Shown: piece by piece, positions 1 to 64,000 of the stretch | Layout: each line of letters starts with the position of its first letter | Position numbering within the stretch: the stretch's first letter is position 1 | NCBI RefSeq assembly: GCF_002077135.1 | Contig: NZ_LDOS01000002.1 | Coordinates: forward strand, 868,001-932,000 | Direction of reading: 5' to 3' | Length of the DNA: 64,000 nt | From: Metallibacterium scheffleri | Lineage (GTDB): Bacteria > Pseudomonadota > Gammaproteobacteria > Xanthomonadales > Rhodanobacteraceae | Notes under the pieces: generated by a model | What the model saw: the letters and a program-made list of their open reading frames with translations, nothing else | What the model was told of the DNA's origin: nothing | Database searches by the model: none | Made by a program: the position numbers and the translations under genes

Positions 1-792
1 CGCGCGCAATGTGGCGGCACACGCGGCATCAACCTGCGGATTCTTGAAAAAGCTGCCGGCGTTGCCGATCAGCGCCGGATCAGGCAGTTTGCGCGTGCGC
101 AGGCGCAGCACGGCCTCGGCCACATGCACCGCACGCGGTTGCTCGATGCGCATGCGCGCAAGCTCTTCGCGGATGTCGGCGTAGTCGAGATGCAGTGCGC
201 CGCTGCGTGCCAGCTTGAAGCGCACCGCGGTGATGATCCAGCGCGCGGGTGCACGTCTGAAACACGAGTCGCGGTAGCCGAATGCGCAGTCGGCGGCGGG
301 CAATTCGATGAAGCACTCGTGCGCGCGGTCCCAGGCCTCGACGCTGAGGATGCTGCGTGCCACCTCGACGCCATAAGCGCCGATGTTCTGGATCGGCGCG
401 GCGCCGACCGTGCCTGGAATCAGGATGAGGTTCTCCAGCCCCACCAGTTCATGCGCCAGAGTCCAGCGCACCAGCGCATCCCAGGATTCGCCGGCGCCGA
501 CACGCAGAATGACGTTTCCGCTTGCCTCGCCCATGGGCTCGATGCCGCTGTTGCGCAACTGTACGATCAGGCCCGGCCAGTCGGCGGTGAACAGCACGTT
601 GGAGCCGGTGCCCAATGCCAGCAGCGGCAGGCCGCGCAGTGCCGGGAGGTCGAGCAGATGCGGCAACGCGCCGATATCGGCGAGTTCGGCCAGCCATGCG
701 CTGCGCGCCCTGACACGCAGCGTGTTGTGCGCCTCCAGCGGCGCATCCTCGATCAGCGTGCAGCCGGGCAGATCAATGCGCGCGGGCTGCAT
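1..792 (-). CDS. murB: UDP-N-acetylenolpyruvoylglucosamine reductase MurB (3' end outside the window)
   Basis: FAD-dependent cytoplasmic enzyme that reduces UDP-GlcNAc-enolpyruvate to UDP-MurNAc in peptidoglycan synthesis. The reading frame is open from ATG at 792 to base 1, giving 264 visible codons; type I MurB proteins have about 340. The FAD-binding part (GTGSNVLF, near residue 63, and [17 protein letters not shown], near residue 125) is present. [10 protein letters not shown] near the edge carries the catalytic serine of type I enzymes. The start overlaps the end of pyrD by about 20 nt, so the two are probably translationally coupled. Only the C-terminus is missing, because of the window boundary. 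Confidence 0.93.
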
Positions 793-1840
793 CAGCGGCC
801 TCCCGCAGCGCCTGCACGCATTCGGCGATCAGCGCCGGGCCCCGATAGATCAAGCCGGTATAAAGCTGCACGAGGCACGCGCCGGCGGCGACTTTTTGCA
901 CGGCCGCGGTGCCATCGTCGATGCCGCCGGTGCCGATGATCTCTATGCCCGGCAGACGCGCGCGCATGCCGCGCAGCACGCTGTCGGCGCGCGCCCGCAA
1001 GGGCACGCCCGAGAGTCCGCCACTTTCCTGCGCGTGCGCCGCGCCGGCCACGCCATCGCGCGCCAGCGTGGTGTTGGTGCAGATCAGCCCGTCGATGCCG
1101 TGGCGCTGCAATACCTCGGCGATGTCGTCCATGTCGCGCCCATCCAGATCCGGGGCGATCTTCAGCAACATGGGCTTGCGTGCGCCGGCTTGCGCGCCGA
1201 GGCGTTCCTGCGCCTCGCGCAGTCGGCCGATCAACGCATCCAGTGCCGCGTGCGCCTGCAGGTCGCGCAATCCCGCCGTATTGGGCGAGGAAATGTTCAC
1301 CGCGATGTAGCTGGCTTGGGCATGCACGCGCTGCAGGCCATGCAGGTAATCGTCCGCTGCCTGTGCGTTGGGGGTGTCCTTGTTCTTGCCGATATTGATG
1401 CCGAGCACGCCGCGATACTGCGCCCGGTCGAGGTTGCGCAGCAGTGCATCGACGCCGTCGTTGTTGAAGCCCATGCGGTTGATCAGGGCCTGTTGACCGG
1501 GCAGGCGGAATAGGCGCGGCCTCGGGTTGCCAGGCTGCGGCCGCGGCGTGACGGTACCTACCTCGATGAAGCCGAAGCCCATGGCCGCGAGTCCGTCGAC
1601 GTGCGCGGCGTTCTTGTCCAGGCCCGCGGCCAAGCCGACGGGGTTGGGAAAGTCGAGGCCGAACGCGCGCACGGGCAACGGCGGAATCGCGGGCGCCAGC
1701 CAATGTGCCAGATGCAGGCGCTGCAGCCCATCGAGTGCACCCAGCGTCAGCGCGTGTGCGTGTTCGGCGTCCAGGCGGAACAGCAGGCTGCGCGCGAGCG
1801 CGTAAGCACCGCCGCCGGCGAACGAATCGGGCTTGCTCAA
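773..1840 (-). CDS. pyrD: Dihydroorotate dehydrogenase (quinone), class 2
   Basis: Membrane-associated FMN enzyme oxidising dihydroorotate to orotate with quinone in pyrimidine synthesis. It is 355 aa from a TTG start. The N-terminus ([18 protein letters not shown]) is the amphipathic membrane-binding segment of class 2 enzymes. [12 protein letters not shown], the catalytic-serine region [11 protein letters not shown] and the C-terminal FMN phosphate site IIGTGGI are all seen. No ATG or GTG lies in a suitable place. The TTG overlaps the stop of the upstream gene as TTGA, which supports it as a coupled start. The family length of about 340-350 aa agrees. Confidence 0.93.
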
Positions 1841-2130
1841 GCGAGGAAATGTCCGAACCACGCGGCGATCGCGAACATGCCCACCATCGCGATCAGGGCG
1901 ATCACCAGCGCAGCCAGAGCCAGATGCACGTAGCCCAGCACCAGCCCTGCCACGGCCATGCCGTCGCCATCGATGCTGCCGGGCGGCGCGCGACGGATTT
2001 CGCCGCGAGCGATGTGGCCTAGGATCACCGCGAGGATCGCGCCGAGCAGTGGCAGCGCGACCCAAGCGAGCACGCCGAAGATCAGGCTGGCGATCGCGGT
2101 GCCGCTGGTACGCACGTACAGTGTGTTCAT
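1837..2130 (-). CDS. Small DUF4190-like membrane protein
   Basis: A 97-residue protein with two hydrophobic stretches: residues about 10-38 ([20 protein letters not shown]) and about 58-90. A short polar linker between them contains HIARGEIRR. This two-helix layout with a GxxALxxI start is that of DUF4190 proteins, whose function is unknown. The start at 2130 is set by a strong ribosome binding site (AGGAGGGG, six bases upstream) rather than by an upstream in-frame ATG. Its stop overlaps the TTG of pyrD. No function can be assigned. Confidence 0.8.
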
Positions 2131-2172
2131 CCGGTTCCCCTCCTGCATGTCGTCGATGCAACGAGTGCGCTG

Positions 2173-2562
2173 CTATGCGACGCCCTGCGCACACGGCGTA
2201 CCTTGATGAAATGCCATGCGCCACAGGCCATCCTCACGCCGCCACAACGAGCTGCGCGCACTGTGCAGCACGCTGTCGCCGCGCCGCAAGCGCGTACGAA
2301 AGTGCACCAGCACGAGGTCCTTGGCAAGCTGGCGCAGGCGGAAATCGCTGATCTCGAAATCCTCGAGTTGTGCGCTGCCGATTTTCGCGCTGCCGATTGC
2401 AGCCAGAATGCTGGCGCGGTCGTAATGACGCCCGCTGCTGCCGATTTCCTCGAAATCCGCGGCGAGCAGGGCTGCCATTGCGTCGCGGTCGCCGCGCTGC
2501 TGTGCCTTCAACAAAGCGGTTTCGGCGGTACGCAACGCGATTTCGGCGGCGGCGGCGTGCAT
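2173..2562 (-). CDS. DUF4440 / SnoaL-like small protein
   Basis: A 129-residue protein of the NTF2-like fold. An N-terminal helix ([20 protein letters not shown]) is followed by [20 protein letters not shown], the pattern of DUF4440 proteins, and a C-terminal strand [17 protein letters not shown]. Members include nuclear-transport-factor-like domains and ketosteroid-isomerase-like enzymes, but no catalytic set can be claimed here. It lies 3 nt downstream of the aldehyde dehydrogenase stop and on the same strand, so it is probably co-transcribed with it. Confidence 0.82.
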
Positions 2563-2565
2563 GGC

Positions 2566-4098
2566 TCAGAACTCGAACTTGATGCCCTGGGCCAATGGCA
2601 GCGCGTCGGAGTAGTTGATGGTGTCGGTCTGCCGGCGCATATAGGCCTTCCATGCATCGGAGCCGGATTCGCGCCCGCCGCCGGTGTCCTTTTCGCCGCC
2701 GAAGGCGCCACCGATCTCGGCGCCGGAGGTGCCGATGTTGACGTTGGCGATGCCGCAGTCGGAACCGGTGCAGCACAGGAACTGCTCGGCGTGCTTGAGG
2801 TTCTGCGTGAAGATCGCCGAGGACAGGCCCTGCGGCACGCCGTTCTGGATGGCGATGGCTTCCGATATCGTGTCGAACGGCAGCACGTAGAGGATCGGCG
2901 CGAAGGTCTCGTGCTGGATCACCTCGGCATCGGGAGCCAGTCCGGTGATGAGCGTCGGACGCACGTAATTGCCAGGGCGGTCCAGCTTGCCGCCGCCGAA
3001 GGCCACCTGGCCACCGGCAGCCCTGGCGGTGGCGATGGCCTGCTCGTAGCGCTGCACGGCCGCGGCGTCGATCAGCGGCCCCATCAGCGTGCCGGGATCG
3101 GTCGGATCGCCCACGCGATGCTCGACCTGCGCGTATGCAGCCTTGAGTTTCTCGACCACGACCGCGTGGATGGCGCGATGCACGATCAGCCGACGCGTGC
3201 TGGTGCAACGCTGGCCGGCGGTGCCGACGGCGCCGAACACGATCGCCGGGATGGCCAGCTTCAGGTCGGCGCTCTCGTCGACGATGATCGCGTTGTTGCC
3301 GCCCAGCTCCAGCAGCGAGCGGCCCATGCGTCCGGCGACGCGCTGGCCGACGCTGCGGCCCACCGCGGTTGATCCGGTGAAGCTGATCAAACCGACACGG
3401 CGATCATCGACGAAACGCGTGGCCAGCTCGGTGCCGGCGTCGTTGAACAGGAAGAAGATGTCCGGAAAGCCGCCCGCGCGCAGCGCTTCGCTGCAGATCT
3501 TCAGCGCGGCGATGGCGCTGAACGGCACCTTGGGCGAGGGCTTCCAGATGGAGATGTCGCCGCACACCGCGGCGATGAACGCATTCCAGGCCCACACCGC
3601 GACCGGAAAATTGAACGCGCTGATGATGCCGACCAGGCCCAGCGGATGCCACTGCTCGTACATGCGGTGGCCGGGACGCTCGGAGTGCATCGACAGGCCG
3701 TACAGCATGCGCGCCTGGCCCACCGCGAAGTCGGCGATGTCGATCATCTCCTGCACTTCGCCGTCGCCCTCGGGCTTGATCTTGCCCATCTCCAGCGCCA
3801 CCAGCGAGCCCAGCGCGTCCTTGTGCTTGCGCAACGCCTCGCCGCACAAGCGCACCGCTTCGCCGCGCCGCGGCGCCGGCACCTGGCGCCATTCCTTGAA
3901 GGCCGCCTCGGCACGCTGCACGACCCGTTCGTAGTCCCCGGCGCTGCTGGCCTGCACATGGCCGAGCACGCTGCCGTCGCGCGGCGCGCGCACCTCGATC
4001 ATGGCGCCATTCGTGGCAGATGCCCAGGCGCCCTGGCCCAGATAGGTGCCGGAATGGGTGTCGTCGACGCCGAGTGCGGCGAGAATCGGATGCGTCAT
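2566..4098 (-). CDS. amaB: Antiquitin-type aldehyde dehydrogenase (aminoadipate-semialdehyde / P6C dehydrogenase)
   Basis: NAD-dependent aldehyde dehydrogenase of 510 aa, close to ALDH7 family length. The start [13 protein letters not shown] was chosen because the upstream extension is low-complexity translation. Seen are the NAD-binding region ([30 protein letters not shown]), the general-base glutamate in LELGGNN and the catalytic cysteine in [12 protein letters not shown]. The extra GGNNA and [10 protein letters not shown] patterns fit the ALDH7/AmaB branch, which oxidises alpha-aminoadipic semialdehyde in lysine/pipecolate breakdown. Substrate is inferred from family resemblance. It heads a minus-strand group running into pyrD-murB. 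Confidence 0.85.
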
Positions 4099-4322
4099 GG
4101 AAAGTTCCTGCGATGGCGGCGGCACGGGGCCACACAATCGGCAGATTCTAGCAGCCGGCTGATTGCCGCTCTGCGCGACCGGATGGCGGACCCGCCCCGA
4201 TCCGCACGGCGACCTTCCCGTTGTTGATCCGGGCAGGAAGTCGGCTTCGAATCTGTCATGCAGACTTGAACGAGCCTCACGGAGCGGAGATCGCCTGATA
4301 GAGTTCGCGCCGGGAGCACACC

Positions 4323-5093
4323 ATGCGCATCGCCATCCTGGCACCTGAAAAAATCGAATTCAGCAGCGCTGCCGCATCCATCACGCTGGGCAGCTCGGCT
4401 GGCGACGACATCGTGCTCGCTGGTGAAGGCGTCGCCGCCGCCCATGCGCGCTTGAGTCTGGACGCGCGCGGCTATGTCCTGGAAGTGGGCGCGGCGGTGG
4501 CACCGATCCACGTCAACGCACGCCCGGTACGCGAGCGCGCACTGCTGCACGCGGGCGATCAGATCAGCATCGGCGCCGCGCAGGTCCTGCTGCTGGGCGA
4601 GCACGTGTGCGAGGCCTGCCCGGATGATGCCGAACCCGACACCGAGGTGCCGCCTGGAGCGTTGAGCCTGCGTGGTATCGGCGGCTCGCGCAGTGGCGCG
4701 GCGCTCAGCGTTGCGCCGACGCTGGAGCTGGGTGCCGACGGACTGCCGGCTGGCCTGGGGGCGAATGCGGGCTCACTGCGCGTGTTCTGCGTGCAGGGGC
4801 GCCCGGCCATGCTGTGCCGCGATCTGCCCATGGCGGCATGGCCGCGCATCAACGGTCACGTTGCGGCATGTGCTTGGTTGCACGATGGTGATCAAATCAG
4901 CATCGGCGCGCAGCGTTACCTGGTGGATGCACCCCCCGACGCAGCGCGCCATGATGCCGTGGATGCCTTCATTCCGGCTGAAGCCGCGCGTCCGGAAGAC
5001 ACCGCCGGGCCGCGCCGCGAGGTGTGGTGGCTGCTGCTTACTGCGGCGGTGATCGCGCTCGTGCTGGCGCTGCTGCTGGCCATTCGCCATTGA
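4323..5093 (+). CDS. FHA-domain protein with C-terminal membrane anchor
   Basis: A 256-residue protein. Residues about 1-95 resemble a forkhead-associated domain ([20 protein letters not shown] followed by HARL, then a second core strand with [13 protein letters not shown]). A second FHA-like half at about 150-205 repeats the pattern [15 protein letters not shown]. The end, [20 protein letters not shown], is a single transmembrane helix, so the FHA part probably faces the cytoplasm. FHA domains bind phosphothreonine peptides; no kinase or secretion gene lies next to it. It is transcribed divergently from the aldehyde dehydrogenase and sits 19 nt before serC. Confidence 0.75.
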
Positions 5094-5112
5094 ACGACCC
5101 TGGAGTGACGCC

Positions 5113-6198
5113 ATGAGCCGCACCTGGAATTTCGCCGCTGGCCCAGCCGCCATGCCCGAGGAGGTGCTGCGGCAGGCGCAGGCCGAGCTGCTGGAATGGC
5201 GCGACGCGCGCGCCTCGGTGATGGAAATCTCGCATCGCAGCAAGGCGTTCATGGCGCTGGCCGCCGAAATCGAATCCGACCTGCGGGGTCTGGCCGCGAT
5301 TCCAGCGCATTACAAGGTGCTGTTTTTGCAGGGTGGCGCCACGCTGCAATTCGCGCTGCTGGCGATGAATCTGGCCGCGCCAGGGCAACATGCCGATTAC
5401 GTGCTCAGCGGCCACTGGGGCGAGAAGGCCGCGCGCGAGGCCGCGCCTTATGTCGAGGTGCGCATCGCCGCCGACGCGCGCGCCAGCCAGTACCGTGCCT
5501 TGCCACCACGTGCCGACTGGCTGCTCGATAGCGGTGCAGCCTACGTGCACTACACGCCCAACGAGACGATCCACGGGCTGGAGTTCGCCGATATCCCCGA
5601 GGTCGGCAGCGTGCCGCTGGTGGCGGATTTTTCCTCGAGCATCCTGTCCGCGCCGCTGGACGTCACGCGCTTCGGCATGATCTACGCCGGTGCGCAGAAA
5701 AACATCGGTCCCTCGGGCCTGACCCTGTTGATCATTCGCGAGGATCTGCTGACCCGCGCCACGCGTCCGATGGCGGGCATTTTCCGTTACGCGGAGCACG
5801 CGGCGCACGAGTCCATGCTCAACACGCCCAACACTTTCGGCTGGTATCTGGCTGGACTCACTTTGCAGTGGATCGCGCGCTGCGGCGGACTGGCGGCAAT
5901 GGCCGTGCGCAACCGGCGCAAGGCCGACACCCTGTATGCGGCCATCGACGGCTCCGGCGGCTATTACCGCAACCCGGTCGATGCCAGCGCGCGTTCGCGC
6001 ATGAACATTCCATTCTTCCTGCACGATGCCCGGCTCGATTCGGTGTTCCTGCGCGAATCCGAGCAGGCCGGCCTGCTGGCGCTGAAAGGCCATCGTGCGC
6101 TCGGCGGCATGCGCGCATCGCTGTACAACGCCATGCCGCAGGAAGGCGTGGAGGCGCTGGTGGCGTTCATGCAGGACTTCAACAAGCGCCATGGTTGA
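5113..6198 (+). CDS. serC: Phosphoserine aminotransferase
   Basis: PLP enzyme converting 3-phosphohydroxypyruvate and glutamate to phosphoserine in serine synthesis; it also acts in pyridoxine synthesis. It is 361 aa, the usual length. The N-terminal signature [15 protein letters not shown], the phosphate-binding GGATLQFA region and the PLP lysine in [10 protein letters not shown] (about residue 197) are present. The C-terminus contains the [11 protein letters not shown] motif. A GGAG sequence precedes the ATG. It is followed after 51 nt by pheA, an order shared with Pseudomonas and Xanthomonas. Confidence 0.97.
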
Positions 6199-6249
6199 AT
6201 CAGCGCCGCGCTTCGCGCAGGATGCGGGTTCCTGTCGCGATGCACCATC

Positions 6250-7371
6250 ATGGCCAACGAAGCAGAACCGCAGCCCGTGGTTTCTCCCGCACCCGGCGCC
6301 AATCTGACCGAAGCGCGCCAGCGCATCGACAGCATCGACCGCGAACTGCAGGCGCTCATCGCCGAACGCGCGCGCTGGGCGCAGCAGGTGGGTCGCGCCA
6401 AAGGGCCGCTGAAAGCGGCAGTGGACTACTACCGCCCCGAGCGCGAGGCGCAGGTGCTGCGCATGGTGGTGGACCGCAACCAGGGGCCGCTGTCGGATGC
6501 CGAGCTGGTGCGCCTGTTTCGCGAGATCATGTCGGCCTGCCTGGCGCAGCAGGAGCCGTTGCGCATCGGTTTTCTCGGCCCTGAGGGCACCTTCAGCCAG
6601 CAGGCCGCGCAAAAACACTTCGGCCATAGCGCGCGCCTGTTGCCGCTGGCCAGTATCGAGGAGGTATTCCAGGAGGTCGAAGCCGGGCACGCCGATTTCG
6701 GCATCGTGCCGGTGGAAAACTCCGGGCAGGGCACCATCCAGTCCACACTCGACATGTTTCTGACTTCGCCGTTGAAGATTTGCGGCGAGGTCGAGTTGCG
6801 CGTGCGCCAATACCTGCTTTCGCGCACAGGACAGCTCGCGGATGTCGAGCGCGTGTATGCGCACCCGCAGTCGCTGGCGCAATGCAAGGTCTGGTTGCGC
6901 CAGCACGTGCCGGCCAGCGAGCGTGCAGCGGTGGCCAGCAACGCCGAGGGCGCGCGCCGCGCGCGTCTGGCCGACGACGTCGCGGCGATCGCCGGCGAGG
7001 CCGTGGCGCACATCTACGGCCTCAAGGTCATTGCCGGCCCGATCGAGGATCGTCCCGACAACACCACGCGCTTTCTGGTGCTGGGGCGCGAACTGTTTCC
7101 AGCCTCGGGCAACGATCGCACTTCGCTGCTGGTGTTCGTCAACGACCAGCCCGGCGCGCTGTTCAATGCGCTCAGCCCGTTCGCCGCGCATGGAGTCAGC
7201 ATGAATCGCATCGAGTCGCGGCCTGCGCACAGCGGTACCTGGCAGTATGCATTTTTCATCGACCTGTCCGGTCACATCGAGGACACGCCGCTGCGCGCCG
7301 CGCTGCAGGAACTCGCGCCGCATGCGGCCGAGATCCGCGTGCTGGGTTCCTACCCGGTGGCGATTCCGTGA
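6250..7371 (+). CDS. pheA: Bifunctional chorismate mutase / prephenate dehydratase
   Basis: Makes phenylpyruvate from chorismate via prephenate. It is 373 aa. An AroQ-type chorismate mutase domain occupies about residues 15-100 (RIDSIDRELQALIAERARWA). Prephenate dehydratase is at about 105-280 (GFLGPEGTFSQQAA; catalytic region DNTTRFLVLGRE). A C-terminal ACT domain with MNRIESRPAHSGTWQYAFFI holds the ESRP phenylalanine-binding motif, so feedback inhibition by Phe is expected. It lies between serC and aroA. Confidence 0.97.
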   Translation: MANEAEPQPVVSPAPGANLTEARQRIDSIDRELQALIAERARWAQQVGRAKGPLKAAVDYYRPEREAQVLRMVVDRNQGPLSDAELVRLFREIMSACLAQQEPLRIGFLGPEGTFSQQAAQKHFGHSARLLPLASIEEVFQEVEAGHADFGIVPVENSGQGTIQSTLDMFLTSPLKICGEVELRVRQYLLSRTGQLADVERVYAHPQSLAQCKVWLRQHVPASERAAVASNAEGARRARLADDVAAIAGEAVAHIYGLKVIAGPIEDRPDNTTRFLVLGRELFPASGNDRTSLLVFVNDQPGALFNALSPFAAHGVSMNRIESRPAHSGTWQYAFFIDLSGHIEDTPLRAALQELAPHAAEIRVLGSYPVAIP

Positions 7372-7396
7372 TGCGCACGCGCGCAGCGCCACGCAC

Positions 7397-8722
7397 ATGA
7401 GCGCGCGGCTGGACTGGATCTGCCACGCGGGCGCAGCACTGCGCGGCAGCGTGCGCGTGCCGGGCGACAAGTCGATCTCGCATCGTGCATTGATGCTGGC
7501 CGCGCTGGCGCACGGCAGTTCTCGCGTCAGCGGTTTCCTCGAAGGCGAGGACACCCGTGCCACCGCGCGCATCCTGCAGCAGCTTGGCGTGCGCATCACC
7601 GCGCCCAGCGCTGGCGAGCGCGTAATCGATGGCGTCGGCCTGCATGGCCTGCGTGCCAGCGCACAGCCGCTGGATTGCGGCAACGCTGGCACCGGCATGC
7701 GCCTGCTCGCGGGGTTGCTGGCCGGACAGGATTTCGACAGCGTGCTGATCGGCGACGCCTCGCTGTCGCAGCGGCCGATGCGGCGCGTGATCGAGCCATT
7801 GGCCGCATTGGGCGCGCGCATCGACAGCAGCGATGGCAGGCCACCGCTGCGCATTCACGGCGGTGCGCTGCTGCGCGCGCGCGCGTTGCGCACGGCCATC
7901 GCCAGCGCCCAGGTCAAATCTGCCATCCTGCTGGCGGGCTTGTACGCCGATGGCGTGACACGTGTGGACGAGGCACAGCCCACCCGCGATTACACCGAGC
8001 GCATGTTGCAGGCCTTCGGCTGGCCGATCGAATTCGGCCCCGGTTGGGCGGCCCTGCCGGGTCGGCAAAGCCTGCAAGCGAGCGATGTGCAGGTCCCCGG
8101 TGATTTTTCCTCGGCGGCGTTTTTCATTGTCGCCGCGACCCTGGTTCCGGGCAGCGAACTGCTGCTGCGGGATGTTGGCCTCAATCCGCGCCGCACCGGG
8201 CTGATCGAGGTCTTGCGCGCCATGGGCGCGGACATCCGCATCGAGGCTCCACACCAGCGCGGCGGCGAGCCGACCGCCGATCTGCGCGTGCGCCATGCGG
8301 ACTTGCGCGGCATCGAGGTGCCACGCGAACAGGTAGCGGACATGATCGACGAGTTTCCGATCCTGTTCGTTGCCGCGGCCTGCGCCACGGGCGTGACGCG
8401 CGTGCATGGTGCTGCCGAATTGCGGGTCAAGGAATCCGACCGGATCGCGGTGATGGCCAGCGGCTTGCGCGCGCTGGGCATCGATGTGCAGGAGAACCCC
8501 GACGGCGCCCTGATCCAGGGTGGCAGTCTGCGCGGCGGCGCAGTGGAAAGCCATGGCGATCACCGCTGCGCGATGAGCTTTGCCGTGGCCGCACTGCGCG
8601 CCAGTGCCCCGGTGCGCATCGCGGATTGCGCCAATGTCGCAACCTCGTTCCCCGGCTTCGAGGCATTGGCGCGCGGCGTCGGTTTCGATCTGCACGTGGC
8701 CACCCAGGCGCAGATGGCATGA
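7397..8722 (+). CDS. aroA: 3-phosphoshikimate 1-carboxyvinyltransferase (EPSP synthase)
   Basis: Transfers enolpyruvate from PEP to shikimate-3-phosphate in aromatic amino-acid synthesis. It is 441 aa from the ATG of MSARLDWICHAG; longer readings upstream run into pheA. VPGDKSISHRALML (residues about 18-31), NAGTGMRLLAG and SLSQRPMRRVIEPL are PEP and shikimate-phosphate binding elements. The spacing RVPGDKSISHR and RPMxRV is nearer the class II group than the E. coli type; that subclass is inference. Its stop overlaps the kdsB start. Confidence 0.96.
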   Translation: MSARLDWICHAGAALRGSVRVPGDKSISHRALMLAALAHGSSRVSGFLEGEDTRATARILQQLGVRITAPSAGERVIDGVGLHGLRASAQPLDCGNAGTGMRLLAGLLAGQDFDSVLIGDASLSQRPMRRVIEPLAALGARIDSSDGRPPLRIHGGALLRARALRTAIASAQVKSAILLAGLYADGVTRVDEAQPTRDYTERMLQAFGWPIEFGPGWAALPGRQSLQASDVQVPGDFSSAAFFIVAATLVPGSELLLRDVGLNPRRTGLIEVLRAMGADIRIEAPHQRGGEPTADLRVRHADLRGIEVPREQVADMIDEFPILFVAAACATGVTRVHGAAELRVKESDRIAVMASGLRALGIDVQENPDGALIQGGSLRGGAVESHGDHRCAMSFAVAALRASAPVRIADCANVATSFPGFEALARGVGFDLHVATQAQMA

Positions 8723-9519
8723 ACGCTGGCGGCTTGCCCGGGTTCAGCGTGGTCATTCCAGCGCGTTTCGCTTCCACGCGCCTGCCGGGCAAGCCGCTGC
8801 GCCTGCTGGCCGGCGTGCCCTTGATCGTGCACGTGGCGCGACGCGCGCTGAGCATGGGCGCGGTGCAAGTGGTGCTGGCCACCGATGACACGCGCATCGC
8901 CGCGGCAGTGAGCGGCCTCGACGTGTGCATGGTGATGACGCGCGCCGATCATGCGTCGGGCAGCGATCGGCTCGCCGAGTGCGCCATGGCGTGTGCCTGG
9001 CCCGAGGATCACATCGTCGTCAATCTGCAGGGCGACGAGCCCTTCGTGCCGGTTGCCGGGGTGCATGCCGTGGTTGCAGCGCTGGCGCAGGGCGACGCGG
9101 CGATGGCGACCCTTGCGGTACCGATCGACGCGATCGATGAGTTGTTCGATCCCAACGTGGTCAAGCTGGTCTGCGATCGCAGCGGGCATGCGCTGTATTT
9201 CAGCCGCGCGCCGGTGCCGTGGGCGCGCGACGCACTGGCGCATGATCGCCGCAGCCTGCCGCAAAACGTGCCTGTGCTGCGCCATATCGGTCTGTACGCT
9301 TATCGCGCCGGCTTTCTGCGCCATTTCGCGCAGCTTGAGCCGACCCCGCTGGAACGCGCCGAGGCGCTGGAACAGTTGCGCGCGCTGGAACATGGTTATC
9401 GCATCAGCGTGGCACTGAGCGTGGATGAATTTCCACCCGGCATCGATACCGAGCAGGATCTCGCGCGCGCCGAGGCATACCTGCACGCGTGCGCGGCGCG
9501 CACTGCGCCGGCCGGCTAA
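8719..9519 (+). CDS. kdsB: CMP-Kdo synthetase (3-deoxy-manno-octulosonate cytidylyltransferase)
   Basis: Activates Kdo as CMP-Kdo for lipopolysaccharide inner core synthesis; cytoplasmic. It is 266 aa from MNAGGLPGFSVV, the ATG that overlaps the aroA stop as ATGA. The nucleotide-binding signature IPARFASTRLPGKPL, the NLQGDEPF motif and RHIGLYAYR near the C-terminus are diagnostic. An earlier in-frame start would only add residues translated from within aroA and was not chosen. Confidence 0.96.
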   Translation: MNAGGLPGFSVVIPARFASTRLPGKPLRLLAGVPLIVHVARRALSMGAVQVVLATDDTRIAAAVSGLDVCMVMTRADHASGSDRLAECAMACAWPEDHIVVNLQGDEPFVPVAGVHAVVAALAQGDAAMATLAVPIDAIDELFDPNVVKLVCDRSGHALYFSRAPVPWARDALAHDRRSLPQNVPVLRHIGLYAYRAGFLRHFAQLEPTPLERAEALEQLRALEHGYRISVALSVDEFPPGIDTEQDLARAEAYLHACAARTAPAG

Positions 9520-9581
9520 CATCGCCCATCGCCCGTCCTGAAACCATGCTGCGTGACATCGGGCAGGATGGCATCTGGCAA

Positions 9582-9624
9582 GATGACTTCAAGCATCATG
9601 ACTTCGAGCATCATGACTTCGAGG
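9582..9624. repeat. Short tandem repeat, about 2.8 copies of a 15-mer
   Basis: Three tandem copies of a 15-base unit (consensus CATGACTTCGAGCAT, one copy with A for G) lie directly before the start codon and ribosome binding site of the thioredoxin/NHL gene. If translation began at the earlier in-frame ATG at 9546 they would encode a pentapeptide repeat of the type HDFEH. Confidence 0.8.
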
Positions 9625-9632
9625 AATTTGCC

Positions 9633-11069
9633 ATGTCCGCCAAACCGCAACTGCCGCTGTCCGTCGATGCGCTGGATTGGGTCAACACGCGCGGGCGCAT
9701 CACCCTGGACAGCCTGCGTGGCCGCGTGGTGATCCTGCTGTTCTGGAGTTACGACAACATCCATTGCATCAACCTGCTGCCGCGGCTGCAGAAAATGGCC
9801 GCGCGACTGCACGATGGCGTCGTGTTGCTGGGCGTGCATACGCCGAAATATGCGGCGCAGCGACAGGCGCTGACGATTTCCAAGGCGGCACATCGGCTGC
9901 ACCTGCGCGTACCGGTGGCCAACGATGCCGACTGGCGAGCGTGGCGCGCATTCGGCATCGAATCCTGGCCCAGCGCGGTGGTCATCGACTGCGAAGGCGG
10001 CGTGGTGCGCGTGCTGCAGGGTGAATTGATGGGCGACGAGCTGGAAACGCTGGCCAGCAACCTGCTGGAAGACGCCGCCGCACGCGATTTGCGCCGCTTC
10101 GATGCGGCCCCTGGCATCGATGGCGGCGAGCCGCAAATGAGTTTGCGCTTTCCCTCGGCCGTGGCGGTGGACGCGCAGCGCCTGTACGTGAGCGACAGCA
10201 GTCGCAATCGCGTGCTGGAATGCACGCAGGATGGGCGTGTGTTGCGCCAGTTCGGTTCGGGCACGCCGGGCTACTGGGACGGGCGCTTGAACGATGCCGG
10301 GTTTTGCGACCCTCAGGGCCTGGCGCTGAGCGGGGAATCGCTGTACGTCGCCGACACCGGCAACCATGCCGTGCGCCGTGTGCGACTTGCCTCGGGGCAG
10401 GTTGAAACCGTGCTTGGCAGCGGCCGCGAAGGCTTCGACACGCCGCGCGCGGCGATCGCGCCGAGGACGCTCGCGGTCAGCGCGCCGGTGGCGCTGCTGG
10501 TACGCGACAACCAGATGTACGTAAGCATGGCCGGGCAGCATCAAATCTGGCGCATGGACTTGGCCGCGGACCGCGTCGAGGTGCTCGTGGGCAACGGTCA
10601 CAACCGCCTGCTCGATGGCCCGGCGCTCGAGGCTGGACTGGTGCAGCCAGCGGCGCTGGCCTACCACGCCGGACAATTGTTGATCGCGGATGCCGGCGCC
10701 AACGCCGTGCGCGCGCTGCGCATCGCCGACGGCAAGCTTTCGACGCTGGCGGGTCTGGGTCCATGGCACCCAGGACTGGCCGACGGCACGGCCGGCACGG
10801 CGCGCTTCGCGCATCCGCTGGGATTGGCGGTGGATGGCACCGGCACGGTGTATGTCGCCGACACGCTCAATGGACGCCTGTGCCGCATGAACCCGGCAGG
10901 GCGCGCCGGGTGGACGGTACAAAGCATGGTGCTGCCGCAAACGCTGCAGGAGCCTGCCGGACTCGCCATCGCCGGGCGCAGCCTGTGGCTGGCCGAGCGC
11001 AGCACGCACCTGTTGCATCGCCTCGACCTGGACAGCGGTGCCCTCGGGAAGTTGTCGCTCGGCGCGTAA
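9633..11069 (+). CDS. Thioredoxin-like / NHL-repeat protein
   Basis: A 478-residue protein. Residues about 10-150 form a thioredoxin/AhpC-like domain (GRVVILLFWSYDNIHCINLLPRL); the usual CxxC is replaced by a lone cysteine in the IHCIN segment. The remainder, about 165-475, consists of NHL/beta-propeller repeats (VAVDAQRLYVSDSSRNRVL, LYVADTGNHAVRRV, VYVADTLNGRLCRM). The combination resembles NHLRC2-like proteins, whose bacterial role is not established. GAGG eight bases before 9633 decides the start. An in-frame ATG at 9546 would add a His/Asp/Glu-rich tail. No signal peptide is seen. Confidence 0.83.
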   Translation: MSAKPQLPLSVDALDWVNTRGRITLDSLRGRVVILLFWSYDNIHCINLLPRLQKMAARLHDGVVLLGVHTPKYAAQRQALTISKAAHRLHLRVPVANDADWRAWRAFGIESWPSAVVIDCEGGVVRVLQGELMGDELETLASNLLEDAAARDLRRFDAAPGIDGGEPQMSLRFPSAVAVDAQRLYVSDSSRNRVLECTQDGRVLRQFGSGTPGYWDGRLNDAGFCDPQGLALSGESLYVADTGNHAVRRVRLASGQVETVLGSGREGFDTPRAAIAPRTLAVSAPVALLVRDNQMYVSMAGQHQIWRMDLAADRVEVLVGNGHNRLLDGPALEAGLVQPAALAYHAGQLLIADAGANAVRALRIADGKLSTLAGLGPWHPGLADGTAGTARFAHPLGLAVDGTGTVYVADTLNGRLCRMNPAGRAGWTVQSMVLPQTLQEPAGLAIAGRSLWLAERSTHLLHRLDLDSGALGKLSLGA

Positions 11070-11078
11070 AATGCCGTC

Positions 11079-12911
11079 ATGCACGCATCGGCACCGGCCA
11101 CGTTCGACGGCAAACTCTTCGTTCGCCACCTGACCCACGCGCCGGGCGTGTATCGCATGTACGCGGGCGATGGCGTCCTGCTGTATGTCGGCAAAGCCGG
11201 CAACCTGAAAAAGCGCGTCAGCAATTACTTCATGCGCCCGCTGCTCGAGCCGCGCATCGCCGCGATGGTGGCGCAGATCGCGCGCATGGAAACCACCGTC
11301 ACGCGTACTGAAAGCGAAGCGCTGATGCTGGAAGCGCAATTGATCAAGCAATTCCAGCCGCGCTACAACATCCTGCTGCGTGACGGCAAAAGCTATCCTT
11401 ATGTGCTGATCACCGCGCATGCCGACTATCCGCGCCTGGCTTACCATCGTGGTGCACGCACGCTGCCGGGCAGTTATTTCGGGCCGTTTCCCAGCAGCGG
11501 CGCGGTGCGCGAAAGCCTGAACTTGCTGCACAAGCTCTTCCACCTGCGCGGTTGCGAGGAAAGCTATTTCCGCAATCGCACCCGGCCCTGCCTGCAATAC
11601 CAGATCGGGCGCTGCAGCGCGCCCTGCGTCGGCTTGATCTCGCCCGCGGATTACGCCGTCGACGTGCGCCACGTGCAAATGTTCCTGCAAGGCCGCAGCA
11701 GCGCGGTCATCAACGAGCTTGCCGCGCTCATGCAATGCGCCAGCGATGCGTTGGAGTTCGAGCGCGCGGCGCGCTTGCGCGATCAGATCCAGGCCTTGCG
11801 CACGATACAGAGCGAACACTACGTGCAGGGCGCCAGCGCCGACATGGACGTGCTGGCCTGCCGCATCAACGGCGAAAGCGCTTGCGTCAGCGTGCTGTTT
11901 TTCCGCAATGGCATGGCCCTTGGATCGCGCGATTTCTTCCCGCGCATGGGCGTCGATGCGCCCGCGCCAGGCGCACTGCTGGCGCAGTTCATCGCCCAGT
12001 ACTACGCCGAACGCGCGGCTCCCGCGGAGCTCATCCTCGAATACGCACCCGAGCAACCCGAGCTGCTGGCGCAGGCGCTGGCGGAGCATGCCGGCCACGA
12101 GGTGCACATCAAAACCCAGGTGCGCGGCGATCGCGCGCGTTTCATCGAGCTGGCCGGACGCAATGCCGAGGCCGCTCTGGTCACGCGCATGGCCAGCCGG
12201 CAGACGCTGGAAGCGCGTTTTGCCGATCTTGCGCGCCTGCTCTCACTGCCGCAGCCGCCGACGCGCATCGAATGCTTCGACATCAGCCATACCCAGGGTG
12301 AAGCCACGGTGGCCTCGTGCGTGGCCTATGGCCCCGAGGGTCCGATGAAAGGTCATTATCGCAAGTTCAACATCACCGGCGTCGTCGCCGGCGACGACTA
12401 CGCGGCGATGGAGCAGGCGCTCACGCGCCGCTTCCGGCGTGCCGCGCAAGGTGGCGATTGGGCCAGCCCGGATCTGCTGCTCATCGACGGCGGGGCAGGG
12501 CAATTGGCGCGCGCCGAGCAGGTACTGGATACCCTGGGATTGCGTGATGTGCCGATCGTCGGTGTAGCCAAGGGGCCGGCACGACGCAGCGGCGAGGAAA
12601 CCCTGGTGCTGGCGCATGGCAGCGGGCAATTGCATCCGGGCAGCGCTTCGCCGGCGCTGCAATTGATCAACGCGGTACGTGACGAAGCACATCGCTTCGC
12701 CATCGGCGCGCACCGCCGGCGCCGCGAAGCGACGCGCGAGCGCAGCGTGCTGCAGGACATTCCGGGCATCGGTCCACGCCGGCGGCGCATGCTGCTGAAC
12801 GCCTTTGGCGGGCTGGCTGGCCTGCAAGGCGCGGGCGTGGAGGAAATCGCCCGGGTCAGCGGCATCGATCGCGGCTTGGCGGCGCGCATTTATGCTGCCC
12901 TGCATGGCTGA
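11079..12911 (+). CDS. uvrC: Excinuclease ABC subunit C
   Basis: Makes the 3' and 5' incisions in UvrABC nucleotide excision repair. It is 610 aa, the normal length. The GIY-YIG nuclease domain is at about residues 20-100 (GVYRMYAGDGVLLYVGKAG). The UVR domain with ALEFERAARLRDQIQAL (about 225) binds UvrB. The C-terminal RNase H-like nuclease begins around CFDISHTQGE, and the end has paired helix-hairpin-helix motifs (IPGIGPRRRRMLLNAFGG). Co-orientation with pgsA is a common proteobacterial arrangement. Confidence 0.97.
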   Translation: MHASAPATFDGKLFVRHLTHAPGVYRMYAGDGVLLYVGKAGNLKKRVSNYFMRPLLEPRIAAMVAQIARMETTVTRTESEALMLEAQLIKQFQPRYNILLRDGKSYPYVLITAHADYPRLAYHRGARTLPGSYFGPFPSSGAVRESLNLLHKLFHLRGCEESYFRNRTRPCLQYQIGRCSAPCVGLISPADYAVDVRHVQMFLQGRSSAVINELAALMQCASDALEFERAARLRDQIQALRTIQSEHYVQGASADMDVLACRINGESACVSVLFFRNGMALGSRDFFPRMGVDAPAPGALLAQFIAQYYAERAAPAELILEYAPEQPELLAQALAEHAGHEVHIKTQVRGDRARFIELAGRNAEAALVTRMASRQTLEARFADLARLLSLPQPPTRIECFDISHTQGEATVASCVAYGPEGPMKGHYRKFNITGVVAGDDYAAMEQALTRRFRRAAQGGDWASPDLLLIDGGAGQLARAEQVLDTLGLRDVPIVGVAKGPARRSGEETLVLAHGSGQLHPGSASPALQLINAVRDEAHRFAIGAHRRRREATRERSVLQDIPGIGPRRRRMLLNAFGGLAGLQGAGVEEIARVSGIDRGLAARIYAALHG

Positions 12912-12961
12912 CGCCTGCGCGCCGCGCGTGCCACACTTGCGCATTGCCTGAATCCTCGACC

Positions 12962-13537
12962 ATGCGCATCAATCTGCCGACCTGGCTCACACTGTTTCGT
13001 ATCCTGCTACTGCCCGTGGTCGTGGTGGTGTTCTACCTGCCGTGGCATTGGTCGAGCCTGGCCGCGGCGGGCGTTTTCGTGGCCGCCGCCCTGACCGACT
13101 GGCTGGATGGCTGGCTGGCGCGCAAACTGGGCCAGACCTCGCCTTTCGGTGCGTTCCTCGATCCGGTGGCCGACAAGCTGATGGTGACAGTGACCTTGTT
13201 CCTGCTGGTATCCGATCACCCGTCGGCGCTGCTGGCGCTGACCAGCGCGGTCATTGTCGGACGCGAGATCGGCGTATCCGCGCTGCGCGAGTGGATGGCC
13301 GAGTTGGGGCAACGCGCACGCGTGCGCGTGCAGTTGCTGGGCAAGCTGAAAACCATCATGCAGTTCGTGGCCATCGTCGTGCTGCTGGTCGAGCACGACG
13401 CCGGTACGCTGCGTTTTTACAAGGTTGGCGAGGTCCTGCTGGTGCTCGCCGCGGCGCTGACGCTGGTCTCCGGTTTCGGCTATCTGCGCGCGGCCTGGCC
13501 GGCCTTGAGCGAGTCCAGTTTCCGTGATGGGGGTTGA
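12962..13537 (+). CDS. pgsA: CDP-diacylglycerol-glycerol-3-phosphate 3-phosphatidyltransferase
   Basis: Integral membrane enzyme that commits CDP-diacylglycerol to phosphatidylglycerol. It is 191 aa with about five hydrophobic segments. The CDP-alcohol phosphotransferase signature (D-x2-D-G-x2-A-R-x8-G-x3-D-x3-D) is read in DWLDGWLARKLG and continues to FLDPVADK, about residues 44-70. The ATG giving MRINLPTWLTLFRI was preferred over the TTG 18 nt upstream because PgsA proteins begin with this helix. The stop codon lies inside the -35 element of the following tRNA promoter. Confidence 0.95.
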   Translation: MRINLPTWLTLFRILLLPVVVVVFYLPWHWSSLAAAGVFVAAALTDWLDGWLARKLGQTSPFGAFLDPVADKLMVTVTLFLLVSDHPSALLALTSAVIVGREIGVSALREWMAELGQRARVRVQLLGKLKTIMQFVAIVVLLVEHDAGTLRFYKVGEVLLVLAAALTLVSGFGYLRAAWPALSESSFRDGG

Positions 13538-13561
13538 CAGTCACGGCCCCGCATCTACAAT
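13534..13561 (+). promoter_or_regulatory. Sigma-70 promoter of the tRNA cluster
   Basis: A perfect -35 (TTGACA, 13534-13539), a 16-base spacer and a -10 TACAAT (13556-13561, five of six matches). Transcription would start near 13568, about six bases before tRNA-Gly. The -35 contains the pgsA stop codon. Confidence 0.8.
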
Positions 13562-13573
13562 TCCGATTCCGTT

Positions 13574-13649
<76 letters not shown>

Positions 13650-13656
13650 GTTTTCC

Positions 13657-13680
13657 AAAACCTCGGCGATCCGGGGTTTT
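13657..13680 (+). terminator. Hairpin just after tRNA-Gly
   Basis: Inverted repeat AAAACCTCGG-CGAT-CCGGGGTTTT makes a 10-bp stem (one G-T pair) with a 4-base loop, ending in a short T run. It could be a leaky terminator or a processing hairpin; the two downstream tRNAs have no obvious promoter of their own, so full termination is doubtful. Confidence 0.5.
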
Positions 13681-13723
13681 GCTGTTTCAGGGGTTCTACC
13701 ACGCCCCGATCGTGCATGACTGC

Positions 13724-13747
13724 GGTATCGTGCAAGGTATCGTGCAA
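13724..13747. repeat. Perfect 12-bp tandem duplication
   Basis: GGTATCGTGCAA occurs twice back to back, five bases before tRNA-Cys. It probably arose by replication slippage; no function is evident. Confidence 0.85.
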
Positions 13748-13751
13748 GCAA

Positions 13752-13825
13752 GGCCAGGTGGCAGAGTGGTTATGCAGCGGCCTGCAAAGCCGTGTACGCC
13801 GGTTCAATTCCGACCCTGGCCTCCA
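13752..13825 (+). tRNA. tRNA-Cys (GCA)
   Basis: A 74-nt cloverleaf with encoded CCA. The acceptor stem is GGCCAGG/CCTGGCC, the anticodon loop is CTGCAAA with anticodon GCA, and the T-loop is GGTTCAATTCC. It sits between tRNA-Gly and tRNA-Leu. Confidence 0.97.
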
Positions 13826-13864
13826 CAAACAACCCCCAGGCGTATCGAATACGCCCGCCGCCAT

Positions 13865-13953
13865 GCCCGGGTGGCGAAATTGGTAGACGCAGCGGACTTA
13901 AAATCCGCAGATTGGCAACAGTCGTGCCGGTTCGAGTCCGGCCCCGGGCACCA
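13865..13953 (+). tRNA. tRNA-Leu (TAA)
   Basis: An 89-nt class II tRNA with a long variable arm and encoded CCA. The acceptor stem is GCCCGGG/CCCGGGC, the anticodon loop is CTTAAAA giving anticodon UAA, and the T-loop is GGTTCGAGTCC. It ends the tRNA cluster. Confidence 0.97.
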
Positions 13954-14123
13954 CTCTCACTTTCGCGCACGTCCGCAGCAGTCCGGGAAACCCAGAAAAA
14001 TCCTGATAAAACGCTCACTTCGCCGTCCGGGCGAGTCCGCCGCCGTGCGCTTGCAGCTGGCATGCGCAGGCCGTCGCCATCCTGACGGCTAGGCAGGCCA
14101 GCCGACTTGTTGACCCAGACGAT

Positions 14124-15122
14124 TCATGCCGCACGTGGCCGCAGGGCGCGCCGGTAATACAGCGCCGCGCCACCCCAGGTGAGCGCGATCAGCGCCGTGA
14201 TCATCAGTCCGAGCGTGCTGAAATCGAGATTTTCCAGCGCGCCCCAGATGCCGGTGTTCCAGCCCAGTTCACTGGCCAGCAGTTGCAACCATTCGATGCC
14301 GCCAATCAGCAATGCCACGAGCACCCCGATACCGGTGACCGCGGTGTTGAACACCAGCTTGCGCACTGCATCGGACATCGCCCAGTCATAGATGCGCAGC
14401 ATCACCAGACCATCGAGCGTATCCATCAGGCTCATGCCGGCGGTAAACAGCAGCGGAAACACCATCACGCCCCAGAGACTCATGGCGCCATGCTGGGCAA
14501 GGCCCGCGGACAGGCCCAGGATCGCGATTTCGGTGGCGGTATCAAAACCGAGGCCAAACAGAAACCCGATCGGGTACATCTGCCAACTGGCGTGGATGCG
14601 CCCGTACAGGCGCCGGAACACGCGCGACATGAAGCCGCGCTGCTCCAGTAGCGCATCGGTGTTGGCTTGCTCAATGTCGGTTGCGCCGGCGCGCGTGCGC
14701 TTCAATGCCCGCAGCAGCAGGATGAGGATGCGCAGGTTGACCAGACCAATCACCGTCAGGAACAGGGCCGAGACCACGGTGCCGACCACGCCGCCCATGC
14801 CGCGCATCAGCGCCATGTGCGATTCGGTTTCCCGAGCCGCCAGCGCGAGCCCCAGCGACAGCAGAATCACCACCGTCGAGTGACCGAGCGAGAAAAACAG
14901 GCCGACGCTGCCGGGGCGCTGGCCATCCTGGCGCAGCTTGCGCGTCACGTTGTCGATCGCGGCGATGTGATCGGCATCGAAGGCATGGCGCAGGCCCAAG
15001 AAATACGCCATCGCGCCGATGCCGAACAGGGCGGCGTCGTGTCCGGCCACGGCAAGCAGCGCCAGCCAGGCGCACAGGTTCAGAAATGCCACGAAGCCCA
15101 GCGGGGCCACGCCGCGTTTCAT
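14124..15122 (-). CDS. Nickel/cobalt permease, NiCoT (HoxN/NixA) family
   Basis: High-affinity inner-membrane nickel importer of 332 aa with about eight hydrophobic helices. The family signature RHAFDADHIAAIDN (helix II, H-x4-D-H) coordinates the metal; FSLGHSTVV and LGFDTATE are the second and third NiCoT motifs. It is the last gene of the hydrogenase cassette, 47 nt after hypE, and supplies Ni for HypA/HypB. A GTG at 15157, preceded by GAGG, would add 12 residues and is a real alternative start. Specificity for nickel over cobalt is inferred from the hydrogenase context. Confidence 0.93.
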   Translation of the reverse strand: MKRGVAPLGFVAFLNLCAWLALLAVAGHDAALFGIGAMAYFLGLRHAFDADHIAAIDNVTRKLRQDGQRPGSVGLFFSLGHSTVVILLSLGLALAARETESHMALMRGMGGVVGTVVSALFLTVIGLVNLRILILLLRALKRTRAGATDIEQANTDALLEQRGFMSRVFRRLYGRIHASWQMYPIGFLFGLGFDTATEIAILGLSAGLAQHGAMSLWGVMVFPLLFTAGMSLMDTLDGLVMLRIYDWAMSDAVRKLVFNTAVTGIGVLVALLIGGIEWLQLLASELGWNTGIWGALENLDFSTLGLMITALIALTWGGAALYYRRALRPRAA

Positions 15123-15169
15123 CCAGGACCCGTGCGAAGGCGTGGAGTCGGTGTACACGTTGAATAGCC

Positions 15170-16225
15170 TCAACAGATCCTTGGGAGTTGCTCGCCGCTG
15201 AGCCAGTCGACCATGCGGCAGCCACCCAACTGCGTGCGCATCTGCACGAAATGGTTGGCATCGGTGGTGATGCCGCCGATGCGTGCCGCCGCGCGGCCCA
15301 GTGGATGCGCGCGCATCGTCGCCAGCAAGGCAGTGGCGGCCTGCTCGGCGCAGACCAGTACCAGCTTGCCTTCGTTGGCCACGTTGAGCGGATCGAGGCC
15401 AAGCAGCTCGCATGCCGCGGCCACCTCGGGGCGCAGCGGAATGGCCGCTTCATCCAGCAGCACGCCGACGCCGGATTGGTCGGCGATTTCGTTCATGGTT
15501 GCCGCCAGTCCACCACGGGTGGGATCGCGCATCAGGCGGATGTCCGCGCCCGCACACGCCATCAGCTGCGCCGTCAGCCCATGCAGCGCCGCGCTGTCGG
15601 ATTCGATCGGCGTGTCGAAACCGAGATTCTCGCGCTGGCTCATGATGGCCATGCCGTGATCGCCCAGCGTGCCCGACAACAGCACCACATCGCCGGGTCG
15701 CGCCGCGGAACCCGAAAGCGTGCAGTGCGGGTGCGCCTCACCCACGCCCGTGGTGGTGATGAACACGCCATCGCCCTTGCCGTGCTCGACCACCTTGGTG
15801 TCGCCCGCGACCAGCAGCACGCCCGCCGCGGCGCAGGCGCGCGCCATCGACGCGGCGATGCGATCGAGATCGCCCAGCGGAAAGCCCTCTTCGAGGATGA
15901 AACCCGCGGTCAGCCACAGCGGGCGCGCGCCCATCACCGCGAGGTCGTTGACCGTGCCATGCACGGCGAGGCTGCCGATGTCGCCGCCCGGGAAAAACAA
16001 CGGCGCGACCACGTGGCTGTCGGTGGTCAGTACCAGGCGTCCGCTGATCGGTGGCAGCACGGTGCCGTCATTGCCCTGCTCGAGCCAGGTATTGCCCAAG
16101 TGCCGTGCGAACAACTCGCGCACCAGCTGCACCATGGCACGCCCGCCGCCGCCGTGGCTGAGATCGACGCGACCGCGCCTGATATCCAGTGCGCGCGCGT
16201 AGCCGGCTTTGACTTGTCCGCTCAT
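15170..16225 (-). CDS. hypE: Hydrogenase maturation factor HypE
   Basis: ATP-dependent dehydratase that converts the thiocarbamate on its C-terminal cysteine to thiocyanate, the cyanide donor for the NiFe site. It is 351 aa. The AIR-synthase-like fold shows ISGRLVLTTDSHVVAPLFFPGGDIGSLA, split by the binding loop, and GDTKVVEHGKGDG. The protein ends in the required PRIC. The ATG overlaps the hypD stop (ATGA), typical of a coupled hypCDE unit. Confidence 0.97.
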   Translation of the reverse strand: MSGQVKAGYARALDIRRGRVDLSHGGGGRAMVQLVRELFARHLGNTWLEQGNDGTVLPPISGRLVLTTDSHVVAPLFFPGGDIGSLAVHGTVNDLAVMGARPLWLTAGFILEEGFPLGDLDRIAASMARACAAAGVLLVAGDTKVVEHGKGDGVFITTTGVGEAHPHCTLSGSAARPGDVVLLSGTLGDHGMAIMSQRENLGFDTPIESDSAALHGLTAQLMACAGADIRLMRDPTRGGLAATMNEIADQSGVGVLLDEAAIPLRPEVAAACELLGLDPLNVANEGKLVLVCAEQAATALLATMRAHPLGRAAARIGGITTDANHFVQMRTQLGGCRMVDWLSGEQLPRIC

Positions 16226-17361
16226 GCCGCGCTCGCCTGCGCATCCTTGTGACGGCCGTAGGTGTAGTGCGCGGCGCAGGCGCCTTCCGAGGACACCATG
16301 CACGAGCCCATCGGCGTCTCCGGCGTGCATACCGTGCCGAAGAGCTTGCAGTCGATCGGGCGCTTGAGGCCGCGCAGGATCGCACCACACTCGCACGCCC
16401 GGTTGTCGGCCACGCTGCGATAGCCCAGCTCGAAGCGGCGCTCGGCATCGAAGGCGGCGTAGGCATCACGAATGCGCAGTGCCGAATGTGGAATCTCGCC
16501 CAAGCCGCGCCACTCGAAGCGCTCGCGCAGTTCGAACACCTGCGCCATCAGCGCCTGTGCCTTGCGGTTGCCGCTTGGCGTGACCGCGCGCATGAACTCG
16601 TTTTCCACTTCGGCGCGACCTTCGTTCACCTGTTGCACCAGCATCAGGATGGCCTGCATCAAGTCCAGCGGCTCGAAGCCGGCGATGACCACCGGCTTGC
16701 GATAGGCGCGCGCGAAGGCCGCGTAGGGTTCGCTGCCGATCACCGTCGATACGTGCGCCGGGCCTACAAAACCATCCAGCGGCACGCCCTGCGGTGCTTC
16801 GCCCGCCGGTGCATCCAGAATGGCCGCGATCGCCGCAGGCGTCAGCACATGGCAGCACAACACCGAGAAGTTGTGCAGGTTTTCGGCAGCGGCCTGCAGG
16901 ATGGCGACGGCAGTCGGCGGCGTGGTGGTCTCGAAGCCGATGGCGAAGAACACCACCGCGCGGTCCGGATGCTCGCGTGCGATGCGCAAGGCGTCATCCA
17001 CCGCGTACACCATGCGCACGTCGCCGCCTTGTGCGCGCGCGCGCAACAGACTGCGGCCATCCGAGGCGGGCACGCGCAAGGTGTCGGCATAGGTGCAGAC
17101 GATGGCGTGATGGCGTAGCGCCAGCTCGATGGCCATGTCGATGCGCCCGATCGGCAGCACGCATACCGGGCAGCCGGGGCCGTGGATCATGTGCACGTTG
17201 CCCGGCAGCAGATCAGGCAGGCCATAGCGCGCGATGGCGTGGGTGTGGCCACCGCAAAACTCCATGAACCGATAAATGCGCGCGGGGCTTGCGGCATTGC
17301 GTATGGCCGCGGCGATGTGCTGCGCCAGGGCGCTGTTGCGGTATTCGTCGATGTATTTCAT
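16222..17361 (-). CDS. hypD: Hydrogenase maturation factor HypD
   Basis: Iron-sulfur protein that, with HypC, forms the scaffold on which Fe(CN)2CO is assembled. It is 379 aa. FCGGHTHAIARYG (about residue 35) and GPGCPVCVLP carry the conserved cysteines of the active cleft, followed by GFETTTP. The [4Fe-4S] cluster ligands lie in the C-terminal stretch starting CECGAILRGLKRPIDC and ending near residue 360 (SSEGACAAHY). Both ends overlap neighbours by four bases. Confidence 0.97.
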   Translation of the reverse strand: MKYIDEYRNSALAQHIAAAIRNAASPARIYRFMEFCGGHTHAIARYGLPDLLPGNVHMIHGPGCPVCVLPIGRIDMAIELALRHHAIVCTYADTLRVPASDGRSLLRARAQGGDVRMVYAVDDALRIAREHPDRAVVFFAIGFETTTPPTAVAILQAAAENLHNFSVLCCHVLTPAAIAAILDAPAGEAPQGVPLDGFVGPAHVSTVIGSEPYAAFARAYRKPVVIAGFEPLDLMQAILMLVQQVNEGRAEVENEFMRAVTPSGNRKAQALMAQVFELRERFEWRGLGEIPHSALRIRDAYAAFDAERRFELGYRSVADNRACECGAILRGLKRPIDCKLFGTVCTPETPMGSCMVSSEGACAAHYTYGRHKDAQASAA

Positions 17362-17588
17362 GGCACGGTTTCGGCAATGGGGCCCGCGGCCATCATCGCC
17401 AGCGTGGCTTCAGCCTGTGCCGGGTCGAGGCGCGTCAGCGCATAGCCGACGTGCACGATCACGTAGTCACCGGGCGCGATGCCATCGACCAGCGCCAGCG
17501 AGATGGTCTTGCGGATGCCACCCAGTTCAATGACCGCCTGATCATTGCCAGTCAGTTCGACGACGCGTGCGGGTAGGGCGAGGCACAT
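17358..17588 (-). CDS. hypC: Hydrogenase maturation chaperone HypC
   Basis: A 76-residue chaperone that carries iron with HypD and delivers it to the large-subunit precursor. The N-terminal MCLALPARVVEL has the essential Cys2 after Met removal; the GDYVIVHVGYALTRLD strand is the standard second half. It overlaps hypD by ATGA. A second, longer HypC-family gene (22430-22717) lies in the same cassette. Confidence 0.96.
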   Translation of the reverse strand: MCLALPARVVELTGNDQAVIELGGIRKTISLALVDGIAPGDYVIVHVGYALTRLDPAQAEATLAMMAAGPIAETVP

Positions 17589-17599
17589 GTGATTCCCCT

Positions 17600-19933
17600 T
17601 CAGTGGATGCTGGCCGGATGCTGCCGCGCGACCCAGGCCTGACCGAGGCTGAGTCCGCCGTCGTTCGGCGGAACCTGCTGCGCTTCCAGTACGAGCAGGC
17701 CATGCGCCGCAAGCTGAGCACGCAGCATGGTTGCCAGCACGGTATTGAGCAGGCAGCCGCCGCCGAGCGCGATCACGCCGAGATCATGCGCTTGCGCTGC
17801 CTGCAGCGACCATGCGACGAGCGCTGCGGCAAGCGTGGCGTGGAAACGCGCAGCGGCTTCGGCAGTGTCCGTGGCGCTGTGCAGGTGTTGCAGCGCCGGC
17901 AACAAATCGAGCCCGTCGCGGGTGATTCGAAAGCCGTCATGCCAAGGCTGCGCCGGCCCGTGGCGCAAGGCCAGCGCCTCCAGGCGCATCGCGGCTTCGG
18001 CCTCGAAATCCATCACGGCGCAGATGCCGAGCAAGCCTGCCGCTGCGTCGAACCAGCGCCCCAGGCTGCTGCTGCCGGGAATGGCCGCGCCCGAGGTCAA
18101 CCAGCGCTGCACAGCCAGGGCTTGCGGCTGCCCGGCAAAGCGCCGCGCGATGGTATCGCCATGGCCCATGGCAGCCAGCGCTGCCGCCGCCATGCGCCAG
18201 GGCTCGCGTGCAGCGCGGTCGCCGCCGGGCAAGGCCAGCGCGCGCAGATGATCGATGCGCTCGCAGTGCGCGCCATCGATGCGCAGCAGCTCGCCGCCCC
18301 AGGCGCCGCCATCCGTGCCCAGACCGACGCCATCCAGTGCAAGTCCCAGCAACGGTCCGCTGTGGCGATGATCGGCAGCCACGGCGGCGATATGCGCATG
18401 GTGGTGCTGCACGGCGATACAGGGCACATCGAGGCGCGCGGCCAGCGTCTGCGCGTAACGGGTGGAGTGGAAGTCCGGGTGCAGATCATGGGCCAGCACG
18501 ACCGGCTGCACCTGCAGCAGGCCGAGCAGGTGCTGCGCCACTTCATCGAACATGGCGCGGGTGGCGGCATTGTCGAGCGTGCCGATGTGCTGCGAGATGA
18601 AGGCCTCGTCGCCACGCGTGATGCACAGCGTGTTCTTGAGGTGCGCGCCGACGGCGAGCACCACCGGGCCGTCCGCCTGCAGGCGGATCGCGCGCGGCAC
18701 GTAGCCACGTGCGCGGCGGACGAATTGCATCTGCCCGCCGGCGTGCTGCAGCACGCTGTCGTCGCAACGCACGACGATGGCGCGATCATGCACCAGCAAC
18801 GCGTCGGCGATACCGCCGAGACGCCGCACTGCTTCGGCATTGTCGGCCACCAGTGGCTCGCCGCAGGGGTTGGCGCTGGTCATCACCAGCGCCGGCGAGT
18901 CGAACGCGTCGAGCCACGTGCTGCCCGCGGGGCGTCCTGCGTATTCGTGAAACAGTAGATAGTGCAGCGGGGTGTACGGCAGCATCACCCCCAGCCGCGC
19001 CATGCCGTCGCACACGCCGGGCAGCAGTGCATCGACCCGGCCACGTTTGCGCAGCAGGGCAATGGGTCGCTCCGGCGACTGCAGTCGTGCGCGTTCGTCG
19101 GCATCCAGCAACGCCAGTGGCTCGATCGAGTGCAGGTTGGCCAACATCAGCGCGAAGGGTTTCATCTCGCGTTGCTTGCGCTGGCGCAGGCGTTGCACGG
19201 CATCGGCGTTGCGCGCATCGCAGGCCAGATGGAAGCCGCCCAGCCCCTTGATTGCCACAATGGCGCCCGCGCGCAATGCCGCGACCGCGGCCTGCAGCGC
19301 ATCAGTGCCATCCTGTGCATGGCCGTGAGCATCCAGCCAACCCAGGCGCGGCCCGCAGATCGGGCAGGCGATGGGTTCGGCGTGAAAACGCCGGTCACCC
19401 GGATCGGCGTATTCCGCCGCGCAGGCCGCGCACATCGGGAAAGCGGCCATGCTGGTGCGCGCCCGGTCATAGGGAATACCGCGCGTGATGGTGTAACGCG
19501 GTCCGCAGTGCGTGCAGTTGCTGAAGGCATAGCGCCAGCGCCGCGCATTCGGATCGAAGATTTCAGCAAGGCAATCGGGACACACCGCACTGTCGTGGCT
19601 GATCAGGGTGCGCGCGGTGCCGTGGTGGGCACTGGCCAGTATCGCGAAATCGTGCAGCCCCGCCTGCGGCGCCTGCGAGGCCCAATGCAGCGTGTCGATG
19701 CGTGCCAGCGGTGGCGCTTCGTGTTCGAGGCGCAGCGCGAAGGCGGCGATGGCCGCGTGCTCGCCCTGCAGCAGGATCTCCACTCCTTCGGCATCGTTGC
19801 GTACCCAGCCGCGCAATCCATGCTCGTGCGCCAGACGCCATATCCATGGACGGAAGCCGACGCCCTGTACCACGCCGCGCACGCGCACGCGATGCTGCGC
19901 AAGGGAAGTGACGGGAGCTTCCAACAGGGTCAT
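17600..19933 (-). CDS. hypF: Carbamoyltransferase HypF
   Basis: Converts carbamoyl phosphate and ATP to carbamoyl-AMP and moves the carbamoyl group to HypE, the origin of the cyanide ligands. It is 777 aa, the normal length. An N-terminal acylphosphatase domain (VQGVGFRPWIWRLA, about residue 20) is followed by the paired zinc fingers (CPDCLAEI, CTHCGPRYT, CAACAAEY, CPICGPRL, about 118-195). A YrdC-like domain (AIKGLGGFHLACDA) and a Kae1-like domain with HHHAHIAAVAADH come next. It begins 9 nt after the hypB stop. Confidence 0.97.
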   Translation of the reverse strand: MTLLEAPVTSLAQHRVRVRGVVQGVGFRPWIWRLAHEHGLRGWVRNDAEGVEILLQGEHAAIAAFALRLEHEAPPLARIDTLHWASQAPQAGLHDFAILASAHHGTARTLISHDSAVCPDCLAEIFDPNARRWRYAFSNCTHCGPRYTITRGIPYDRARTSMAAFPMCAACAAEYADPGDRRFHAEPIACPICGPRLGWLDAHGHAQDGTDALQAAVAALRAGAIVAIKGLGGFHLACDARNADAVQRLRQRKQREMKPFALMLANLHSIEPLALLDADERARLQSPERPIALLRKRGRVDALLPGVCDGMARLGVMLPYTPLHYLLFHEYAGRPAGSTWLDAFDSPALVMTSANPCGEPLVADNAEAVRRLGGIADALLVHDRAIVVRCDDSVLQHAGGQMQFVRRARGYVPRAIRLQADGPVVLAVGAHLKNTLCITRGDEAFISQHIGTLDNAATRAMFDEVAQHLLGLLQVQPVVLAHDLHPDFHSTRYAQTLAARLDVPCIAVQHHHAHIAAVAADHRHSGPLLGLALDGVGLGTDGGAWGGELLRIDGAHCERIDHLRALALPGGDRAAREPWRMAAAALAAMGHGDTIARRFAGQPQALAVQRWLTSGAAIPGSSSLGRWFDAAAGLLGICAVMDFEAEAAMRLEALALRHGPAQPWHDGFRITRDGLDLLPALQHLHSATDTAEAAARFHATLAAALVAWSLQAAQAHDLGVIALGGGCLLNTVLATMLRAQLAAHGLLVLEAQQVPPNDGGLSLGQAWVARQHPASIH

Positions 19934-19942
19934 CGCCGAGGC

Positions 19943-20974
19943 TCAAGCCTTGGCTGCGAGCTGGATTTCCAGCTCGGCGATGCGCTGCTGCAGCGTGTCG
20001 ATCGTGTGCTTGCGCTGCTCATGCGCGCCGCTCACACCGCGGCGTAGCCAATCCAGCCACGCTTCCATGCCCGCGCCACTCTGCGCCGAGACCTGCAGCA
20101 CCTGCAGCCCGGGCTTGACCTGGTGTGCGCAGGCGACGCATTGCTCGACATCGAAGCGCACATGCGGCAGCAGGTCGATTTTGTTCAGCAGCATCAGGTC
20201 CGCCGCGTGGAACATGTCGGGATACTTCAGCGGTTTGTCCTCGCCCTCGGTCACCGACAACACCACGACCTTGTGCGCCTCGCCCAGATCGAAGCTGGCC
20301 GGGCACACCAGATTGCCGACGTTCTCGATCAGCAGCAGGCTGTCGTCCTCGGGATGCAAATGCTCCAATGCATGGCCGAGCATGGCCGCATCGAGGTGGC
20401 AGCCCTTGCCGGTATTGATCTGCAGCGCGCGCGTGCCGGTGGCGCGGATGCGGTCGGCGTCATGCGTCGTCTGCTGGTCGCCCTCGATCACGGCGATGCG
20501 CAGCGCGTCGCGCAAGGCCTCGATGGTGCGCACCAGCAGCGTGGTCTTCCCCGATCCAGGGCTGGACACCAGGTTGACCGCGAACACGCCATGCGCCTCG
20601 AGCCAGCGACGGTTGTCCGTGGCATGGGCATTGTTGCTGGCAAGGATGTCCTGCTCGATGCGCAGCATGCGCGCCTGACTCAGGCCCGGGGCATGCGCAT
20701 GTGCCGCACCACGCCCGTAATGCAGGTCGTCCGTGCGCGTCCCGTGTGCATGCTCGTGCGTGTGCCCCTGCGCAGCGTGCCGCGCAAGTTGCACATCCTG
20801 CAGGTGCGTGTGAGCGTGGTCATGTTCGTGCGCGTCGCCGTGAGCATGGTCGTGATCGTGGATGTGATCGTGGCCATGCCGATGTCCGAGTGGATGCGCA
20901 TGCGCTGTCGCAGTCACGTCCGGTTTGCCTTCGATGCGCGTCTCGCCCTGTCCGCAGCCGCATACATTGCACAT
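19943..20974 (-). CDS. hypB: Nickel-inserting GTPase HypB with long histidine-rich region
   Basis: GTPase that works with HypA to insert nickel into the large subunit. It is 343 aa from [11 protein letters not shown], with GAGGAG upstream. The N-terminal CxxCGCG is a high-affinity nickel site. Residues about 20-95 are a histidine-rich nickel store ([19 protein letters not shown] and more). The G domain has P-loop [10 protein letters not shown] (about 145), [15 protein letters not shown] and the NKID base-specificity motif. The His tract suggests a storage role as well as delivery, as known for rhizobial HypB. Confidence 0.96.
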
Positions 20975-20985
20975 GGTTTGTCTCC

Positions 20986-21327
20986 TCATTCGACCATCAG
21001 ATCCTGCACGCGCATCTGCAGTCCGTCGGTTGCCTGCACCTGCGCCCCGCCACAGTGCGGGCAACTGGCATACAGCGTGGCGATCGATACGCTGCGCGCG
21101 CAGTCCATGCACCAGCCGCGACCGGGGGCGGCCGCGCATTCGATGCGGGCAGCGTGCGCGACACTGCGGCGTAGCGCGATATCCAGGCAGGACAGCAGCG
21201 CCGCCACCTCGACCCCGGCCAGCTCGCCGATTTCCAGGCGCACCACGCGCACGGCGTGGAAGTGCTGCGCACGCTGCGCGGATTCGATGATGCCGAGAAC
21301 CCCCTCGGCCAGCGCCATCTCATGCAT
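20986..21327 (-). CDS. hypA: Hydrogenase nickel chaperone HypA
   Basis: A 113-residue metallochaperone. It begins MHEMALAEG, where Met1-His2-Glu3 bind nickel. A zinc domain is formed by CMDC (about residue 72) and CPHC (about 89). It partners HypB. The start overlaps the hupK stop by eight bases. The upstream in-frame start was rejected because the MHE N-terminus is functionally fixed. Confidence 0.95.
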
Positions 21328-22393
21328 CACTTCGCTCCACCCGGCACTCGGCGCAGGGGTCCAGCGCCAGCACCCATGCGCGCGCCTGGGCGTCATCGGG
21401 ACCATCGCATCGCGTCAGCGCCTGCTCGAGCACGCCGCCTCCGCGAAAGTTCCATTCGGTCGGGGCGAGGATACGGTAGGCGACCACCTGGCCGGCGCGG
21501 ATGCGCAGCCAGTGCAACAGCGGTCCGCGCGCCGTATCGACCGCAGCCATCGCCTCGCCGGCATGCAGCTTCCAGGCGCGCATGTTCACCGCGGGCAGCT
21601 CGTCCGTGGCGGCCAGGGCAAGCTCGAGCAGGCGCGCCAGCATGCGCATACCGGCGTCGTTGCCCGATTGTCCGCGCCACGCGGCCAGCAGGGGATGCGC
21701 GAACTGACGCGCGCCGGCGCCACTCTCGCTGACCACGCCGTCCCAATGCGGTCGCTGGCTGAATCCTGCGTCGCTGCGCATCCGTGCCGCCAGCGCGTGT
21801 GCGTCGGCTTGCGTCCACGTTGAAAGCTGCGCAAGCATGGGCTGCGGCGTCAGCGACGGCGTCGCGCGCCGCGCCGCGGCGAAGCGCGCCGCAAGCGGGG
21901 TGGCCGACGCGCGGTGCCATGCCTCGAGCCCGGCGGCATCCAGATGCACGAAATCGGCTGGCGGCATGCCCAGCAGATCCTGCTCGAGCAGGCGCGTCCA
22001 GGCGCGCGGCGCCGCGCGCGCGTCAGCGGCGACGCCGATCAGTGCGCGTACCAACGCGGGCTCCTCGGGTTGCCGCAACATGCGCGGCCAGGCCAGCAGC
22101 AGATTGACGGCGTGCTCGCGCAGCCACTCGGCGCGTACGGCCGCGGCGAGCGCGGTTTGATCGGGCGCATCGGCGGCAGCGGCCGCATGCATGGCCAGTT
22201 GCGTCGTCGTGCATTGCGCGACACGGCACAAGGAAAATGCCAGGCCCACGCGCTGCAGCGCGACGGCAGGCCGAATATGCGTCAGCCATGATTCGCTGTG
22301 TGTCCCGCGAGGCGCGACAAAGCCCACACTCAAATGTGTTCCGCGCGCGCCGCGCAGTGTCAGGAAAGCGGGCGGGGCGGGCAGTGCATTCAT
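21320..22393 (-). CDS. hupK: HupK/HoxV-like hydrogenase assembly protein (large-subunit paralogue)
   Basis: A 357-residue protein related to the NiFe large subunit and thought, from HoxV/HupK work, to hold the Fe(CN)2CO unit before transfer. The C-terminus LALDPCAECRVE mirrors the large-subunit DPCxxC motif, and LCRVAQC (about residue 55) stands where RxCGxC occurs in the catalytic subunit. The sequence between them is poorly conserved. It lies between the longer HypC paralogue and hypA, as hupK does in the hup clusters of phototrophs and rhizobia. It is a maturation factor, not an enzyme subunit. Confidence 0.82.
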   Translation of the reverse strand: MNALPAPPAFLTLRGARGTHLSVGFVAPRGTHSESWLTHIRPAVALQRVGLAFSLCRVAQCTTTQLAMHAAAAADAPDQTALAAAVRAEWLREHAVNLLLAWPRMLRQPEEPALVRALIGVAADARAAPRAWTRLLEQDLLGMPPADFVHLDAAGLEAWHRASATPLAARFAAARRATPSLTPQPMLAQLSTWTQADAHALAARMRSDAGFSQRPHWDGVVSESGAGARQFAHPLLAAWRGQSGNDAGMRMLARLLELALAATDELPAVNMRAWKLHAGEAMAAVDTARGPLLHWLRIRAGQVVAYRILAPTEWNFRGGGVLEQALTRCDGPDDAQARAWVLALDPCAECRVERSDA

Positions 22394-22429
22394 GATGCGC
22401 CGGGCGCTCCGGAACTGCTCGCAGCCATT

Positions 22430-22717
22430 TCAATGACCCGGTGCGCGTGGAGGGGCGCTGCCGAGGTCACCGAAATACCGGGCGAGATCGGTCTCGCCGC
22501 GCAGCGCAGCGGCAACACCGGCCAGGGCCTGCTTGATCTCCCTTGCCTGCGCGGCGCTGAGCACTTCGCGTGCCGTATCCTGCTGCACCAGTAGCCACGT
22601 GCCGGCATCCTGCGCGCCAACCAGCGCCATGTGGACGCGGCGTTGCGAACCGTCTGCCAGGCACAGTGCGCTCCATTCATCGCCGTGCACGACCTGCATG
22701 GGAATGCCCAGGCACAT
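22430..22717 (-). CDS. hupF: HypC-family chaperone HoxL/HupF
   Basis: A 95-residue HypC paralogue: MCLGIPMQVVHGDEW at the N-terminus with the obligate Cys2, then VHMALVGAQDAGTWLLV. It has a C-terminal extension typical of HupF/HoxL. These proteins work with HupK/HoxV to protect or deliver the iron unit, especially under oxygen. The ATG at 22717 is used rather than the TTG directly before it, since the mature protein must begin with Cys. It sits 42 nt downstream of hynL. Confidence 0.85.
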   Translation of the reverse strand: MCLGIPMQVVHGDEWSALCLADGSQRRVHMALVGAQDAGTWLLVQQDTAREVLSAAQAREIKQALAGVAAALRGETDLARYFGDLGSAPPRAPGH

Positions 22718-22759
22718 CAACGGACTCCGTGCGGGCGCTGAGGGCAGGCGGCGCGCATC

Positions 22760-24511
22760 TCACTGCACCTCGATCTGGATCAGCGGCGTACCGTCTGGAT
22801 CGGCGACGTGCACCGCGCAGGCCAGACAGGGATCGAAGCTGTGGATGGTGCGCAGGATCTCCAGCGGCTGCTTGGGATCGACCAGCGTGGTGCCGCGCAA
22901 CGCGGCTTCGTAAGGCCCGTCCTGACCCAGTGCATCGCGCGGACCGGCATTCCAGGTACTGGGCACCACGGCCTGATAGTTGTCGATTTTTTCGTCCTTG
23001 ATCACGATCCAGTGCGCCAGCGCCCCGCGCGGGGCCTCCATGAAGCCCACGCCTTTGCAGGAATCCGGCCACGTGGACGGTTCCCACAACGCCGGATTGA
23101 AGGTTTCCAGTTTGCCGGCACGGATGTTGGCCATGAGCTGGTCGTACCAACCCTGCATGGAATCGGCGATGAGCTTGGACTCCAGCGTGCGCGCGGCGGT
23201 GCGACCCATGGTGGAGAACAGCGCCGCGGGTGGCAGGTCGAGCTTGCTCAACACCATGCCGACCAGTTCGCGCGTGGCCGGGTCGCCCTTGGCGTACAGC
23301 ATCAGCACGCGCGCCAGCGGGCCAACCTCCATGACCTTGCCTTGCCAACGCGGCGACTTCAGCCACGAGTAACTGGCCTGGGTGTCCAGGTGCTCATAGG
23401 GCGGCTTGGGGCCGCTGTAATGCAGGTTGGTCTGGCCCGCGTAGGGGTGCAGGCCGCTGTCCTTGCCGGTGCTGTAGTCGTACCACGAGTGCGCCACGAA
23501 TTCCTGGATCTGCTCGCTGGCGTTGAGATCAACCTCGTGCACGCGGCTCAGGTCGCGATCGAGGATGATGCCGCGCGGAATCATCAGGCTGGCGAGGTCG
23601 TTGATGCTCTTGCCTTCGCTGGGGAACTCGCCATAGGTGAGGAAATTGCCGACGCCTTCGCCCTTCTTGAACCAGTCCTTGTAAAAGCCGGCGATCGCCA
23701 GCGTGTCCGGCAGATACACCTCGTCGACGAAGCTGCGCATCTGCCGGATCACGTTTTGCACGATCTCCAGCCCGTTCATGTTGATCGCGGTGGCACCACC
23801 GACGCCGGCGCTGGCGCCGGGGCCGACGCTGATCGCGGCCGGCGCGCCGCCGACGACGAAATTCGGGTGCGGATTCTTGCCGCCGAAGATGGCGTGCAGC
23901 TTGACCACTTCACGTTGCCAGGCCAGCGCATCGAGGTAATGCGCCACCGCCATCAGGTTGGCCTCGGGCGGCAGCTTGTACAGCGGACTGCCCCAGTAAC
24001 CGTTGGCGAAAATACCGAGCTGGCCCGAGGCGACGAAACGCTGCAGCTTGTCCTTCACCGCCTTGAAATAGCCCGGAGAAGACTGCGGATAACTGCTGAT
24101 CGATTGCGCCAACGCCGAGGTTTTCTGCGGGTCCGCCGACAGCGCCGATACCACGTCCACCCAGTCCAGCGCGTGCAAGTGGTAAAAGTGCATGACGTGG
24201 TCGTGCACGAACTGCGCGGCGATCATCAGGTTGCGGATGAGTTGCGCGTTGGGCGGAATCGGATACTTGAGCGCATCTTCCACCGAACGCACCGCGGCGA
24301 TGCCGTGCACCAGCGTGCACACGCCGCAGATGCGCTGCGCGAACGCCCAGGCATCGCGCGGGTCGCGGCCGCGCAGGATCAGTTCGATGCCGCGCACCAT
24401 GGTGCCGGAACTGGAGGCCTGGCTGATGACGCCGTTGTCCAGCGTGGCCTCGATGCGCAGGTGGCCTTCGATGCGCGTGATCGGATCGACGACGACGGTT
24501 TGGGCACTCAT
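22760..24511 (-). CDS. hynL: [NiFe]-hydrogenase large (catalytic) subunit
   Basis: Bears the NiFe(CN)2CO site that oxidises H2; periplasmic side of the membrane after Tat co-export with HynS. It is 583 aa. Motif L1 RICGVC (about residue 61) and L2 DPCLACAVHV near the end supply the four active-site cysteines. About 15 residues follow the motif His, the extension cleaved by the HupD protease. VVDPITRIEGHLRIE opens the protein. Its ATG overlaps the isp2 stop, so isp2 and hynL are coupled. The isp genes between subunits point to the group 1e enzymes. Confidence 0.97.
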   Translation of the reverse strand: MSAQTVVVDPITRIEGHLRIEATLDNGVISQASSSGTMVRGIELILRGRDPRDAWAFAQRICGVCTLVHGIAAVRSVEDALKYPIPPNAQLIRNLMIAAQFVHDHVMHFYHLHALDWVDVVSALSADPQKTSALAQSISSYPQSSPGYFKAVKDKLQRFVASGQLGIFANGYWGSPLYKLPPEANLMAVAHYLDALAWQREVVKLHAIFGGKNPHPNFVVGGAPAAISVGPGASAGVGGATAINMNGLEIVQNVIRQMRSFVDEVYLPDTLAIAGFYKDWFKKGEGVGNFLTYGEFPSEGKSINDLASLMIPRGIILDRDLSRVHEVDLNASEQIQEFVAHSWYDYSTGKDSGLHPYAGQTNLHYSGPKPPYEHLDTQASYSWLKSPRWQGKVMEVGPLARVLMLYAKGDPATRELVGMVLSKLDLPPAALFSTMGRTAARTLESKLIADSMQGWYDQLMANIRAGKLETFNPALWEPSTWPDSCKGVGFMEAPRGALAHWIVIKDEKIDNYQAVVPSTWNAGPRDALGQDGPYEAALRGTTLVDPKQPLEILRTIHSFDPCLACAVHVADPDGTPLIQIEVQ

Positions 24512-25923
24512 GGCGCGGGCGCCTCCCGGTATGGATTGACGATGGCAGCGGGTGCAACGGACCTGGCCGGCAGCGTGTCATCGAGGTTGTCGGCCACGGC
24601 CTCGAGCAGGCTGTGCGCGGTCTTGTCCCAGTGGAAATGTGCCTGGCTGTCGTCGAAGCTGAGCCGGCAGTTGGAGCAACTGGTGACCAGCATTTCGGCG
24701 CCGGTATCCTCGACCTGACGCATCTTGATCTCGAAGGCCTTGTAACGGATCGCATCGGCGCGGTGGATGCTGATCACGCCGCCGCCGCCGCCGCAACACC
24801 AGTTCATGCTGCGGTTGTCCTTCATTTCGTGGACCTCGGCGCCCAGCGCGGCCAGCACCACGCGTGGCGCCTCGAACACGCCGCCGCGGCGCGCGACCTG
24901 ACAGGGATCGTGGAACGTCACTGTCTTGTTGAGACCTTTCTTGAGTCGCAGGCTGCCATCGGCGATGTGCTCGCCGAGGAATTCCGAGATATGGCGCACC
25001 TTGAACGGCAGCGGCTGGCCATAGACATTGGCGCCCTGCCAGCGCATGGCGGTGTAGGCGTGGCCGCATTCGGGCAGCAGCAGCAGCTTGGCCTTGCAGG
25101 CGATCGCGGCCTTGATCATCTTCATGCTCATGTCGCGCTGCCAGTCGGCGTTGCCCGAGAGCAGGCCGAAGTTGGTTGCCTCGTAACCGTCCGAACGGAT
25201 GGTCCAGCTCATCCCCAGGTGATTCAGCACCTTGGCCACCGCGGCCATGGCCTGCGGATATTTCTGGATCTCGATCGAGGACATGGTGACCAGCACATCG
25301 GCGTGTTCCTTGTCCAGGTGGATATCCACGTCATCCTCGTCGGCGATCCACTCGATGCGCTCCTTGAGCACCTTGGGCGTCGCCCCCAGCGGGCTGCCTT
25401 CGCGTTCGCCGCGTTCGGCCGCGGCCCAGAGTTCGTGCGGCACCAGTCCGGCCTTGTGCATGCCGTGACGCGCGAGACTCACCAGCGCTGCGATGTCGAT
25501 GCCCATCGGACAGATCAGGGTGCAACGGCCGCACATGGTGCAGGAGTCGTAGATCAGCTCCTGCCACTCCTGCAGCTCCTCGATGGTGACCTTGCGCTTC
25601 AGACCCAGCGCACGCATGAACAGCGCGAAGGGACCAGCCTCGCGCTTGTAGGCCTGCTTGAACGGCTCGATTTTCCAGATCGGCGTGTATTTCGGATCGC
25701 CGGTCTGCACGTAGAAGTGACAGGCCTCGGCGCACATGCCGCAGTGCACGCACGATTCCATGTAAGTGGCAGCGACTGCGCCAAAATCGCGCACGAAATG
25801 GCGCATGGCGATATCCACGCGCTCCTGCGCGGGCATTTCGCCCTGCATGTCCTGGCGCAGGTCGGGCCTGGGCACGCCGCGCGCGGCGCCGCCAACGGGA
25901 TCATTCACGACGGTTGCGCTCAT
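24508..25923 (-). CDS. isp2: Isp2: HdrD/DsrK-like iron-sulfur electron-transfer protein
   Basis: A 471-residue cytoplasmic iron-sulfur protein expected to pass electrons between the hydrogenase cytochrome and a thiol/disulfide or quinone partner. Two ferredoxin motifs are at about residues 56-66 (CVHCGMCAEACH) and 113-124 (CTMCGRCTLICP). Two CCG-type domains follow (HDPCQVAR with NWCCGGGGG; CGHAYTAM with TSCSNCRLSF), the layout of heterodisulfide reductase HdrD and DsrK. It overlaps isp1 and hynL by four bases at each end. Its natural partner is not shown by the sequence. Confidence 0.92.
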   Translation of the reverse strand: MSATVVNDPVGGAARGVPRPDLRQDMQGEMPAQERVDIAMRHFVRDFGAVAATYMESCVHCGMCAEACHFYVQTGDPKYTPIWKIEPFKQAYKREAGPFALFMRALGLKRKVTIEELQEWQELIYDSCTMCGRCTLICPMGIDIAALVSLARHGMHKAGLVPHELWAAAERGEREGSPLGATPKVLKERIEWIADEDDVDIHLDKEHADVLVTMSSIEIQKYPQAMAAVAKVLNHLGMSWTIRSDGYEATNFGLLSGNADWQRDMSMKMIKAAIACKAKLLLLPECGHAYTAMRWQGANVYGQPLPFKVRHISEFLGEHIADGSLRLKKGLNKTVTFHDPCQVARRGGVFEAPRVVLAALGAEVHEMKDNRSMNWCCGGGGGVISIHRADAIRYKAFEIKMRQVEDTGAEMLVTSCSNCRLSFDDSQAHFHWDKTAHSLLEAVADNLDDTLPARSVAPAAIVNPYREAPAP

Positions 25924-26573
25924 GTGCTGGCTCCTTTGCGGGCAAACAGCGCGCCGGTGGTGCCGCGCGCGATGAATACCAGAAACGCATGCATCAGCTT
26001 GCCGAATGGCAGCCAGGCCAGCAGCAGGCACACGCTGAGCACGTGGATGGCGAGAATCGTCGGATAGGGCCCGCCCCAATGGGCCGCCGCCATCAGTCCG
26101 GTGATGACCGGCGTGATGGTCACCGCCCAGCTGAAATAATCATCGGCATTGGATATCAGGCGCATGACCGGATTGCTGATGCGGCGCACCAGCGCCGCCA
26201 CCAGCGCGGCGACGGTGAGCGCGCCGACCACGTAGACGATGCCGCTGGGCAGCCCCGGCCACGACAGCCCGGTCAGGCTTTTGATGAACAGGATGTGCGG
26301 CACAAAACCGAACACCACGATGGCCAGGCCGATGTGGAACACGTAGCCGATGGTGTTGCCGAACGCCGTTTGCGCGGCGAACTCGCGTTTGGGCACGGTG
26401 CGCTTGACGATCAAGTTGGCCGCGCCACGCCAGGTATGCGTGCTGCGTGGCTCGGTGTAGTCGGGCTTGCGCCGCAGCAGCAGGATGCCGGCCAGACGCC
26501 AGACCGTGCCGACGACGAAAATCACCAATGCCCATTGCAGGATGGGGCCGCGTGCGAGCGTGAGCAGGTTCAT
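25920..26573 (-). CDS. isp1: Isp1: NarI-like membrane cytochrome b
   Basis: A 217-residue integral membrane protein with about five helices (ILQWALVIFVVGTVWRLAGI; IGLAIVVFGFVPHILFI; VVGALTVAALVAALV; ILAIHVLSVCLLLAWL). It is of the nitrate reductase gamma/HdrE/DsrM family, which binds b-type hemes; several histidines (H in FHIGLAI, HILFI, IHVLSV) are candidate axial ligands. It takes electrons from HynS and hands them to Isp2 or quinone. The ATG overlaps the hynS stop as TGATG. Confidence 0.92.
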   Translation of the reverse strand: MNLLTLARGPILQWALVIFVVGTVWRLAGILLLRRKPDYTEPRSTHTWRGAANLIVKRTVPKREFAAQTAFGNTIGYVFHIGLAIVVFGFVPHILFIKSLTGLSWPGLPSGIVYVVGALTVAALVAALVRRISNPVMRLISNADDYFSWAVTITPVITGLMAAAHWGGPYPTILAIHVLSVCLLLAWLPFGKLMHAFLVFIARGTTGALFARKGAST

Positions 26574-27658
26574 CACTTGCCCTCCGGTTTCCTGGTTTCC
26601 GTTTCGGTGCGGGTCTTGTCCTGGCGATGCCGTGCGGTCAATGCCGCGGCACCACCGAGGACGGCACCGGCCACCGCGGCGATGCCGAGGTCCTCGCCGA
26701 TGCTGCCGTGCCACAGGCCTGCCGACAGCGGCTTGTAGAAATCGCCGCGATCCCAGAACTGCGGCTCCGAGCAGCCCAGGCAGCCGTGCCCGGATTCGAT
26801 CGGGAAACTGGTGCCGCCGTTCCACTTCATGGTGGCGCAGGAGTTGTAGGTGGTCGGACCCTTGCACCCCAGTTCGTACAGGCACCAGCCATTGCGCGCG
26901 CCGGTGTCATCGAACGTCTTGGCGAACAGCCCTTTGTCATAGAACGGCCGGCGGTAGCAGCGGTCGTGGATGGTGTTGCCGTAGAACACCTTGGGACGGC
27001 GGTGCGCGTCCAGCTCGGGCACGCCGAAGGTGAGGAAATACACGATGGTCCCGGTGATGATCTCGGGGATCGGCGGGCAGCCGGAAATATTGATCAGCGG
27101 CTTGTCCTTGATCAGATCCTGCACTGCTACCGCGCCCGTGGGATTGGGCGCGGCCATGGGCAGCCCGCCAAACGCCGCGCAGGTGCCCACCGCGATCACC
27201 GCGGCAGCGCCCTTGGCCACTTCCTGCACGGACGCCAGCGCGCTCTTGCCCCCGATCACGCAGTAAGCGCCATCGAGCGGGGCTGGAATGGAGCCATCGA
27301 CCACCAGCACGTACTTGCCCCAGGCCTTGCGCATCGCCTCCTCGCGCGCGGCCTCGGCAGCTTCGCCCGCGGCGGCCTGCAAGGTATCGTTGTAGGCCAG
27401 CGAGATGGTGTCGAAGATCAGGTGTTCGATGGTTGGCGAAAACGAGCGCGTCAGCGATTCCAGGCAGCCGGTGCATTCCTGGAATGACAGGTAGATCACC
27501 GTCGGTCGCGGCATGGCGCCCAGTTTTTCGGCCAGTTCGGCGGCGCGCGCGGCGGGCAGCGCCAGCAATGAGGCAGCGGCCGCGCAGAATTTCAGGAAGG
27601 AGCGCCGGCTCATGCCCTGCTGCTGGAACGATTCGAGAATGGTCGGTTCGCGATCCAT
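26573..27658 (-). CDS. hynS: [NiFe]-hydrogenase small subunit, Tat-exported
   Basis: Electron-transfer subunit with three iron-sulfur clusters. It is 361 aa. A twin-arginine signal is at residues 17-45 (SRRSFLKF then AAASLLALPAARA). Proximal cluster cysteines are in QECTGCLES, GTCAAFGG and SGCPP. The distal cluster has H and C in TIHDRCYRR plus WCLYELGCKG. The medial cluster uses NSCATMKWN and GHGCLGCSEPQFW. A C-terminal hydrophobic helix (GIAAVAGAVLGGAAAL) anchors it to the membrane next to Isp1. The cysteine set is that of a standard enzyme; there are no extra cysteines of the O2-tolerant proximal cluster. Confidence 0.96.
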   Translation of the reverse strand: MDREPTILESFQQQGMSRRSFLKFCAAAASLLALPAARAAELAEKLGAMPRPTVIYLSFQECTGCLESLTRSFSPTIEHLIFDTISLAYNDTLQAAAGEAAEAAREEAMRKAWGKYVLVVDGSIPAPLDGAYCVIGGKSALASVQEVAKGAAAVIAVGTCAAFGGLPMAAPNPTGAVAVQDLIKDKPLINISGCPPIPEIITGTIVYFLTFGVPELDAHRRPKVFYGNTIHDRCYRRPFYDKGLFAKTFDDTGARNGWCLYELGCKGPTTYNSCATMKWNGGTSFPIESGHGCLGCSEPQFWDRGDFYKPLSAGLWHGSIGEDLGIAAVAGAVLGGAAALTARHRQDKTRTETETRKPEGK

Positions 27659-27669
27659 GGGTCAGCCCC

Positions 27670-28077
27670 TCAGTTGGGTAGTGCCGTCAGCCCGCACAAC
27701 CGCGCGCTGGCGGCCTCGATATCCGCGCGATAGGCGCGCACGATCTCCGGCACATCGGTGACTTCGAGCAGTTCGCACAACAGCTTGCCCTCGGCGTCCT
27801 CATGGCGTACCCACCAGATGCCGGCAAAACCCGTCTCGCGCAGCAGCGATGCCCCGAGGGCGTTGATGCGTACCTCGATCTCCCCCGCGCCCAGCGCCTG
27901 TTGCAGCGCCGCGCGATCCGCTGGCCCCAGCGGCAGGGTGGCAAGGTCGATCACATGAGTGGTGCCACTGGCGAGATACGCCTGCAGTGCATCCTCCAGC
28001 TCGCGCAGGATGGCCGCGACCATGCCGGTCGCGTCGTCGCGCGGCTCGATGACCACGGCGATTTCAAGCGGTTTCAT
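27670..28077 (-). CDS. hupH: HupH/HyaF-type hydrogenase assembly protein (short form)
   Basis: A 135-residue protein matching the HupH C-terminal domain: LPLGPADRAALQQALGAGEIEV, here split as ALGAGEIEVRI, and GFAGIWWVRH are the recognisable parts. Full HupH/HyaF proteins are about 280 aa with two such halves, so this is a single-domain form. The role is inferred to be assembly of the small subunit's clusters or its delivery to the large subunit. The start MKPLEIAVV overlaps the protease gene by 14 bases; hynS follows after 11 nt. Confidence 0.75.
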   Translation of the reverse strand: MKPLEIAVVIEPRDDATGMVAAILRELEDALQAYLASGTTHVIDLATLPLGPADRAALQQALGAGEIEVRINALGASLLRETGFAGIWWVRHEDAEGKLLCELLEVTDVPEIVRAYRADIEAASARLCGLTALPN

Positions 28078-28612
28078 CGGTCCACCTGCGCAGCACATCG
28101 CGCACGCAGTGCTCGATTTGCGGCAGCGCGCTCGTCAGTTCCGCGCTGAGGTGTTCGCCCCAGCCGATAGGGCCGGGTTCGATGCCGATCAGCGCGCGTC
28201 GCGGTGGCAGGCGATCGAGCAGTCGCGCCATGTCCAGCAACTCGCCCAGGCTGACCTCGTGCACGCTGCCGGCTTGCGCGCGGCGCAGCCATTGGTCCAT
28301 GGCCGCGCCCTCGAAACAGCGCACCGTACCCGCCGCAGTGTTCATGCGCATCGCGTCGATGAAGATCAAACGCCGGGTCTGCTCGATCTCGACCAGCAGT
28401 GTGGCACCCAGCGTGCCGGCGTCGTACAGATGGATGCCGGGCCGCGCACCCAGCGCGTTGTGCAGCCAGTGCAGCGCATGCACACCCACGCCATCGTCGC
28501 CCTGCAGGGTGTTGCCGACCCCCATGATCAGCGTGGGTCGCAGCGCCGGATCCCCGGTCGGCGGCGCGGGTGCCGTGCATGCCGGCACTGCATTTGCTGA
28601 ATGGCTCGGCAT
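28064..28612 (-). CDS. hupD: Hydrogenase maturation endopeptidase HupD/HynD
   Basis: Nickel-checking protease that removes the C-terminal peptide of HynL. It is 182 aa. The signature MGVGNTLQGDDGVGVHAL (about residue 28) contains the metal-binding acidic residue; a second Asp in FIDAMRM and the region around YDAGTLGATL complete the family pattern. GGGGAG six bases before 28612 decides the start. The N-terminus has a short Pro/Ala-rich extension. It is the first gene of the hydrogenase cassette and follows an FNR-type box. Confidence 0.92.
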   Translation of the reverse strand: MPSHSANAVPACTAPAPPTGDPALRPTLIMGVGNTLQGDDGVGVHALHWLHNALGARPGIHLYDAGTLGATLLVEIEQTRRLIFIDAMRMNTAAGTVRCFEGAAMDQWLRRAQAGSVHEVSLGELLDMARLLDRLPPRRALIGIEPGPIGWGEHLSAELTSALPQIEHCVRDVLRRWTDETA

Positions 28613-28654
28613 GCTGCACTCCCCAAGGCGGGTGACCCAGGCTCTGACCAGCAA

Positions 28655-28714
28655 CTTATGCCTGCGCACGGGCTGTGACCAGATGCAATCGCCGCGAAAA
28701 TTGATCTGGATCAA
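28655..28714 (-). promoter_or_regulatory. FNR/Anr-type box and possible -10 of the hydrogenase operon
   Basis: A perfect palindromic FNR/Anr box TTGATCTGGATCAA is at 28701-28714, centred 95 bases upstream of the hupD start. No -10 is seen at the class II distance. CATAAG (minus strand, 28660-28655), 48 bases from the centre, would place the box near -60, a class I arrangement. The region 28613-28768 holds no gene. Confidence 0.7.
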
Positions 28715-29283
28715 ATCCGACGCAGAATGCTGATCCGGCAACCCCGGCCGCGGCATGCATGCAGCGGTTCAGTCGGCCAGCGCGAAGGCCTGTTGTTGCT
28801 GCGCCAGCGCATCACCCAGAGCCGCGCGCAGCGCGGGATCCTGGCGATACACGTCGGGTACCAGACCGACCCGGCCATCGGGCGCTACAGCAACGGTCCA
28901 GTAAATCATGCGCAGTGGCACGGATGGGTTCAGCGGCACGTCGCGGGTCACGTCATAGCTGGCCGCGGTCTGCAGGCTTTCCGCATTCCAGCGCACGGGA
29001 TCGCCGAGCAGCAGTTGCGCCAGTTCCATCGCGTTTTCCACGCGCACGCAGCCCGAGCTGAAGGCGCGTCGGGTCTGTGCGAACAAGGCCTTGTGCGGCG
29101 TGTCGTGCAAATACACCTCGTGGGTGTTGGCGAAGCGGAATGCGACCAGGCCCAGTGCACCGTCGGGGCCCGGATCCTGACGCAGGGTCAGCCCCGAGGG
29201 CGGTCGCGTCCAATCCCCGCCGCGTCAGACTAGTTGTCGCCTCCATAGAACCCCTACCCTGAAGGCGGCGATGGAGAACTGAA

Positions 29284-29757
29284 GTGGCTCGATACGGACA
29301 ACGATTCAAGGAACGCGCGGTGGCCCGCTTGCTGCCGCCGGAGAGTGGTGCGCTGGAGGTGGTGGCGCGGGAAGTGGGCATTGGCGTGTGGACGTTGGCG
29401 CGCTGGCGCGAGGAGGTTCGGTGCCGGGTTGCCCCGGCACGATCCTGGACGGCGGACGCACGCCTTGATGCGGTGATCACGGCCGCGGCGCTGGACGCGG
29501 TGGGCAAGAGCGCGTGGTGTCGCGAGCACGGCGTGTTTCCGGCGGATCTGGATGCGTGGCGTGCGCGGGCCACGGCAGCGCTGGGGGCCTCCGAAGCGAC
29601 CGCAGCCGGCACCCAAGGCAGCCCTCAGGACCGCCGGCGCATCAAGGAGCTCGAACGCAACCTGCTGCGCAAGGATCGCGCCCTGGCGGAGACCGCGGCG
29701 CTGCTGGTGCTGTCAAAAAAAGTTGCGGCGATCTTCAACAACGGCGAGGACGCATGA
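29284..29757 (+). CDS. IS3-type OrfA (helix-turn-helix protein)
   Basis: A 157-residue DNA-binding ORF. The N-terminus RFKERAVARLLPPESGALEVVAREVGI, here split, is an HTH resembling HTH_Tnp_1; a second HTH-like segment and a C-terminal leucine-zipper-like helix (IKELERNLLRKDRALAETAALL) follow. An A7 run at 29715-29721 near its 3' end is a likely -1 slippery site giving an OrfAB fusion. The stop TGA overlaps the OrfB ATG (ATGA), so separate translation is also possible. Confidence 0.85.
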   Translation: MARYGQRFKERAVARLLPPESGALEVVAREVGIGVWTLARWREEVRCRVAPARSWTADARLDAVITAAALDAVGKSAWCREHGVFPADLDAWRARATAALGASEATAAGTQGSPQDRRRIKELERNLLRKDRALAETAALLVLSKKVAAIFNNGEDA

Positions 29758-30842
29758 TTGTCCTCGAAGATCGCCAAGCCTTGGCCCAACACATTGGCGT
29801 GGCGCATCGCGCCGGCGCGCGACTACAGCTTGCCTGCGAGACCGCCGGGATCGACCTGCGCACTCTGCAGCGCTGGAAGGCCCACGATGGCCTCGCCGAG
29901 GGCGATGGCCGGCCCCGGTCCATCCACCCGGCGCCCGGTCACGCCTTGAGCGAGATCGAGCGGGCGCAGCTGCTGCAGGTGGCCAACGCGCCGCGCTTCG
30001 CGGACGTGCCGCCGGCGCGCATCGTGCCCATGCTCGCCGACGAGGGCGTCTACCTCGCCAGCGAGTCGACCTTCAGCCGCGTGCTGCGCGCGCAGGGCCA
30101 GACCGCCCACCGTGGACGCGCCAAGGCACCCCGGGCGGTGCGCCCACCCACCACGCACCGCGCCACCGCACCGCGCCAGGTGTGGTGCTGGGACATGACC
30201 TATCTGCCCGCGCAGGTGCGCGGGCGCTGGTTCCACTTGTATCTGATCCTGGACCTGTACAGTCGCAAGATCGTCGGCGCCGAGGTGCACGACACCGATC
30301 ACGCCGACCATGCCGCGCAGCTGGTGCACCGTACCGCGTTGGCCGAAGGGATCGCCTGCCTGGAGACCAAGCCGGTCCTGCACGGCGACAACGGCTCGAC
30401 CCTCAAGGCCACCACGGTCCTGGCAATGCTCCACTGGCTGGGCGTGAAGCCCTCGTACTCGCGCCCGCGCGTGAGCGATGACAACGCCTATGCCGAGTCG
30501 CTGTTTCGTACCGCCAAGTACCGGCCCGAGTTTCCGGCCCAGGGCTTTGCCGACCTCGACGAGGCCCGCATCTGGGCGACCCGCTTCGTGCACTGGTACA
30601 ACGTCGATCATCGCCACAGCGGCATTCGCTACGTCGCACCCGCTCAGCGCCACGCCGGAGACGATCACGCGCTCCTGGCGGCGCGCCATGCGCTCTACAC
30701 CCAGGCGCGCGAACGCCATCCCTCACGATGGTCCGGCCGCACCCGCAACTGGACGCCGATCGGCGCCGTCACACTCAACCCGGAACGCGACGCAGTCGCC
30801 ACCACGCAAGGGGATGCCGATACACAGCCGTTGGCTGCCTGA
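29754..30842 (+). CDS. IS3-family transposase OrfB
   Basis: Catalytic part of the transposase, 362 aa when read from its own ATG. The integrase core shows the three acidic residues: D in WDMTYLP (about 143), D in HGDNGS (about 210) and E in NAYAESLFRTAKY (about 245), with the K/R of the DDE(K) motif in the same helix. The fold continues with HWYNVDHRHSGI, typical of IS3. The ORF is intact, so the element may still be mobile. Confidence 0.92.
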   Translation: MIVLEDRQALAQHIGVAHRAGARLQLACETAGIDLRTLQRWKAHDGLAEGDGRPRSIHPAPGHALSEIERAQLLQVANAPRFADVPPARIVPMLADEGVYLASESTFSRVLRAQGQTAHRGRAKAPRAVRPPTTHRATAPRQVWCWDMTYLPAQVRGRWFHLYLILDLYSRKIVGAEVHDTDHADHAAQLVHRTALAEGIACLETKPVLHGDNGSTLKATTVLAMLHWLGVKPSYSRPRVSDDNAYAESLFRTAKYRPEFPAQGFADLDEARIWATRFVHWYNVDHRHSGIRYVAPAQRHAGDDHALLAARHALYTQARERHPSRWSGRTRNWTPIGAVTLNPERDAVATTQGDADTQPLAA

Positions 30843-32174
30843 CCGAGGCGACAACTACCTTGACGCGCGCCGAATCGATTGCGTTGTCCGGCACGATTTG
30901 CCCTTGACGATCGAACACGCGCAAATGATTGCGTGCGAGATAATCGGGATCGCGGCGCAGCTTGGCGAGCATGTCCTCGCGCAGGATCGTCGGCGGTACC
31001 ACCCATGAGGGGTCGATGGTCAGCCGCGTGATGGCCGAGCGCAGCACTGGCGTGGGCCGCCGCGGCTGGCCCACTTGCACACGCGTGGACCAGGCCAGGC
31101 GGCCATCGTCGTAGTAATCGAGGCGGTAATTGGCGAGATCGACCTGCACGTAGCGTGGCGGCAGATCGTGCAGGTACCAGCGCGCGCGCTCCAGATCGAG
31201 GCGCAGTTGCTCGATGCGCGTGGTCACCGGCACATTCAGCGCCGCCAGCGTGGCGGGGCCGACCACGCCATCGGCTTGCAACCCGTGCTGGCTCTGGAAC
31301 GCGCGCACGGCGTTGGCCAGCGCCGCATCGTCGTCATCAGCGTCGCCCTGCGGCGTGCGGGTCAGGTCACCGGAAATCAGCAGCCGCCTGCGCAACAGCG
31401 CCACGCGCGCGTCCTGCATGCAGGCTCGAGCGCCAGTCCGGCGGGCAGCGCGGGCCAGCCGCCGGCGGCGGCCTCATCGCGCAGGCGCTGCAGCGCCGTG
31501 CGCAACTGCGCGTAGACCGGTGCGGAGGGGCGCGCCGCGTCAAACGCCGCAGTGATGTGCCCGGCTTCTGCTGCGTGCGCGGCGGCCTGCAGCCACGCAG
31601 CGGATGCGGACCACCGCGGCGTGGCCTGCCAATCCGGATAGAACGTATCGACGTCGAGCACGCCATGGCGCAATTGCAGCAATGCCAGCAGATAGGCCGC
31701 GCTGGCACGCACATCGATGTCAGCGCGTTGTGCATCGGTCATTGGCACGTGCTCTTGCAGCCGCAGCACATCGCGTGCGAGGCGATCGCCACCGTAATCC
31801 TGCGCGGCCAGACCATCATCGACCAGACCATCGAGCGCATCATCGAGCGCGCGCAGGCGCGCAGCGGATTGCCACAGGGGCGCGTCGGCGCGTTGCGCAT
31901 AAAAACGCGAAACCAGCGCGCCCAGCGTGTGGTCGCCGATTCGCAGCACACCCAGCGGCTGCTGCGCCAGAGCGTCAAGGCGCGTGGCGATGGCGGTTTG
32001 CGGCGCGGTGTCGGGTACCTGCGCCTGCGCGCAGGTTGCGATCAGCAGGGCGAGCACGATCCAGGCGTATCTGATCATGAGTGGCGGGTCGCTTTGGACA
32101 TGGAAATCCCGTCGCATTCTGCGCTTGCGCGACGTGTTCAGGAACGGCGCGTGCTCAGCCATTACGATACGAAC

Positions 32175-32933
32175 ATGCTTTTTCTGCGCTTTCGATTTCG
32201 CTTGCTCGCGTGCGCGCTCGCACTGTTGCTTGCCGCGCTGGCGTTGCCTGCCAGTGCGGCATCGACGACGGGTCCGTCACTATGGCGCACGCTCGCGCAG
32301 GCGGCTCCAACGGCCAATCCGCAAGTACTGCGGCTGGCGGTGGCGGCCATGCACTGTGCCGTCAGCAGCGGCATGTCGGGCGCGCAGCGGCTGGCCGTGA
32401 TCGACTACTCGCTACCGTCCACGCGCCGGCGTCTTTGGATTTTCGACCTGGCCGACCCGCGCCTGTTGATGCGCGAGCTGGTGGCGCACGGGCGCAACTC
32501 GGGCGGCAACTTCGCGAAGCATTTTTCCGATCGCCAGGGCAGCCTCGAATCCAGCCTTGGCCTGTACCGCACGCTGGGCACCTATCAGGGCGACAACGGT
32601 TATTCGCTGCGCTTGCAGGGTCTGGATGAAGGTTTCAACAACAATGCGCTGCAACGCGCCATCGTCATCCATGGCGCGCCCTACGTGAGCGAAGCTTTCG
32701 CGCAGCGCGAGGGTCGCCTCGGACGCAGTTGGGGCTGTCCGGCGGTGAGCAAACGCGTGGCGCAGCGTGTGATCAACGCGCTCAAGGGCGGGCAGTACGT
32801 GTTCGCCTACTATCCCGATCAGCACTGGCTGAGCGATTCCGACCTGCTGCATTGCGCGGCCGCGCGGCGCAGCGTCGCGGCCATCGAGGTCGCTTCGGAG
32901 CAAGCCGGCGCGCGTACCAGCGCTGCGCTGTAA
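32175..32933 (+). CDS. L,D-transpeptidase catalytic-domain family protein (YkuD_2 type)
   Basis: A 252-residue exported protein. Residues 1-30 are a signal peptide (LLACALALLLAALALPASAA). The catalytic part contains IVIHGAPYV and GRSWGCPAV, the His and Cys segments of YkuD_2 proteins, near residues 165 and 196. It probably acts on peptidoglycan in the periplasm. It is transcribed away from the broken ldtD, with which it shares a 96-base intergenic region, and may cover some of its loss. The start at 32175 was chosen for the signal peptide. Confidence 0.87.
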   Translation: MLFLRFRFRLLACALALLLAALALPASAASTTGPSLWRTLAQAAPTANPQVLRLAVAAMHCAVSSGMSGAQRLAVIDYSLPSTRRRLWIFDLADPRLLMRELVAHGRNSGGNFAKHFSDRQGSLESSLGLYRTLGTYQGDNGYSLRLQGLDEGFNNNALQRAIVIHGAPYVSEAFAQREGRLGRSWGCPAVSKRVAQRVINALKGGQYVFAYYPDQHWLSDSDLLHCAAARRSVAAIEVASEQAGARTSAAL

Positions 32934-32948
32934 GCGCTGCGCACGGCA

Positions 32949-34133
32949 TCAACTGCGCAACAGTTTGAACGTGTGCTGCGCGATCATCAGTTCTTCATCT
33001 GTGGGGATCACGCGCAGCGCGATGCGCGAGTCGGGCGCGGCGATATCGAGCACGCCCGTGCTGCCAGCATTGGTCACGGCATCGAGACGCGCGCCGAACA
33101 GGTCCAGGCGCTGCACGATCGCGGCGCGCGCGCCGGGCGCATGCTCGCCGATGCCGGCGGTGAACACGATGCCATCGAGGCCGCCCATGCTCGCCGCCAT
33201 CGCCGCCACGCTCTGCGCGACGCGATGCGCGAACACGGCCAGCGCCAGCCGTGCCGCCGCGCTGTCGCTGGCCAGCAGCTCGCGCATGTCGCCGCTGAGC
33301 CCGGACAAACCCTTCAGCCCACAGTCGTGATATAGCAGGTGGCTGATCTGCGCCGCATCGTGGCCTTGCTCCTGCGCCAGATACAGCACCACGCCGGGAT
33401 CGAGGTTGCCCGGGCGCGTGCCCATCACCAGGCCTTCCAGCGCCGAGAATCCCATCGTGCTGTCCACGCTGCGCCCGCCTTGCAGCGCGCACAGTGAGGC
33501 GCCGTTGCCGAGGTGCGCAATCACGGTGCGACCGCGTGCCAGATCGGGCGCGACGCTGGGCAGGCGCGCGGCGATGTACTCGTAGGACAAGCCATGGAAC
33601 CCGTAGCGGCGCACGCCCGCGGCGATGAGCGATTGCGGCAGCGCGTACAGGTCCATCTCGGGCGCGTGGCCGTGATGAAACGCGGTGTCGAAGCAGGCCA
33701 CCTGCGGCAACTGCGGCTGGCGCTGCAGCAGCGAGCGGATCGGCGCGAGGTTGAACGGCTGGTGCAAGGGCGCCAGCGCGCTGAGCGCCGCGAGCCTGTC
33801 CAGAATCGCCGCATCAATGCGCACGGGCTGCCAGAAATCGACACCGCCGTGCACCACGCGATGGCCGACCGCATCGGGGGCCGCGCCGAGGTGCGTGGCG
33901 ATCCAGTCGTTGACCACGGCTTCCGCCGCGGCGACATCGGGCACGGCTTGGATGTCCAGCGTGCGATCAACCAGGCCATGCCCGGCCGCGTCATGCGCCT
34001 GCAGTCGCGGCGTGCTGCCGATGCCGGCCAACTGGCCCTGTTGCAACAGTTCCAGCGTGTCGTTGTCGCCGCTGCGAAACGCCGCGAACTTGATGCTGGA
34101 ACTGCCGGCATTGAGAACCAGGATGCAAGTCAT
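32949..34133 (-). CDS. ackA: Acetate kinase
   Basis: Interconverts acetyl phosphate + ADP and acetate + ATP. It is 394 aa. The acetokinase signatures VLNAGSSSIKFA (residues 5-16) and HGLSYEYIAARLP are clear, as are HLGNGASLCA and GFSALEGLVMGTRPGNLDPG. The C-terminus carries GIGEHAPGAR and the IPTDEELMIA motif. It is third in phaC-pta-ackA and pairs with the phosphate acetyltransferase 43 nt upstream to make ATP from acetyl-CoA when respiration is limited. Confidence 0.96.
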   Translation of the reverse strand: MTCILVLNAGSSSIKFAAFRSGDNDTLELLQQGQLAGIGSTPRLQAHDAAGHGLVDRTLDIQAVPDVAAAEAVVNDWIATHLGAAPDAVGHRVVHGGVDFWQPVRIDAAILDRLAALSALAPLHQPFNLAPIRSLLQRQPQLPQVACFDTAFHHGHAPEMDLYALPQSLIAAGVRRYGFHGLSYEYIAARLPSVAPDLARGRTVIAHLGNGASLCALQGGRSVDSTMGFSALEGLVMGTRPGNLDPGVVLYLAQEQGHDAAQISHLLYHDCGLKGLSGLSGDMRELLASDSAAARLALAVFAHRVAQSVAAMAASMGGLDGIVFTAGIGEHAPGARAAIVQRLDLFGARLDAVTNAGSTGVLDIAAPDSRIALRVIPTDEELMIAQHTFKLLRS

Positions 34134-34176
34134 GTCGAATCCATCGGTAGCGTGTGGCGCGCGGACACGCTGCGCA

Positions 34177-35598
34177 TCAGCCCGCTTTCGCCGCCGGCAC
34201 CGCCATGCTCAGCAGCACCGCCAGCGCGCACGAGGCCATGCGTGCATCCGGCAGGTCGGCGCGACTGGTCAACACGACCGGGACGCGCGCGCCCAGCACG
34301 ATGCCGGCGACCTTGGCCTCGGCGAGGTACTCGAGCTGCTTGGCCAGCATGTTGCCTGCTTCGAGATCGGGCGCCAGCAGAATATCTGCATGGCCCGCCA
34401 CCGCTGAGACGATGCCCTTGGTCTTGGCGGCCGCGGCGGATACTGCGTTGTCGAATGCGAGTGGACCGTCGAGCACTCCGCCAGTGATCTGGCCGCGGTC
34501 GGCCATCTTGCACAGCGCGGCGGCGTCGATCGTGGAGGGGATCTTGGGCGTGACGGTTTCCACCGCGGACAGAATCGCCACCTTGGGCCGCGCCATGCCC
34601 AGCGCGTGCGCCAGATCGATGGCGTTTTGCACGATGTCGCGCTTGGCCTCCAGATCGGGAACGACATTCACCGCCGCGTCGGTGAGCAGTTGCAGCGTCG
34701 GCCAGTTCACCGCGTCGATCACGAACACATGGCTGATGCGGCGCGCGGTGCGCAGGCCGAGTTGCGCGTCGACCACGGCGTGCATGAGTTCATCGGTGTG
34801 CAGCGAGCCTTTCATCAGTGCCTGCACTTCACCGCTGCGCGCCATCGCCACGGCCTGCGCGGCGGCGGCGTGACTGTGTTCGGTCGCGATCAGCCGGTAC
34901 GGCGCGATGTCGATATGCGCGGCCTCGGCTGCGGCACGGATGCGCGCCTCGGGTCCGACGAAGACGGGGGTGATCAGTCCGGCCTGCGCCGCGTCAACGG
35001 CACCGCCCAGCGACACCGCATCGACCGCGTGCACCACCGCCATCGCCAGCGGCGCATGGCCGGCCATGGCCACGCGTGCCTGCTCGATCAGCGCGCGCAG
35101 TTTCACGCCTGGATCGCGCAACTCCAGCTTCGGCAAGTGCACGCGCGGGCGACTGACTTTTTCAGTGGGGATGATCACCTGCGCATCGCCTTCCACCACG
35201 ATCTCGTTGCGCTGGTTGATCACTTCGCAGTGCAGTGTGGCGCGCGGGATATGGCCGGTCGCGGCATCGATGGCGCTCACGGTGACGGTGACGCGCACGC
35301 TGTCGCCGAGAAATACCGGCTTGCGGAATTTCAGACTCTGGTCCAGATACACCGTGCCGGGTCCCGGCAGTTCGGTGCCGAGCACGGTGGAGATCAGCGC
35401 CGCGCTCCACATGCCGTGCGCCACGACCTCGTGAAAACGATCGCTGGCGGCGAATGTGGCATCGACGTGCGAAGGATTCACGTCCCCGGACATCAGCGCG
35501 AAGGTTTCGACATCGCCCTGGGTGAACGTGCGCGTCAACGATGCCGTATCACCAACCCGGAGTTCGGCCAACGGACGATTTTCGATCATCTCGGTCAT
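34177..35598 (-). CDS. MaoC hydratase-like / phosphate acetyl(butyryl)transferase fusion
   Basis: A 473-residue two-domain protein. Residues about 8-140 form a MaoC-like hot-dog domain (FTQGDVETFALMSGDVNPSH with the catalytic-type D and H). Residues about 165-470 are a phosphate acetyl/butyryltransferase (LMKGSLHTDELMHAV, VFVIDAVNWPTLQLLTDAAV, GPLAFDNAVS). It would make acetyl or butyryl phosphate for ackA. The hot-dog half may hydrate enoyl-CoA or bind acyl-CoA, linking to the PHA pool; that is inference. Such fusions are known in Proteobacteria. It sits 27 nt downstream of phaC. Confidence 0.88.
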   Translation of the reverse strand: MTEMIENRPLAELRVGDTASLTRTFTQGDVETFALMSGDVNPSHVDATFAASDRFHEVVAHGMWSAALISTVLGTELPGPGTVYLDQSLKFRKPVFLGDSVRVTVTVSAIDAATGHIPRATLHCEVINQRNEIVVEGDAQVIIPTEKVSRPRVHLPKLELRDPGVKLRALIEQARVAMAGHAPLAMAVVHAVDAVSLGGAVDAAQAGLITPVFVGPEARIRAAAEAAHIDIAPYRLIATEHSHAAAAQAVAMARSGEVQALMKGSLHTDELMHAVVDAQLGLRTARRISHVFVIDAVNWPTLQLLTDAAVNVVPDLEAKRDIVQNAIDLAHALGMARPKVAILSAVETVTPKIPSTIDAAALCKMADRGQITGGVLDGPLAFDNAVSAAAAKTKGIVSAVAGHADILLAPDLEAGNMLAKQLEYLAEAKVAGIVLGARVPVVLTSRADLPDARMASCALAVLLSMAVPAAKAG

Positions 35599-35624
35599 CA
35601 GATTTCCCGCAAAGTGTGGTTTGA

Positions 35625-37415
35625 TCAGCGTTGCAGCACGTAACTGCCGGGTGCGTCCGCCAGTGGCGGCAGTTCCGGCGCGCCCATGCGCGGCGGCGCC
35701 ACCAGGCCGCTGCCGTGCGCCGCCAGCCAGTCATGCCAGCGCGGCCACCACGAGCCTTGCTCCGGTTGCGCCTGTTGCAGCCATTGTTCCGGCGCGATGA
35801 ATGGGGCGCCCTGCGCGTGCGTGGCCCAACGATAATGCCGGCGCGGATGTCCAGGCTCGCTGACGATTCCGGCGTTGTGGCCGCCGCTGGTCAACACGAA
35901 GGTCACGTCGCGGTCGGTCAGCAAGTGGATCTTGTACACCGAGCGCCATGGCGCGACATGGTCGGACTCGGTGCCGATCACGAACCAGGGCTGGGTGATG
36001 TCTTCCACGGCGACGGCTTGGCCATTCACTTTCCAGCGCCCTTCGGCCAGGTCGTTGCGCAAATAGAGGCCGCGCAGATATTCACTGTGCATGCGGAATG
36101 GCATGCGCGTGGCGTCGCTGTTCCAGGCCATGAGGTCATTGGGCGGCCGGCGCTGGCCGAGCAGGTAATCGCGGGTGATGCGTGACCAGATCAGGTCGTA
36201 GGAGCGCAGCATCTGAAACGCGCCGGCCATCTGCGTGCCATCCAGGTAGCCTGGTCCCCACATCATGTCTTCGAGGAAGGTCACCTGGCTCTCGTCGATG
36301 AACAGCGACAGCTCGCCGGGTTCGGTGAAATCGGTTTGCGAGGCCAGCATTGTGACCGTGGCAAGGCGCGTGTCGTTCTGCGCCGCCAGGGCAGCCGCGG
36401 CGATCGCCAGCAGTGTGCCGCCGAGGCAGTAGCCGGCGGCGTGCACCTTGCGCCCGGGCACGATGCGCTGCACGGCATCGAGTGCCGCCAGCGGGCCCAG
36501 CGTGAGGTAATCGTCCATGCCCAGGTCGCGATCGCCCGCATCGGGGTTTTTCCACGAGATCATGAACACGGTATGGCCTTGATCGACCAGGTACTTGACC
36601 AGCGAGTTGCCGGGTGAAAGATCCAGGATGTAGTACTTCATGATCCACGCCGGCACGATCAGCACCGGCTCGGCGTGCACTTGCGGCGTGGACGGGCTGT
36701 ACTGGATCAACTCGGCCAGCCGGTTGCGCAGCACCACCTTGCCCGGCGTGATCGCCACCTGCCGGCCGGGGATGAAGTGCTCGCTGCCCGCGGGTGGCAG
36801 GCCGCCGAGCGCGCGCTGCATGTCGTCCATGCAGAGCTTGCTGCCTTCGAGCAGATTCATGCCATTGCTCTTGAGCGTGGCCTCGATGACTTCGGGGTTG
36901 GTGAATGGTGAGTTGGTGGGCGCCAGCATGTCCAGCCACTGCCGCGCCATGAACGCCACCATCTGCTCGTGATGCCCGGACACGCCGCGCACGCCGCTGG
37001 TGGCGTGCTGCCACCACGCCTGCTGCTGCAAAAAAGCGTGCGCGTAAAGATTGAACGGATAACGTTGCCATGCGGGGTCGGCGAAGCGTTGATCCGGCAC
37101 CTGCAGCGCCGGATCGCCGGCGTCGTTGTTCACCAGCGCGTGGCCCTGCAGCGCGCGCATCCAGTCCACCACGCCATTGGCAAGTGCCTGCGCCAGTTCG
37201 CTGGCCAGTTCCATGCGCTTCATCGGCGAGCCGGCCAGGTGCAGCCGCCAGTCCATGGATGCCTGGGCCAGCGCCGCGGGCGAGAGGCCAAAGGTGAAGC
37301 GCGCCAGCGCTGCATGCACGCTGCGATCCAGCGGGGGGACGGTCGCTTGTGGTTGCGCCATCAGCGGTTGCATGGAGGCGGTCGCATTCGGAGAGGAAGT
37401 GGGGTGGTCGTTCAT
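35625..37415 (-). CDS. phaC: Poly(3-hydroxyalkanoate) synthase, class I type
   Basis: Polymerises 3-hydroxyacyl-CoA at the granule surface. It is about 596 aa from MNDHPTSSP; the in-frame MSLEKS at 37433 is an alternative start. The lipase-like box GYCLGGT (about residue 308) carries the active cysteine; the triad Asp lies in GTESDHVAPW and His in SGGHNAGIVS. The N-terminal PhaC_N region (FTNPEVIEATLKSNGMNLL) is present. It heads phaC-pta-ackA and is transcribed divergently from the phasin gene from a shared region with an FNR-type box. Confidence 0.95.
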   Translation of the reverse strand: MNDHPTSSPNATASMQPLMAQPQATVPPLDRSVHAALARFTFGLSPAALAQASMDWRLHLAGSPMKRMELASELAQALANGVVDWMRALQGHALVNNDAGDPALQVPDQRFADPAWQRYPFNLYAHAFLQQQAWWQHATSGVRGVSGHHEQMVAFMARQWLDMLAPTNSPFTNPEVIEATLKSNGMNLLEGSKLCMDDMQRALGGLPPAGSEHFIPGRQVAITPGKVVLRNRLAELIQYSPSTPQVHAEPVLIVPAWIMKYYILDLSPGNSLVKYLVDQGHTVFMISWKNPDAGDRDLGMDDYLTLGPLAALDAVQRIVPGRKVHAAGYCLGGTLLAIAAAALAAQNDTRLATVTMLASQTDFTEPGELSLFIDESQVTFLEDMMWGPGYLDGTQMAGAFQMLRSYDLIWSRITRDYLLGQRRPPNDLMAWNSDATRMPFRMHSEYLRGLYLRNDLAEGRWKVNGQAVAVEDITQPWFVIGTESDHVAPWRSVYKIHLLTDRDVTFVLTSGGHNAGIVSEPGHPRRHYRWATHAQGAPFIAPEQWLQQAQPEQGSWWPRWHDWLAAHGSGLVAPPRMGAPELPPLADAPGSYVLQR

Positions 37416-37588
37416 GGATTTCTCGAGAGACATGTCGAGCGGATGCATCCTGCATACCGCTGCCCGATCGAACGCGCGCTGCATGGGTGGGTGCCTGGTC
37501 ACGGTTGACCGGGCTGCAATCCACGTAACCCTTCATCGCCGCGGCGGGCTGCGGCGTTCGGGCGCGGCCCGGCGCGATGGCGATGTGA

Positions 37589-37658
37589 ACTTTAGTCTCG
37601 GCAATCGACATCCCTCTTGATCTGGATCAAGGATTGTGCTTGCACCTGCGGCTAAAGT
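37589..37658. promoter_or_regulatory. Divergent FNR/Anr-dependent promoter pair (phaC and phasin operons)
   Basis: A perfect box TTGATCTGGATCAA at 37617-37630 is centred between two identical -10 elements. TAAAGT on the plus strand is at 37653-37658 and TAAAGT on the minus strand at 37594-37589, each 30 bases from the centre. This puts the box at about -41.5 for both directions, the class II position, with starts near 37665 (+) and 37582 (-). The 5' leaders would be about 140-165 bases. The remaining sequence in 37434-37805 shows no gene. Confidence 0.78.
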
Positions 37659-37805
37659 GTTCGCCTCAAGCATCGATTCGCTCGCGTCAATCGATGTTTT
37701 TCGACTGCACGGGCGCGAGCTGTCCATGGTCCACATCGGACCACATCGTGCGACTCGCGCCGCACCGCTCGCATACAACCGCGCATCACGCGCCAGGAGT
37801 TCGTC

Positions 37806-38354
37806 ATGATCTCGACCACGCAACTCGATGAACTGAAAAAACTGCACAAGGACCATATCGCCAATACATTCCTGTTCACCTCCAAGGTGCTCGATCAGTA
37901 CAAGCGCATGAGCGATGCGCATGCCGAAGTGCTGCATGGCATGTTGCGTGATTTCTCGATGACCAGTGCACTCAATGGCAACGACCCCACGGCACTGGCG
38001 CAGGAAGCGATGAGCCTGATCACCCGGAATTTTGCCAATCAAAGCAATCGCTCCGGCAACTTCATCAGTGAAACCGCGGCGGCCTACGCCGAAATCATGC
38101 GTCTGGTGGTGCAGTACGGCACCGACAGTTTTGTCGGCGCGCAGAGCGTCAGCCGCAGCGCGACCGATGCTGGGTCGCCGCAACCACAGAATCTGCAAAA
38201 CGCCTGGATGGCGCCGTTCATGAGCGCATTCCAGAACGCGGCCAGCATGATGACCGCGGGCATGGGTTCGCTGACTGCGCTGCAGCCGGCCTCGAACAGC
38301 GCGGCCAACGTCGCGGACATCAAGCCGGTGACAAGCGGCAAATCCGCCAAGTGA
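37806..38354 (+). CDS. Phasin family PHA-granule protein
   Basis: A 182-residue protein, helical and rich in Ala, Gln, Ser and Met, with an N-terminal phasin-like coiled region (LDELKKLHKDHIANTFLFTS) and a C-terminal low-complexity tail. Phasins coat PHA granules and control their size. AGGAG lies six bases before the ATG. It is first in the plus-strand operon driven from the shared FNR-box region, opposite phaC. The family assignment rests on general resemblance and context. Confidence 0.8.
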   Translation: MISTTQLDELKKLHKDHIANTFLFTSKVLDQYKRMSDAHAEVLHGMLRDFSMTSALNGNDPTALAQEAMSLITRNFANQSNRSGNFISETAAAYAEIMRLVVQYGTDSFVGAQSVSRSATDAGSPQPQNLQNAWMAPFMSAFQNAASMMTAGMGSLTALQPASNSAANVADIKPVTSGKSAK

Positions 38355-38426
38355 GCGCGCGGGTCACGGCAGCGTGGCGCGCGTCCGTTCGGGCGTGCGC
38401 CTGATGGGCATGCAAGGAGATCGTGC

Positions 38427-38897
38427 ATGAGTACCTTCAAGCATCTTCTGGTTCCGATCGATGGCAGTTCCGGGGCCGATCAAGCCATCGCCAAGGCCTT
38501 GGTTCTGGCTGCTGACCAGCACGCAACGGTGCATTTCGTGCATGTCATCGATCGTGCCGCGGTCGTGATGATGGAGCCATTGAGCAGCTTCGACAGCGAG
38601 GTGACTGCCGCCGTCAATGCCGCCGGTGAGCTGCTGCTGGGGCAGGCCACGGCGCAGGCACGCGAGCACGATGTGCCCAGCACGCAGGCACTGCGCATCA
38701 CCGACGGCAAACTGCCGACGATCGCCGATCAGATCCTCGAAGAGGCGCGGGCGCACGCCGTGGATCTCATCGTCTGCGGCAGCCACGGCAAGACCGGATT
38801 TCGCGCCATGATCCTGGGCAGCGTGGCGGAAGGACTGATCCACCGCAGTCGCGACATCCCGCTGCTGCTGATTCCCACGCAGCCCCCGCGACGTTGA
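38427..38897 (+). CDS. Universal stress protein (UspA family)
   Basis: A 156-residue single Usp domain. The N-terminus FKHLLVPIDGSSGADQAI and the C-terminal ATP-loop GSHGKTGFRAMILGSVAEGL (G-x2-G-x9-GS pattern) followed by IPLLLIP are diagnostic; the loop predicts ATP binding. Usp genes are frequent members of Anr/FNR regulons and support survival under oxygen limitation. It is co-oriented between phasin and phaB. Confidence 0.94.
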   Translation: MSTFKHLLVPIDGSSGADQAIAKALVLAADQHATVHFVHVIDRAAVVMMEPLSSFDSEVTAAVNAAGELLLGQATAQAREHDVPSTQALRITDGKLPTIADQILEEARAHAVDLIVCGSHGKTGFRAMILGSVAEGLIHRSRDIPLLLIPTQPPRR

Positions 38898-38978
38898 TCC
38901 CATGCGGCGCCGTGCGCCGATTTGCGCCGGTCGGGGCGCTGGCGCACCTTTCATTCACGATTCTGGAGACGGCTCGTC

Positions 38979-39716
38979 ATGACTTCCGCATCACAGCGGT
39001 TCGCGCTGGTGACTGGCGGCACGCGCGGCATCGGCGCGGCCATCGCGCGGCGTCTGGCGCACGATGGTTACCGCGTCGCCGTGACCTATCACGGCAATGA
39101 CGCGGCCGCGCAGGTGTTCACCCGGGACACCGGCATTCGCGCCTACAAGTGGGATGCCGCGGATTTCACCGCCTGCCAGGCCGGCGTGCACCAGGCCGAA
39201 ACCGACGCCGGGCAGCCGCTCGACATTCTGGTCAACAACGCCGGTGTCACGCGCGATGTCACGCTGCACAAGATGACGCCGGAGCAATGGCGCACGGTGC
39301 TCGAGGACGACCTGTTCGCCTGCTTCAACATGAGCCGCGCGGTGATCGAGGGCCTGCGCGCGCGCGGCTGGGGGCGCATCGTCAACATTGCTTCGATCAA
39401 CGGCCAGAAGGGTCAGTTCGGACAGACCAATTATTCCGCCGCCAAGGCCGGGGTGATCGGTTTCAGCAAGGCGCTGGCGCTGGAGTCGGCGCGCAAGGGC
39501 ATCACCGTCAACGCCGTGGCGCCGGGTTATACCGCGACCGAGATGCTCGCCAGCATGGATGCCAGGGTGCTGCAAGGCATCGTCGCGCAGATCCCGCTGG
39601 GGCGCCTGGCGCAGCCTGACGAAATCGCGCACGCAGTGGCGTTTCTGGTGCACGAGCAATCGGGCTTCATCACCGGCGCCACGCTGTCGATCAACGGCGG
39701 GCAGTACCTTGCATGA
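38979..39716 (+). CDS. phaB: Acetoacetyl-CoA reductase (NADPH)
   Basis: Short-chain dehydrogenase making (R)-3-hydroxybutyryl-CoA for PHB synthesis. It is 245 aa from MTSASQRFALV; the start is supported by GGAG ten bases upstream. The cofactor motif TGGTRGIGAAIA (about residues 11-22), NNAGVTRD, the catalytic serine in NIASINGQKGQFG and Y-x3-K in NYSAAKAG match PhaB. The C-terminus ends GQYLA. The stop overlaps the next start (ATGA). Confidence 0.94.
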   Translation: MTSASQRFALVTGGTRGIGAAIARRLAHDGYRVAVTYHGNDAAAQVFTRDTGIRAYKWDAADFTACQAGVHQAETDAGQPLDILVNNAGVTRDVTLHKMTPEQWRTVLEDDLFACFNMSRAVIEGLRARGWGRIVNIASINGQKGQFGQTNYSAAKAGVIGFSKALALESARKGITVNAVAPGYTATEMLASMDARVLQGIVAQIPLGRLAQPDEIAHAVAFLVHEQSGFITGATLSINGGQYLA

Positions 39717-39949
39717 GTCTGCCGCCGCCACGACAGGATGAATTCGTCGGCATGCATGCGCTGATCGAAGGCGCCTCCGGTCCGATCGGCGAGAGCGCGC
39801 TGGTCGTGCGCCATGGCCTGACGCTGGAGCAGCTCGCGCAGGCCATCCATTCCCACCCCACGCTCACCGAGTCGATGGGCGTGCTCGCCCGACAAACCCT
39901 GGCTCGATTGCAGGGGCTGGCCACACACGCCCATCACCCGGTGCCTTGA
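39713..39949 (+). CDS. Orphan lipoamide-dehydrogenase C-terminal-like small protein
   Basis: A 78-residue protein. Residues about 12-62 (FVGMHALIEGASGPIGESAL, then HGLTLEQLAQAIHSHPTL) resemble the dimerisation domain of dihydrolipoamide dehydrogenase, including the HPTL that follows the catalytic His-Glu region; the FAD and NAD domains are absent. It is translated from an ATG overlapping the phaB stop, so it is likely expressed. It may be a relic of a lost lpd or a small protein with its own role; the sequence does not decide. Confidence 0.6.
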   Translation: MSLPPPRQDEFVGMHALIEGASGPIGESALVVRHGLTLEQLAQAIHSHPTLTESMGVLARQTLARLQGLATHAHHPVP

Positions 39950-39973
39950 ACACGCGTCACGGAGATATCAGCC

Positions 39974-40330
39974 ATGCCCCATGCCATGCATCAGCGTCTG
40001 GATGAAATCCAGCAACTGCTTGACACCCTCGGCAAAAGCCACCCCGATGAGGTCGGCGCGTTCGTCAATTTCATGGGCAAGGCCGAGGCCGGACCGGCGC
40101 TGTCGCTCAAGCAGAAGGAACTGGTCAACGTCGCGCTGTCGGTTGCGGCGCAATGCGAGTGGTGTATCGCGCTTCACGTCAAGAATGCCCTCAATGCCGG
40201 GGCCAGCCGTGACGAGCTGGTCGAGGCCGGTTTTCTCGCGGTACTGATGCATGGCGGTCCCGCCTTGATGTACCTGACGCCGCTGCTGGATGCGGTGAAC
40301 GAATTCAGCACCGGTGCAACGCCGAACTGA
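39974..40330 (+). CDS. AhpD/carboxymuconolactone decarboxylase-like protein
   Basis: A 118-residue alkylhydroperoxidase-D-like protein. The active-site motif CEWCIALHVKNAL (C-x2-C-x3-H, about residues 56-63) is intact, with LSLKQKELVNVALSVAAQ before it and the C-terminal helix GGPALMYLTPLLDAV after. Such proteins act as thiol peroxidase partners or in stress defence; the substrate is unknown. It lies 24 nt after the lpd-like gene and 73 nt before phaA. Confidence 0.88.
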   Translation: MPHAMHQRLDEIQQLLDTLGKSHPDEVGAFVNFMGKAEAGPALSLKQKELVNVALSVAAQCEWCIALHVKNALNAGASRDELVEAGFLAVLMHGGPALMYLTPLLDAVNEFSTGATPN

Positions 40331-40403
40331 GTGTCTGCACCGTGATCGCCGGGTGGTCACGGCGTGATCCCCGGACTGGTTGTTCCATTCGAGGATCGTG
40401 ACC

Positions 40404-41588
40404 ATGTCAAACCCTGAAATCGTGCTGTGCGCGCCCGTGCGCACCGCCATCGGCACCTACAACGGCTCACTCAAGAACACGCCCGCCACCGCCCTCGGCG
40501 GCGTGGTGGTGCACGCCACCTTGCAACGCGCCGGTTTGGCCGCCGATGCCGTGCAGACGGCGGTGTTCGGCCATGTCATCCAGGCCGGCTGCAAGATGAA
40601 TCCTTCGCGCCAGGCGGCCATCGGCGGCGGCCTGCCGGTGGAAGTGCCGGCGATGACCGTCAACCGCGTGTGTGGTTCGGGTGCGCAGGCCATCGTCAGC
40701 GCAGCGCTGGAAATCATGGCCGGACAAATCCAGTGCGCCGTCGCCGGCGGCATGGAGAACATGGACCTGGCGCCCTACCTGCTGCCCGGCGGACGCTGGG
40801 GCATGCGCATGGGCGATGGCCACGTGCTCGACAGCATGCTGCTCGATGGCCTTAACGACGCCTTCAGCGGCGAGCATTCCGGTTGGCACACCGAAGACCT
40901 GGTGACCCGTTGCGGCCTCACCCGCGAACAGCAGGACGCCTGGGCGCTGCGTTCGCAGCAGCGGTTCTCCGCCGCGCAGGCGGCTGGCAAGTTCGACGCC
41001 GAGATCGTCGGTGTCGAAGTCAAAGACCGCAAAGGGCCGCAGACGTTCATCAAAGATGAGCACAACCGCCCCGACACCACGGCCGCATCGCTGGCCAAAC
41101 TCAGGCCCGCGTTCCGCAAGGGCGGCACCATCACCGCGGGCAATGCGCCGGGACTGAACAGCGCGGCCAGCGCCATGATCGTCGCCGAGCGTGGCTGGGC
41201 CGAGCAGCACCATCTGCGCCCACTGGCACGGCTGGCGGGCTATGGCGTCGCGGCAGTCGAGCCGGGCTACTTCGGCCTGGGCCCGATCCCGGCGACACAG
41301 ATGGCGCTGCAGCGCGCAAAGTGGGCGATCAAGGATGTGCAGCGCGTGGAGATCAATGAGGCTTTTGCAGCCATCGTGCTTGCCTGCACGCGCGAGTTGG
41401 GCTTCGGCGCTGACATTGTCAATGTCGAGGGCGGCGCCATCGCGCATGGCCACCCGATCGGCGCGACCGGTGCCATTCTCACCACGCGGCTCATCCACTC
41501 GATGCATCGCGACGGGCTGAAAAAAGGCGTGGTCACGCTGTGCATCGGCGGCGGGCAGGGCATCGCACTGGCGCTGGAGATGCTGTGA
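40404..41588 (+). CDS. phaA: Acetyl-CoA acetyltransferase (beta-ketothiolase)
   Basis: Condenses two acetyl-CoA to acetoacetyl-CoA, the first step to PHB. It is 394 aa from MSNPEIV with GAGG upstream. The acylated cysteine is in NRVCGSGAQAIVSA (about residue 90), the second signature is NVEGGAIAHGHPIGATGAI, and the C-terminal active-site cysteine lies in LCIGGGQGIALAL. With phaB and phaC it completes the PHB route in this island. Confidence 0.96.
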   Translation: MSNPEIVLCAPVRTAIGTYNGSLKNTPATALGGVVVHATLQRAGLAADAVQTAVFGHVIQAGCKMNPSRQAAIGGGLPVEVPAMTVNRVCGSGAQAIVSAALEIMAGQIQCAVAGGMENMDLAPYLLPGGRWGMRMGDGHVLDSMLLDGLNDAFSGEHSGWHTEDLVTRCGLTREQQDAWALRSQQRFSAAQAAGKFDAEIVGVEVKDRKGPQTFIKDEHNRPDTTAASLAKLRPAFRKGGTITAGNAPGLNSAASAMIVAERGWAEQHHLRPLARLAGYGVAAVEPGYFGLGPIPATQMALQRAKWAIKDVQRVEINEAFAAIVLACTRELGFGADIVNVEGGAIAHGHPIGATGAILTTRLIHSMHRDGLKKGVVTLCIGGGQGIALALEML

Positions 41589-41667
41589 CCAGTGCCGCGG
41601 GGATGGCGCGCGATCACTGCTGACCGCGCCAGGGGCTCGACACCGTTCAATACTGGAGGCACGCACC

Positions 41668-42705
41668 ATGAAGGCACTTGTTTATCAGGGTCCGGGGAAG
41701 AAGTCGCTGCTGGATCGCCCGCAGCCAGTCTTGCGCGACCCGGGTGACGCCATCGTCCGGGTCACCAGGACCACGATCTGCGGCACTGATCTGCATATCC
41801 TCAAGGGCGACGTGCCGACCTGTGCGCCCGGCCGCATCCTCGGCCACGAGGGCGTCGGTGTGGTCGAAGCCGCAGGGGCTGGTGTGGCTTCCTTCAAACC
41901 GGGCGATCACGTGCTGATCTCCTGCATCTCCGCGTGCGGCCGATGCGAATACTGCCGGCGCGGCATGTATTCACACTGCACCACGGGCGGCTGGATCCTC
42001 GGCAACGAGATCGATGGCACGCAGGCCGAATACGTGCGTATTCCGCACGCCGATACCAGTCTGTATCCGATTCCAGCGGGGGCGGACGAGGACGCATTGG
42101 TCATGCTGAGCGACATCCTGCCGACTGGTTTCGAGTGTGGTGTTCTCAACGGCCAGGTCGCGCCCGGCGGCACGGTTGCGATTGTTGGGACAGGTCCGGT
42201 CGGTCTTGCCGCGCTGCTGACCGCCAGGTTCTATTCACCGGCGGAGATCATCGCCATCGACCTTGATGACAACCGGCTGGCCGTGGCGCAGCGTTTCGGC
42301 GCCACCCTGACCATCAACAGCGGCAAGGCGGATGTCACCCGGATCGTGCGTGATCGCACGAATGGTCGCGGCGTGGACACCGCGATCGAGGCCGTCGGCA
42401 TCCCCGCCACCTTCGACATCTGCCAGAACATCGTCGCGCCCGGCGGGGTGATCGCCAATGTGGGTGTACATGGCAGCAAGGTCGACCTGCATCTGGAATC
42501 GCTTTGGTCGGCCAATATCTCGATCACCACGCGGCTGGTCGACACATCCTCGACCCCGATGCTGTTGAAGACCGTGGCCGCCAAAAGGATCGATCCGAAG
42601 GTGCTGATCACGCACCGCTTCAAGTTGGCGCAGCTTATCGAAGCCTACGAAGTATTCGCCAACGCCGCCAGGCATCAGGCCCTGAAAGTGATCATCGAGC
42701 CATGA
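41668..42705 (+). CDS. Zinc-dependent alcohol dehydrogenase (MDR family)
   Basis: A 345-residue medium-chain dehydrogenase. Catalytic zinc ligands are C in TICGTDLH (about residue 38), H-E in GHEGVG and a downstream Glu/Cys. The structural zinc loop CGRCEYCRRGMYSHC is complete (about 90-104). The nucleotide motif GTGPVGLAAL is at about 170. It resembles the NAD-dependent alcohol/formaldehyde dehydrogenases often induced in Anr regulons; the substrate is not determined. It follows phaA after 79 nt with GGAGG before the start. Confidence 0.9.
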   Translation: MKALVYQGPGKKSLLDRPQPVLRDPGDAIVRVTRTTICGTDLHILKGDVPTCAPGRILGHEGVGVVEAAGAGVASFKPGDHVLISCISACGRCEYCRRGMYSHCTTGGWILGNEIDGTQAEYVRIPHADTSLYPIPAGADEDALVMLSDILPTGFECGVLNGQVAPGGTVAIVGTGPVGLAALLTARFYSPAEIIAIDLDDNRLAVAQRFGATLTINSGKADVTRIVRDRTNGRGVDTAIEAVGIPATFDICQNIVAPGGVIANVGVHGSKVDLHLESLWSANISITTRLVDTSSTPMLLKTVAAKRIDPKVLITHRFKLAQLIEAYEVFANAARHQALKVIIEP

Positions 42706-42709
42706 GCCG

Positions 42710-42862
42710 GGCCTTGATCAGGCCGCGCAGCGCTTGCCCGGACACATCCTGGTGAATATTGGGAAATTCGGCGCGGTCACCGCGGGTCTGCGCAGCGGCC
42801 GGACTCGCGGCATGACTGGAAGCATCGTGTTCGTCGACGCCGGCCATCACACCGTCGGATGA
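42710..42862 (+). pseudogene. Remnant of an enoyl-ACP reductase (fabI C-terminus)
   Basis: The 50 sense codons before the stop at 42860 read GLDQAAQRLPGHI, then VNIGKFGAVTAG, then GMTGSIVFVDAGHHTVG. The last part closely resembles the FabI C-terminus (ITGxxxYVDGGxHxxG). The start and the rest of the gene are absent; the frame runs back into adh. It lies in the 200-base gap between adh and ppk2. Confidence 0.5.
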
Positions 42863-42905
42863 TGTGCGCGACTGCACGGCTGCCAAACATGCAAGGACAA
42901 CGCTC

Positions 42906-43697
42906 ATGAGCAAGCATCACACCAAACATCACGCCACTGCGTCTGACGCGGGCTATGGCAAAACCCTGCACGCGCTGCAAATCGAGCTGGTGAAGTTCCA
43001 GAAGCATCTGATCGCGCATGGCGATCGCATCCTGATCCTGCTGGAAGGGCGCGACGGCGCGGGCAAGGACGGCACCATCAAACGCATCGTCGAACACCTC
43101 TCGCCACGCGAAACGCGCGTGGTGGCACTGGGCAAGCCATCGAGCCGGGCAGAATCGGCGTGGTACTTCCAGCGTTATGTGCCGCACTTGCCGGTGGCAG
43201 GGGAGTTCGTGCTGTTCAACCGCAGCTGGTACAACCGCGCCGGGGTGGAATGGGTGATGGATTTCTGCACCGAGGCGCAGTACGAGGAGTTCATCGAAAC
43301 CGTGCCGGTGTTCGAGCAGATGCTGGTGCGCTCGGGCATTCAACTGTTCAAGTACTACCTCGACATCGACAAGGCCGAACAGAAGCAGCGCCTCAAAGAC
43401 CGGCTCACCGACCCGCTCAAGCAGTGGAAGATGAGCCCCATCGACGCAGCGGCGCAGAAGCACTGGAAGGCATACAGCTCGGCGCGCAACGCCATGCTGG
43501 CGCGCACCCACAGCGCAGTGGCGCCATGGACGGTGGTGCGGGCGAATGACAAGAAACGCGCGCGCCTGGGTCTGATCATGGATCTGCTCGCGCGTCTGGA
43601 TTACAAGGGCAAGGACCATGCCTTGCTGTGCCCCGATCCCGGTATCGTGTTTGCCTATACCAGTCAGACCGTGGACAGTGGGGCCATCGCACCCTGA
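42906..43697 (+). CDS. ppk2: Polyphosphate kinase 2 family protein
   Basis: A 263-residue PPK2 that uses polyphosphate to phosphorylate ADP or GDP. Walker A is GRDGAGKDGTIKR (about residue 45), Walker B-like FNRSWYNRAGVEWVM (about 105), and the lid module is QRLKDRLTDPLKQWKMSP (about 165). The length and single domain fit class I PPK2. A short His-rich N-terminus (KHHTKHH) precedes it. Context next to PHA and stress genes fits energy-reserve use under oxygen limitation. Confidence 0.93.
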   Translation: MSKHHTKHHATASDAGYGKTLHALQIELVKFQKHLIAHGDRILILLEGRDGAGKDGTIKRIVEHLSPRETRVVALGKPSSRAESAWYFQRYVPHLPVAGEFVLFNRSWYNRAGVEWVMDFCTEAQYEEFIETVPVFEQMLVRSGIQLFKYYLDIDKAEQKQRLKDRLTDPLKQWKMSPIDAAAQKHWKAYSSARNAMLARTHSAVAPWTVVRANDKKRARLGLIMDLLARLDYKGKDHALLCPDPGIVFAYTSQTVDSGAIAP

Positions 43698-43715
43698 GCA
43701 CGAACTGCGCAATCC

Positions 43716-45233
43716 ATGATGACCGCCGCGCCCGATCCGCCAGTTGCCGCAGCGGAAACCGTCAGCCCCGACCATGCGCAGATCATTCGTTTGCTCGACG
43801 ACGCACCGATGCGCCTGCCGCATGTCCTGGCGTGGGCGCTGGCCAGCGGCGGCACGCTGATTACCGGGTTGGCGGTGTTCATGCTGGGCATCTCCATGCC
43901 CCTGCTGGTACGTGATCTCGCCCTGTCGCCGGTGCAGACGGGCCTGGTCGCGGCGGCGCTGTTCGCCGGTGGCGTGCCCGGCGGCGCACTGGGCGGGTGG
44001 CTGGCCGATCGCATCGGCCGCAAGCCGGTCTTTCTGCTCGACATGGGACTGCTGGCGCTGGCCGCCATGGTGAGCGCGCTGACCTGGGATGCCTGGCTGT
44101 TGATCGCTGCGCAATGTGTGGTGGGCATCGGCGCCGGCATGGATTTCCCGGCCAGTGGCAGCTATGTCGCCGAGTGCATGCCACACCGCAAACGCAGCCG
44201 CATGCTGGTGGCGACCATTGCCTGCCAGGCACTCGGGTTGCTGCTGGCGGCCCTGCTGGCCATGGCCTTGCTGCACCTGGCGCCAAGCATTGAGGCATGG
44301 CGCTGGTTCCTCGGCATGCAGGCACTGGTCGCCGTGCTGTTTCTGCTGGCCCGCATCAACATGGCCGAGAGTCCGCGCTGGCTGATGGGACAGGGACGTA
44401 ATCGCGAAGCCGTGCATATGCTGGCGCGTTTCGTGCCCGTGGACCGGCAGCAACTGGAAGCCATGGCCTCGCGGCTGGGCGACGCGGTGCATTTCGTCGC
44501 GCGCGTGCCGCACACAAAAAAGTCGCTGGGCTATGCCGAATTGTTTCACCCGGCTTATTTGCGCAGCACGCTGCTATGCACGCTGCCGTGGTTCCTGATG
44601 GATATCGCCACCTACGGAGTGGGCCTGTTCACCGCGCTGTTGCTGACGGACCTGCATTTCGAGGGGCCGCATCTGCCCCTGGTGCAACAGGTTGCTGCGC
44701 TCGCGCGCGGCACCGGGTTGATCGACCTGTTCTGGTTGCTGGGCTTTGTGCTGGGCTTGTGGGCGGTGGCGCGCTTCGGCCGCATTCGCATGCAAGTGAC
44801 CGGCTTTGCCGGCATGGTGGCGGGCATGCTTGTGTTGTGGGCCAGCACGCTGCTGGCAGGTGGCGCCGGACAACACATCGCCCTGGTGTTCGCGGGTTTC
44901 GTGGTGTTCAACCTGTTCATGAACATGGGGCCCAACAGCACCACGTTCATCCTGCCGACCGAGCTGTACCCCACGCAGTTGCGTGCAACCGGATCCGGAT
45001 TTGCCGCCGCGATTTCAAAAATCGGCGCGACGGCGGGCGTGCTGACCTTGCCCTTGATCGAATCCGCGTGGGGTGTGCCCACCGTGCTGGCCCTGATGGC
45101 CGGGGTGAGCCTGCTCGGGCTGCTCAGCACCTGGGCATTCGGCATCTACGGCCACGGGCTCACGCTGGAACAACATCAAACCCGGATTCTGCCGCTGCAC
45201 CGACACGCAGCAACGACTTCGGATTTCAGTTGA
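43716..45233 (+). CDS. MFS transporter (sugar/metabolite porter type)
   Basis: A 505-residue 12-helix major facilitator. The loop 2-3 motif GGWLADRIGRKPVFLL (about residue 91) and the repeat ARFGRIRMQVTG (about 350) are clear; PTELYPTQLRATGSG matches the sugar-porter/metabolite family C-terminal half. The N-terminus is a polar tail of about 30 residues. The substrate is unknown. It is last in the plus-strand island and converges on the ABC exporter operon with a 39-base gap. Confidence 0.88.
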   Translation: MMTAAPDPPVAAAETVSPDHAQIIRLLDDAPMRLPHVLAWALASGGTLITGLAVFMLGISMPLLVRDLALSPVQTGLVAAALFAGGVPGGALGGWLADRIGRKPVFLLDMGLLALAAMVSALTWDAWLLIAAQCVVGIGAGMDFPASGSYVAECMPHRKRSRMLVATIACQALGLLLAALLAMALLHLAPSIEAWRWFLGMQALVAVLFLLARINMAESPRWLMGQGRNREAVHMLARFVPVDRQQLEAMASRLGDAVHFVARVPHTKKSLGYAELFHPAYLRSTLLCTLPWFLMDIATYGVGLFTALLLTDLHFEGPHLPLVQQVAALARGTGLIDLFWLLGFVLGLWAVARFGRIRMQVTGFAGMVAGMLVLWASTLLAGGAGQHIALVFAGFVVFNLFMNMGPNSTTFILPTELYPTQLRATGSGFAAAISKIGATAGVLTLPLIESAWGVPTVLALMAGVSLLGLLSTWAFGIYGHGLTLEQHQTRILPLHRHAATTSDFS

Positions 45234-45243
45234 AGGCGCTTGA

Positions 45244-45264
45244 AATGGCAGCAAACGCGCCATT
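45244..45264. terminator. Possible weak bidirectional terminator between convergent genes
   Basis: A six-base stem AATGGC/GCCATT with a nine-base loop lies in the 39-base gap between the MFS gene and the ABC-2 permease gene. No T run follows; low confidence. Confidence 0.25.
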
Positions 45265-45272
45265 GAACTGCA

Positions 45273-46406
45273 TCAGGCATTCAATGACGAGCGGAAGCGC
45301 AGCACACTCACGGTAAGCATGACCGCGGCCAATGCCGCCATCGCCGCAAGATCGGGCCACAGCACCGTGAATCCGACCCCTTTGAGGAAGACCGCGCGGA
45401 TCACGATCAGGAAGTAACGCAGCGGATTGATCAGCGTGAACCACTGCAGAGCCGTGGGCATGGCCGCGATCGGAAAGGCAAAGCCCGAGAGAATGAACAG
45501 CGGGTTGACGAAAAAGAAGTTGAGCGAGAACGCCTGCTGCTGGGTTTTGGAAAATGTCGACAGCAGCAGCCCGATGCCGATCGCTGCCAGCAAAAAGAGC
45601 GTGGCGCCAGCCAGCATCACCAGGGGATCGCCGATAAACGGAACCTTGAACCAGAAGATGCCGATCGTGCTGACCAGGGTGATGTCGCCCAGCCCGATGA
45701 GAAAGAACGGCACGGTCTTGCCGAGGATGAATTCGACCGGCCGGATCGGGCTGACCATGATCTGTTCCAGCGTGCCGACCTCGCGTTCGCGCACGATCGC
45801 GAAAGCGGTCAGGCTCACCACCTGCAGCAAGGTCAGGCTGCCGATCACGCCGGGTATGAAAAACCAGCGGTCTTCCAGGCCCGAATTGAACCAGGGCTGG
45901 GTTTGCAGCGTGACGCCAATTTCGGGTCGCGCAAGGCTGGCATGCGGGGGCAGCAGTTTGCTGGCTTCGTCGCTCGAAAACTGCGTGACAATCTGACTGA
46001 TGTAACCCAGCGCGATCAGCGCGGTGTTGGAGTTGGTGCCATCCAGGATGACCTGCAACGGCGCGCCCTTGCCATTTTGCAGGTCGCGCTGGAACCCGGC
46101 GTGGATGACGATGGCCATCAGCGCCACGTTCTGATCGATGGCGCTCTTGACCTGGGCATCGGTCCTGGCTTCTTCGACCACATCGAAGCGTCCCGATGCA
46201 ACGAAATGCGAAATCAGGCTGCGGCTGGCCTGGCTCTGGTCGAGGTCAAGCACGACGGTGCTGACGTTGTGCACGGTGAACGTCGCGGCATAGCCGAATA
46301 CCATCATTTGCACGACCAGGGGCACGATCAGGCGCAGCATCGCGCCACGATCACGCCGAATCTGCAGGAACTCCTTGGTCAACATCGCGGAGAGGCGTTC
46401 GAACAT
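45273..46406 (-). CDS. ABC-2 type permease (second)
   Basis: A 377-residue membrane subunit of an ABC-2 exporter: an N-terminal helix (LIVPLVVQMMVFGYAATF), a large periplasmic loop (about 50-170) and five C-terminal helices. VVREREVGTLEQIMVSPIRP is the conserved cytoplasmic motif of this family (YhhJ/YbhS-like). It follows the paralogous permease gene by four bases. The two probably form a heterodimer with the ATPases encoded upstream. Confidence 0.9.
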   Translation of the reverse strand: MFERLSAMLTKEFLQIRRDRGAMLRLIVPLVVQMMVFGYAATFTVHNVSTVVLDLDQSQASRSLISHFVASGRFDVVEEARTDAQVKSAIDQNVALMAIVIHAGFQRDLQNGKGAPLQVILDGTNSNTALIALGYISQIVTQFSSDEASKLLPPHASLARPEIGVTLQTQPWFNSGLEDRWFFIPGVIGSLTLLQVVSLTAFAIVREREVGTLEQIMVSPIRPVEFILGKTVPFFLIGLGDITLVSTIGIFWFKVPFIGDPLVMLAGATLFLLAAIGIGLLLSTFSKTQQQAFSLNFFFVNPLFILSGFAFPIAAMPTALQWFTLINPLRYFLIVIRAVFLKGVGFTVLWPDLAAMAALAAVMLTVSVLRFRSSLNA

Positions 46407-46410
46407 CGAC

Positions 46411-47547
46411 CTAGTCCAATCGCTTGTGGAAGGCGCGCGCGGCCAGCCAAATGATGATCACGGCAAAAATCACCAGGCCCGACAGGGGCTGCCACAGGTC
46501 GAGGATGCCGCTGCCCTTGAGGAAAATGCCGCGCAGGATGGTGACGTAATAGCGCGGATAGACAATGAGGGTCAGCGTCTGGATGGGGGCCGGCATCTGA
46601 TCGATCGGGAAGGTATAGCCCGAGAGCAGCGTGGTCGGCAGCAAAGTCACATACAGGGCGATCTGACTGGCGCCAAGCTGACTGCGGATGCGCACCGAAA
46701 TCAGGTAACCGATACCGAGGATCACCAGGCTGAATAATGCGGTCGCCGCGAACAGGGTGAGCAAGGTGCCGTGAAAGGGCACGTCGAACCAGAACACGGC
46801 CAGGCTCAGGCAGATTGCCGCATCCACCATGCCGATGATGAAATAGGGAGTGAGCTTGCCCAGCATGACCTCGAGCGCGGTCACCGGGGTCGAGATCAAC
46901 TGCTCCATGGTGCCGCGCTCCCACTCGCGCGAAACGGTCAGCGAGGTCAGCTGTGCGCCCACCAGGGCGAGGATCACCGCCACAACACCAGGGATGATGA
47001 AGTTGCGGCTGTCCAGTGTTTCGTTGAACCAGGTGCTGGGCTGCAGATCAACCTGGCCGAGCTGCGACGGCTGCACGCCGTGCGCGGCGGCCCATTGCGT
47101 CTGGATCCGTGCGTTGACCTGCGCCACCACACCCTGGATATAGCCCAGAGCGATATTGGTGGTATTGACATCGGTGGCATCGAACACCGCCTGTATATTG
47201 GCGGTGCCCGTGGTGGCCAGCGTGCGCGAGAAGTCGACCGGAATCACGACTGCCGCGATGCAGTCGCCACGGTTCATCGCATTGCGAATGCCTGCCTGAC
47301 TGTGCGGTACCTTGCTGATCGAAAACCAGCCGCCGGCGTCGAATGCATTGACGATCGAGCGGCTGATCTGGCTGTTTTCCTGGTCGTACATGCACATCGG
47401 CACATGCTTGATGTCCAGACTCACGCCATAGCCGAGCAGCCCCATCTGCATCAGTGGCATGAGCAGCGCGATGGCCAGACTGCGCGGATCGCGCCAGATC
47501 TGCAGGGCCTCCTTGTAAGCCATCGCCAGCAGGCGGCGCAGGTTCAT
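46411..47547 (-). CDS. ABC-2 type permease (first)
   Basis: A 378-residue paralogue of the neighbouring permease. It begins MNLRRLLAMAYKEALQIWRD, has a large external loop and a five-helix C-terminal half. The motif VSREWERGTMEQLISTPVTALE is the counterpart of the conserved exporter motif. Its ATG overlaps the ATPase stop (ATGA). Overall similarity is to the YbhR/YbhS type drug or lipid exporters; the substrate is unknown. Confidence 0.9.
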   Translation of the reverse strand: MNLRRLLAMAYKEALQIWRDPRSLAIALLMPLMQMGLLGYGVSLDIKHVPMCMYDQENSQISRSIVNAFDAGGWFSISKVPHSQAGIRNAMNRGDCIAAVVIPVDFSRTLATTGTANIQAVFDATDVNTTNIALGYIQGVVAQVNARIQTQWAAAHGVQPSQLGQVDLQPSTWFNETLDSRNFIIPGVVAVILALVGAQLTSLTVSREWERGTMEQLISTPVTALEVMLGKLTPYFIIGMVDAAICLSLAVFWFDVPFHGTLLTLFAATALFSLVILGIGYLISVRIRSQLGASQIALYVTLLPTTLLSGYTFPIDQMPAPIQTLTLIVYPRYYVTILRGIFLKGSGILDLWQPLSGLVIFAVIIIWLAARAFHKRLD

Positions 47548-48500
47548 GCCACGTTCCTCATGTCCTGCGCGTGCGACACCAGCCGCACGAACACGTCTTC
47601 CAGACTGGGCAGCACTTTGCGCGTCGGTCCCGTCTGGATGCCGTGCTGGGTCAAAAACACCGACAGGGTGTCGATGGTCAAACCGTCTGCCGTAACCACC
47701 ACGTGCAGCTTGTCGCCGAAAATGGCGGCTTCGACCACGCCCGGCGCACCCGTCAGCACCTTGAGAGCGGCGCCCAGCGGGCTGCATGCGACCTCGAGCA
47801 AATCGCCTCCCAGGCCATGGGCGCGCAGCTCGCCCGGGCTACCCATGGCCACCAGTTTGCCGCGGTCGATCAAGGCGATGCGGTTGCAGTATTCAGCCTC
47901 GTCCATGTAGTGGGTGGACACCAGAATGGTGACGCCAGTGCTTGCCAGATCGTGGATCAAATCCCAGAACATGCGCCGCGCCGCGGGTTCCACGCCCGAG
48001 GTCGGCTCATCGAGGAACAGTACCGGCGGACGGTGCAGGATGGCGCAACCCAGCGCCAGGCGTTGCTTCCAGCCGCCCGCGAGCGTATTCACCAGCGCGT
48101 CCTCCTGACCCTTGAGCGCGGCCATGGACAAGGCGAACGCCATGCGTTCGGGCAGCTCGTGTTGTGGCACGTGATAGATGCCGCCGAAAAAGTGCAAGTT
48201 CTCACGTACCGTCAAATCGCCGTAAAGCGAGAACTTCTGCGACATGTAGCCGATGTGCTCGCGCACCGCTTGCGACTGGCTGCCCACCTCGAACCCGGCC
48301 ACCGTGGCATTGCCGGAGCTGGGCGTGAGCAGGCCGCAGAACATGCGGATGGTGGTGGACTTGCCGGCGCCATTGGGACCGATGAAGCCCATCACCTCGC
48401 CGCGAGCAATGGACAGATCCAGGTGATCGACCGCGGTGAAAGGACCGAAGCGCCTGGTCAGGCCGCGAGCGACAACGGCGGATTCAGTGCTGGTGCTCAT
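47544..48500 (-). CDS. ABC transporter ATP-binding protein (second)
   Basis: A 318-residue ATPase. Walker A GPNGAGKSTTIRMF is at about residue 40, signature region VNTLAGGWKQRLALG and Walker B VLFLDEPTSGVEP at about 160, followed by STHYMDEAEYCNRIALI. The C-terminal DUF4162-like extension is typical of ABC-2 exporters. The signature has LAGGWKQ in place of LSGGxxQ. It overlaps both neighbours by four bases. Confidence 0.93.
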   Translation of the reverse strand: MSTSTESAVVARGLTRRFGPFTAVDHLDLSIARGEVMGFIGPNGAGKSTTIRMFCGLLTPSSGNATVAGFEVGSQSQAVREHIGYMSQKFSLYGDLTVRENLHFFGGIYHVPQHELPERMAFALSMAALKGQEDALVNTLAGGWKQRLALGCAILHRPPVLFLDEPTSGVEPAARRMFWDLIHDLASTGVTILVSTHYMDEAEYCNRIALIDRGKLVAMGSPGELRAHGLGGDLLEVACSPLGAALKVLTGAPGVVEAAIFGDKLHVVVTADGLTIDTLSVFLTQHGIQTGPTRKVLPSLEDVFVRLVSHAQDMRNVA

Positions 48501-49432
48501 GTTGCCGGTGCACCCAGCAAGGCCACGAAGACATCCTCGATCCCCGGCTCGGCCGGTTCGATCTGCGCGTCCGCCATGCCTTGCCTGGACAGCAGCGCGC
48601 GCAGCTCGGGGATGCGGCGGGCGGCGTCGTCCACCCGCACATGCACTTGATCGCCCATCAACAACACCCCCAGCACCCCGGGTTTGCCCGCGAGCGCGTC
48701 GCGCACGGCACGCGGTTGCGGCGCGCTGATGGCCAACAGCGCACCGGGCATGGAGGCCTTCAGCCGCGCCGGCGTGTCGCAATGGCGAATTTCACCCTCG
48801 TGGAACAGCGCCAGGCGCGAACAACGTTCGGCCTCGTCCATGTACGCGGTGGCCATCAGGATCGCCACACCACTCTCGCGCAGGTTGTAGAGGATGGCCC
48901 AGAAGTCGCGTCGCGAAACCGGATCGACGCCTGTGGTCGGCTCGTCGAGCAGCAGCACGCGCGGCGTGTGGATCAGCGCGCAGATCAAGCCGAGTTTCTG
49001 CTTCATCCCGCCCGAGAGTTGCCCGGCCAGCCTGCGTTCGAATCCCGTCAGCCCGGCGGCGCGCATCAATTCCTGGCTGCGCGCGATACGCTGCTTGCGC
49101 GGCACGCCGAAAAGCTCCGCATAGAAAAAAATGTTCTCGGCGATGCTCAGGTCGTCATACAACCCGAAGCGCTGTGGCATGTAGCTCAAGCGCAACTTGG
49201 CGGCTTCAGGGTCGGCGGTCACGTCGATGCCATCGACCGTGACGGCACCTGCATCCGGACGCAGCACGCCAGCAAGCATGCGCATGGTGGTGGTTTTCCC
49301 CGCGCCATCGGGTCCGACCAAACCGAAAATCTCGCCAGGTTCGACGCTGAACTCGACGCCGCGAACCGCATGCAGCGGGCCAAAGCTTTTGCTCAGCGCG
49401 CGCACCTGCACGGCGAACTCGAGCGTGCTCAT
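48497..49432 (-). CDS. ABC transporter ATP-binding protein (first)
   Basis: A 311-residue ATPase. Walker A GPDGAGKTTTMRMLAG is at about residue 39, signature LSGGMKQKLGLI and Walker B VLLLDEPTTGVDP near 160, H-loop replaced by ATAYMDEAERC (ATAY where ATH is usual). The C-terminal extension matches that of the second ATPase, so the two presumably pair. In E. coli the corresponding genes are split or fused (YbhF, RbbA). Confidence 0.93.
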   Translation of the reverse strand: MSTLEFAVQVRALSKSFGPLHAVRGVEFSVEPGEIFGLVGPDGAGKTTTMRMLAGVLRPDAGAVTVDGIDVTADPEAAKLRLSYMPQRFGLYDDLSIAENIFFYAELFGVPRKQRIARSQELMRAAGLTGFERRLAGQLSGGMKQKLGLICALIHTPRVLLLDEPTTGVDPVSRRDFWAILYNLRESGVAILMATAYMDEAERCSRLALFHEGEIRHCDTPARLKASMPGALLAISAPQPRAVRDALAGKPGVLGVLLMGDQVHVRVDDAARRIPELRALLSRQGMADAQIEPAEPGIEDVFVALLGAPAT

Positions 49433-50421
49433 TTTCCGGCCGGCAACAATGCGATCGAGGCATCCGCGGGCATGCCGGGCAACAGCTCATGGTTCGGGTT
49501 GTCGATGTCGATACGAATGCGATAGACCAGGGTTACCCGCTCGGCGTGGGTTTCCACCGTCTTGGGCGTGAATTCGGCTTGCGAGGCGATGAAGCCGATG
49601 CGTCCGTGATAAATGTGACCTGGATACGTATCCGTGGTGACCGTCACCGGCTCACCGAGACGCACGCGCCCCAGATCCTGCTCATTGACATAAGCGCGCA
49701 GCCAGACATGGCCCAAATCGTCGAGGGTGAAGATGGCGACTCCGGGTCCTGCCACCTCGCCCAATTCGGCTTCACGTATCGCCAACACGCCGCTGAAGGG
49801 CGCGCGCAGCGTGGTGTAGGACAAGGTCACGCGATCCAGGGCAACCTTGGCCTGCGCGGTCTTGAGGTTGGCCTCGGCCAGGCTGACATTGTCGACCGCG
49901 ACTTTCACCAGGGCCTCATCCCGCGCCAGTACCGCGGCCGATTGACCTGCTGCGGTTACGGCGAGGTCGTAGGTCTGGCGCGAGACGAAACCGGGCTTGG
50001 TGAGTGTTGCATCGCGCGCCAGGTCACGCTGCTTCTGCGTCAGGTCCAGTTGATCGCTGGCCACGGTCTTGCGTGCCGCGGCAAGACTGCTCTGATCGAC
50101 GGCAACTTGCTCCCGGGCCGTCCCCAGCGCGGCAAGATCCATCTGCACCTGCTGCCGGTAGAGCCGGTCATCGACACGCGCGAGCACGGCGCCGGTCTTG
50201 ACTTCTTCGCCTTCATCGAAGGGCAAATAGGTAATCGGGGCTTCGACATCGGTAAAGCCAAGCACGCTCTGGTGTGCCTCGATGTTGCCCGAAACGACGA
50301 TGTTGGCGGGCCCCTGCGCGGGGCCGAATACCAGCGTGCGCAACGGCGTCGAGAAAACAATCACCGCGACAACCAACACCGCCACCAGTACCAACAGCGC
50401 GGTACGACGAGGGCCCGTCAT
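49429..50421 (-). CDS. HlyD-family periplasmic adaptor
   Basis: A 330-residue membrane-fusion protein. One N-terminal helix (ALLVLVAVLVVAVIVFST) anchors it; the barrel-sandwich motif (VVSGNIEAHQSVLGF), a long alpha-helical hairpin (about 95-200) and beta-barrel (GVLAIREAELGEVAGPGVAIF) follow. It is first in the five-gene exporter operon (adaptor, two ATPases, two permeases), all joined by overlaps or short gaps. Substrate unknown; YbhG-like adaptors handle cationic drugs. An FNR-type box lies 110 bases upstream. Confidence 0.92.
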   Translation of the reverse strand: MTGPRRTALLVLVAVLVVAVIVFSTPLRTLVFGPAQGPANIVVSGNIEAHQSVLGFTDVEAPITYLPFDEGEEVKTGAVLARVDDRLYRQQVQMDLAALGTAREQVAVDQSSLAAARKTVASDQLDLTQKQRDLARDATLTKPGFVSRQTYDLAVTAAGQSAAVLARDEALVKVAVDNVSLAEANLKTAQAKVALDRVTLSYTTLRAPFSGVLAIREAELGEVAGPGVAIFTLDDLGHVWLRAYVNEQDLGRVRLGEPVTVTTDTYPGHIYHGRIGFIASQAEFTPKTVETHAERVTLVYRIRIDIDNPNHELLPGMPADASIALLPAGK

Positions 50422-50531
50422 GATGGATGACTCACGGTGCGTGACTGGTTGACCAAGGGAACCATCCGGAGCGATCCGGCATCCAGATCAGGTTGGCGAT
50501 GCAATCTTCCCCTGCTCAATCGTGTCGCATA

Positions 50532-52492
<1,961 letters not shown>

Positions 52493-52493
<1 letters not shown>

Positions 52494-52789
52494 TGAGCGA
52501 AAAGCCCGTACATCCGGACGATGCCGACGACGCACTGGTACGGCAGGCGCGCCTGCACAGCACGCGCCTGCAGCATCAAGCGGACGACGGCCAGTCCTCG
52601 GTCACGCGCCATCTGGCGCAGATCGGCGTGCTCGGTTTGACTATCGTGGTGCCGATGCTGCTTGGACTCTTCGCGGGGCATTGGCTGGATCACGCCTGCG
52701 GAACAGGGCTGATGTTCACCGGCGCGTTGCTGATCCTGGGGCTGATCCTGGGCAGTTGGTCGGCCTGGAACTGGATCAAACGCGCATGA
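52493..52789 (+). CDS. atpQ: AtpQ (AtpI-like) membrane protein
   Basis: A 98-residue protein with a charged N-terminus (about 45 residues) and two hydrophobic helices (IGVLGLTIVVPMLLGLFAGH; FTGALLILGLILGSW). It matches AtpQ of N-ATPase operons, related to AtpI/AtpZ, thought to help c-ring assembly or Mg2+ handling. ATG at 52493 was chosen over the in-frame GTG just before it. Confidence 0.88.
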
Positions 52790-53091
52790 ACACCTGGCTT
52801 CTGCGCGCCGCCTCGGCGCATGCGTCATGGCCGTTGCTGCTGCCCGGGTTGCTTCTGGGGTTTCTTGCCGGGTTCGCGTATTTTCATGCCGTCTGGAGGA
52901 ATGCGCGTGCACTGGTATCCGGCCGGCACAAGGTGCTGACCACCGTGGCCATGGCATTCGGCCGGTTCATCCTGCTGGCAGGCTTGCTGTTTCTGGCGGC
53001 GCAGGCGGGCGCCATGGTTTTGCTGTTGACGGCATCGGGCGTACTGGCGGGCCGCTTCGTAGTCATGCGTCGCGTGCGGCGGGATCGCTGA
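52786..53091 (+). CDS. atpR: AtpR membrane protein of the N-type ATPase
   Basis: A 101-residue three-helix protein: LLLPGLLLGFLAGFAYFHAVW, FGRFILLAGLLFLAAQAGAMV and a third helix. AtpR is found only in N-ATPase operons; a conserved Arg in the second membrane helix (here FGRF) is thought to interact with the c-subunit carboxylates and aid ring assembly. It overlaps atpQ by ATGA and atpB by TGATG. Confidence 0.9.
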   Translation: MNTWLLRAASAHASWPLLLPGLLLGFLAGFAYFHAVWRNARALVSGRHKVLTTVAMAFGRFILLAGLLFLAAQAGAMVLLLTASGVLAGRFVVMRRVRRDR

Positions 53092-53576
53092 TGCAATCGC
53101 CTCTGCACAATCCGGCGCTGTTCCATCTCGGTCCGATACCGATCACGCAGGCCGTGGTGACCACTTGGGTGATTATGGCATTGCTGCTGTCCGGCGCCGC
53201 GCTGCTCAGACGCCGCCTGCAACTGCTGCCTTCGCGCAGTCAGGCGGCTTTCGAGCTGGTCGTCGCCACGGTGGATGCGCAGATCCGCGACACCATGCAG
53301 CTTGAACCAGGCCCTTACCGCGCCTTCATCGGTACGTTGTTCGTCTATATTTTTCTGGCCAATTGGTCTTCGCTCATGCCCGGGGTCAAGCCACCGACTG
53401 CGCAACTCGAAACGGATATGGCGCTGGCACTGCTGGTATTCATCGCCGTGATCGGCTTTGGTATTCGTGCTGGCGGGATACGCGGTTATCTGGCGACATT
53501 CGCAGCGCCGAGTCCGCTGATGATTCCGCTGAATTTCTTCGAGAGCCTCACGCGCACGTTTTCCCTGTTCGTGCGT

Positions 53577-53584
53577 TTGTTTGG
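53577..53584. repeat. 8-bp target site duplication, left copy
   Basis: TTGTTTGG directly before the left inverted repeat of the ISL3 element; identical to 55312-55319. Confidence 0.93.
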
Positions 53585-53590
53585 GCCTCG

Positions 53591-54838
53591 TCAGCAAAAC
53601 CTGTGGGCGAGCTTCGGCTCAGGTAGCTTGCCAAGCACATGATAGAGCGCGATTTCTGTCGCCCTGAAGGTCCGAAATCCGTAGGCTTTTCTCATGGTGA
53701 CTTTGCACTTGTTGTTGAGCCCCTCGACGACGCCGCTGGAGAACTGCTTGCGGGCGCGGAAATAGTTCAACAGCAGCTCGTGGTGTCGGCGTAGCGTGCC
53801 GGCGACTTTCTTCATCGGCTCGATCTGTGAGCGCATCACCTGCGTGCACCACTCATCGAGGAATCTGCCGGCCCAGGTGGGTGACACGTACTCCCAGAAC
53901 TTCTGGAAGTCCTCCTTCAGCAGGTAGGCGCGAACCGTCTTCAGGTTGTACTTCAGCAGTTCCCGCAGGCGGCCGCGCTGTTTTCCCGTCAGATTGCCCG
54001 GACGCTTCAGCACGCACCACCGGGTCTTCTTCAGGACAGGCTCATAGCCGTCCTGGTGCATCCGGCGGGCTTCGTTGGCACGCACTTCGTCGATCGCCTT
54101 GTTGATCGTCGCCACGACGTGGAAACGGTCGAGAATGTTCAGTGCGTTCGGGCAGTTCTGCTCGATCAGCTTCAGGTAGGGCTTCCACATGTCCGAGCAG
54201 ACGAAGGCGATCCGCGCCGCGAGATCTTTGCCGATCAGGTCAAAGAAGCGCTGGAAGCTGGCCGTGGTGCGCTCCTTGCCGACCCAAAGCAGCCGCGTGA
54301 AGCCGGCATCGATCTGGTAGACCAGCGTCAGATACGCGTGGCCGCGGCCGTACTGGATTTCGTCGACGCCGATGGCACGCAGCGGCCCCCACTCGCGATG
54401 CGCCAGCCCCCACTCGACCACCCATGCCACGGCGTGAAACACCTTTTCCCAGCTGGTGCGGAACGCTACCGCCGTTTCTCGCCAGGACAGTCGGCGCGCC
54501 CACTGCGCGAGGAACAACATGTACGCCTTGCAGAGCGTGTGCTTGCCAATCGCCCAGGGCACCTGTTCGACCTTGACGCCGCATCCACGGCAGGCGACTC
54601 GACGCATGGCATACAATAAAATCACCGCGAAGCCCCAGACCGGAATGAACTCGAAGCGGCGCACCGACAGCGTATCGTAGCCGCTGCCGCGCTTTCCGCA
54701 TCCCGAGCAGATCGGACGCGAACCGCGGCGAGGACGCACGTCAACCTCGATGGTGTTCTCGGCCTCGAGCAGGCGCGCACCCTGATACACGAAACCAGGA
54801 TGGTGGTGACAGGCATTCAGCAAGCGGGTGATCAACAT
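53591..54838 (-). CDS. ISL3-family transposase
   Basis: A 415-residue transposase from MLITRLLNACHHHPGF. Zinc-finger region CSGCGKRGSGYD with CRGCGVK (about 48-92) matches zf-ISL3; an HTH region (LSWRETAVAFRTSW) follows. The DDE domain has D in AIGVDEIQYGRGH (about 160), D in VCSDMWKPYLK and the C-terminal GVVEGLNNKCK with the Glu. The length is normal; no disruption is seen, so the element is probably active. Confidence 0.95.
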   Translation of the reverse strand: MLITRLLNACHHHPGFVYQGARLLEAENTIEVDVRPRRGSRPICSGCGKRGSGYDTLSVRRFEFIPVWGFAVILLYAMRRVACRGCGVKVEQVPWAIGKHTLCKAYMLFLAQWARRLSWRETAVAFRTSWEKVFHAVAWVVEWGLAHREWGPLRAIGVDEIQYGRGHAYLTLVYQIDAGFTRLLWVGKERTTASFQRFFDLIGKDLAARIAFVCSDMWKPYLKLIEQNCPNALNILDRFHVVATINKAIDEVRANEARRMHQDGYEPVLKKTRWCVLKRPGNLTGKQRGRLRELLKYNLKTVRAYLLKEDFQKFWEYVSPTWAGRFLDEWCTQVMRSQIEPMKKVAGTLRRHHELLLNYFRARKQFSSGVVEGLNNKCKVTMRKAYGFRTFRATEIALYHVLGKLPEPKLAHRFC

Positions 54839-55277
54839 GGGGAGGTCGAATCTGGCAGGTGGCGGCAAACCCGCTATTTCATACCAACCCGACGATCAAA
54901 TGTTGGCCGAGCTCTGCCCCGATCTCTCCGAGTGGCCGCACCGCTGGTGCTTTGACGATGGCGACATCGACTTCGGTCGCAACGTGCTGGAAGCGCTCAC
55001 GCCATTCCTGCAGCATCTGCTGGCAACCGACCTCAGTCGAAAGACCTTGGCACGTCACCGCGATCATCTCTGGATGCTCGGCGGCGAACTCGTGCGCCGC
55101 TTGCATGACGAACCGCGCCTGCGCATGAAGACGCCAACAGCCGTGCTACTCCACTACATTGACGACGAAGGTGGCCCACTGATCTACCCCAGCATCACCG
55201 AAGCCCAGCAACATGCGTTCGACGGCACCTGCAGAAAGCTGTACCGGTTCTTGAGCGAGGTGGCATCAGCCGGATAG
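54837..55277 (+). CDS. Uncharacterised passenger ORF of the ISL3 element
   Basis: A 146-residue ORF divergent from the transposase; the two ATG codons overlap within CATG at 54836-54839. A later ATG at 54900 (MLAELCPDLSEWPHR) is an alternative start. It is acidic and helical, with CFDDGDIDFGRNVLEAL, RKTLARHRDHLWMLGGELVR and a conserved-looking end (LIYPSITEAQQHAFDGTCRK). I recognise no domain. Location suggests a transposition helper or regulator, which is speculation. Confidence 0.6.
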   Translation: MGRSNLAGGGKPAISYQPDDQMLAELCPDLSEWPHRWCFDDGDIDFGRNVLEALTPFLQHLLATDLSRKTLARHRDHLWMLGGELVRRLHDEPRLRMKTPTAVLLHYIDDEGGPLIYPSITEAQQHAFDGTCRKLYRFLSEVASAG

Positions 55278-55311
55278 CGCAGGAATCACCCACGGATTCC
55301 GCTGACGAGCC

Positions 55312-55319
55312 TTGTTTGG
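55312..55319. repeat. 8-bp target site duplication, right copy
   Basis: TTGTTTGG directly after the right inverted repeat of the ISL3 element; reading resumes here into the 3' part of atpB. Confidence 0.93.
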
Positions 55320-55535
55320 CAATGTGATGAGCGGTGTCTTCGTGATTGGCATCGTGCTGTCGCTGGCCGGCCTGTTGGTGCCCATTCCACTGATGGCGCT
55401 TGATCTGCTGATCGGCGCGGTGCAGGCCTATATTTTTGCCGTGCTGGCGATGGTATTCATCGCCGGAGCGGTCGGCGTGGGGCGCCGCAAGCCTCCATCC
55501 GTTTCACCCCAATCCGAACCCACAAGGACCCCACC

Positions 55536-55781
55536 ATGAACTGGTTAGCGCTCGTCAGCATTGCTTCTGCCGCTATTGCAGTGTCATTTGGCGCCATTGG
55601 CCCGGCCTTGGCCGAAGGACGCGCGGTGGCCGCCGCAATGGATGCCATCGCCCGCCAGCCTGAGGCGGCCAACACCATTTCACGCACCCTGTTCGTGGGC
55701 CTGGCGATGATCGAGACCATGGCCATCTACTGCCTGGTGATCGCTCTCCTGCTGCTGTTCGCCAACCCCTTGCTGAAATGA
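55536..55781 (+). CDS. atpE: N-type ATPase c subunit
   Basis: An 81-residue hairpin proteolipid. Helix 1 contains GAIGPALAEGRAVAAA, the loop ARQPEA, helix 2 GLAMIETMAIYCLV. Compared with the Na+-type c subunit of Ilyobacter, a Glu stands in place of Gln32 in helix 1, and the helix-2 Glu65, a Thr for Ser66 and Tyr70 are kept. This two-carboxylate site is typical of N-ATPases; whether H+ or Na+ is moved cannot be told from the sequence. It overlaps the atpB end. Confidence 0.94.
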   Translation: MNWLALVSIASAAIAVSFGAIGPALAEGRAVAAAMDAIARQPEAANTISRTLFVGLAMIETMAIYCLVIALLLLFANPLLK

Positions 55782-55785
55782 CGGC

Positions 55786-56526
55786 ATGAGCATCGACTGG
55801 TGGACGATCGGCCTGCAGGCGATCAATGTCCTGATCCTCGTCTGGCTGCTTGGGCGCTATTTCTGGCGCCCAGTGGCGGACATCATTGCCAAGCGTCAGG
55901 CGGCTGCGAAGGAATTGCTCGAATCGGCTCGCACGCGGCGCGACCAGGCCGATGCCACTTTGGCCGAGGTGGTGCAACTCCGCGCGACGATGGCGCAACA
56001 GCGCGCGGATTTGCTGGCCAAGGCACAGGGCGAGATCGAACAGATGCGTGCCCAGCATTTGCTGCTTGCCGCGCAACAGGCGCAAGCCGTGCTGGATGCC
56101 GCGCAAGTCGAGCTCGCCAGGCGGCAGGCTGCCGCGGAACACATCTGGCGGGAACATGCCGCGCAGCTCGCCGTAAGCATCGCCCAGCGCTTGGCCGCGC
56201 GGCTCGACTCCGCCGCTGTGCGCGAGGCCTTTCTCGGCTGGCTGCTGCATGACTTGCGCGTCCTGCCCGAGGTGACACTGCAGGCGCTGGCGCGCACCGG
56301 CAATGCCGATGTCATCAGCGCCATGCCTCTGGATGCTGTCGAGCAGGCCCATCATGCCGAGCAGATCGGCGCGGCTCTGGGTACGCCGATGGCGTTGACG
56401 TTCAGCACCGACCCGGCGCTGATCGCCGGGCTGGAACTGCACAGCGCGCACCTGGTGGTGAACAACAGCTGGCGAGCCGATCTCGCCCGTATCCTGGAGG
56501 ATCTCGGCGATGTCGAACACGCCTGA
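55786..56526 (+). CDS. atpF: N-type ATPase b subunit with extended C-terminus
   Basis: A 246-residue protein: one N-terminal membrane helix ([20 protein letters not shown]), a long Ala/Gln/Arg-rich coiled coil (about 35-150), then about 90 residues resembling the delta subunit C-terminal part ([17 protein letters not shown]). Standard b subunits are about 156 aa; no separate delta gene exists in the operon, so the extension probably replaces it. It overlaps atpA by 17 bases. Confidence 0.9.
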
Positions 56527-58060
56527 AACACCCGCCGATGCATGGCTTGCAAGTGCAAGGCAGCGCATCGGCTCTACCGCGCTGGAGGCGCGGGCGGAAC
56601 AGATCGGCCGTGTGGAATCGGTGAGCGATGGCATTGCCATGGTGTCGGGTCTGCCACAGGCGCGGCTCGATGAATTGTTGCGCTTCGAGCGCGGGCAGTT
56701 CGGATTTGCCCAGGTGCTCGAGCGCGATCACATTGGCTGCGTACTGCTCGATGGCATCGATGAAGTGCAGGCTGGCGATGTGGTGCACGGCACCGGCGAT
56801 GTGGTGCGCGTGCCAACCGGCGACGCCCTGCTGGGACGGGTGGTCGATCCGCTGGGGCGACCGCTGGATGGCAGGGGATCGGTCACCAGCGATACACGGG
56901 AACCCATCGAGCGCCCGGCACCTGACATCGTCGAACGCGACCTGGTGACCCAGCCGGTGCAGACCGGTCTGCTGGTGATCGATACCTTGTTCGCGCTGGG
57001 ACGCGGGCAGCGTGAACTGATCATCGGCGATCGCGCCATCGGCAAGACCACCATCGCCATCGACACCATCATCAACCAGAAATACAGCGACATCGTCTGT
57101 ATCTACGTGGCGGTGGGCCAGAAAAGTGCGAACGTGCGCCGCGCCATCGATGCCATCCAGGCGCATGGCGCACCCGAGCGCTGCATCGTGGTCGTGGCGC
57201 CGGCATCCAGCGCGCCGGGCCTGCAGTGGATTGCCCCATTTGCCGGTTTCACCATGGCCGAGCATTTCCGTGATCGCGGCCAGCATGCATTGGTCGTCAT
57301 CGACGATCTGAGCAAGCACGCCGCCAGTCACCGCGAAATCGCCTTGCTCACGCGCCAGTCGCCGGGCCGCGAGGCCTATCCTGGCGACGTGTTCTATGTG
57401 CATGCACGGCTGCTGGAGCGTGCTGCGAAGCTGTCCAAGGCCAGGGGTGGCGGTTCGCTCACCGCGCTGCCAATCGCCGAGACCGATGCCGGCAACCTCA
57501 GCGCCTATATTCCGACCAATCTGATTTCGATTACCGACGGGCAGATCGTGCTGAATGCGCGATTGTTCGATGAGGGGTTGAAGCCCTCGGTGGACGTGGG
57601 TGTGAGTGTCAGCCGGGTCGGTGGCAAGACCCAGGCCCCCGCGTTGCGGCAAGCCGCGCAGACGCTGCGCCTGGACTACGCGCAATTTCTCGAACTGGAA
57701 ATCTTCACCCGTTTTGGTGGCATGCCCGACACGCGGGTGCGTCAGCAACTCACGCGTGGGGCGCGGATCCGCGCCATTCTCGGCCAGCCGCAGCACGTAC
57801 CCTTGCGCCTGGCTGAGGAAGTCGCGCTGGTGTTGGCGGTGCAGTCCGGTCTGCTCGATGGCATGGCATTGCCTCAGGTCGAGACATTTCGTCGAGGTCT
57901 TGCAGAGGCGCTCGATGGCGGAGCGGCGGCGGCCGTGCGCACGATCCAGGAGCAGGGCACACTGCCGGACAGCGCACGGGAGTCATTGCTCGAAACCCTG
58001 CGCAAGTATCTGCAAACCCTGACATCATCGAGCGCCGCAGCACAGGCGGAATCGGCATGA
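56510..58060 (+). CDS. atpA: N-type ATPase F1 alpha subunit
   Basis: Non-catalytic nucleotide-binding subunit, 516 aa. The P-loop reads [13 protein letters not shown] (about residue 170), where most alpha subunits have [31 protein letters not shown] (for the common DDLSKQAVAYR) and the arginine finger region ISVTDGQI-like ISITDGQI with [10 protein letters not shown] are seen. Numerous small substitutions are usual for N-ATPases. Confidence 0.94.
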
Positions 58061-58941
58061 CCGAACGCCTCGCTGAAATCGAAGCCCGCATCCATGGCAC
58101 GCAGCAGCTTGGTGCCGTGGTCAACGCCATGCGCGGCATGGCGGCGGCGCGTGCTCAGCAGGCGCGTGATCAGCTCACGGCGGTCGAAAGTTATGCCGCG
58201 GCGATCGCCGACGCCATCGGCAGCGCGCTGGAACTGGTCCCCGCAACCGGCATGGCCATGCCGCCGGCCACTGCCGGCCGTGCACTGGTGCTGTTTGGCG
58301 CCGAACAGGGTTTTGCGGGTGCGTACAGTGAACGCATCCTGGATGCCGCTGGCGCGCAACTGCCGCATGCCCAACTATTCCTGATCGGCACCCATGGATT
58401 GACGGCGACAGCCGAACGCGGCCTGCATCCAGTCTGGACCGATGCCATGCCCACGCATACCCAGGGCATACCCAAGCTGGCCGATCGCATCGTCGAGGCA
58501 CTGTATGCGCGCATGAGCGCGCACGCGATCGAGCGGCTCGAGGTCGTGTTCAGCCGCTGGCACCCCGCTCATCCGATCCAGGTTGAAAGTCGCCGTCTGC
58601 TGCCGCTCGACTCCTCGATCTTTCCGCACAGGACGCGGCGCGCGGCACCCTTGGTCAATCTCGCGCCGGTCGAGCTCCTGCAAGAACTCATCGCGGACTA
58701 CCTGCATGCCCAGCTTTGCGATGCCGCGTTGCACGCCTTCGCCGCCGAGAATCAGGCACGCATGGAAACCATGACGGCGGCGCACCAGCAGATCGACAGG
58801 CAACTCACCTCCTTGCAGGCGATCCAGCGACAGGTGCGACAGGAAGCGATCACCGAGGAGATCATCGAGCTTGCTGCGGGCGAGACAGCCAGCCGCGCGG
58901 CCGATCAGGACGCCGCGATGCGTCGGCTGCCACGACCCTAG
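58057..58941 (+). CDS. atpG: N-type ATPase F1 gamma subunit
   Basis: A 294-residue rotor shaft subunit. The N-terminal helix [19 protein letters not shown] and the C-terminal helix ([20 protein letters not shown] with IIELAAG) form the coiled coil; the middle contains [15 protein letters not shown], matching the gamma GLCGxxN region. It ends the operon and overlaps atpA by four bases. Confidence 0.92.
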
Positions 58942-59235
58942 GCTGCCTGATTCACGACAGGAGCAGTGTCATGCGCAGACAGCATCCAGGGCATCTCGAC
59001 GGCTGGATTTCGTGCCCGTCTTGCGCCAAACAGGGCAAGCGACGGGATGATCGCGCAGGATGCGATCGATCAATCGTTGCTTGATCCGAAGATCAGCGAC
59101 ACGCTTGCCAATCTGCGGTCGCACCGATACCCGGTCTGCGAAACGACACGGTTTTTCGAGGTCGATTGAACGTCGCGCCGAGATCTCGGGCGTTCGTCCA
59201 CGCTCCTCGCCCCTGCACGCCGGGCTGGGAGGAAT
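58942..59235 (+). other. Region without a confident gene
   Basis: Between atpG and the Crp/Fnr regulator. A 67-codon ORF (58966-59169) can be read on the plus strand, with a part MIAQDAIDQSLLDPKI that looks protein-like, but no ribosome binding site or family is recognised. No FNR box with the right spacing is seen (TTGAT and GATCA at 59080-59095 have six bases between). Confidence 0.5.
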
Positions 59236-59280
59236 ATGCCATCATTCCTGCTGATCGCGAATAGATGGCAATACGCATGA
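59236..59280 (+). CDS. Possible 14-residue leader peptide upstream of the regulator
   Basis: ATG at 59236 follows GGGAGGA at a short distance (three bases from GGAGG) and encodes MPSFLLIANRWQYA. Its TGA overlaps an ATG (59277) of the Crp/Fnr-family gene as ATGA. The regulator has no ribosome binding site of its own at either possible start, so coupling to this ORF would explain its translation. This is weaker evidence than for normal genes. Confidence 0.4.
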   Translation: MPSFLLIANRWQYA

Positions 59281-60038
59281 AGCGTTACGCGCGCAGCCCT
59301 GCGCCCAACTCGAAATTGAACTATTCGTCGTGCGCGGCGTTTCTGCCATCGGACATGCAGCCTGCGCTTAAAACGCGGGTCGCCGATTGTGCCAGTGCGA
59401 CCATCGTGCTGAATCGCGGCGAGCGCCTCGCGCGTTGCGGTGATCCGTTTCGCACTCTGTACCTGATCGTGCAGGGCGCCTTCAAACAAGTGCATGCCGA
59501 CGGCGATGCGGTCGGTGAACAGATCGTCAGTTTTCATGGGCCGCGGGACTGGATCGGTCTCGACGGCTTCGCCACCCGCACGCACGCCACCGACCTGGTG
59601 GCATTGCAGTCGGCGATGGTTTGCGAGTTTCCGATCCAGGCCATCGAAGCTCTGGCCGAAAGCGATGCCAGCCTCCTCGATCGCCTGCTGGCTTATGTGT
59701 CCGAGCGCCTGGCCCAAGCCGAGCAGTTGCAGCACATGCTGGGCGCCATGGGCGCCACCCAGAAGATCGCGTTCTTTTTCATGCACCTTGCGGACATGCT
59801 GCCCGCTACCGATCCCGCATCATCCAGCTATGAGTTGCCGATGACGCGCGCCGAGATCGGCAATTTCCTCGGTCTGAGCATGGAAACCGTCAGTCGCCTG
59901 ATTTCGCGCTTGCAGGCGGCTGGCGCGATCAGCATCGAGCGGCGCCGCGTGCAATTGTTGCGCCCGGATGTATTGCGCGCGTGGCAGGCCGAACGACCCG
60001 CAGTCGCGGCGGGTGTCCGCTTTGCGGCCGCGCGCTGA
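59265..60038 (+). CDS. Crp/Fnr-family transcription regulator with FNR-type recognition helix
   Basis: A 257-residue regulator (253 if started at 59277). A cyclic-nucleotide-type sensor domain covers about residues 45-165 (RGERLARCGDPFRTLYLIVQG, here split by the turn; GPRDWIGLDG). A C-terminal winged HTH has TRAEIGNFLGLSMETVSRLI: the E-x-x-S-R pattern that reads TTGAT half sites. An FNR iron-sulfur cluster needs an N-terminal C-x2-C-x5-C; here only isolated cysteines occur (C in YSSCAAF, DCASAT), so it is more like Dnr or heme/other sensing members. It is the obvious candidate to bind the three boxes in this window. Confidence 0.87.
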   Translation: MAIRMKRYARSPAPNSKLNYSSCAAFLPSDMQPALKTRVADCASATIVLNRGERLARCGDPFRTLYLIVQGAFKQVHADGDAVGEQIVSFHGPRDWIGLDGFATRTHATDLVALQSAMVCEFPIQAIEALAESDASLLDRLLAYVSERLAQAEQLQHMLGAMGATQKIAFFFMHLADMLPATDPASSSYELPMTRAEIGNFLGLSMETVSRLISRLQAAGAISIERRRVQLLRPDVLRAWQAERPAVAAGVRFAAAR

Positions 60039-60130
60039 ACGCGAGCGGGGCAACACCTGCGGCTTCCGGGCGTCTCGCCTGGATGCATCAATCAACCATC
60101 GGCATCTGTCGTCGTGGCTCCATGGACCGA

Positions 60131-60826
60131 TCAGCCAGCGGCGCCAAACAGCATGCCCACGCCGGCCGTGATGGCCATGGCCAGCGCGCCCCAGAACGTG
60201 ACCCGCAAGACGCCGCGGGCGATGCCGGCACCGCCGGTGTAGGCGGCCAGGCCGCCCAGCGCCGCCAGGAAGAACAGCGATGCCGCAGCGACGATCAGGG
60301 CCAGTTGCCGGCTTGGGGAAAGCAGAGCGCCCAGCAAGGGCAGGGCCGCGCCAACGGCGAAGGAGAGTGCGGAGGCCAGCGCCGCCTGCAATGGTTTCGC
60401 GCTCGTGGATTCGTAAATGCCAAGCTCGTCGCGCGTGTGGGCCGCCAGCGCATCCTTGGCCATCAACTGCACGGCGACCTGCCTGGCCAGTGCCGGGTCC
60501 AATCCCCGTTGCACATAAATGCCGGCCAGTTCGGCCTCTTCGTGCACGCCGTCGCTGGCCAATTCCTGCCGTTCGCGTGCGATCTCGGCCTGCTCGGTAT
60601 CCGCCTGCGAGCTGACCGATACATACTCGCCAGCCGCCATCGACATGGCGCCCGCCACCAGACCCGCGCCGCCCGCAACCAGCACCGCGCCGTGCGTGGC
60701 GTGGGCCGACGCGACACCGATGATCAAGCTCGCCGTGGAGACGATGCCGTCATTGGCGCCCAGCACCGCGGCACGCAGCCAGCCGATGCGCTGCATGCGA
60801 TGGCGTTCCAAGTGCATTCTGGACAT
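60131..60826 (-). CDS. VIT1/CCC1-family transporter
   Basis: A 231-residue membrane protein of the vacuolar iron transporter family. Helix 1 GANDGIVSTASLIIGVASA, MSMAAGEYVSVSSQADTE and a cytoplasmic metal-binding region with Glu-rich helices (about 75-145) precede three C-terminal helices. Members move Fe2+ or Mn2+ out of the cytosol. AGGAG before 60826 sets the start. It is transcribed toward the regulator gene. Confidence 0.92.
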   Translation of the reverse strand: MSRMHLERHRMQRIGWLRAAVLGANDGIVSTASLIIGVASAHATHGAVLVAGGAGLVAGAMSMAAGEYVSVSSQADTEQAEIARERQELASDGVHEEAELAGIYVQRGLDPALARQVAVQLMAKDALAAHTRDELGIYESTSAKPLQAALASALSFAVGAALPLLGALLSPSRQLALIVAAASLFFLAALGGLAAYTGGAGIARGVLRVTFWGALAMAITAGVGMLFGAAG

Positions 60827-60946
60827 CGTCTGGAACTCCTTCAGTGAATTGGTGCATCAACCTGCGCGCAGGCACAGACCCCACGGATGACGAGCAGGAC
60901 CGACGCGCGCACCAAGCGAATGCGCTGTCATGGCGGTGATCCGGGG

Positions 60947-61486
60947 CTACTGGTAGCTGCGGAAGACGTGGTCCCACAGTGACGTGGTCACCCCGTAGTT
61001 CTGTTGCGCGGCATGATGATGCAGCGCATGCAAGCGCTTGCGCTGCCGCATCCAGGCGCCGCGCGGGCGCCAATGATGCATGGCATGGTGGACGAGACCG
61101 TAGGCGAAATAGCCCGCAGTCATGCCCAGCGTGGCGCCGAGGCCCAGCCAGACGCCGCCCAGCAGCGTTGCCGGCAGCCACACCAGCAGCAGGATGAACA
61201 CGGCGCTGAGCGCCGTGGGTGTCGCGATCAATGCCTGCGGACGCTGGTGATGTTCGCCGTGCATGCGCTGGAACGGTTCGATGCCGTGAAAGATCACGCG
61301 GTGCATCAGGTATTCGACCAGACTCCAGCACACCACGCCGCCGATCACCGCCAGCACCACGCCGGGCAGCGCCTGACGCGGCGCGAACCTGGCCAGGATG
61401 CCGAGCAGCAGCACGACCGCCGCGAAATAAAACGCGAAGTCCGCGAAATAGACGACTTTCGAGTGTTCGATGCTGACGGCTTTCAT
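60947..61486 (-). CDS. Fatty-acid hydroxylase / sterol desaturase family protein
   Basis: A 179-residue membrane protein. The histidine clusters of the family are present: EYLMHRVIFHG (H-x4-H), RMHGEHHQRP (H-x2-HH), LVHHAMHHW and LHALHHHAAQQNYG, which bind a di-iron centre. Four hydrophobic segments surround them. The substrate is likely a lipid; it could be carotenoid or fatty acid hydroxylation. GGAG five bases upstream of the ATG supports the start. Confidence 0.88.
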   Translation of the reverse strand: MKAVSIEHSKVVYFADFAFYFAAVVLLLGILARFAPRQALPGVVLAVIGGVVCWSLVEYLMHRVIFHGIEPFQRMHGEHHQRPQALIATPTALSAVFILLLVWLPATLLGGVWLGLGATLGMTAGYFAYGLVHHAMHHWRPRGAWMRQRKRLHALHHHAAQQNYGVTTSLWDHVFRSYQ

Positions 61487-61541
61487 ATGATCTCCTGCGA
61501 CCCGATGTCCGGGATCGGCAATTCCGTGGCGCTATGAGTAG

Positions 61542-61841
61542 TCAAAGCCCTGGTGTGATGCTCCGCGTCCCTTGTACCAGAATTGTCCCGCGCTTCCGGG
61601 AATGTGTCGAACACGTGGGCGCCGACGCCGAACTCCAGGCCGGTGTTCGGCACGCACGACCAGCAGCAGTGTATTCAGGCGCTGGTTCGGCACGATGAAG
61701 GTGCTGTAGCGCGGTACGATCCCTGAGCTCGGTGCCGAGAAATGCGCCGTAAAACGCCGTGCTGCGGTCCAGATCGGCTACGCGCAGACTGATGTGAAAC
61801 GCGTGCGCAACGGGAAACGCGGGATTGATCGGGCTGGGCAT
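61542..61841 (-). pseudogene. VOC (glyoxalase/dioxygenase-like) gene decayed by frameshifts
   Basis: The N-terminus AFHISLRVADLDRSTAFYGAF is a clear vicinal-oxygen-chelate domain start. After about residue 38 the homologous sequence changes frame: RYSTFIVPNQRLNTLLLV is read in a second frame and NTGLEFGVGAHVFD in a third. At least two indels are needed, so no functional protein is made. A base-calling error cannot be excluded for one of them. Confidence 0.65.
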
Positions 61842-61992
61842 GGGGTGATCCTGCTCTGACGGGTTCCGTCCGGTTTGAGAGTTCTGGACACAAGAAGGCG
61901 AAGATCCCCGCCCAAGGATGCAGGTGCCGCCCCCGGGAAAATGGATCGGGGCGCACACCGGTGCAACGCGCATCTCCAGACTTGTCCGAGCT

Positions 61993-63999
61993 TTATGCCG
62001 GTGTCCAGTGCAGACGCCAGCCATCGGCCCAGCGCAGCGTTTGCAGCCACAGGCCGCAGGCGATCAGCAGACCGAGCGCGGCGGCCAATGGCGGCAGGCC
62101 CACGCTGGCGAAACCCATCACCGCGCGTAGCCCGGGGATCAGCATGACCGCCGCCAGCACCAGCGCCACGCCGACGAACATGCGCGCCAGCCAGGGGTTG
62201 TCGCCGCGCAAGTTGGCCAGCGCGGCATGGGCCAGGTCGCGGTTGGCCAGGATCAGCAGGAACAAAGCCAGCACCAGCGCGGTGAACACCACCAAGCGCA
62301 AGTCGGCCTCGGACCAGGTAGTGAAGTGGTGCAGCAGGGCATGTCCTGCCAGCAGCACGGCGGCGATGCCCAGACCTTGCGCCAGCGCGTAGCCGATATT
62401 GCCAAGGGTGAACGGGCTGGCCGACAGTGGCCGCGGCGGGCGCCGCATGAGGTCGGCAGCCGCCGGTTCGGCTTCGAACACGATCGAGCAGGCCGGGTCG
62501 ATCAGCAATTCCAGCAGCACGATGTGCACCGGCAACAGCAGCACCGGCCAGTGCAGCAGCGCCGGCAACAGCGTCAGCGCGATGATCGGCATATGCACCG
62601 CGAACACGAAGCGCGTGGCCTTGGCGATGTTGTCGAAAATACGCCGTCCGCCGCGGATGGCCTGCACGATGCTGGCAAAACTGTCGTCGAGCAGCACCAG
62701 GGCCGCGGCTTCGCGCGCTACGTCGGTGCCACGCTCGCCCATGGCGATACCGACGTCCGCCGCCTTGAGCGCCGGGGCGTCGTTGACGCCGTCGCCGGTC
62801 ATCGCCACCACCTGGCCGTCGGCCTGCAGTGCGCGCACCAGGCGCAGCTTGTGTTCAGGGGCGAGGCGCGCGCACACGTCCACCCGGCGCAGGCGCTCGC
62901 GCAGCGCGGCGTCGTCCAGCGCGGCCAGTTCCGGCCCGGTGACGACTTCGGCGCGATCGGACAGCCCGACCTGCGCGGCGATGGCGCGGGCGGTGGCGGG
63001 GTGGTCGCCGGTCATCATCACGATGCGCACCCCGGCGGCGCGGCATTCGGCAATCGCTGCAGGCACCTCGGGGCGTGGCGGGTCGAGCAGGCCGATGAGC
63101 CCGAGGAAGGTGAAATCGAAATCGTGCTGGCTCGCAGGCCACGGCGCTCCGGGCGCGGGCGCCTGCCAGGTGCCACGCGCCACGCCCAGCACGCGCAGGC
63201 CGCGCGTGGCCATCGCCTCGACCTGCCGCTGGATGGCGGCGCGCCCGGGCTCGGGCAGGTGGCACAGGTCGGCCACCGCCTCGGGCGCGCCCTTGGTCGC
63301 CAGCACATAGGTGTCGGGGTGGGTGTCGGCGAACACGCGGGTGATCGCCAGGATGTCGCGGGCGAGGTCGTACTGGTGCGCCGGGCTGCGGTCGTCGTGC
63401 ACATGTTCGGTGTTGGCCAGCCGCGTGTGGCCGAAGCCCTGGATGGCTTTTTCCATCGGGTCGAAAGGGTCGAGCGGCGTGGCCAGCATGGCGAACTCGA
63501 CCAGGGTATGGAAAGGCTCGGGCAAGTCGGATGCGCTGGACAGGAACACCGCTTCGCCGGCGGCGAGCTCGGCCACCTGCATGCGGTTCTGCGTCAACGT
63601 GCCGGTCTTGTCTACCGCGAGCACGGTAATCGCCCCCAGCGCCTCGACTGCGGGCACGCGGCGGGTGAGCACCCTGCTTTTGGACAGCCGCCATGCGCCC
63701 AGCGCCAGGAACACGGTGAGGATGACCGGGATCTCCTCGGGCAGGATCGCCATCGCCAGCGCAATGCCGGCGAGCAGTCCTTCCAGCGGCGAGCGGCCAT
63801 CCCACAGCCAGCTCACCAGCACCAGCGCCATGGCCAGCAGCAACGCGACCACGGTCAGCTTGCGGATGAGCCCGCGCGAGGCGCGTTGCAGGCCGGAATC
63901 CACCTCGGCGGTGCCCGCCAGCGCCGCGCCGATGCCGCCCACCGCGGTGCGCGCGCCGGTGGCCTGCACCACGGCCAGGCCCACGCCCTTGGTGACCAC
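61993..63999 (-). CDS. P-type cation-transporting ATPase (5' end outside the window)
   Basis: The visible C-terminal 668 residues of a P2-type ATPase. PEEIPVILTVFLALG (helix 4), the phosphorylation site DKTGTLTQNRM, KGAPEAV in the nucleotide domain, MMTGDHPATARAIA and MTGDGVNDAPALKAADVGIAMG, here continuous over the hinge, are present, followed by a six-helix C-terminal transport domain. The frame is open to the window edge; the actuator domain lies beyond it. PEEIP rather than PEGLP suggests a branch apart from SERCA. The ion (Ca, Mg, Na/K or H) cannot be decided. Confidence 0.92.
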   Translation of the reverse strand: MVTKGVGLAVVQATGARTAVGGIGAALAGTAEVDSGLQRASRGLIRKLTVVALLLAMALVLVSWLWDGRSPLEGLLAGIALAMAILPEEIPVILTVFLALGAWRLSKSRVLTRRVPAVEALGAITVLAVDKTGTLTQNRMQVAELAAGEAVFLSSASDLPEPFHTLVEFAMLATPLDPFDPMEKAIQGFGHTRLANTEHVHDDRSPAHQYDLARDILAITRVFADTHPDTYVLATKGAPEAVADLCHLPEPGRAAIQRQVEAMATRGLRVLGVARGTWQAPAPGAPWPASQHDFDFTFLGLIGLLDPPRPEVPAAIAECRAAGVRIVMMTGDHPATARAIAAQVGLSDRAEVVTGPELAALDDAALRERLRRVDVCARLAPEHKLRLVRALQADGQVVAMTGDGVNDAPALKAADVGIAMGERGTDVAREAAALVLLDDSFASIVQAIRGGRRIFDNIAKATRFVFAVHMPIIALTLLPALLHWPVLLLPVHIVLLELLIDPACSIVFEAEPAAADLMRRPPRPLSASPFTLGNIGYALAQGLGIAAVLLAGHALLHHFTTWSEADLRLVVFTALVLALFLLILANRDLAHAALANLRGDNPWLARMFVGVALVLAAVMLIPGLRAVMGFASVGLPPLAAALGLLIACGLWLQTLRWADGWRLHWTPA

Positions 64000-64000
64000 G

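Follow-up and report, generated by a model that had tools for sequence, protein, structure and literature searches.

Whether one dimer of a class II activator can serve two opposed RNA polymerases is a question for which the region between two divergent PHA operons offers an unusually clean natural test piece. In the present study, we analysed this region within a window of 64,000 nucleotides, which is the whole stretch of DNA under analysis and to which the coordinates refer. One FNR/ANR/DNR-type box lies here between the genes of a PHA synthase and a phasin-like protein, with the same hexamer mirrored on its two sides, and this observation of the box, the mirrored hexamers and their spacing was confirmed. 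We consider it quite probable that the region works as an FNR-type class II promoter in both directions, with one box for both operons. Polymer synthesis, granule coating and acyl-phosphate formation would then be tied to one predicted low-oxygen signal.

The divergent operons

The following genes were assigned to the two sides of the region:

32949-34133, minus strand, acetate kinase family gene
34177-35598, minus strand, MaoC domain fused to phosphate acetyl/butyryltransferase (NF006045, 684 bits, cut-off 282)
35625-37502, minus strand, phaC, PHA synthase (GTG open reading frame as listed, with ATG starts downstream)
37806-38354, plus strand, phasin-like gene, the first of the rightward operon (by position and by sub-cut-off Phasin_2 matches in orthologues)
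38427-38897, plus strand, universal stress protein (Usp)
38970-39716, plus strand, phaB-like short-chain dehydrogenase
39974-40330, plus strand, carboxymuconolactone decarboxylase (CMD) family protein
40404-41588, plus strand, phaA-like thiolase
41668-42705, plus strand, zinc alcohol dehydrogenase
42864-43697, plus strand, polyphosphate kinase 2 (PPK2), a candidate member of the rightward transcript

The gene content given in the preliminary description of this DNA, with synthase, PTA and acetate kinase genes leftward and a rightward operon starting from the phasin-like gene, was supported by computation. The label of phasin is a weak one. It is favoured by the position of the gene and by Phasin_2 matches in two orthologues, both below the cut-off (L120, E 0.006; L121, E 0.013), but Phasin_2 was not matched by the window copy or by that of L122, and for the window copy no match to any family rose above chance. 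The phasin-like protein was found in 5 of the 13 genomes of the genus, own included, with no match in the other 8, and among 121 genomes drawn from the order the own genome was the only one with a match, none being detected in the 120 others at E 1e-8. Between 32800 and 45400, 12 terminator-like sites were counted against a mean of 6.6 in shuffled sequences, a difference that fixes no operon end, and the extents of both operons are predicted ones. The MaoC-PTA fusion (34177-35598) and the adjoining acetate kinase family gene could serve acetate or butyrate. In addition, an insertion element with an rve integrase open reading frame (about 29284-30842) lies inside an apparent L,D-transpeptidase gene of the minus strand; the pieces of this gene are at 31377-32162, 30775-31419 and perhaps 28769-29116 (the last with no Pfam match), and the interrupted region spans 28769-32162 overall.

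Geometry of the intergenic region

The features of the predicted promoter region are:

37589-37594, minus strand, -10 hexamer TAAAGT (ACTTTA on the plus strand), facing phaC, predicted start near 37582
37617-37630, no strand assigned, FNR/ANR/DNR-type box TTGATCTGGATCAA centred at 37623.5, where one regulator dimer is predicted to bind
37653-37658, plus strand, -10 hexamer TAAAGT, facing the phasin-like gene, predicted start near 37665
37671-37696, plus strand, inverted repeat CATCGATT...AATCGATG and then TTTTT, at about +7 to +32 of the predicted phasin-side transcript

Only one box was found between the divergent phaC and phasin-like genes when up to one mismatch was allowed, and it matches the FNR/ANR consensus TTGATNNNNATCAA perfectly. 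It had been described as a perfect palindrome, which is slightly overstated: the arms TTGATC/GATCAA form a perfect 6-bp match, but the central dinucleotide TG is not self-complementary. The further claim, that TAAAGT stands on both sides in opposite orientation and at equal distance, was found to be exact, since both hexamer centres lie 32.0 bp from the centre of the box. The nearest bases of the hexamers are 29.5 bp away from that centre, and 22 bases separate box and hexamer on either side. The mirrored identity is longer than the hexamer and covers the 7-mer CTAAAGT; the hexamer itself agrees with TATAAT at 4 of 6 positions. If the hexamers are the -10s, the centre of the box falls at -41.5 in either direction, and the -10 placement of an FNR-type class II promoter is found on both sides relative to the predicted starts. 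This two-way class II geometry was computed from the placement of the hexamers, and the starts recomputed in the same way (37582 on the minus and 37665 on the plus strand) have the values proposed earlier. In the available excerpts of one study of Escherichia coli FNR, 19 of 23 directly activated promoters with a known start have the site within 4 nt of -41.5 (PMC3688515). The class II site of E. coli FNR stands at about -41.5 in one direction, whereas here one site fits both directions.

Rarity and class II spacing of the box

The genome searched has 3,755,691 bases in 5 contigs. The perfect pattern TTGATN4ATCAA occurs 9 times in it, against 0 for the reversed-pattern control, and the exact 14-mer TTGATCTGGATCAA is present in 4 copies. 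Among the nine perfect boxes, only that at 37617-37630 is flanked on each side by TANNNT at the class II distance. The chance frequencies were estimated roughly from 200,000 flank pairs, generated by a first-order Markov model of 37503-37805 in which the feature itself was included. TANNNT appeared on both sides at 22 in 0 of the 200,000 pairs and on both sides within 21-23 in 7e-5 of them, while hexamers with at least 4 of 6 matches to TATAAT on both sides had a frequency of 2.05e-4 and an identical mirrored hexamer one of 5.6e-4. As two-sidedness is rare in the simulation and the genome holds only nine boxes, a two-sided site by chance is unlikely within the precision of these rough estimates, and the earlier statement on this point was borne out. 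It is very improbable, in our judgement, that the arrangement is accidental and has no regulatory role, in view of the 9 boxes against 0, the simulated frequencies, and the spacing at phaC loci and at other boxes that is described below.

For the 8 other perfect boxes of the genome, the neighbours of 4 were identified. The box beside a Rieske-subunit TAT-signal protein (L101) and that of L100 are one-sided with TANNNT at 22, the box beside HiPIP (L102) is one-sided with TANNNT at 23, and L099 has TCTAAT at 22 on one side. No TANNNT at class II spacing was present at L103 (DsrE-family gene), L104 (the box at 28701), L106 and L107. The sequence at 28701-28714 is a second exact copy of the 14-mer in the window; it lies where a hydrogenase maturation protease open reading frame begins, a gene for a [NiFe] hydrogenase small subunit follows downstream, and there is no -10 at class II distance on either side of it.

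The spacing was also evaluated over 22 distinct perfect boxes. Sites L123-L134 were excluded from this set because they had been retrieved by the two-sided pattern, and further exclusion of the target and its near-identical relative left 20 boxes with 40 sides. TANNNT at gaps of 21-23 was found on 8 of the 40 sides, versus 17 over the other 57 gaps together. A search of 274 genomes of the class, with the own genome among them, gave a raw count of 12 sites with the two-sided pattern, spread over 11 genomes. Pfam was applied to the genes beside 6 of the 11 non-target sites (L124-L128 and L130), which had been picked by eye as low-oxygen-like. The families found there were cytochrome cd1 with tetrapyrrole methylase, cytochrome bd subunit I, Usp with a cytochrome c biogenesis region, peptidase U32 with SCP2, globin with GCV_H, and hemerythrin; the genes beside L123, L129, L131, L132 and L134 were not low-oxygen-like by eye. 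Since two-sided sites stand beside cytochrome cd1, cytochrome bd and other genes of the class, the design may recur.

Comparison with related genomes

The nearest relative compared (G012, locus L019) is a MAG labelled Rhodanobacter sp. It has the same box at the same spacing of 22 on both sides, with TAAAGT toward phaC and TAAGGT (3/6) toward the phasin-like gene, so that TAAAGT is kept on the phaC side and changed on the phasin side. From 37588 to 37630, which covers the box and the phaC-side -10, 40 of 43 positions are identical to the window. In the phaC leader (37503-37588) only 44 of 86 are identical, the conserved stretch stopping at the phaC-side -10, and a separate DNA match to G012 starts at 37587, at the same edge. 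This sharp edge could be one of recombination. On the phasin side (37661-37805) the identity is 138 of 145, which says little, as the whole region is about 95% identical.

Two further loci come from genomes close to each other (L035/L120 in G002 and L036/L121 in G003), and their PhaC is about 64% identical to that of the window. Both have a one-mismatch box, with TACGCT (3/6) at 22 toward phaC and TACTGT or TAGTGT at 23 toward the phasin-like gene. In a third genome (G011, locus L122) there is no phaC at the locus; the phasin-like gene faces pta, a one-mismatch box lies between them (L122:1331-1344), and the site is one-sided, with TACTAT toward pta and CACTCT toward the phasin-like gene. Two-sidedness in the TANNNT sense is thus found at 4 of the 4 same-genus loci that have both genes (window, L019, L035 and L036), whereas the fifth locus is one-sided. 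The comparison of related genomes, which the preliminary description had proposed as a check, therefore came out well for L019, L035 and L036, where a box with at most one mismatch and the two-sided TANNNT are kept, but not for L122. The conservation in the relatives supports a function of the site.

The same comparison bears on the idea that CTAAAGT is not a -10 at all but a site for a different regulator, with its two copies forming an inverted repeat on either side of the box. The identity over 7 bases does go beyond what a -10 requires. However, the relatives read CTAAGGT, TACGCT, TACTGT and TAGTGT, so that only TA...T is kept, as for a -10, and other boxes, too, have an excess of TANNNT at the class II distance. 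This second-motif reading is very unlikely, and we retain the reading of the hexamers as -10s.

Control of phaC was surveyed more widely in 80 loci kept from 494 relatives, 6 of which have less than 300 bp upstream and were kept in the denominator. A box with at most one mismatch was found within 500 bp upstream of the first matched phaC codon in 24 of the 80 loci, and 9 of these 24 have TANNNT at 21-23 toward phaC, versus about 2% (1.8%) at random points; several of the loci are close kin, so these counts are not independent. With this limit, FNR-type control of phaC looks fairly common. Four of the 9 are two-sided (L019, L035, L036 and L054) and 5 one-sided; over all boxed loci, 20 of the 24 are not two-sided. 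Locus L054 lies outside the genus. It has two one-mismatch FNR boxes 64 bp apart, the first 184 and the second 120 bases before the phaC match; TANNNT stands on both sides of the first, at spacings of 23 and 22. A box before phaC is also present in L021 (Thiomonas delicata) and in L029 and L030 (Proteobacteria MAGs), with no TANNNT at 21-23; they were not counted since their phaC-side hexamers, TACAAG/TACAAA, are without the final T. This agrees with the available excerpts of published work, in which FNR-family regulators are needed for phaC or target it directly in Herbaspirillum seropedicae (PMC5934665) and Pseudomonas extremaustralis (PMC9049629), and Fnr acts on both phaC1 and a phasin gene in Herbaspirillum (PMC5934665).

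These counts also allow a one-sided arrangement to be weighed, in which the box activates the phaC operon only, the phasin-facing hexamer is coincidental and that operon is under another promoter. In its favour, TAAAGT is unchanged in L019 toward phaC, where the conserved stretch ends, but reads TAAGGT toward the phasin-like gene, and before phaC a class II site occurs slightly more often on one side than on both (5 of the 9 with a phaC-side TANNNT have none opposite). Yet a chance TANNNT at 21-23 is expected on about 2% of sides, and the phasin side has one in all four genus loci, with differing letters. Moreover, a scan for sigma70-type promoters that work without an activator gave none on either strand of 37400-37900; this is the expected result for an activator-dependent promoter, though no proof of one. 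We regard control of phaC only as unlikely, and prefer a promoter that works in both directions.

Candidate regulators

HTH_Crp_2 has 10 matches in the genome, 7 of them over the cut-off. Two of the proteins (L108 and L109) have CX2CX5C aligned on the cysteines of FNR chains, a later Cys and the helix AETVSR, and match FNR chains at E 3.1e-37 and 2e-41. FNR-family regulators with the iron-sulphur cysteines are therefore present in this genome. One further candidate is encoded in the window itself:

59265-60038, plus strand, Crp/Fnr-family regulator, recognition helix METVSR, without the N-terminal CX2CX5C

In this protein the later cysteine is present and the match to FNR chains starts at residue 49; against PDB chains the values are 1.5e-24 for FNR and 2.6e-7 for DNR. 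It had been named earlier, as the 59.3-kb regulator, for binding to the box. The FNR-type recognition helix agrees with this proposal, and the protein could bind the box as judged from its sequence, but it is without the CX2CX5C which the two other regulators have, and for this reason should not sense oxygen in the FNR way. If this DNR-like regulator were the one that binds the box, the signal would be nitric oxide or another one, and not oxygen itself. Such an assignment is a variant of the best explanation and not its opposite. It is suggested by the location of the gene in the same window, by the METVSR helix and by a Dnr site which is reportedly indistinguishable from the Anr box in the available excerpts of PMC5398030. 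It is opposed by the presence of L108 and L109, which have CX2CX5C and suit the same box, and by an FNR chain match far closer than the DNR one, and we hold it to be rather doubtful. The neighbourhood of this regulator contains an ATP synthase alpha-type gene and, by eye, a gamma-like gene (56510-58941).

Proposed mechanism and known systems

In the proposed mechanism, an FNR-family dimer would bind 37617-37630 at low oxygen, or at another signal in the case of the DNR-like regulator. With the box at -41.5 and a -10 on each side, the same dimer could contact RNA polymerase facing either way. It would thereby activate phaC with the genes for the MaoC-PTA fusion and acetate kinase in the leftward direction, and in the rightward direction the phasin-like gene together with usp, phaB, the CMD gene, phaA and possibly further genes. 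The predicted starts are 83 bp apart, and at this separation two RNA polymerase footprints with upstream contacts would overlap. It follows that two polymerases probably cannot bind at once, and the two sides would alternate on one DNA molecule while rising together in the cell population. The earlier proposal that a single dimer switches both operons together is accordingly plausible for the population, but on one molecule a clash of the two polymerases is probable. A more speculative idea, to which we give a small probability, is that the exact mirror was selected because one dimer gives the polymerase to either side equally, the mutual exclusion then leading to a fixed ratio of synthase to granule-coat transcripts. 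If true, alternation at a fixed ratio would make the DNA symmetry a switch that sets stoichiometry.

The nirQ/nirS region of Pseudomonas aeruginosa is said to be a precedent for a shared site, for which the portions of the literature searched gave no confirmation. A close precedent was found in Dinoroseobacter shibae, where the available excerpts of PMC5398030 describe one Fnr/Dnr site that lies between nirS and nosR2 and serves both, at -39.5 and -41.5, with lacZ fusions in both directions, regulator mutants and a site mutation on the nirS side, as well as another single Fnr/Dnr site between hemA3 and dnrE. In the nirS/nosR2 region as in the present one, two divergent operons have a single FNR-type site between them, near -41.5 from either start (predicted starts in the present case). 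They differ in that the D. shibae site has distances of -39.5 and -41.5 and serves denitrification genes, whereas the predicted site of the window is an exact 32.0/32.0 mirror with identical hexamers and stands between genes for PHA, granule coat and acyl phosphate. The divergent ubiT/ubiUV operons of E. coli are both under Fnr, but by two separate Fnr sites in the excerpts available (PMC10470549), and they were dropped as a single-site precedent for this reason.

For the shared -10 promoters of E. coli, it is reported in the accessible parts of PMC12825309 that DNA symmetry gives starts both ways, that opposed polymerases interfere and that an activator of one direction tends to act as a repressor of the opposite one. 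Those promoters have one common -10 region, whereas here two separate -10s, with 58 bases between them, stand around the activator site. A shared -10 promoter was also considered for the window and set aside, as the hexamers at 37589-37594 and 37653-37658 are separate. Among the PHA systems, no shared two-way synthase/phasin site was found in the available excerpts on H. seropedicae (PMC5934665) and P. extremaustralis (PMC9049629), and the literature searched, as far as available, gave no published case of one FNR site lying between a synthase operon and a phasin operon, which is a weak negative. The architecture is already known, and the present site appears to add an example that is conserved in its essentials. 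What sets it apart is the exact mirror, together with the pairing of a synthase with a probable granule-coat operon.

Leader of the predicted rightward transcript

A 35-base piece of the inverted repeat at 37671-37696 folds at -11.5 kcal/mol, and Rfam gave no match in 37300-37900 at E up to 1. The repeat could be a 5'-end stabiliser or an early terminator of the phasin-side transcript. In L019 one base of an arm is changed from A to G, by which G.U pairing in RNA is still possible, and the T run is shorter.
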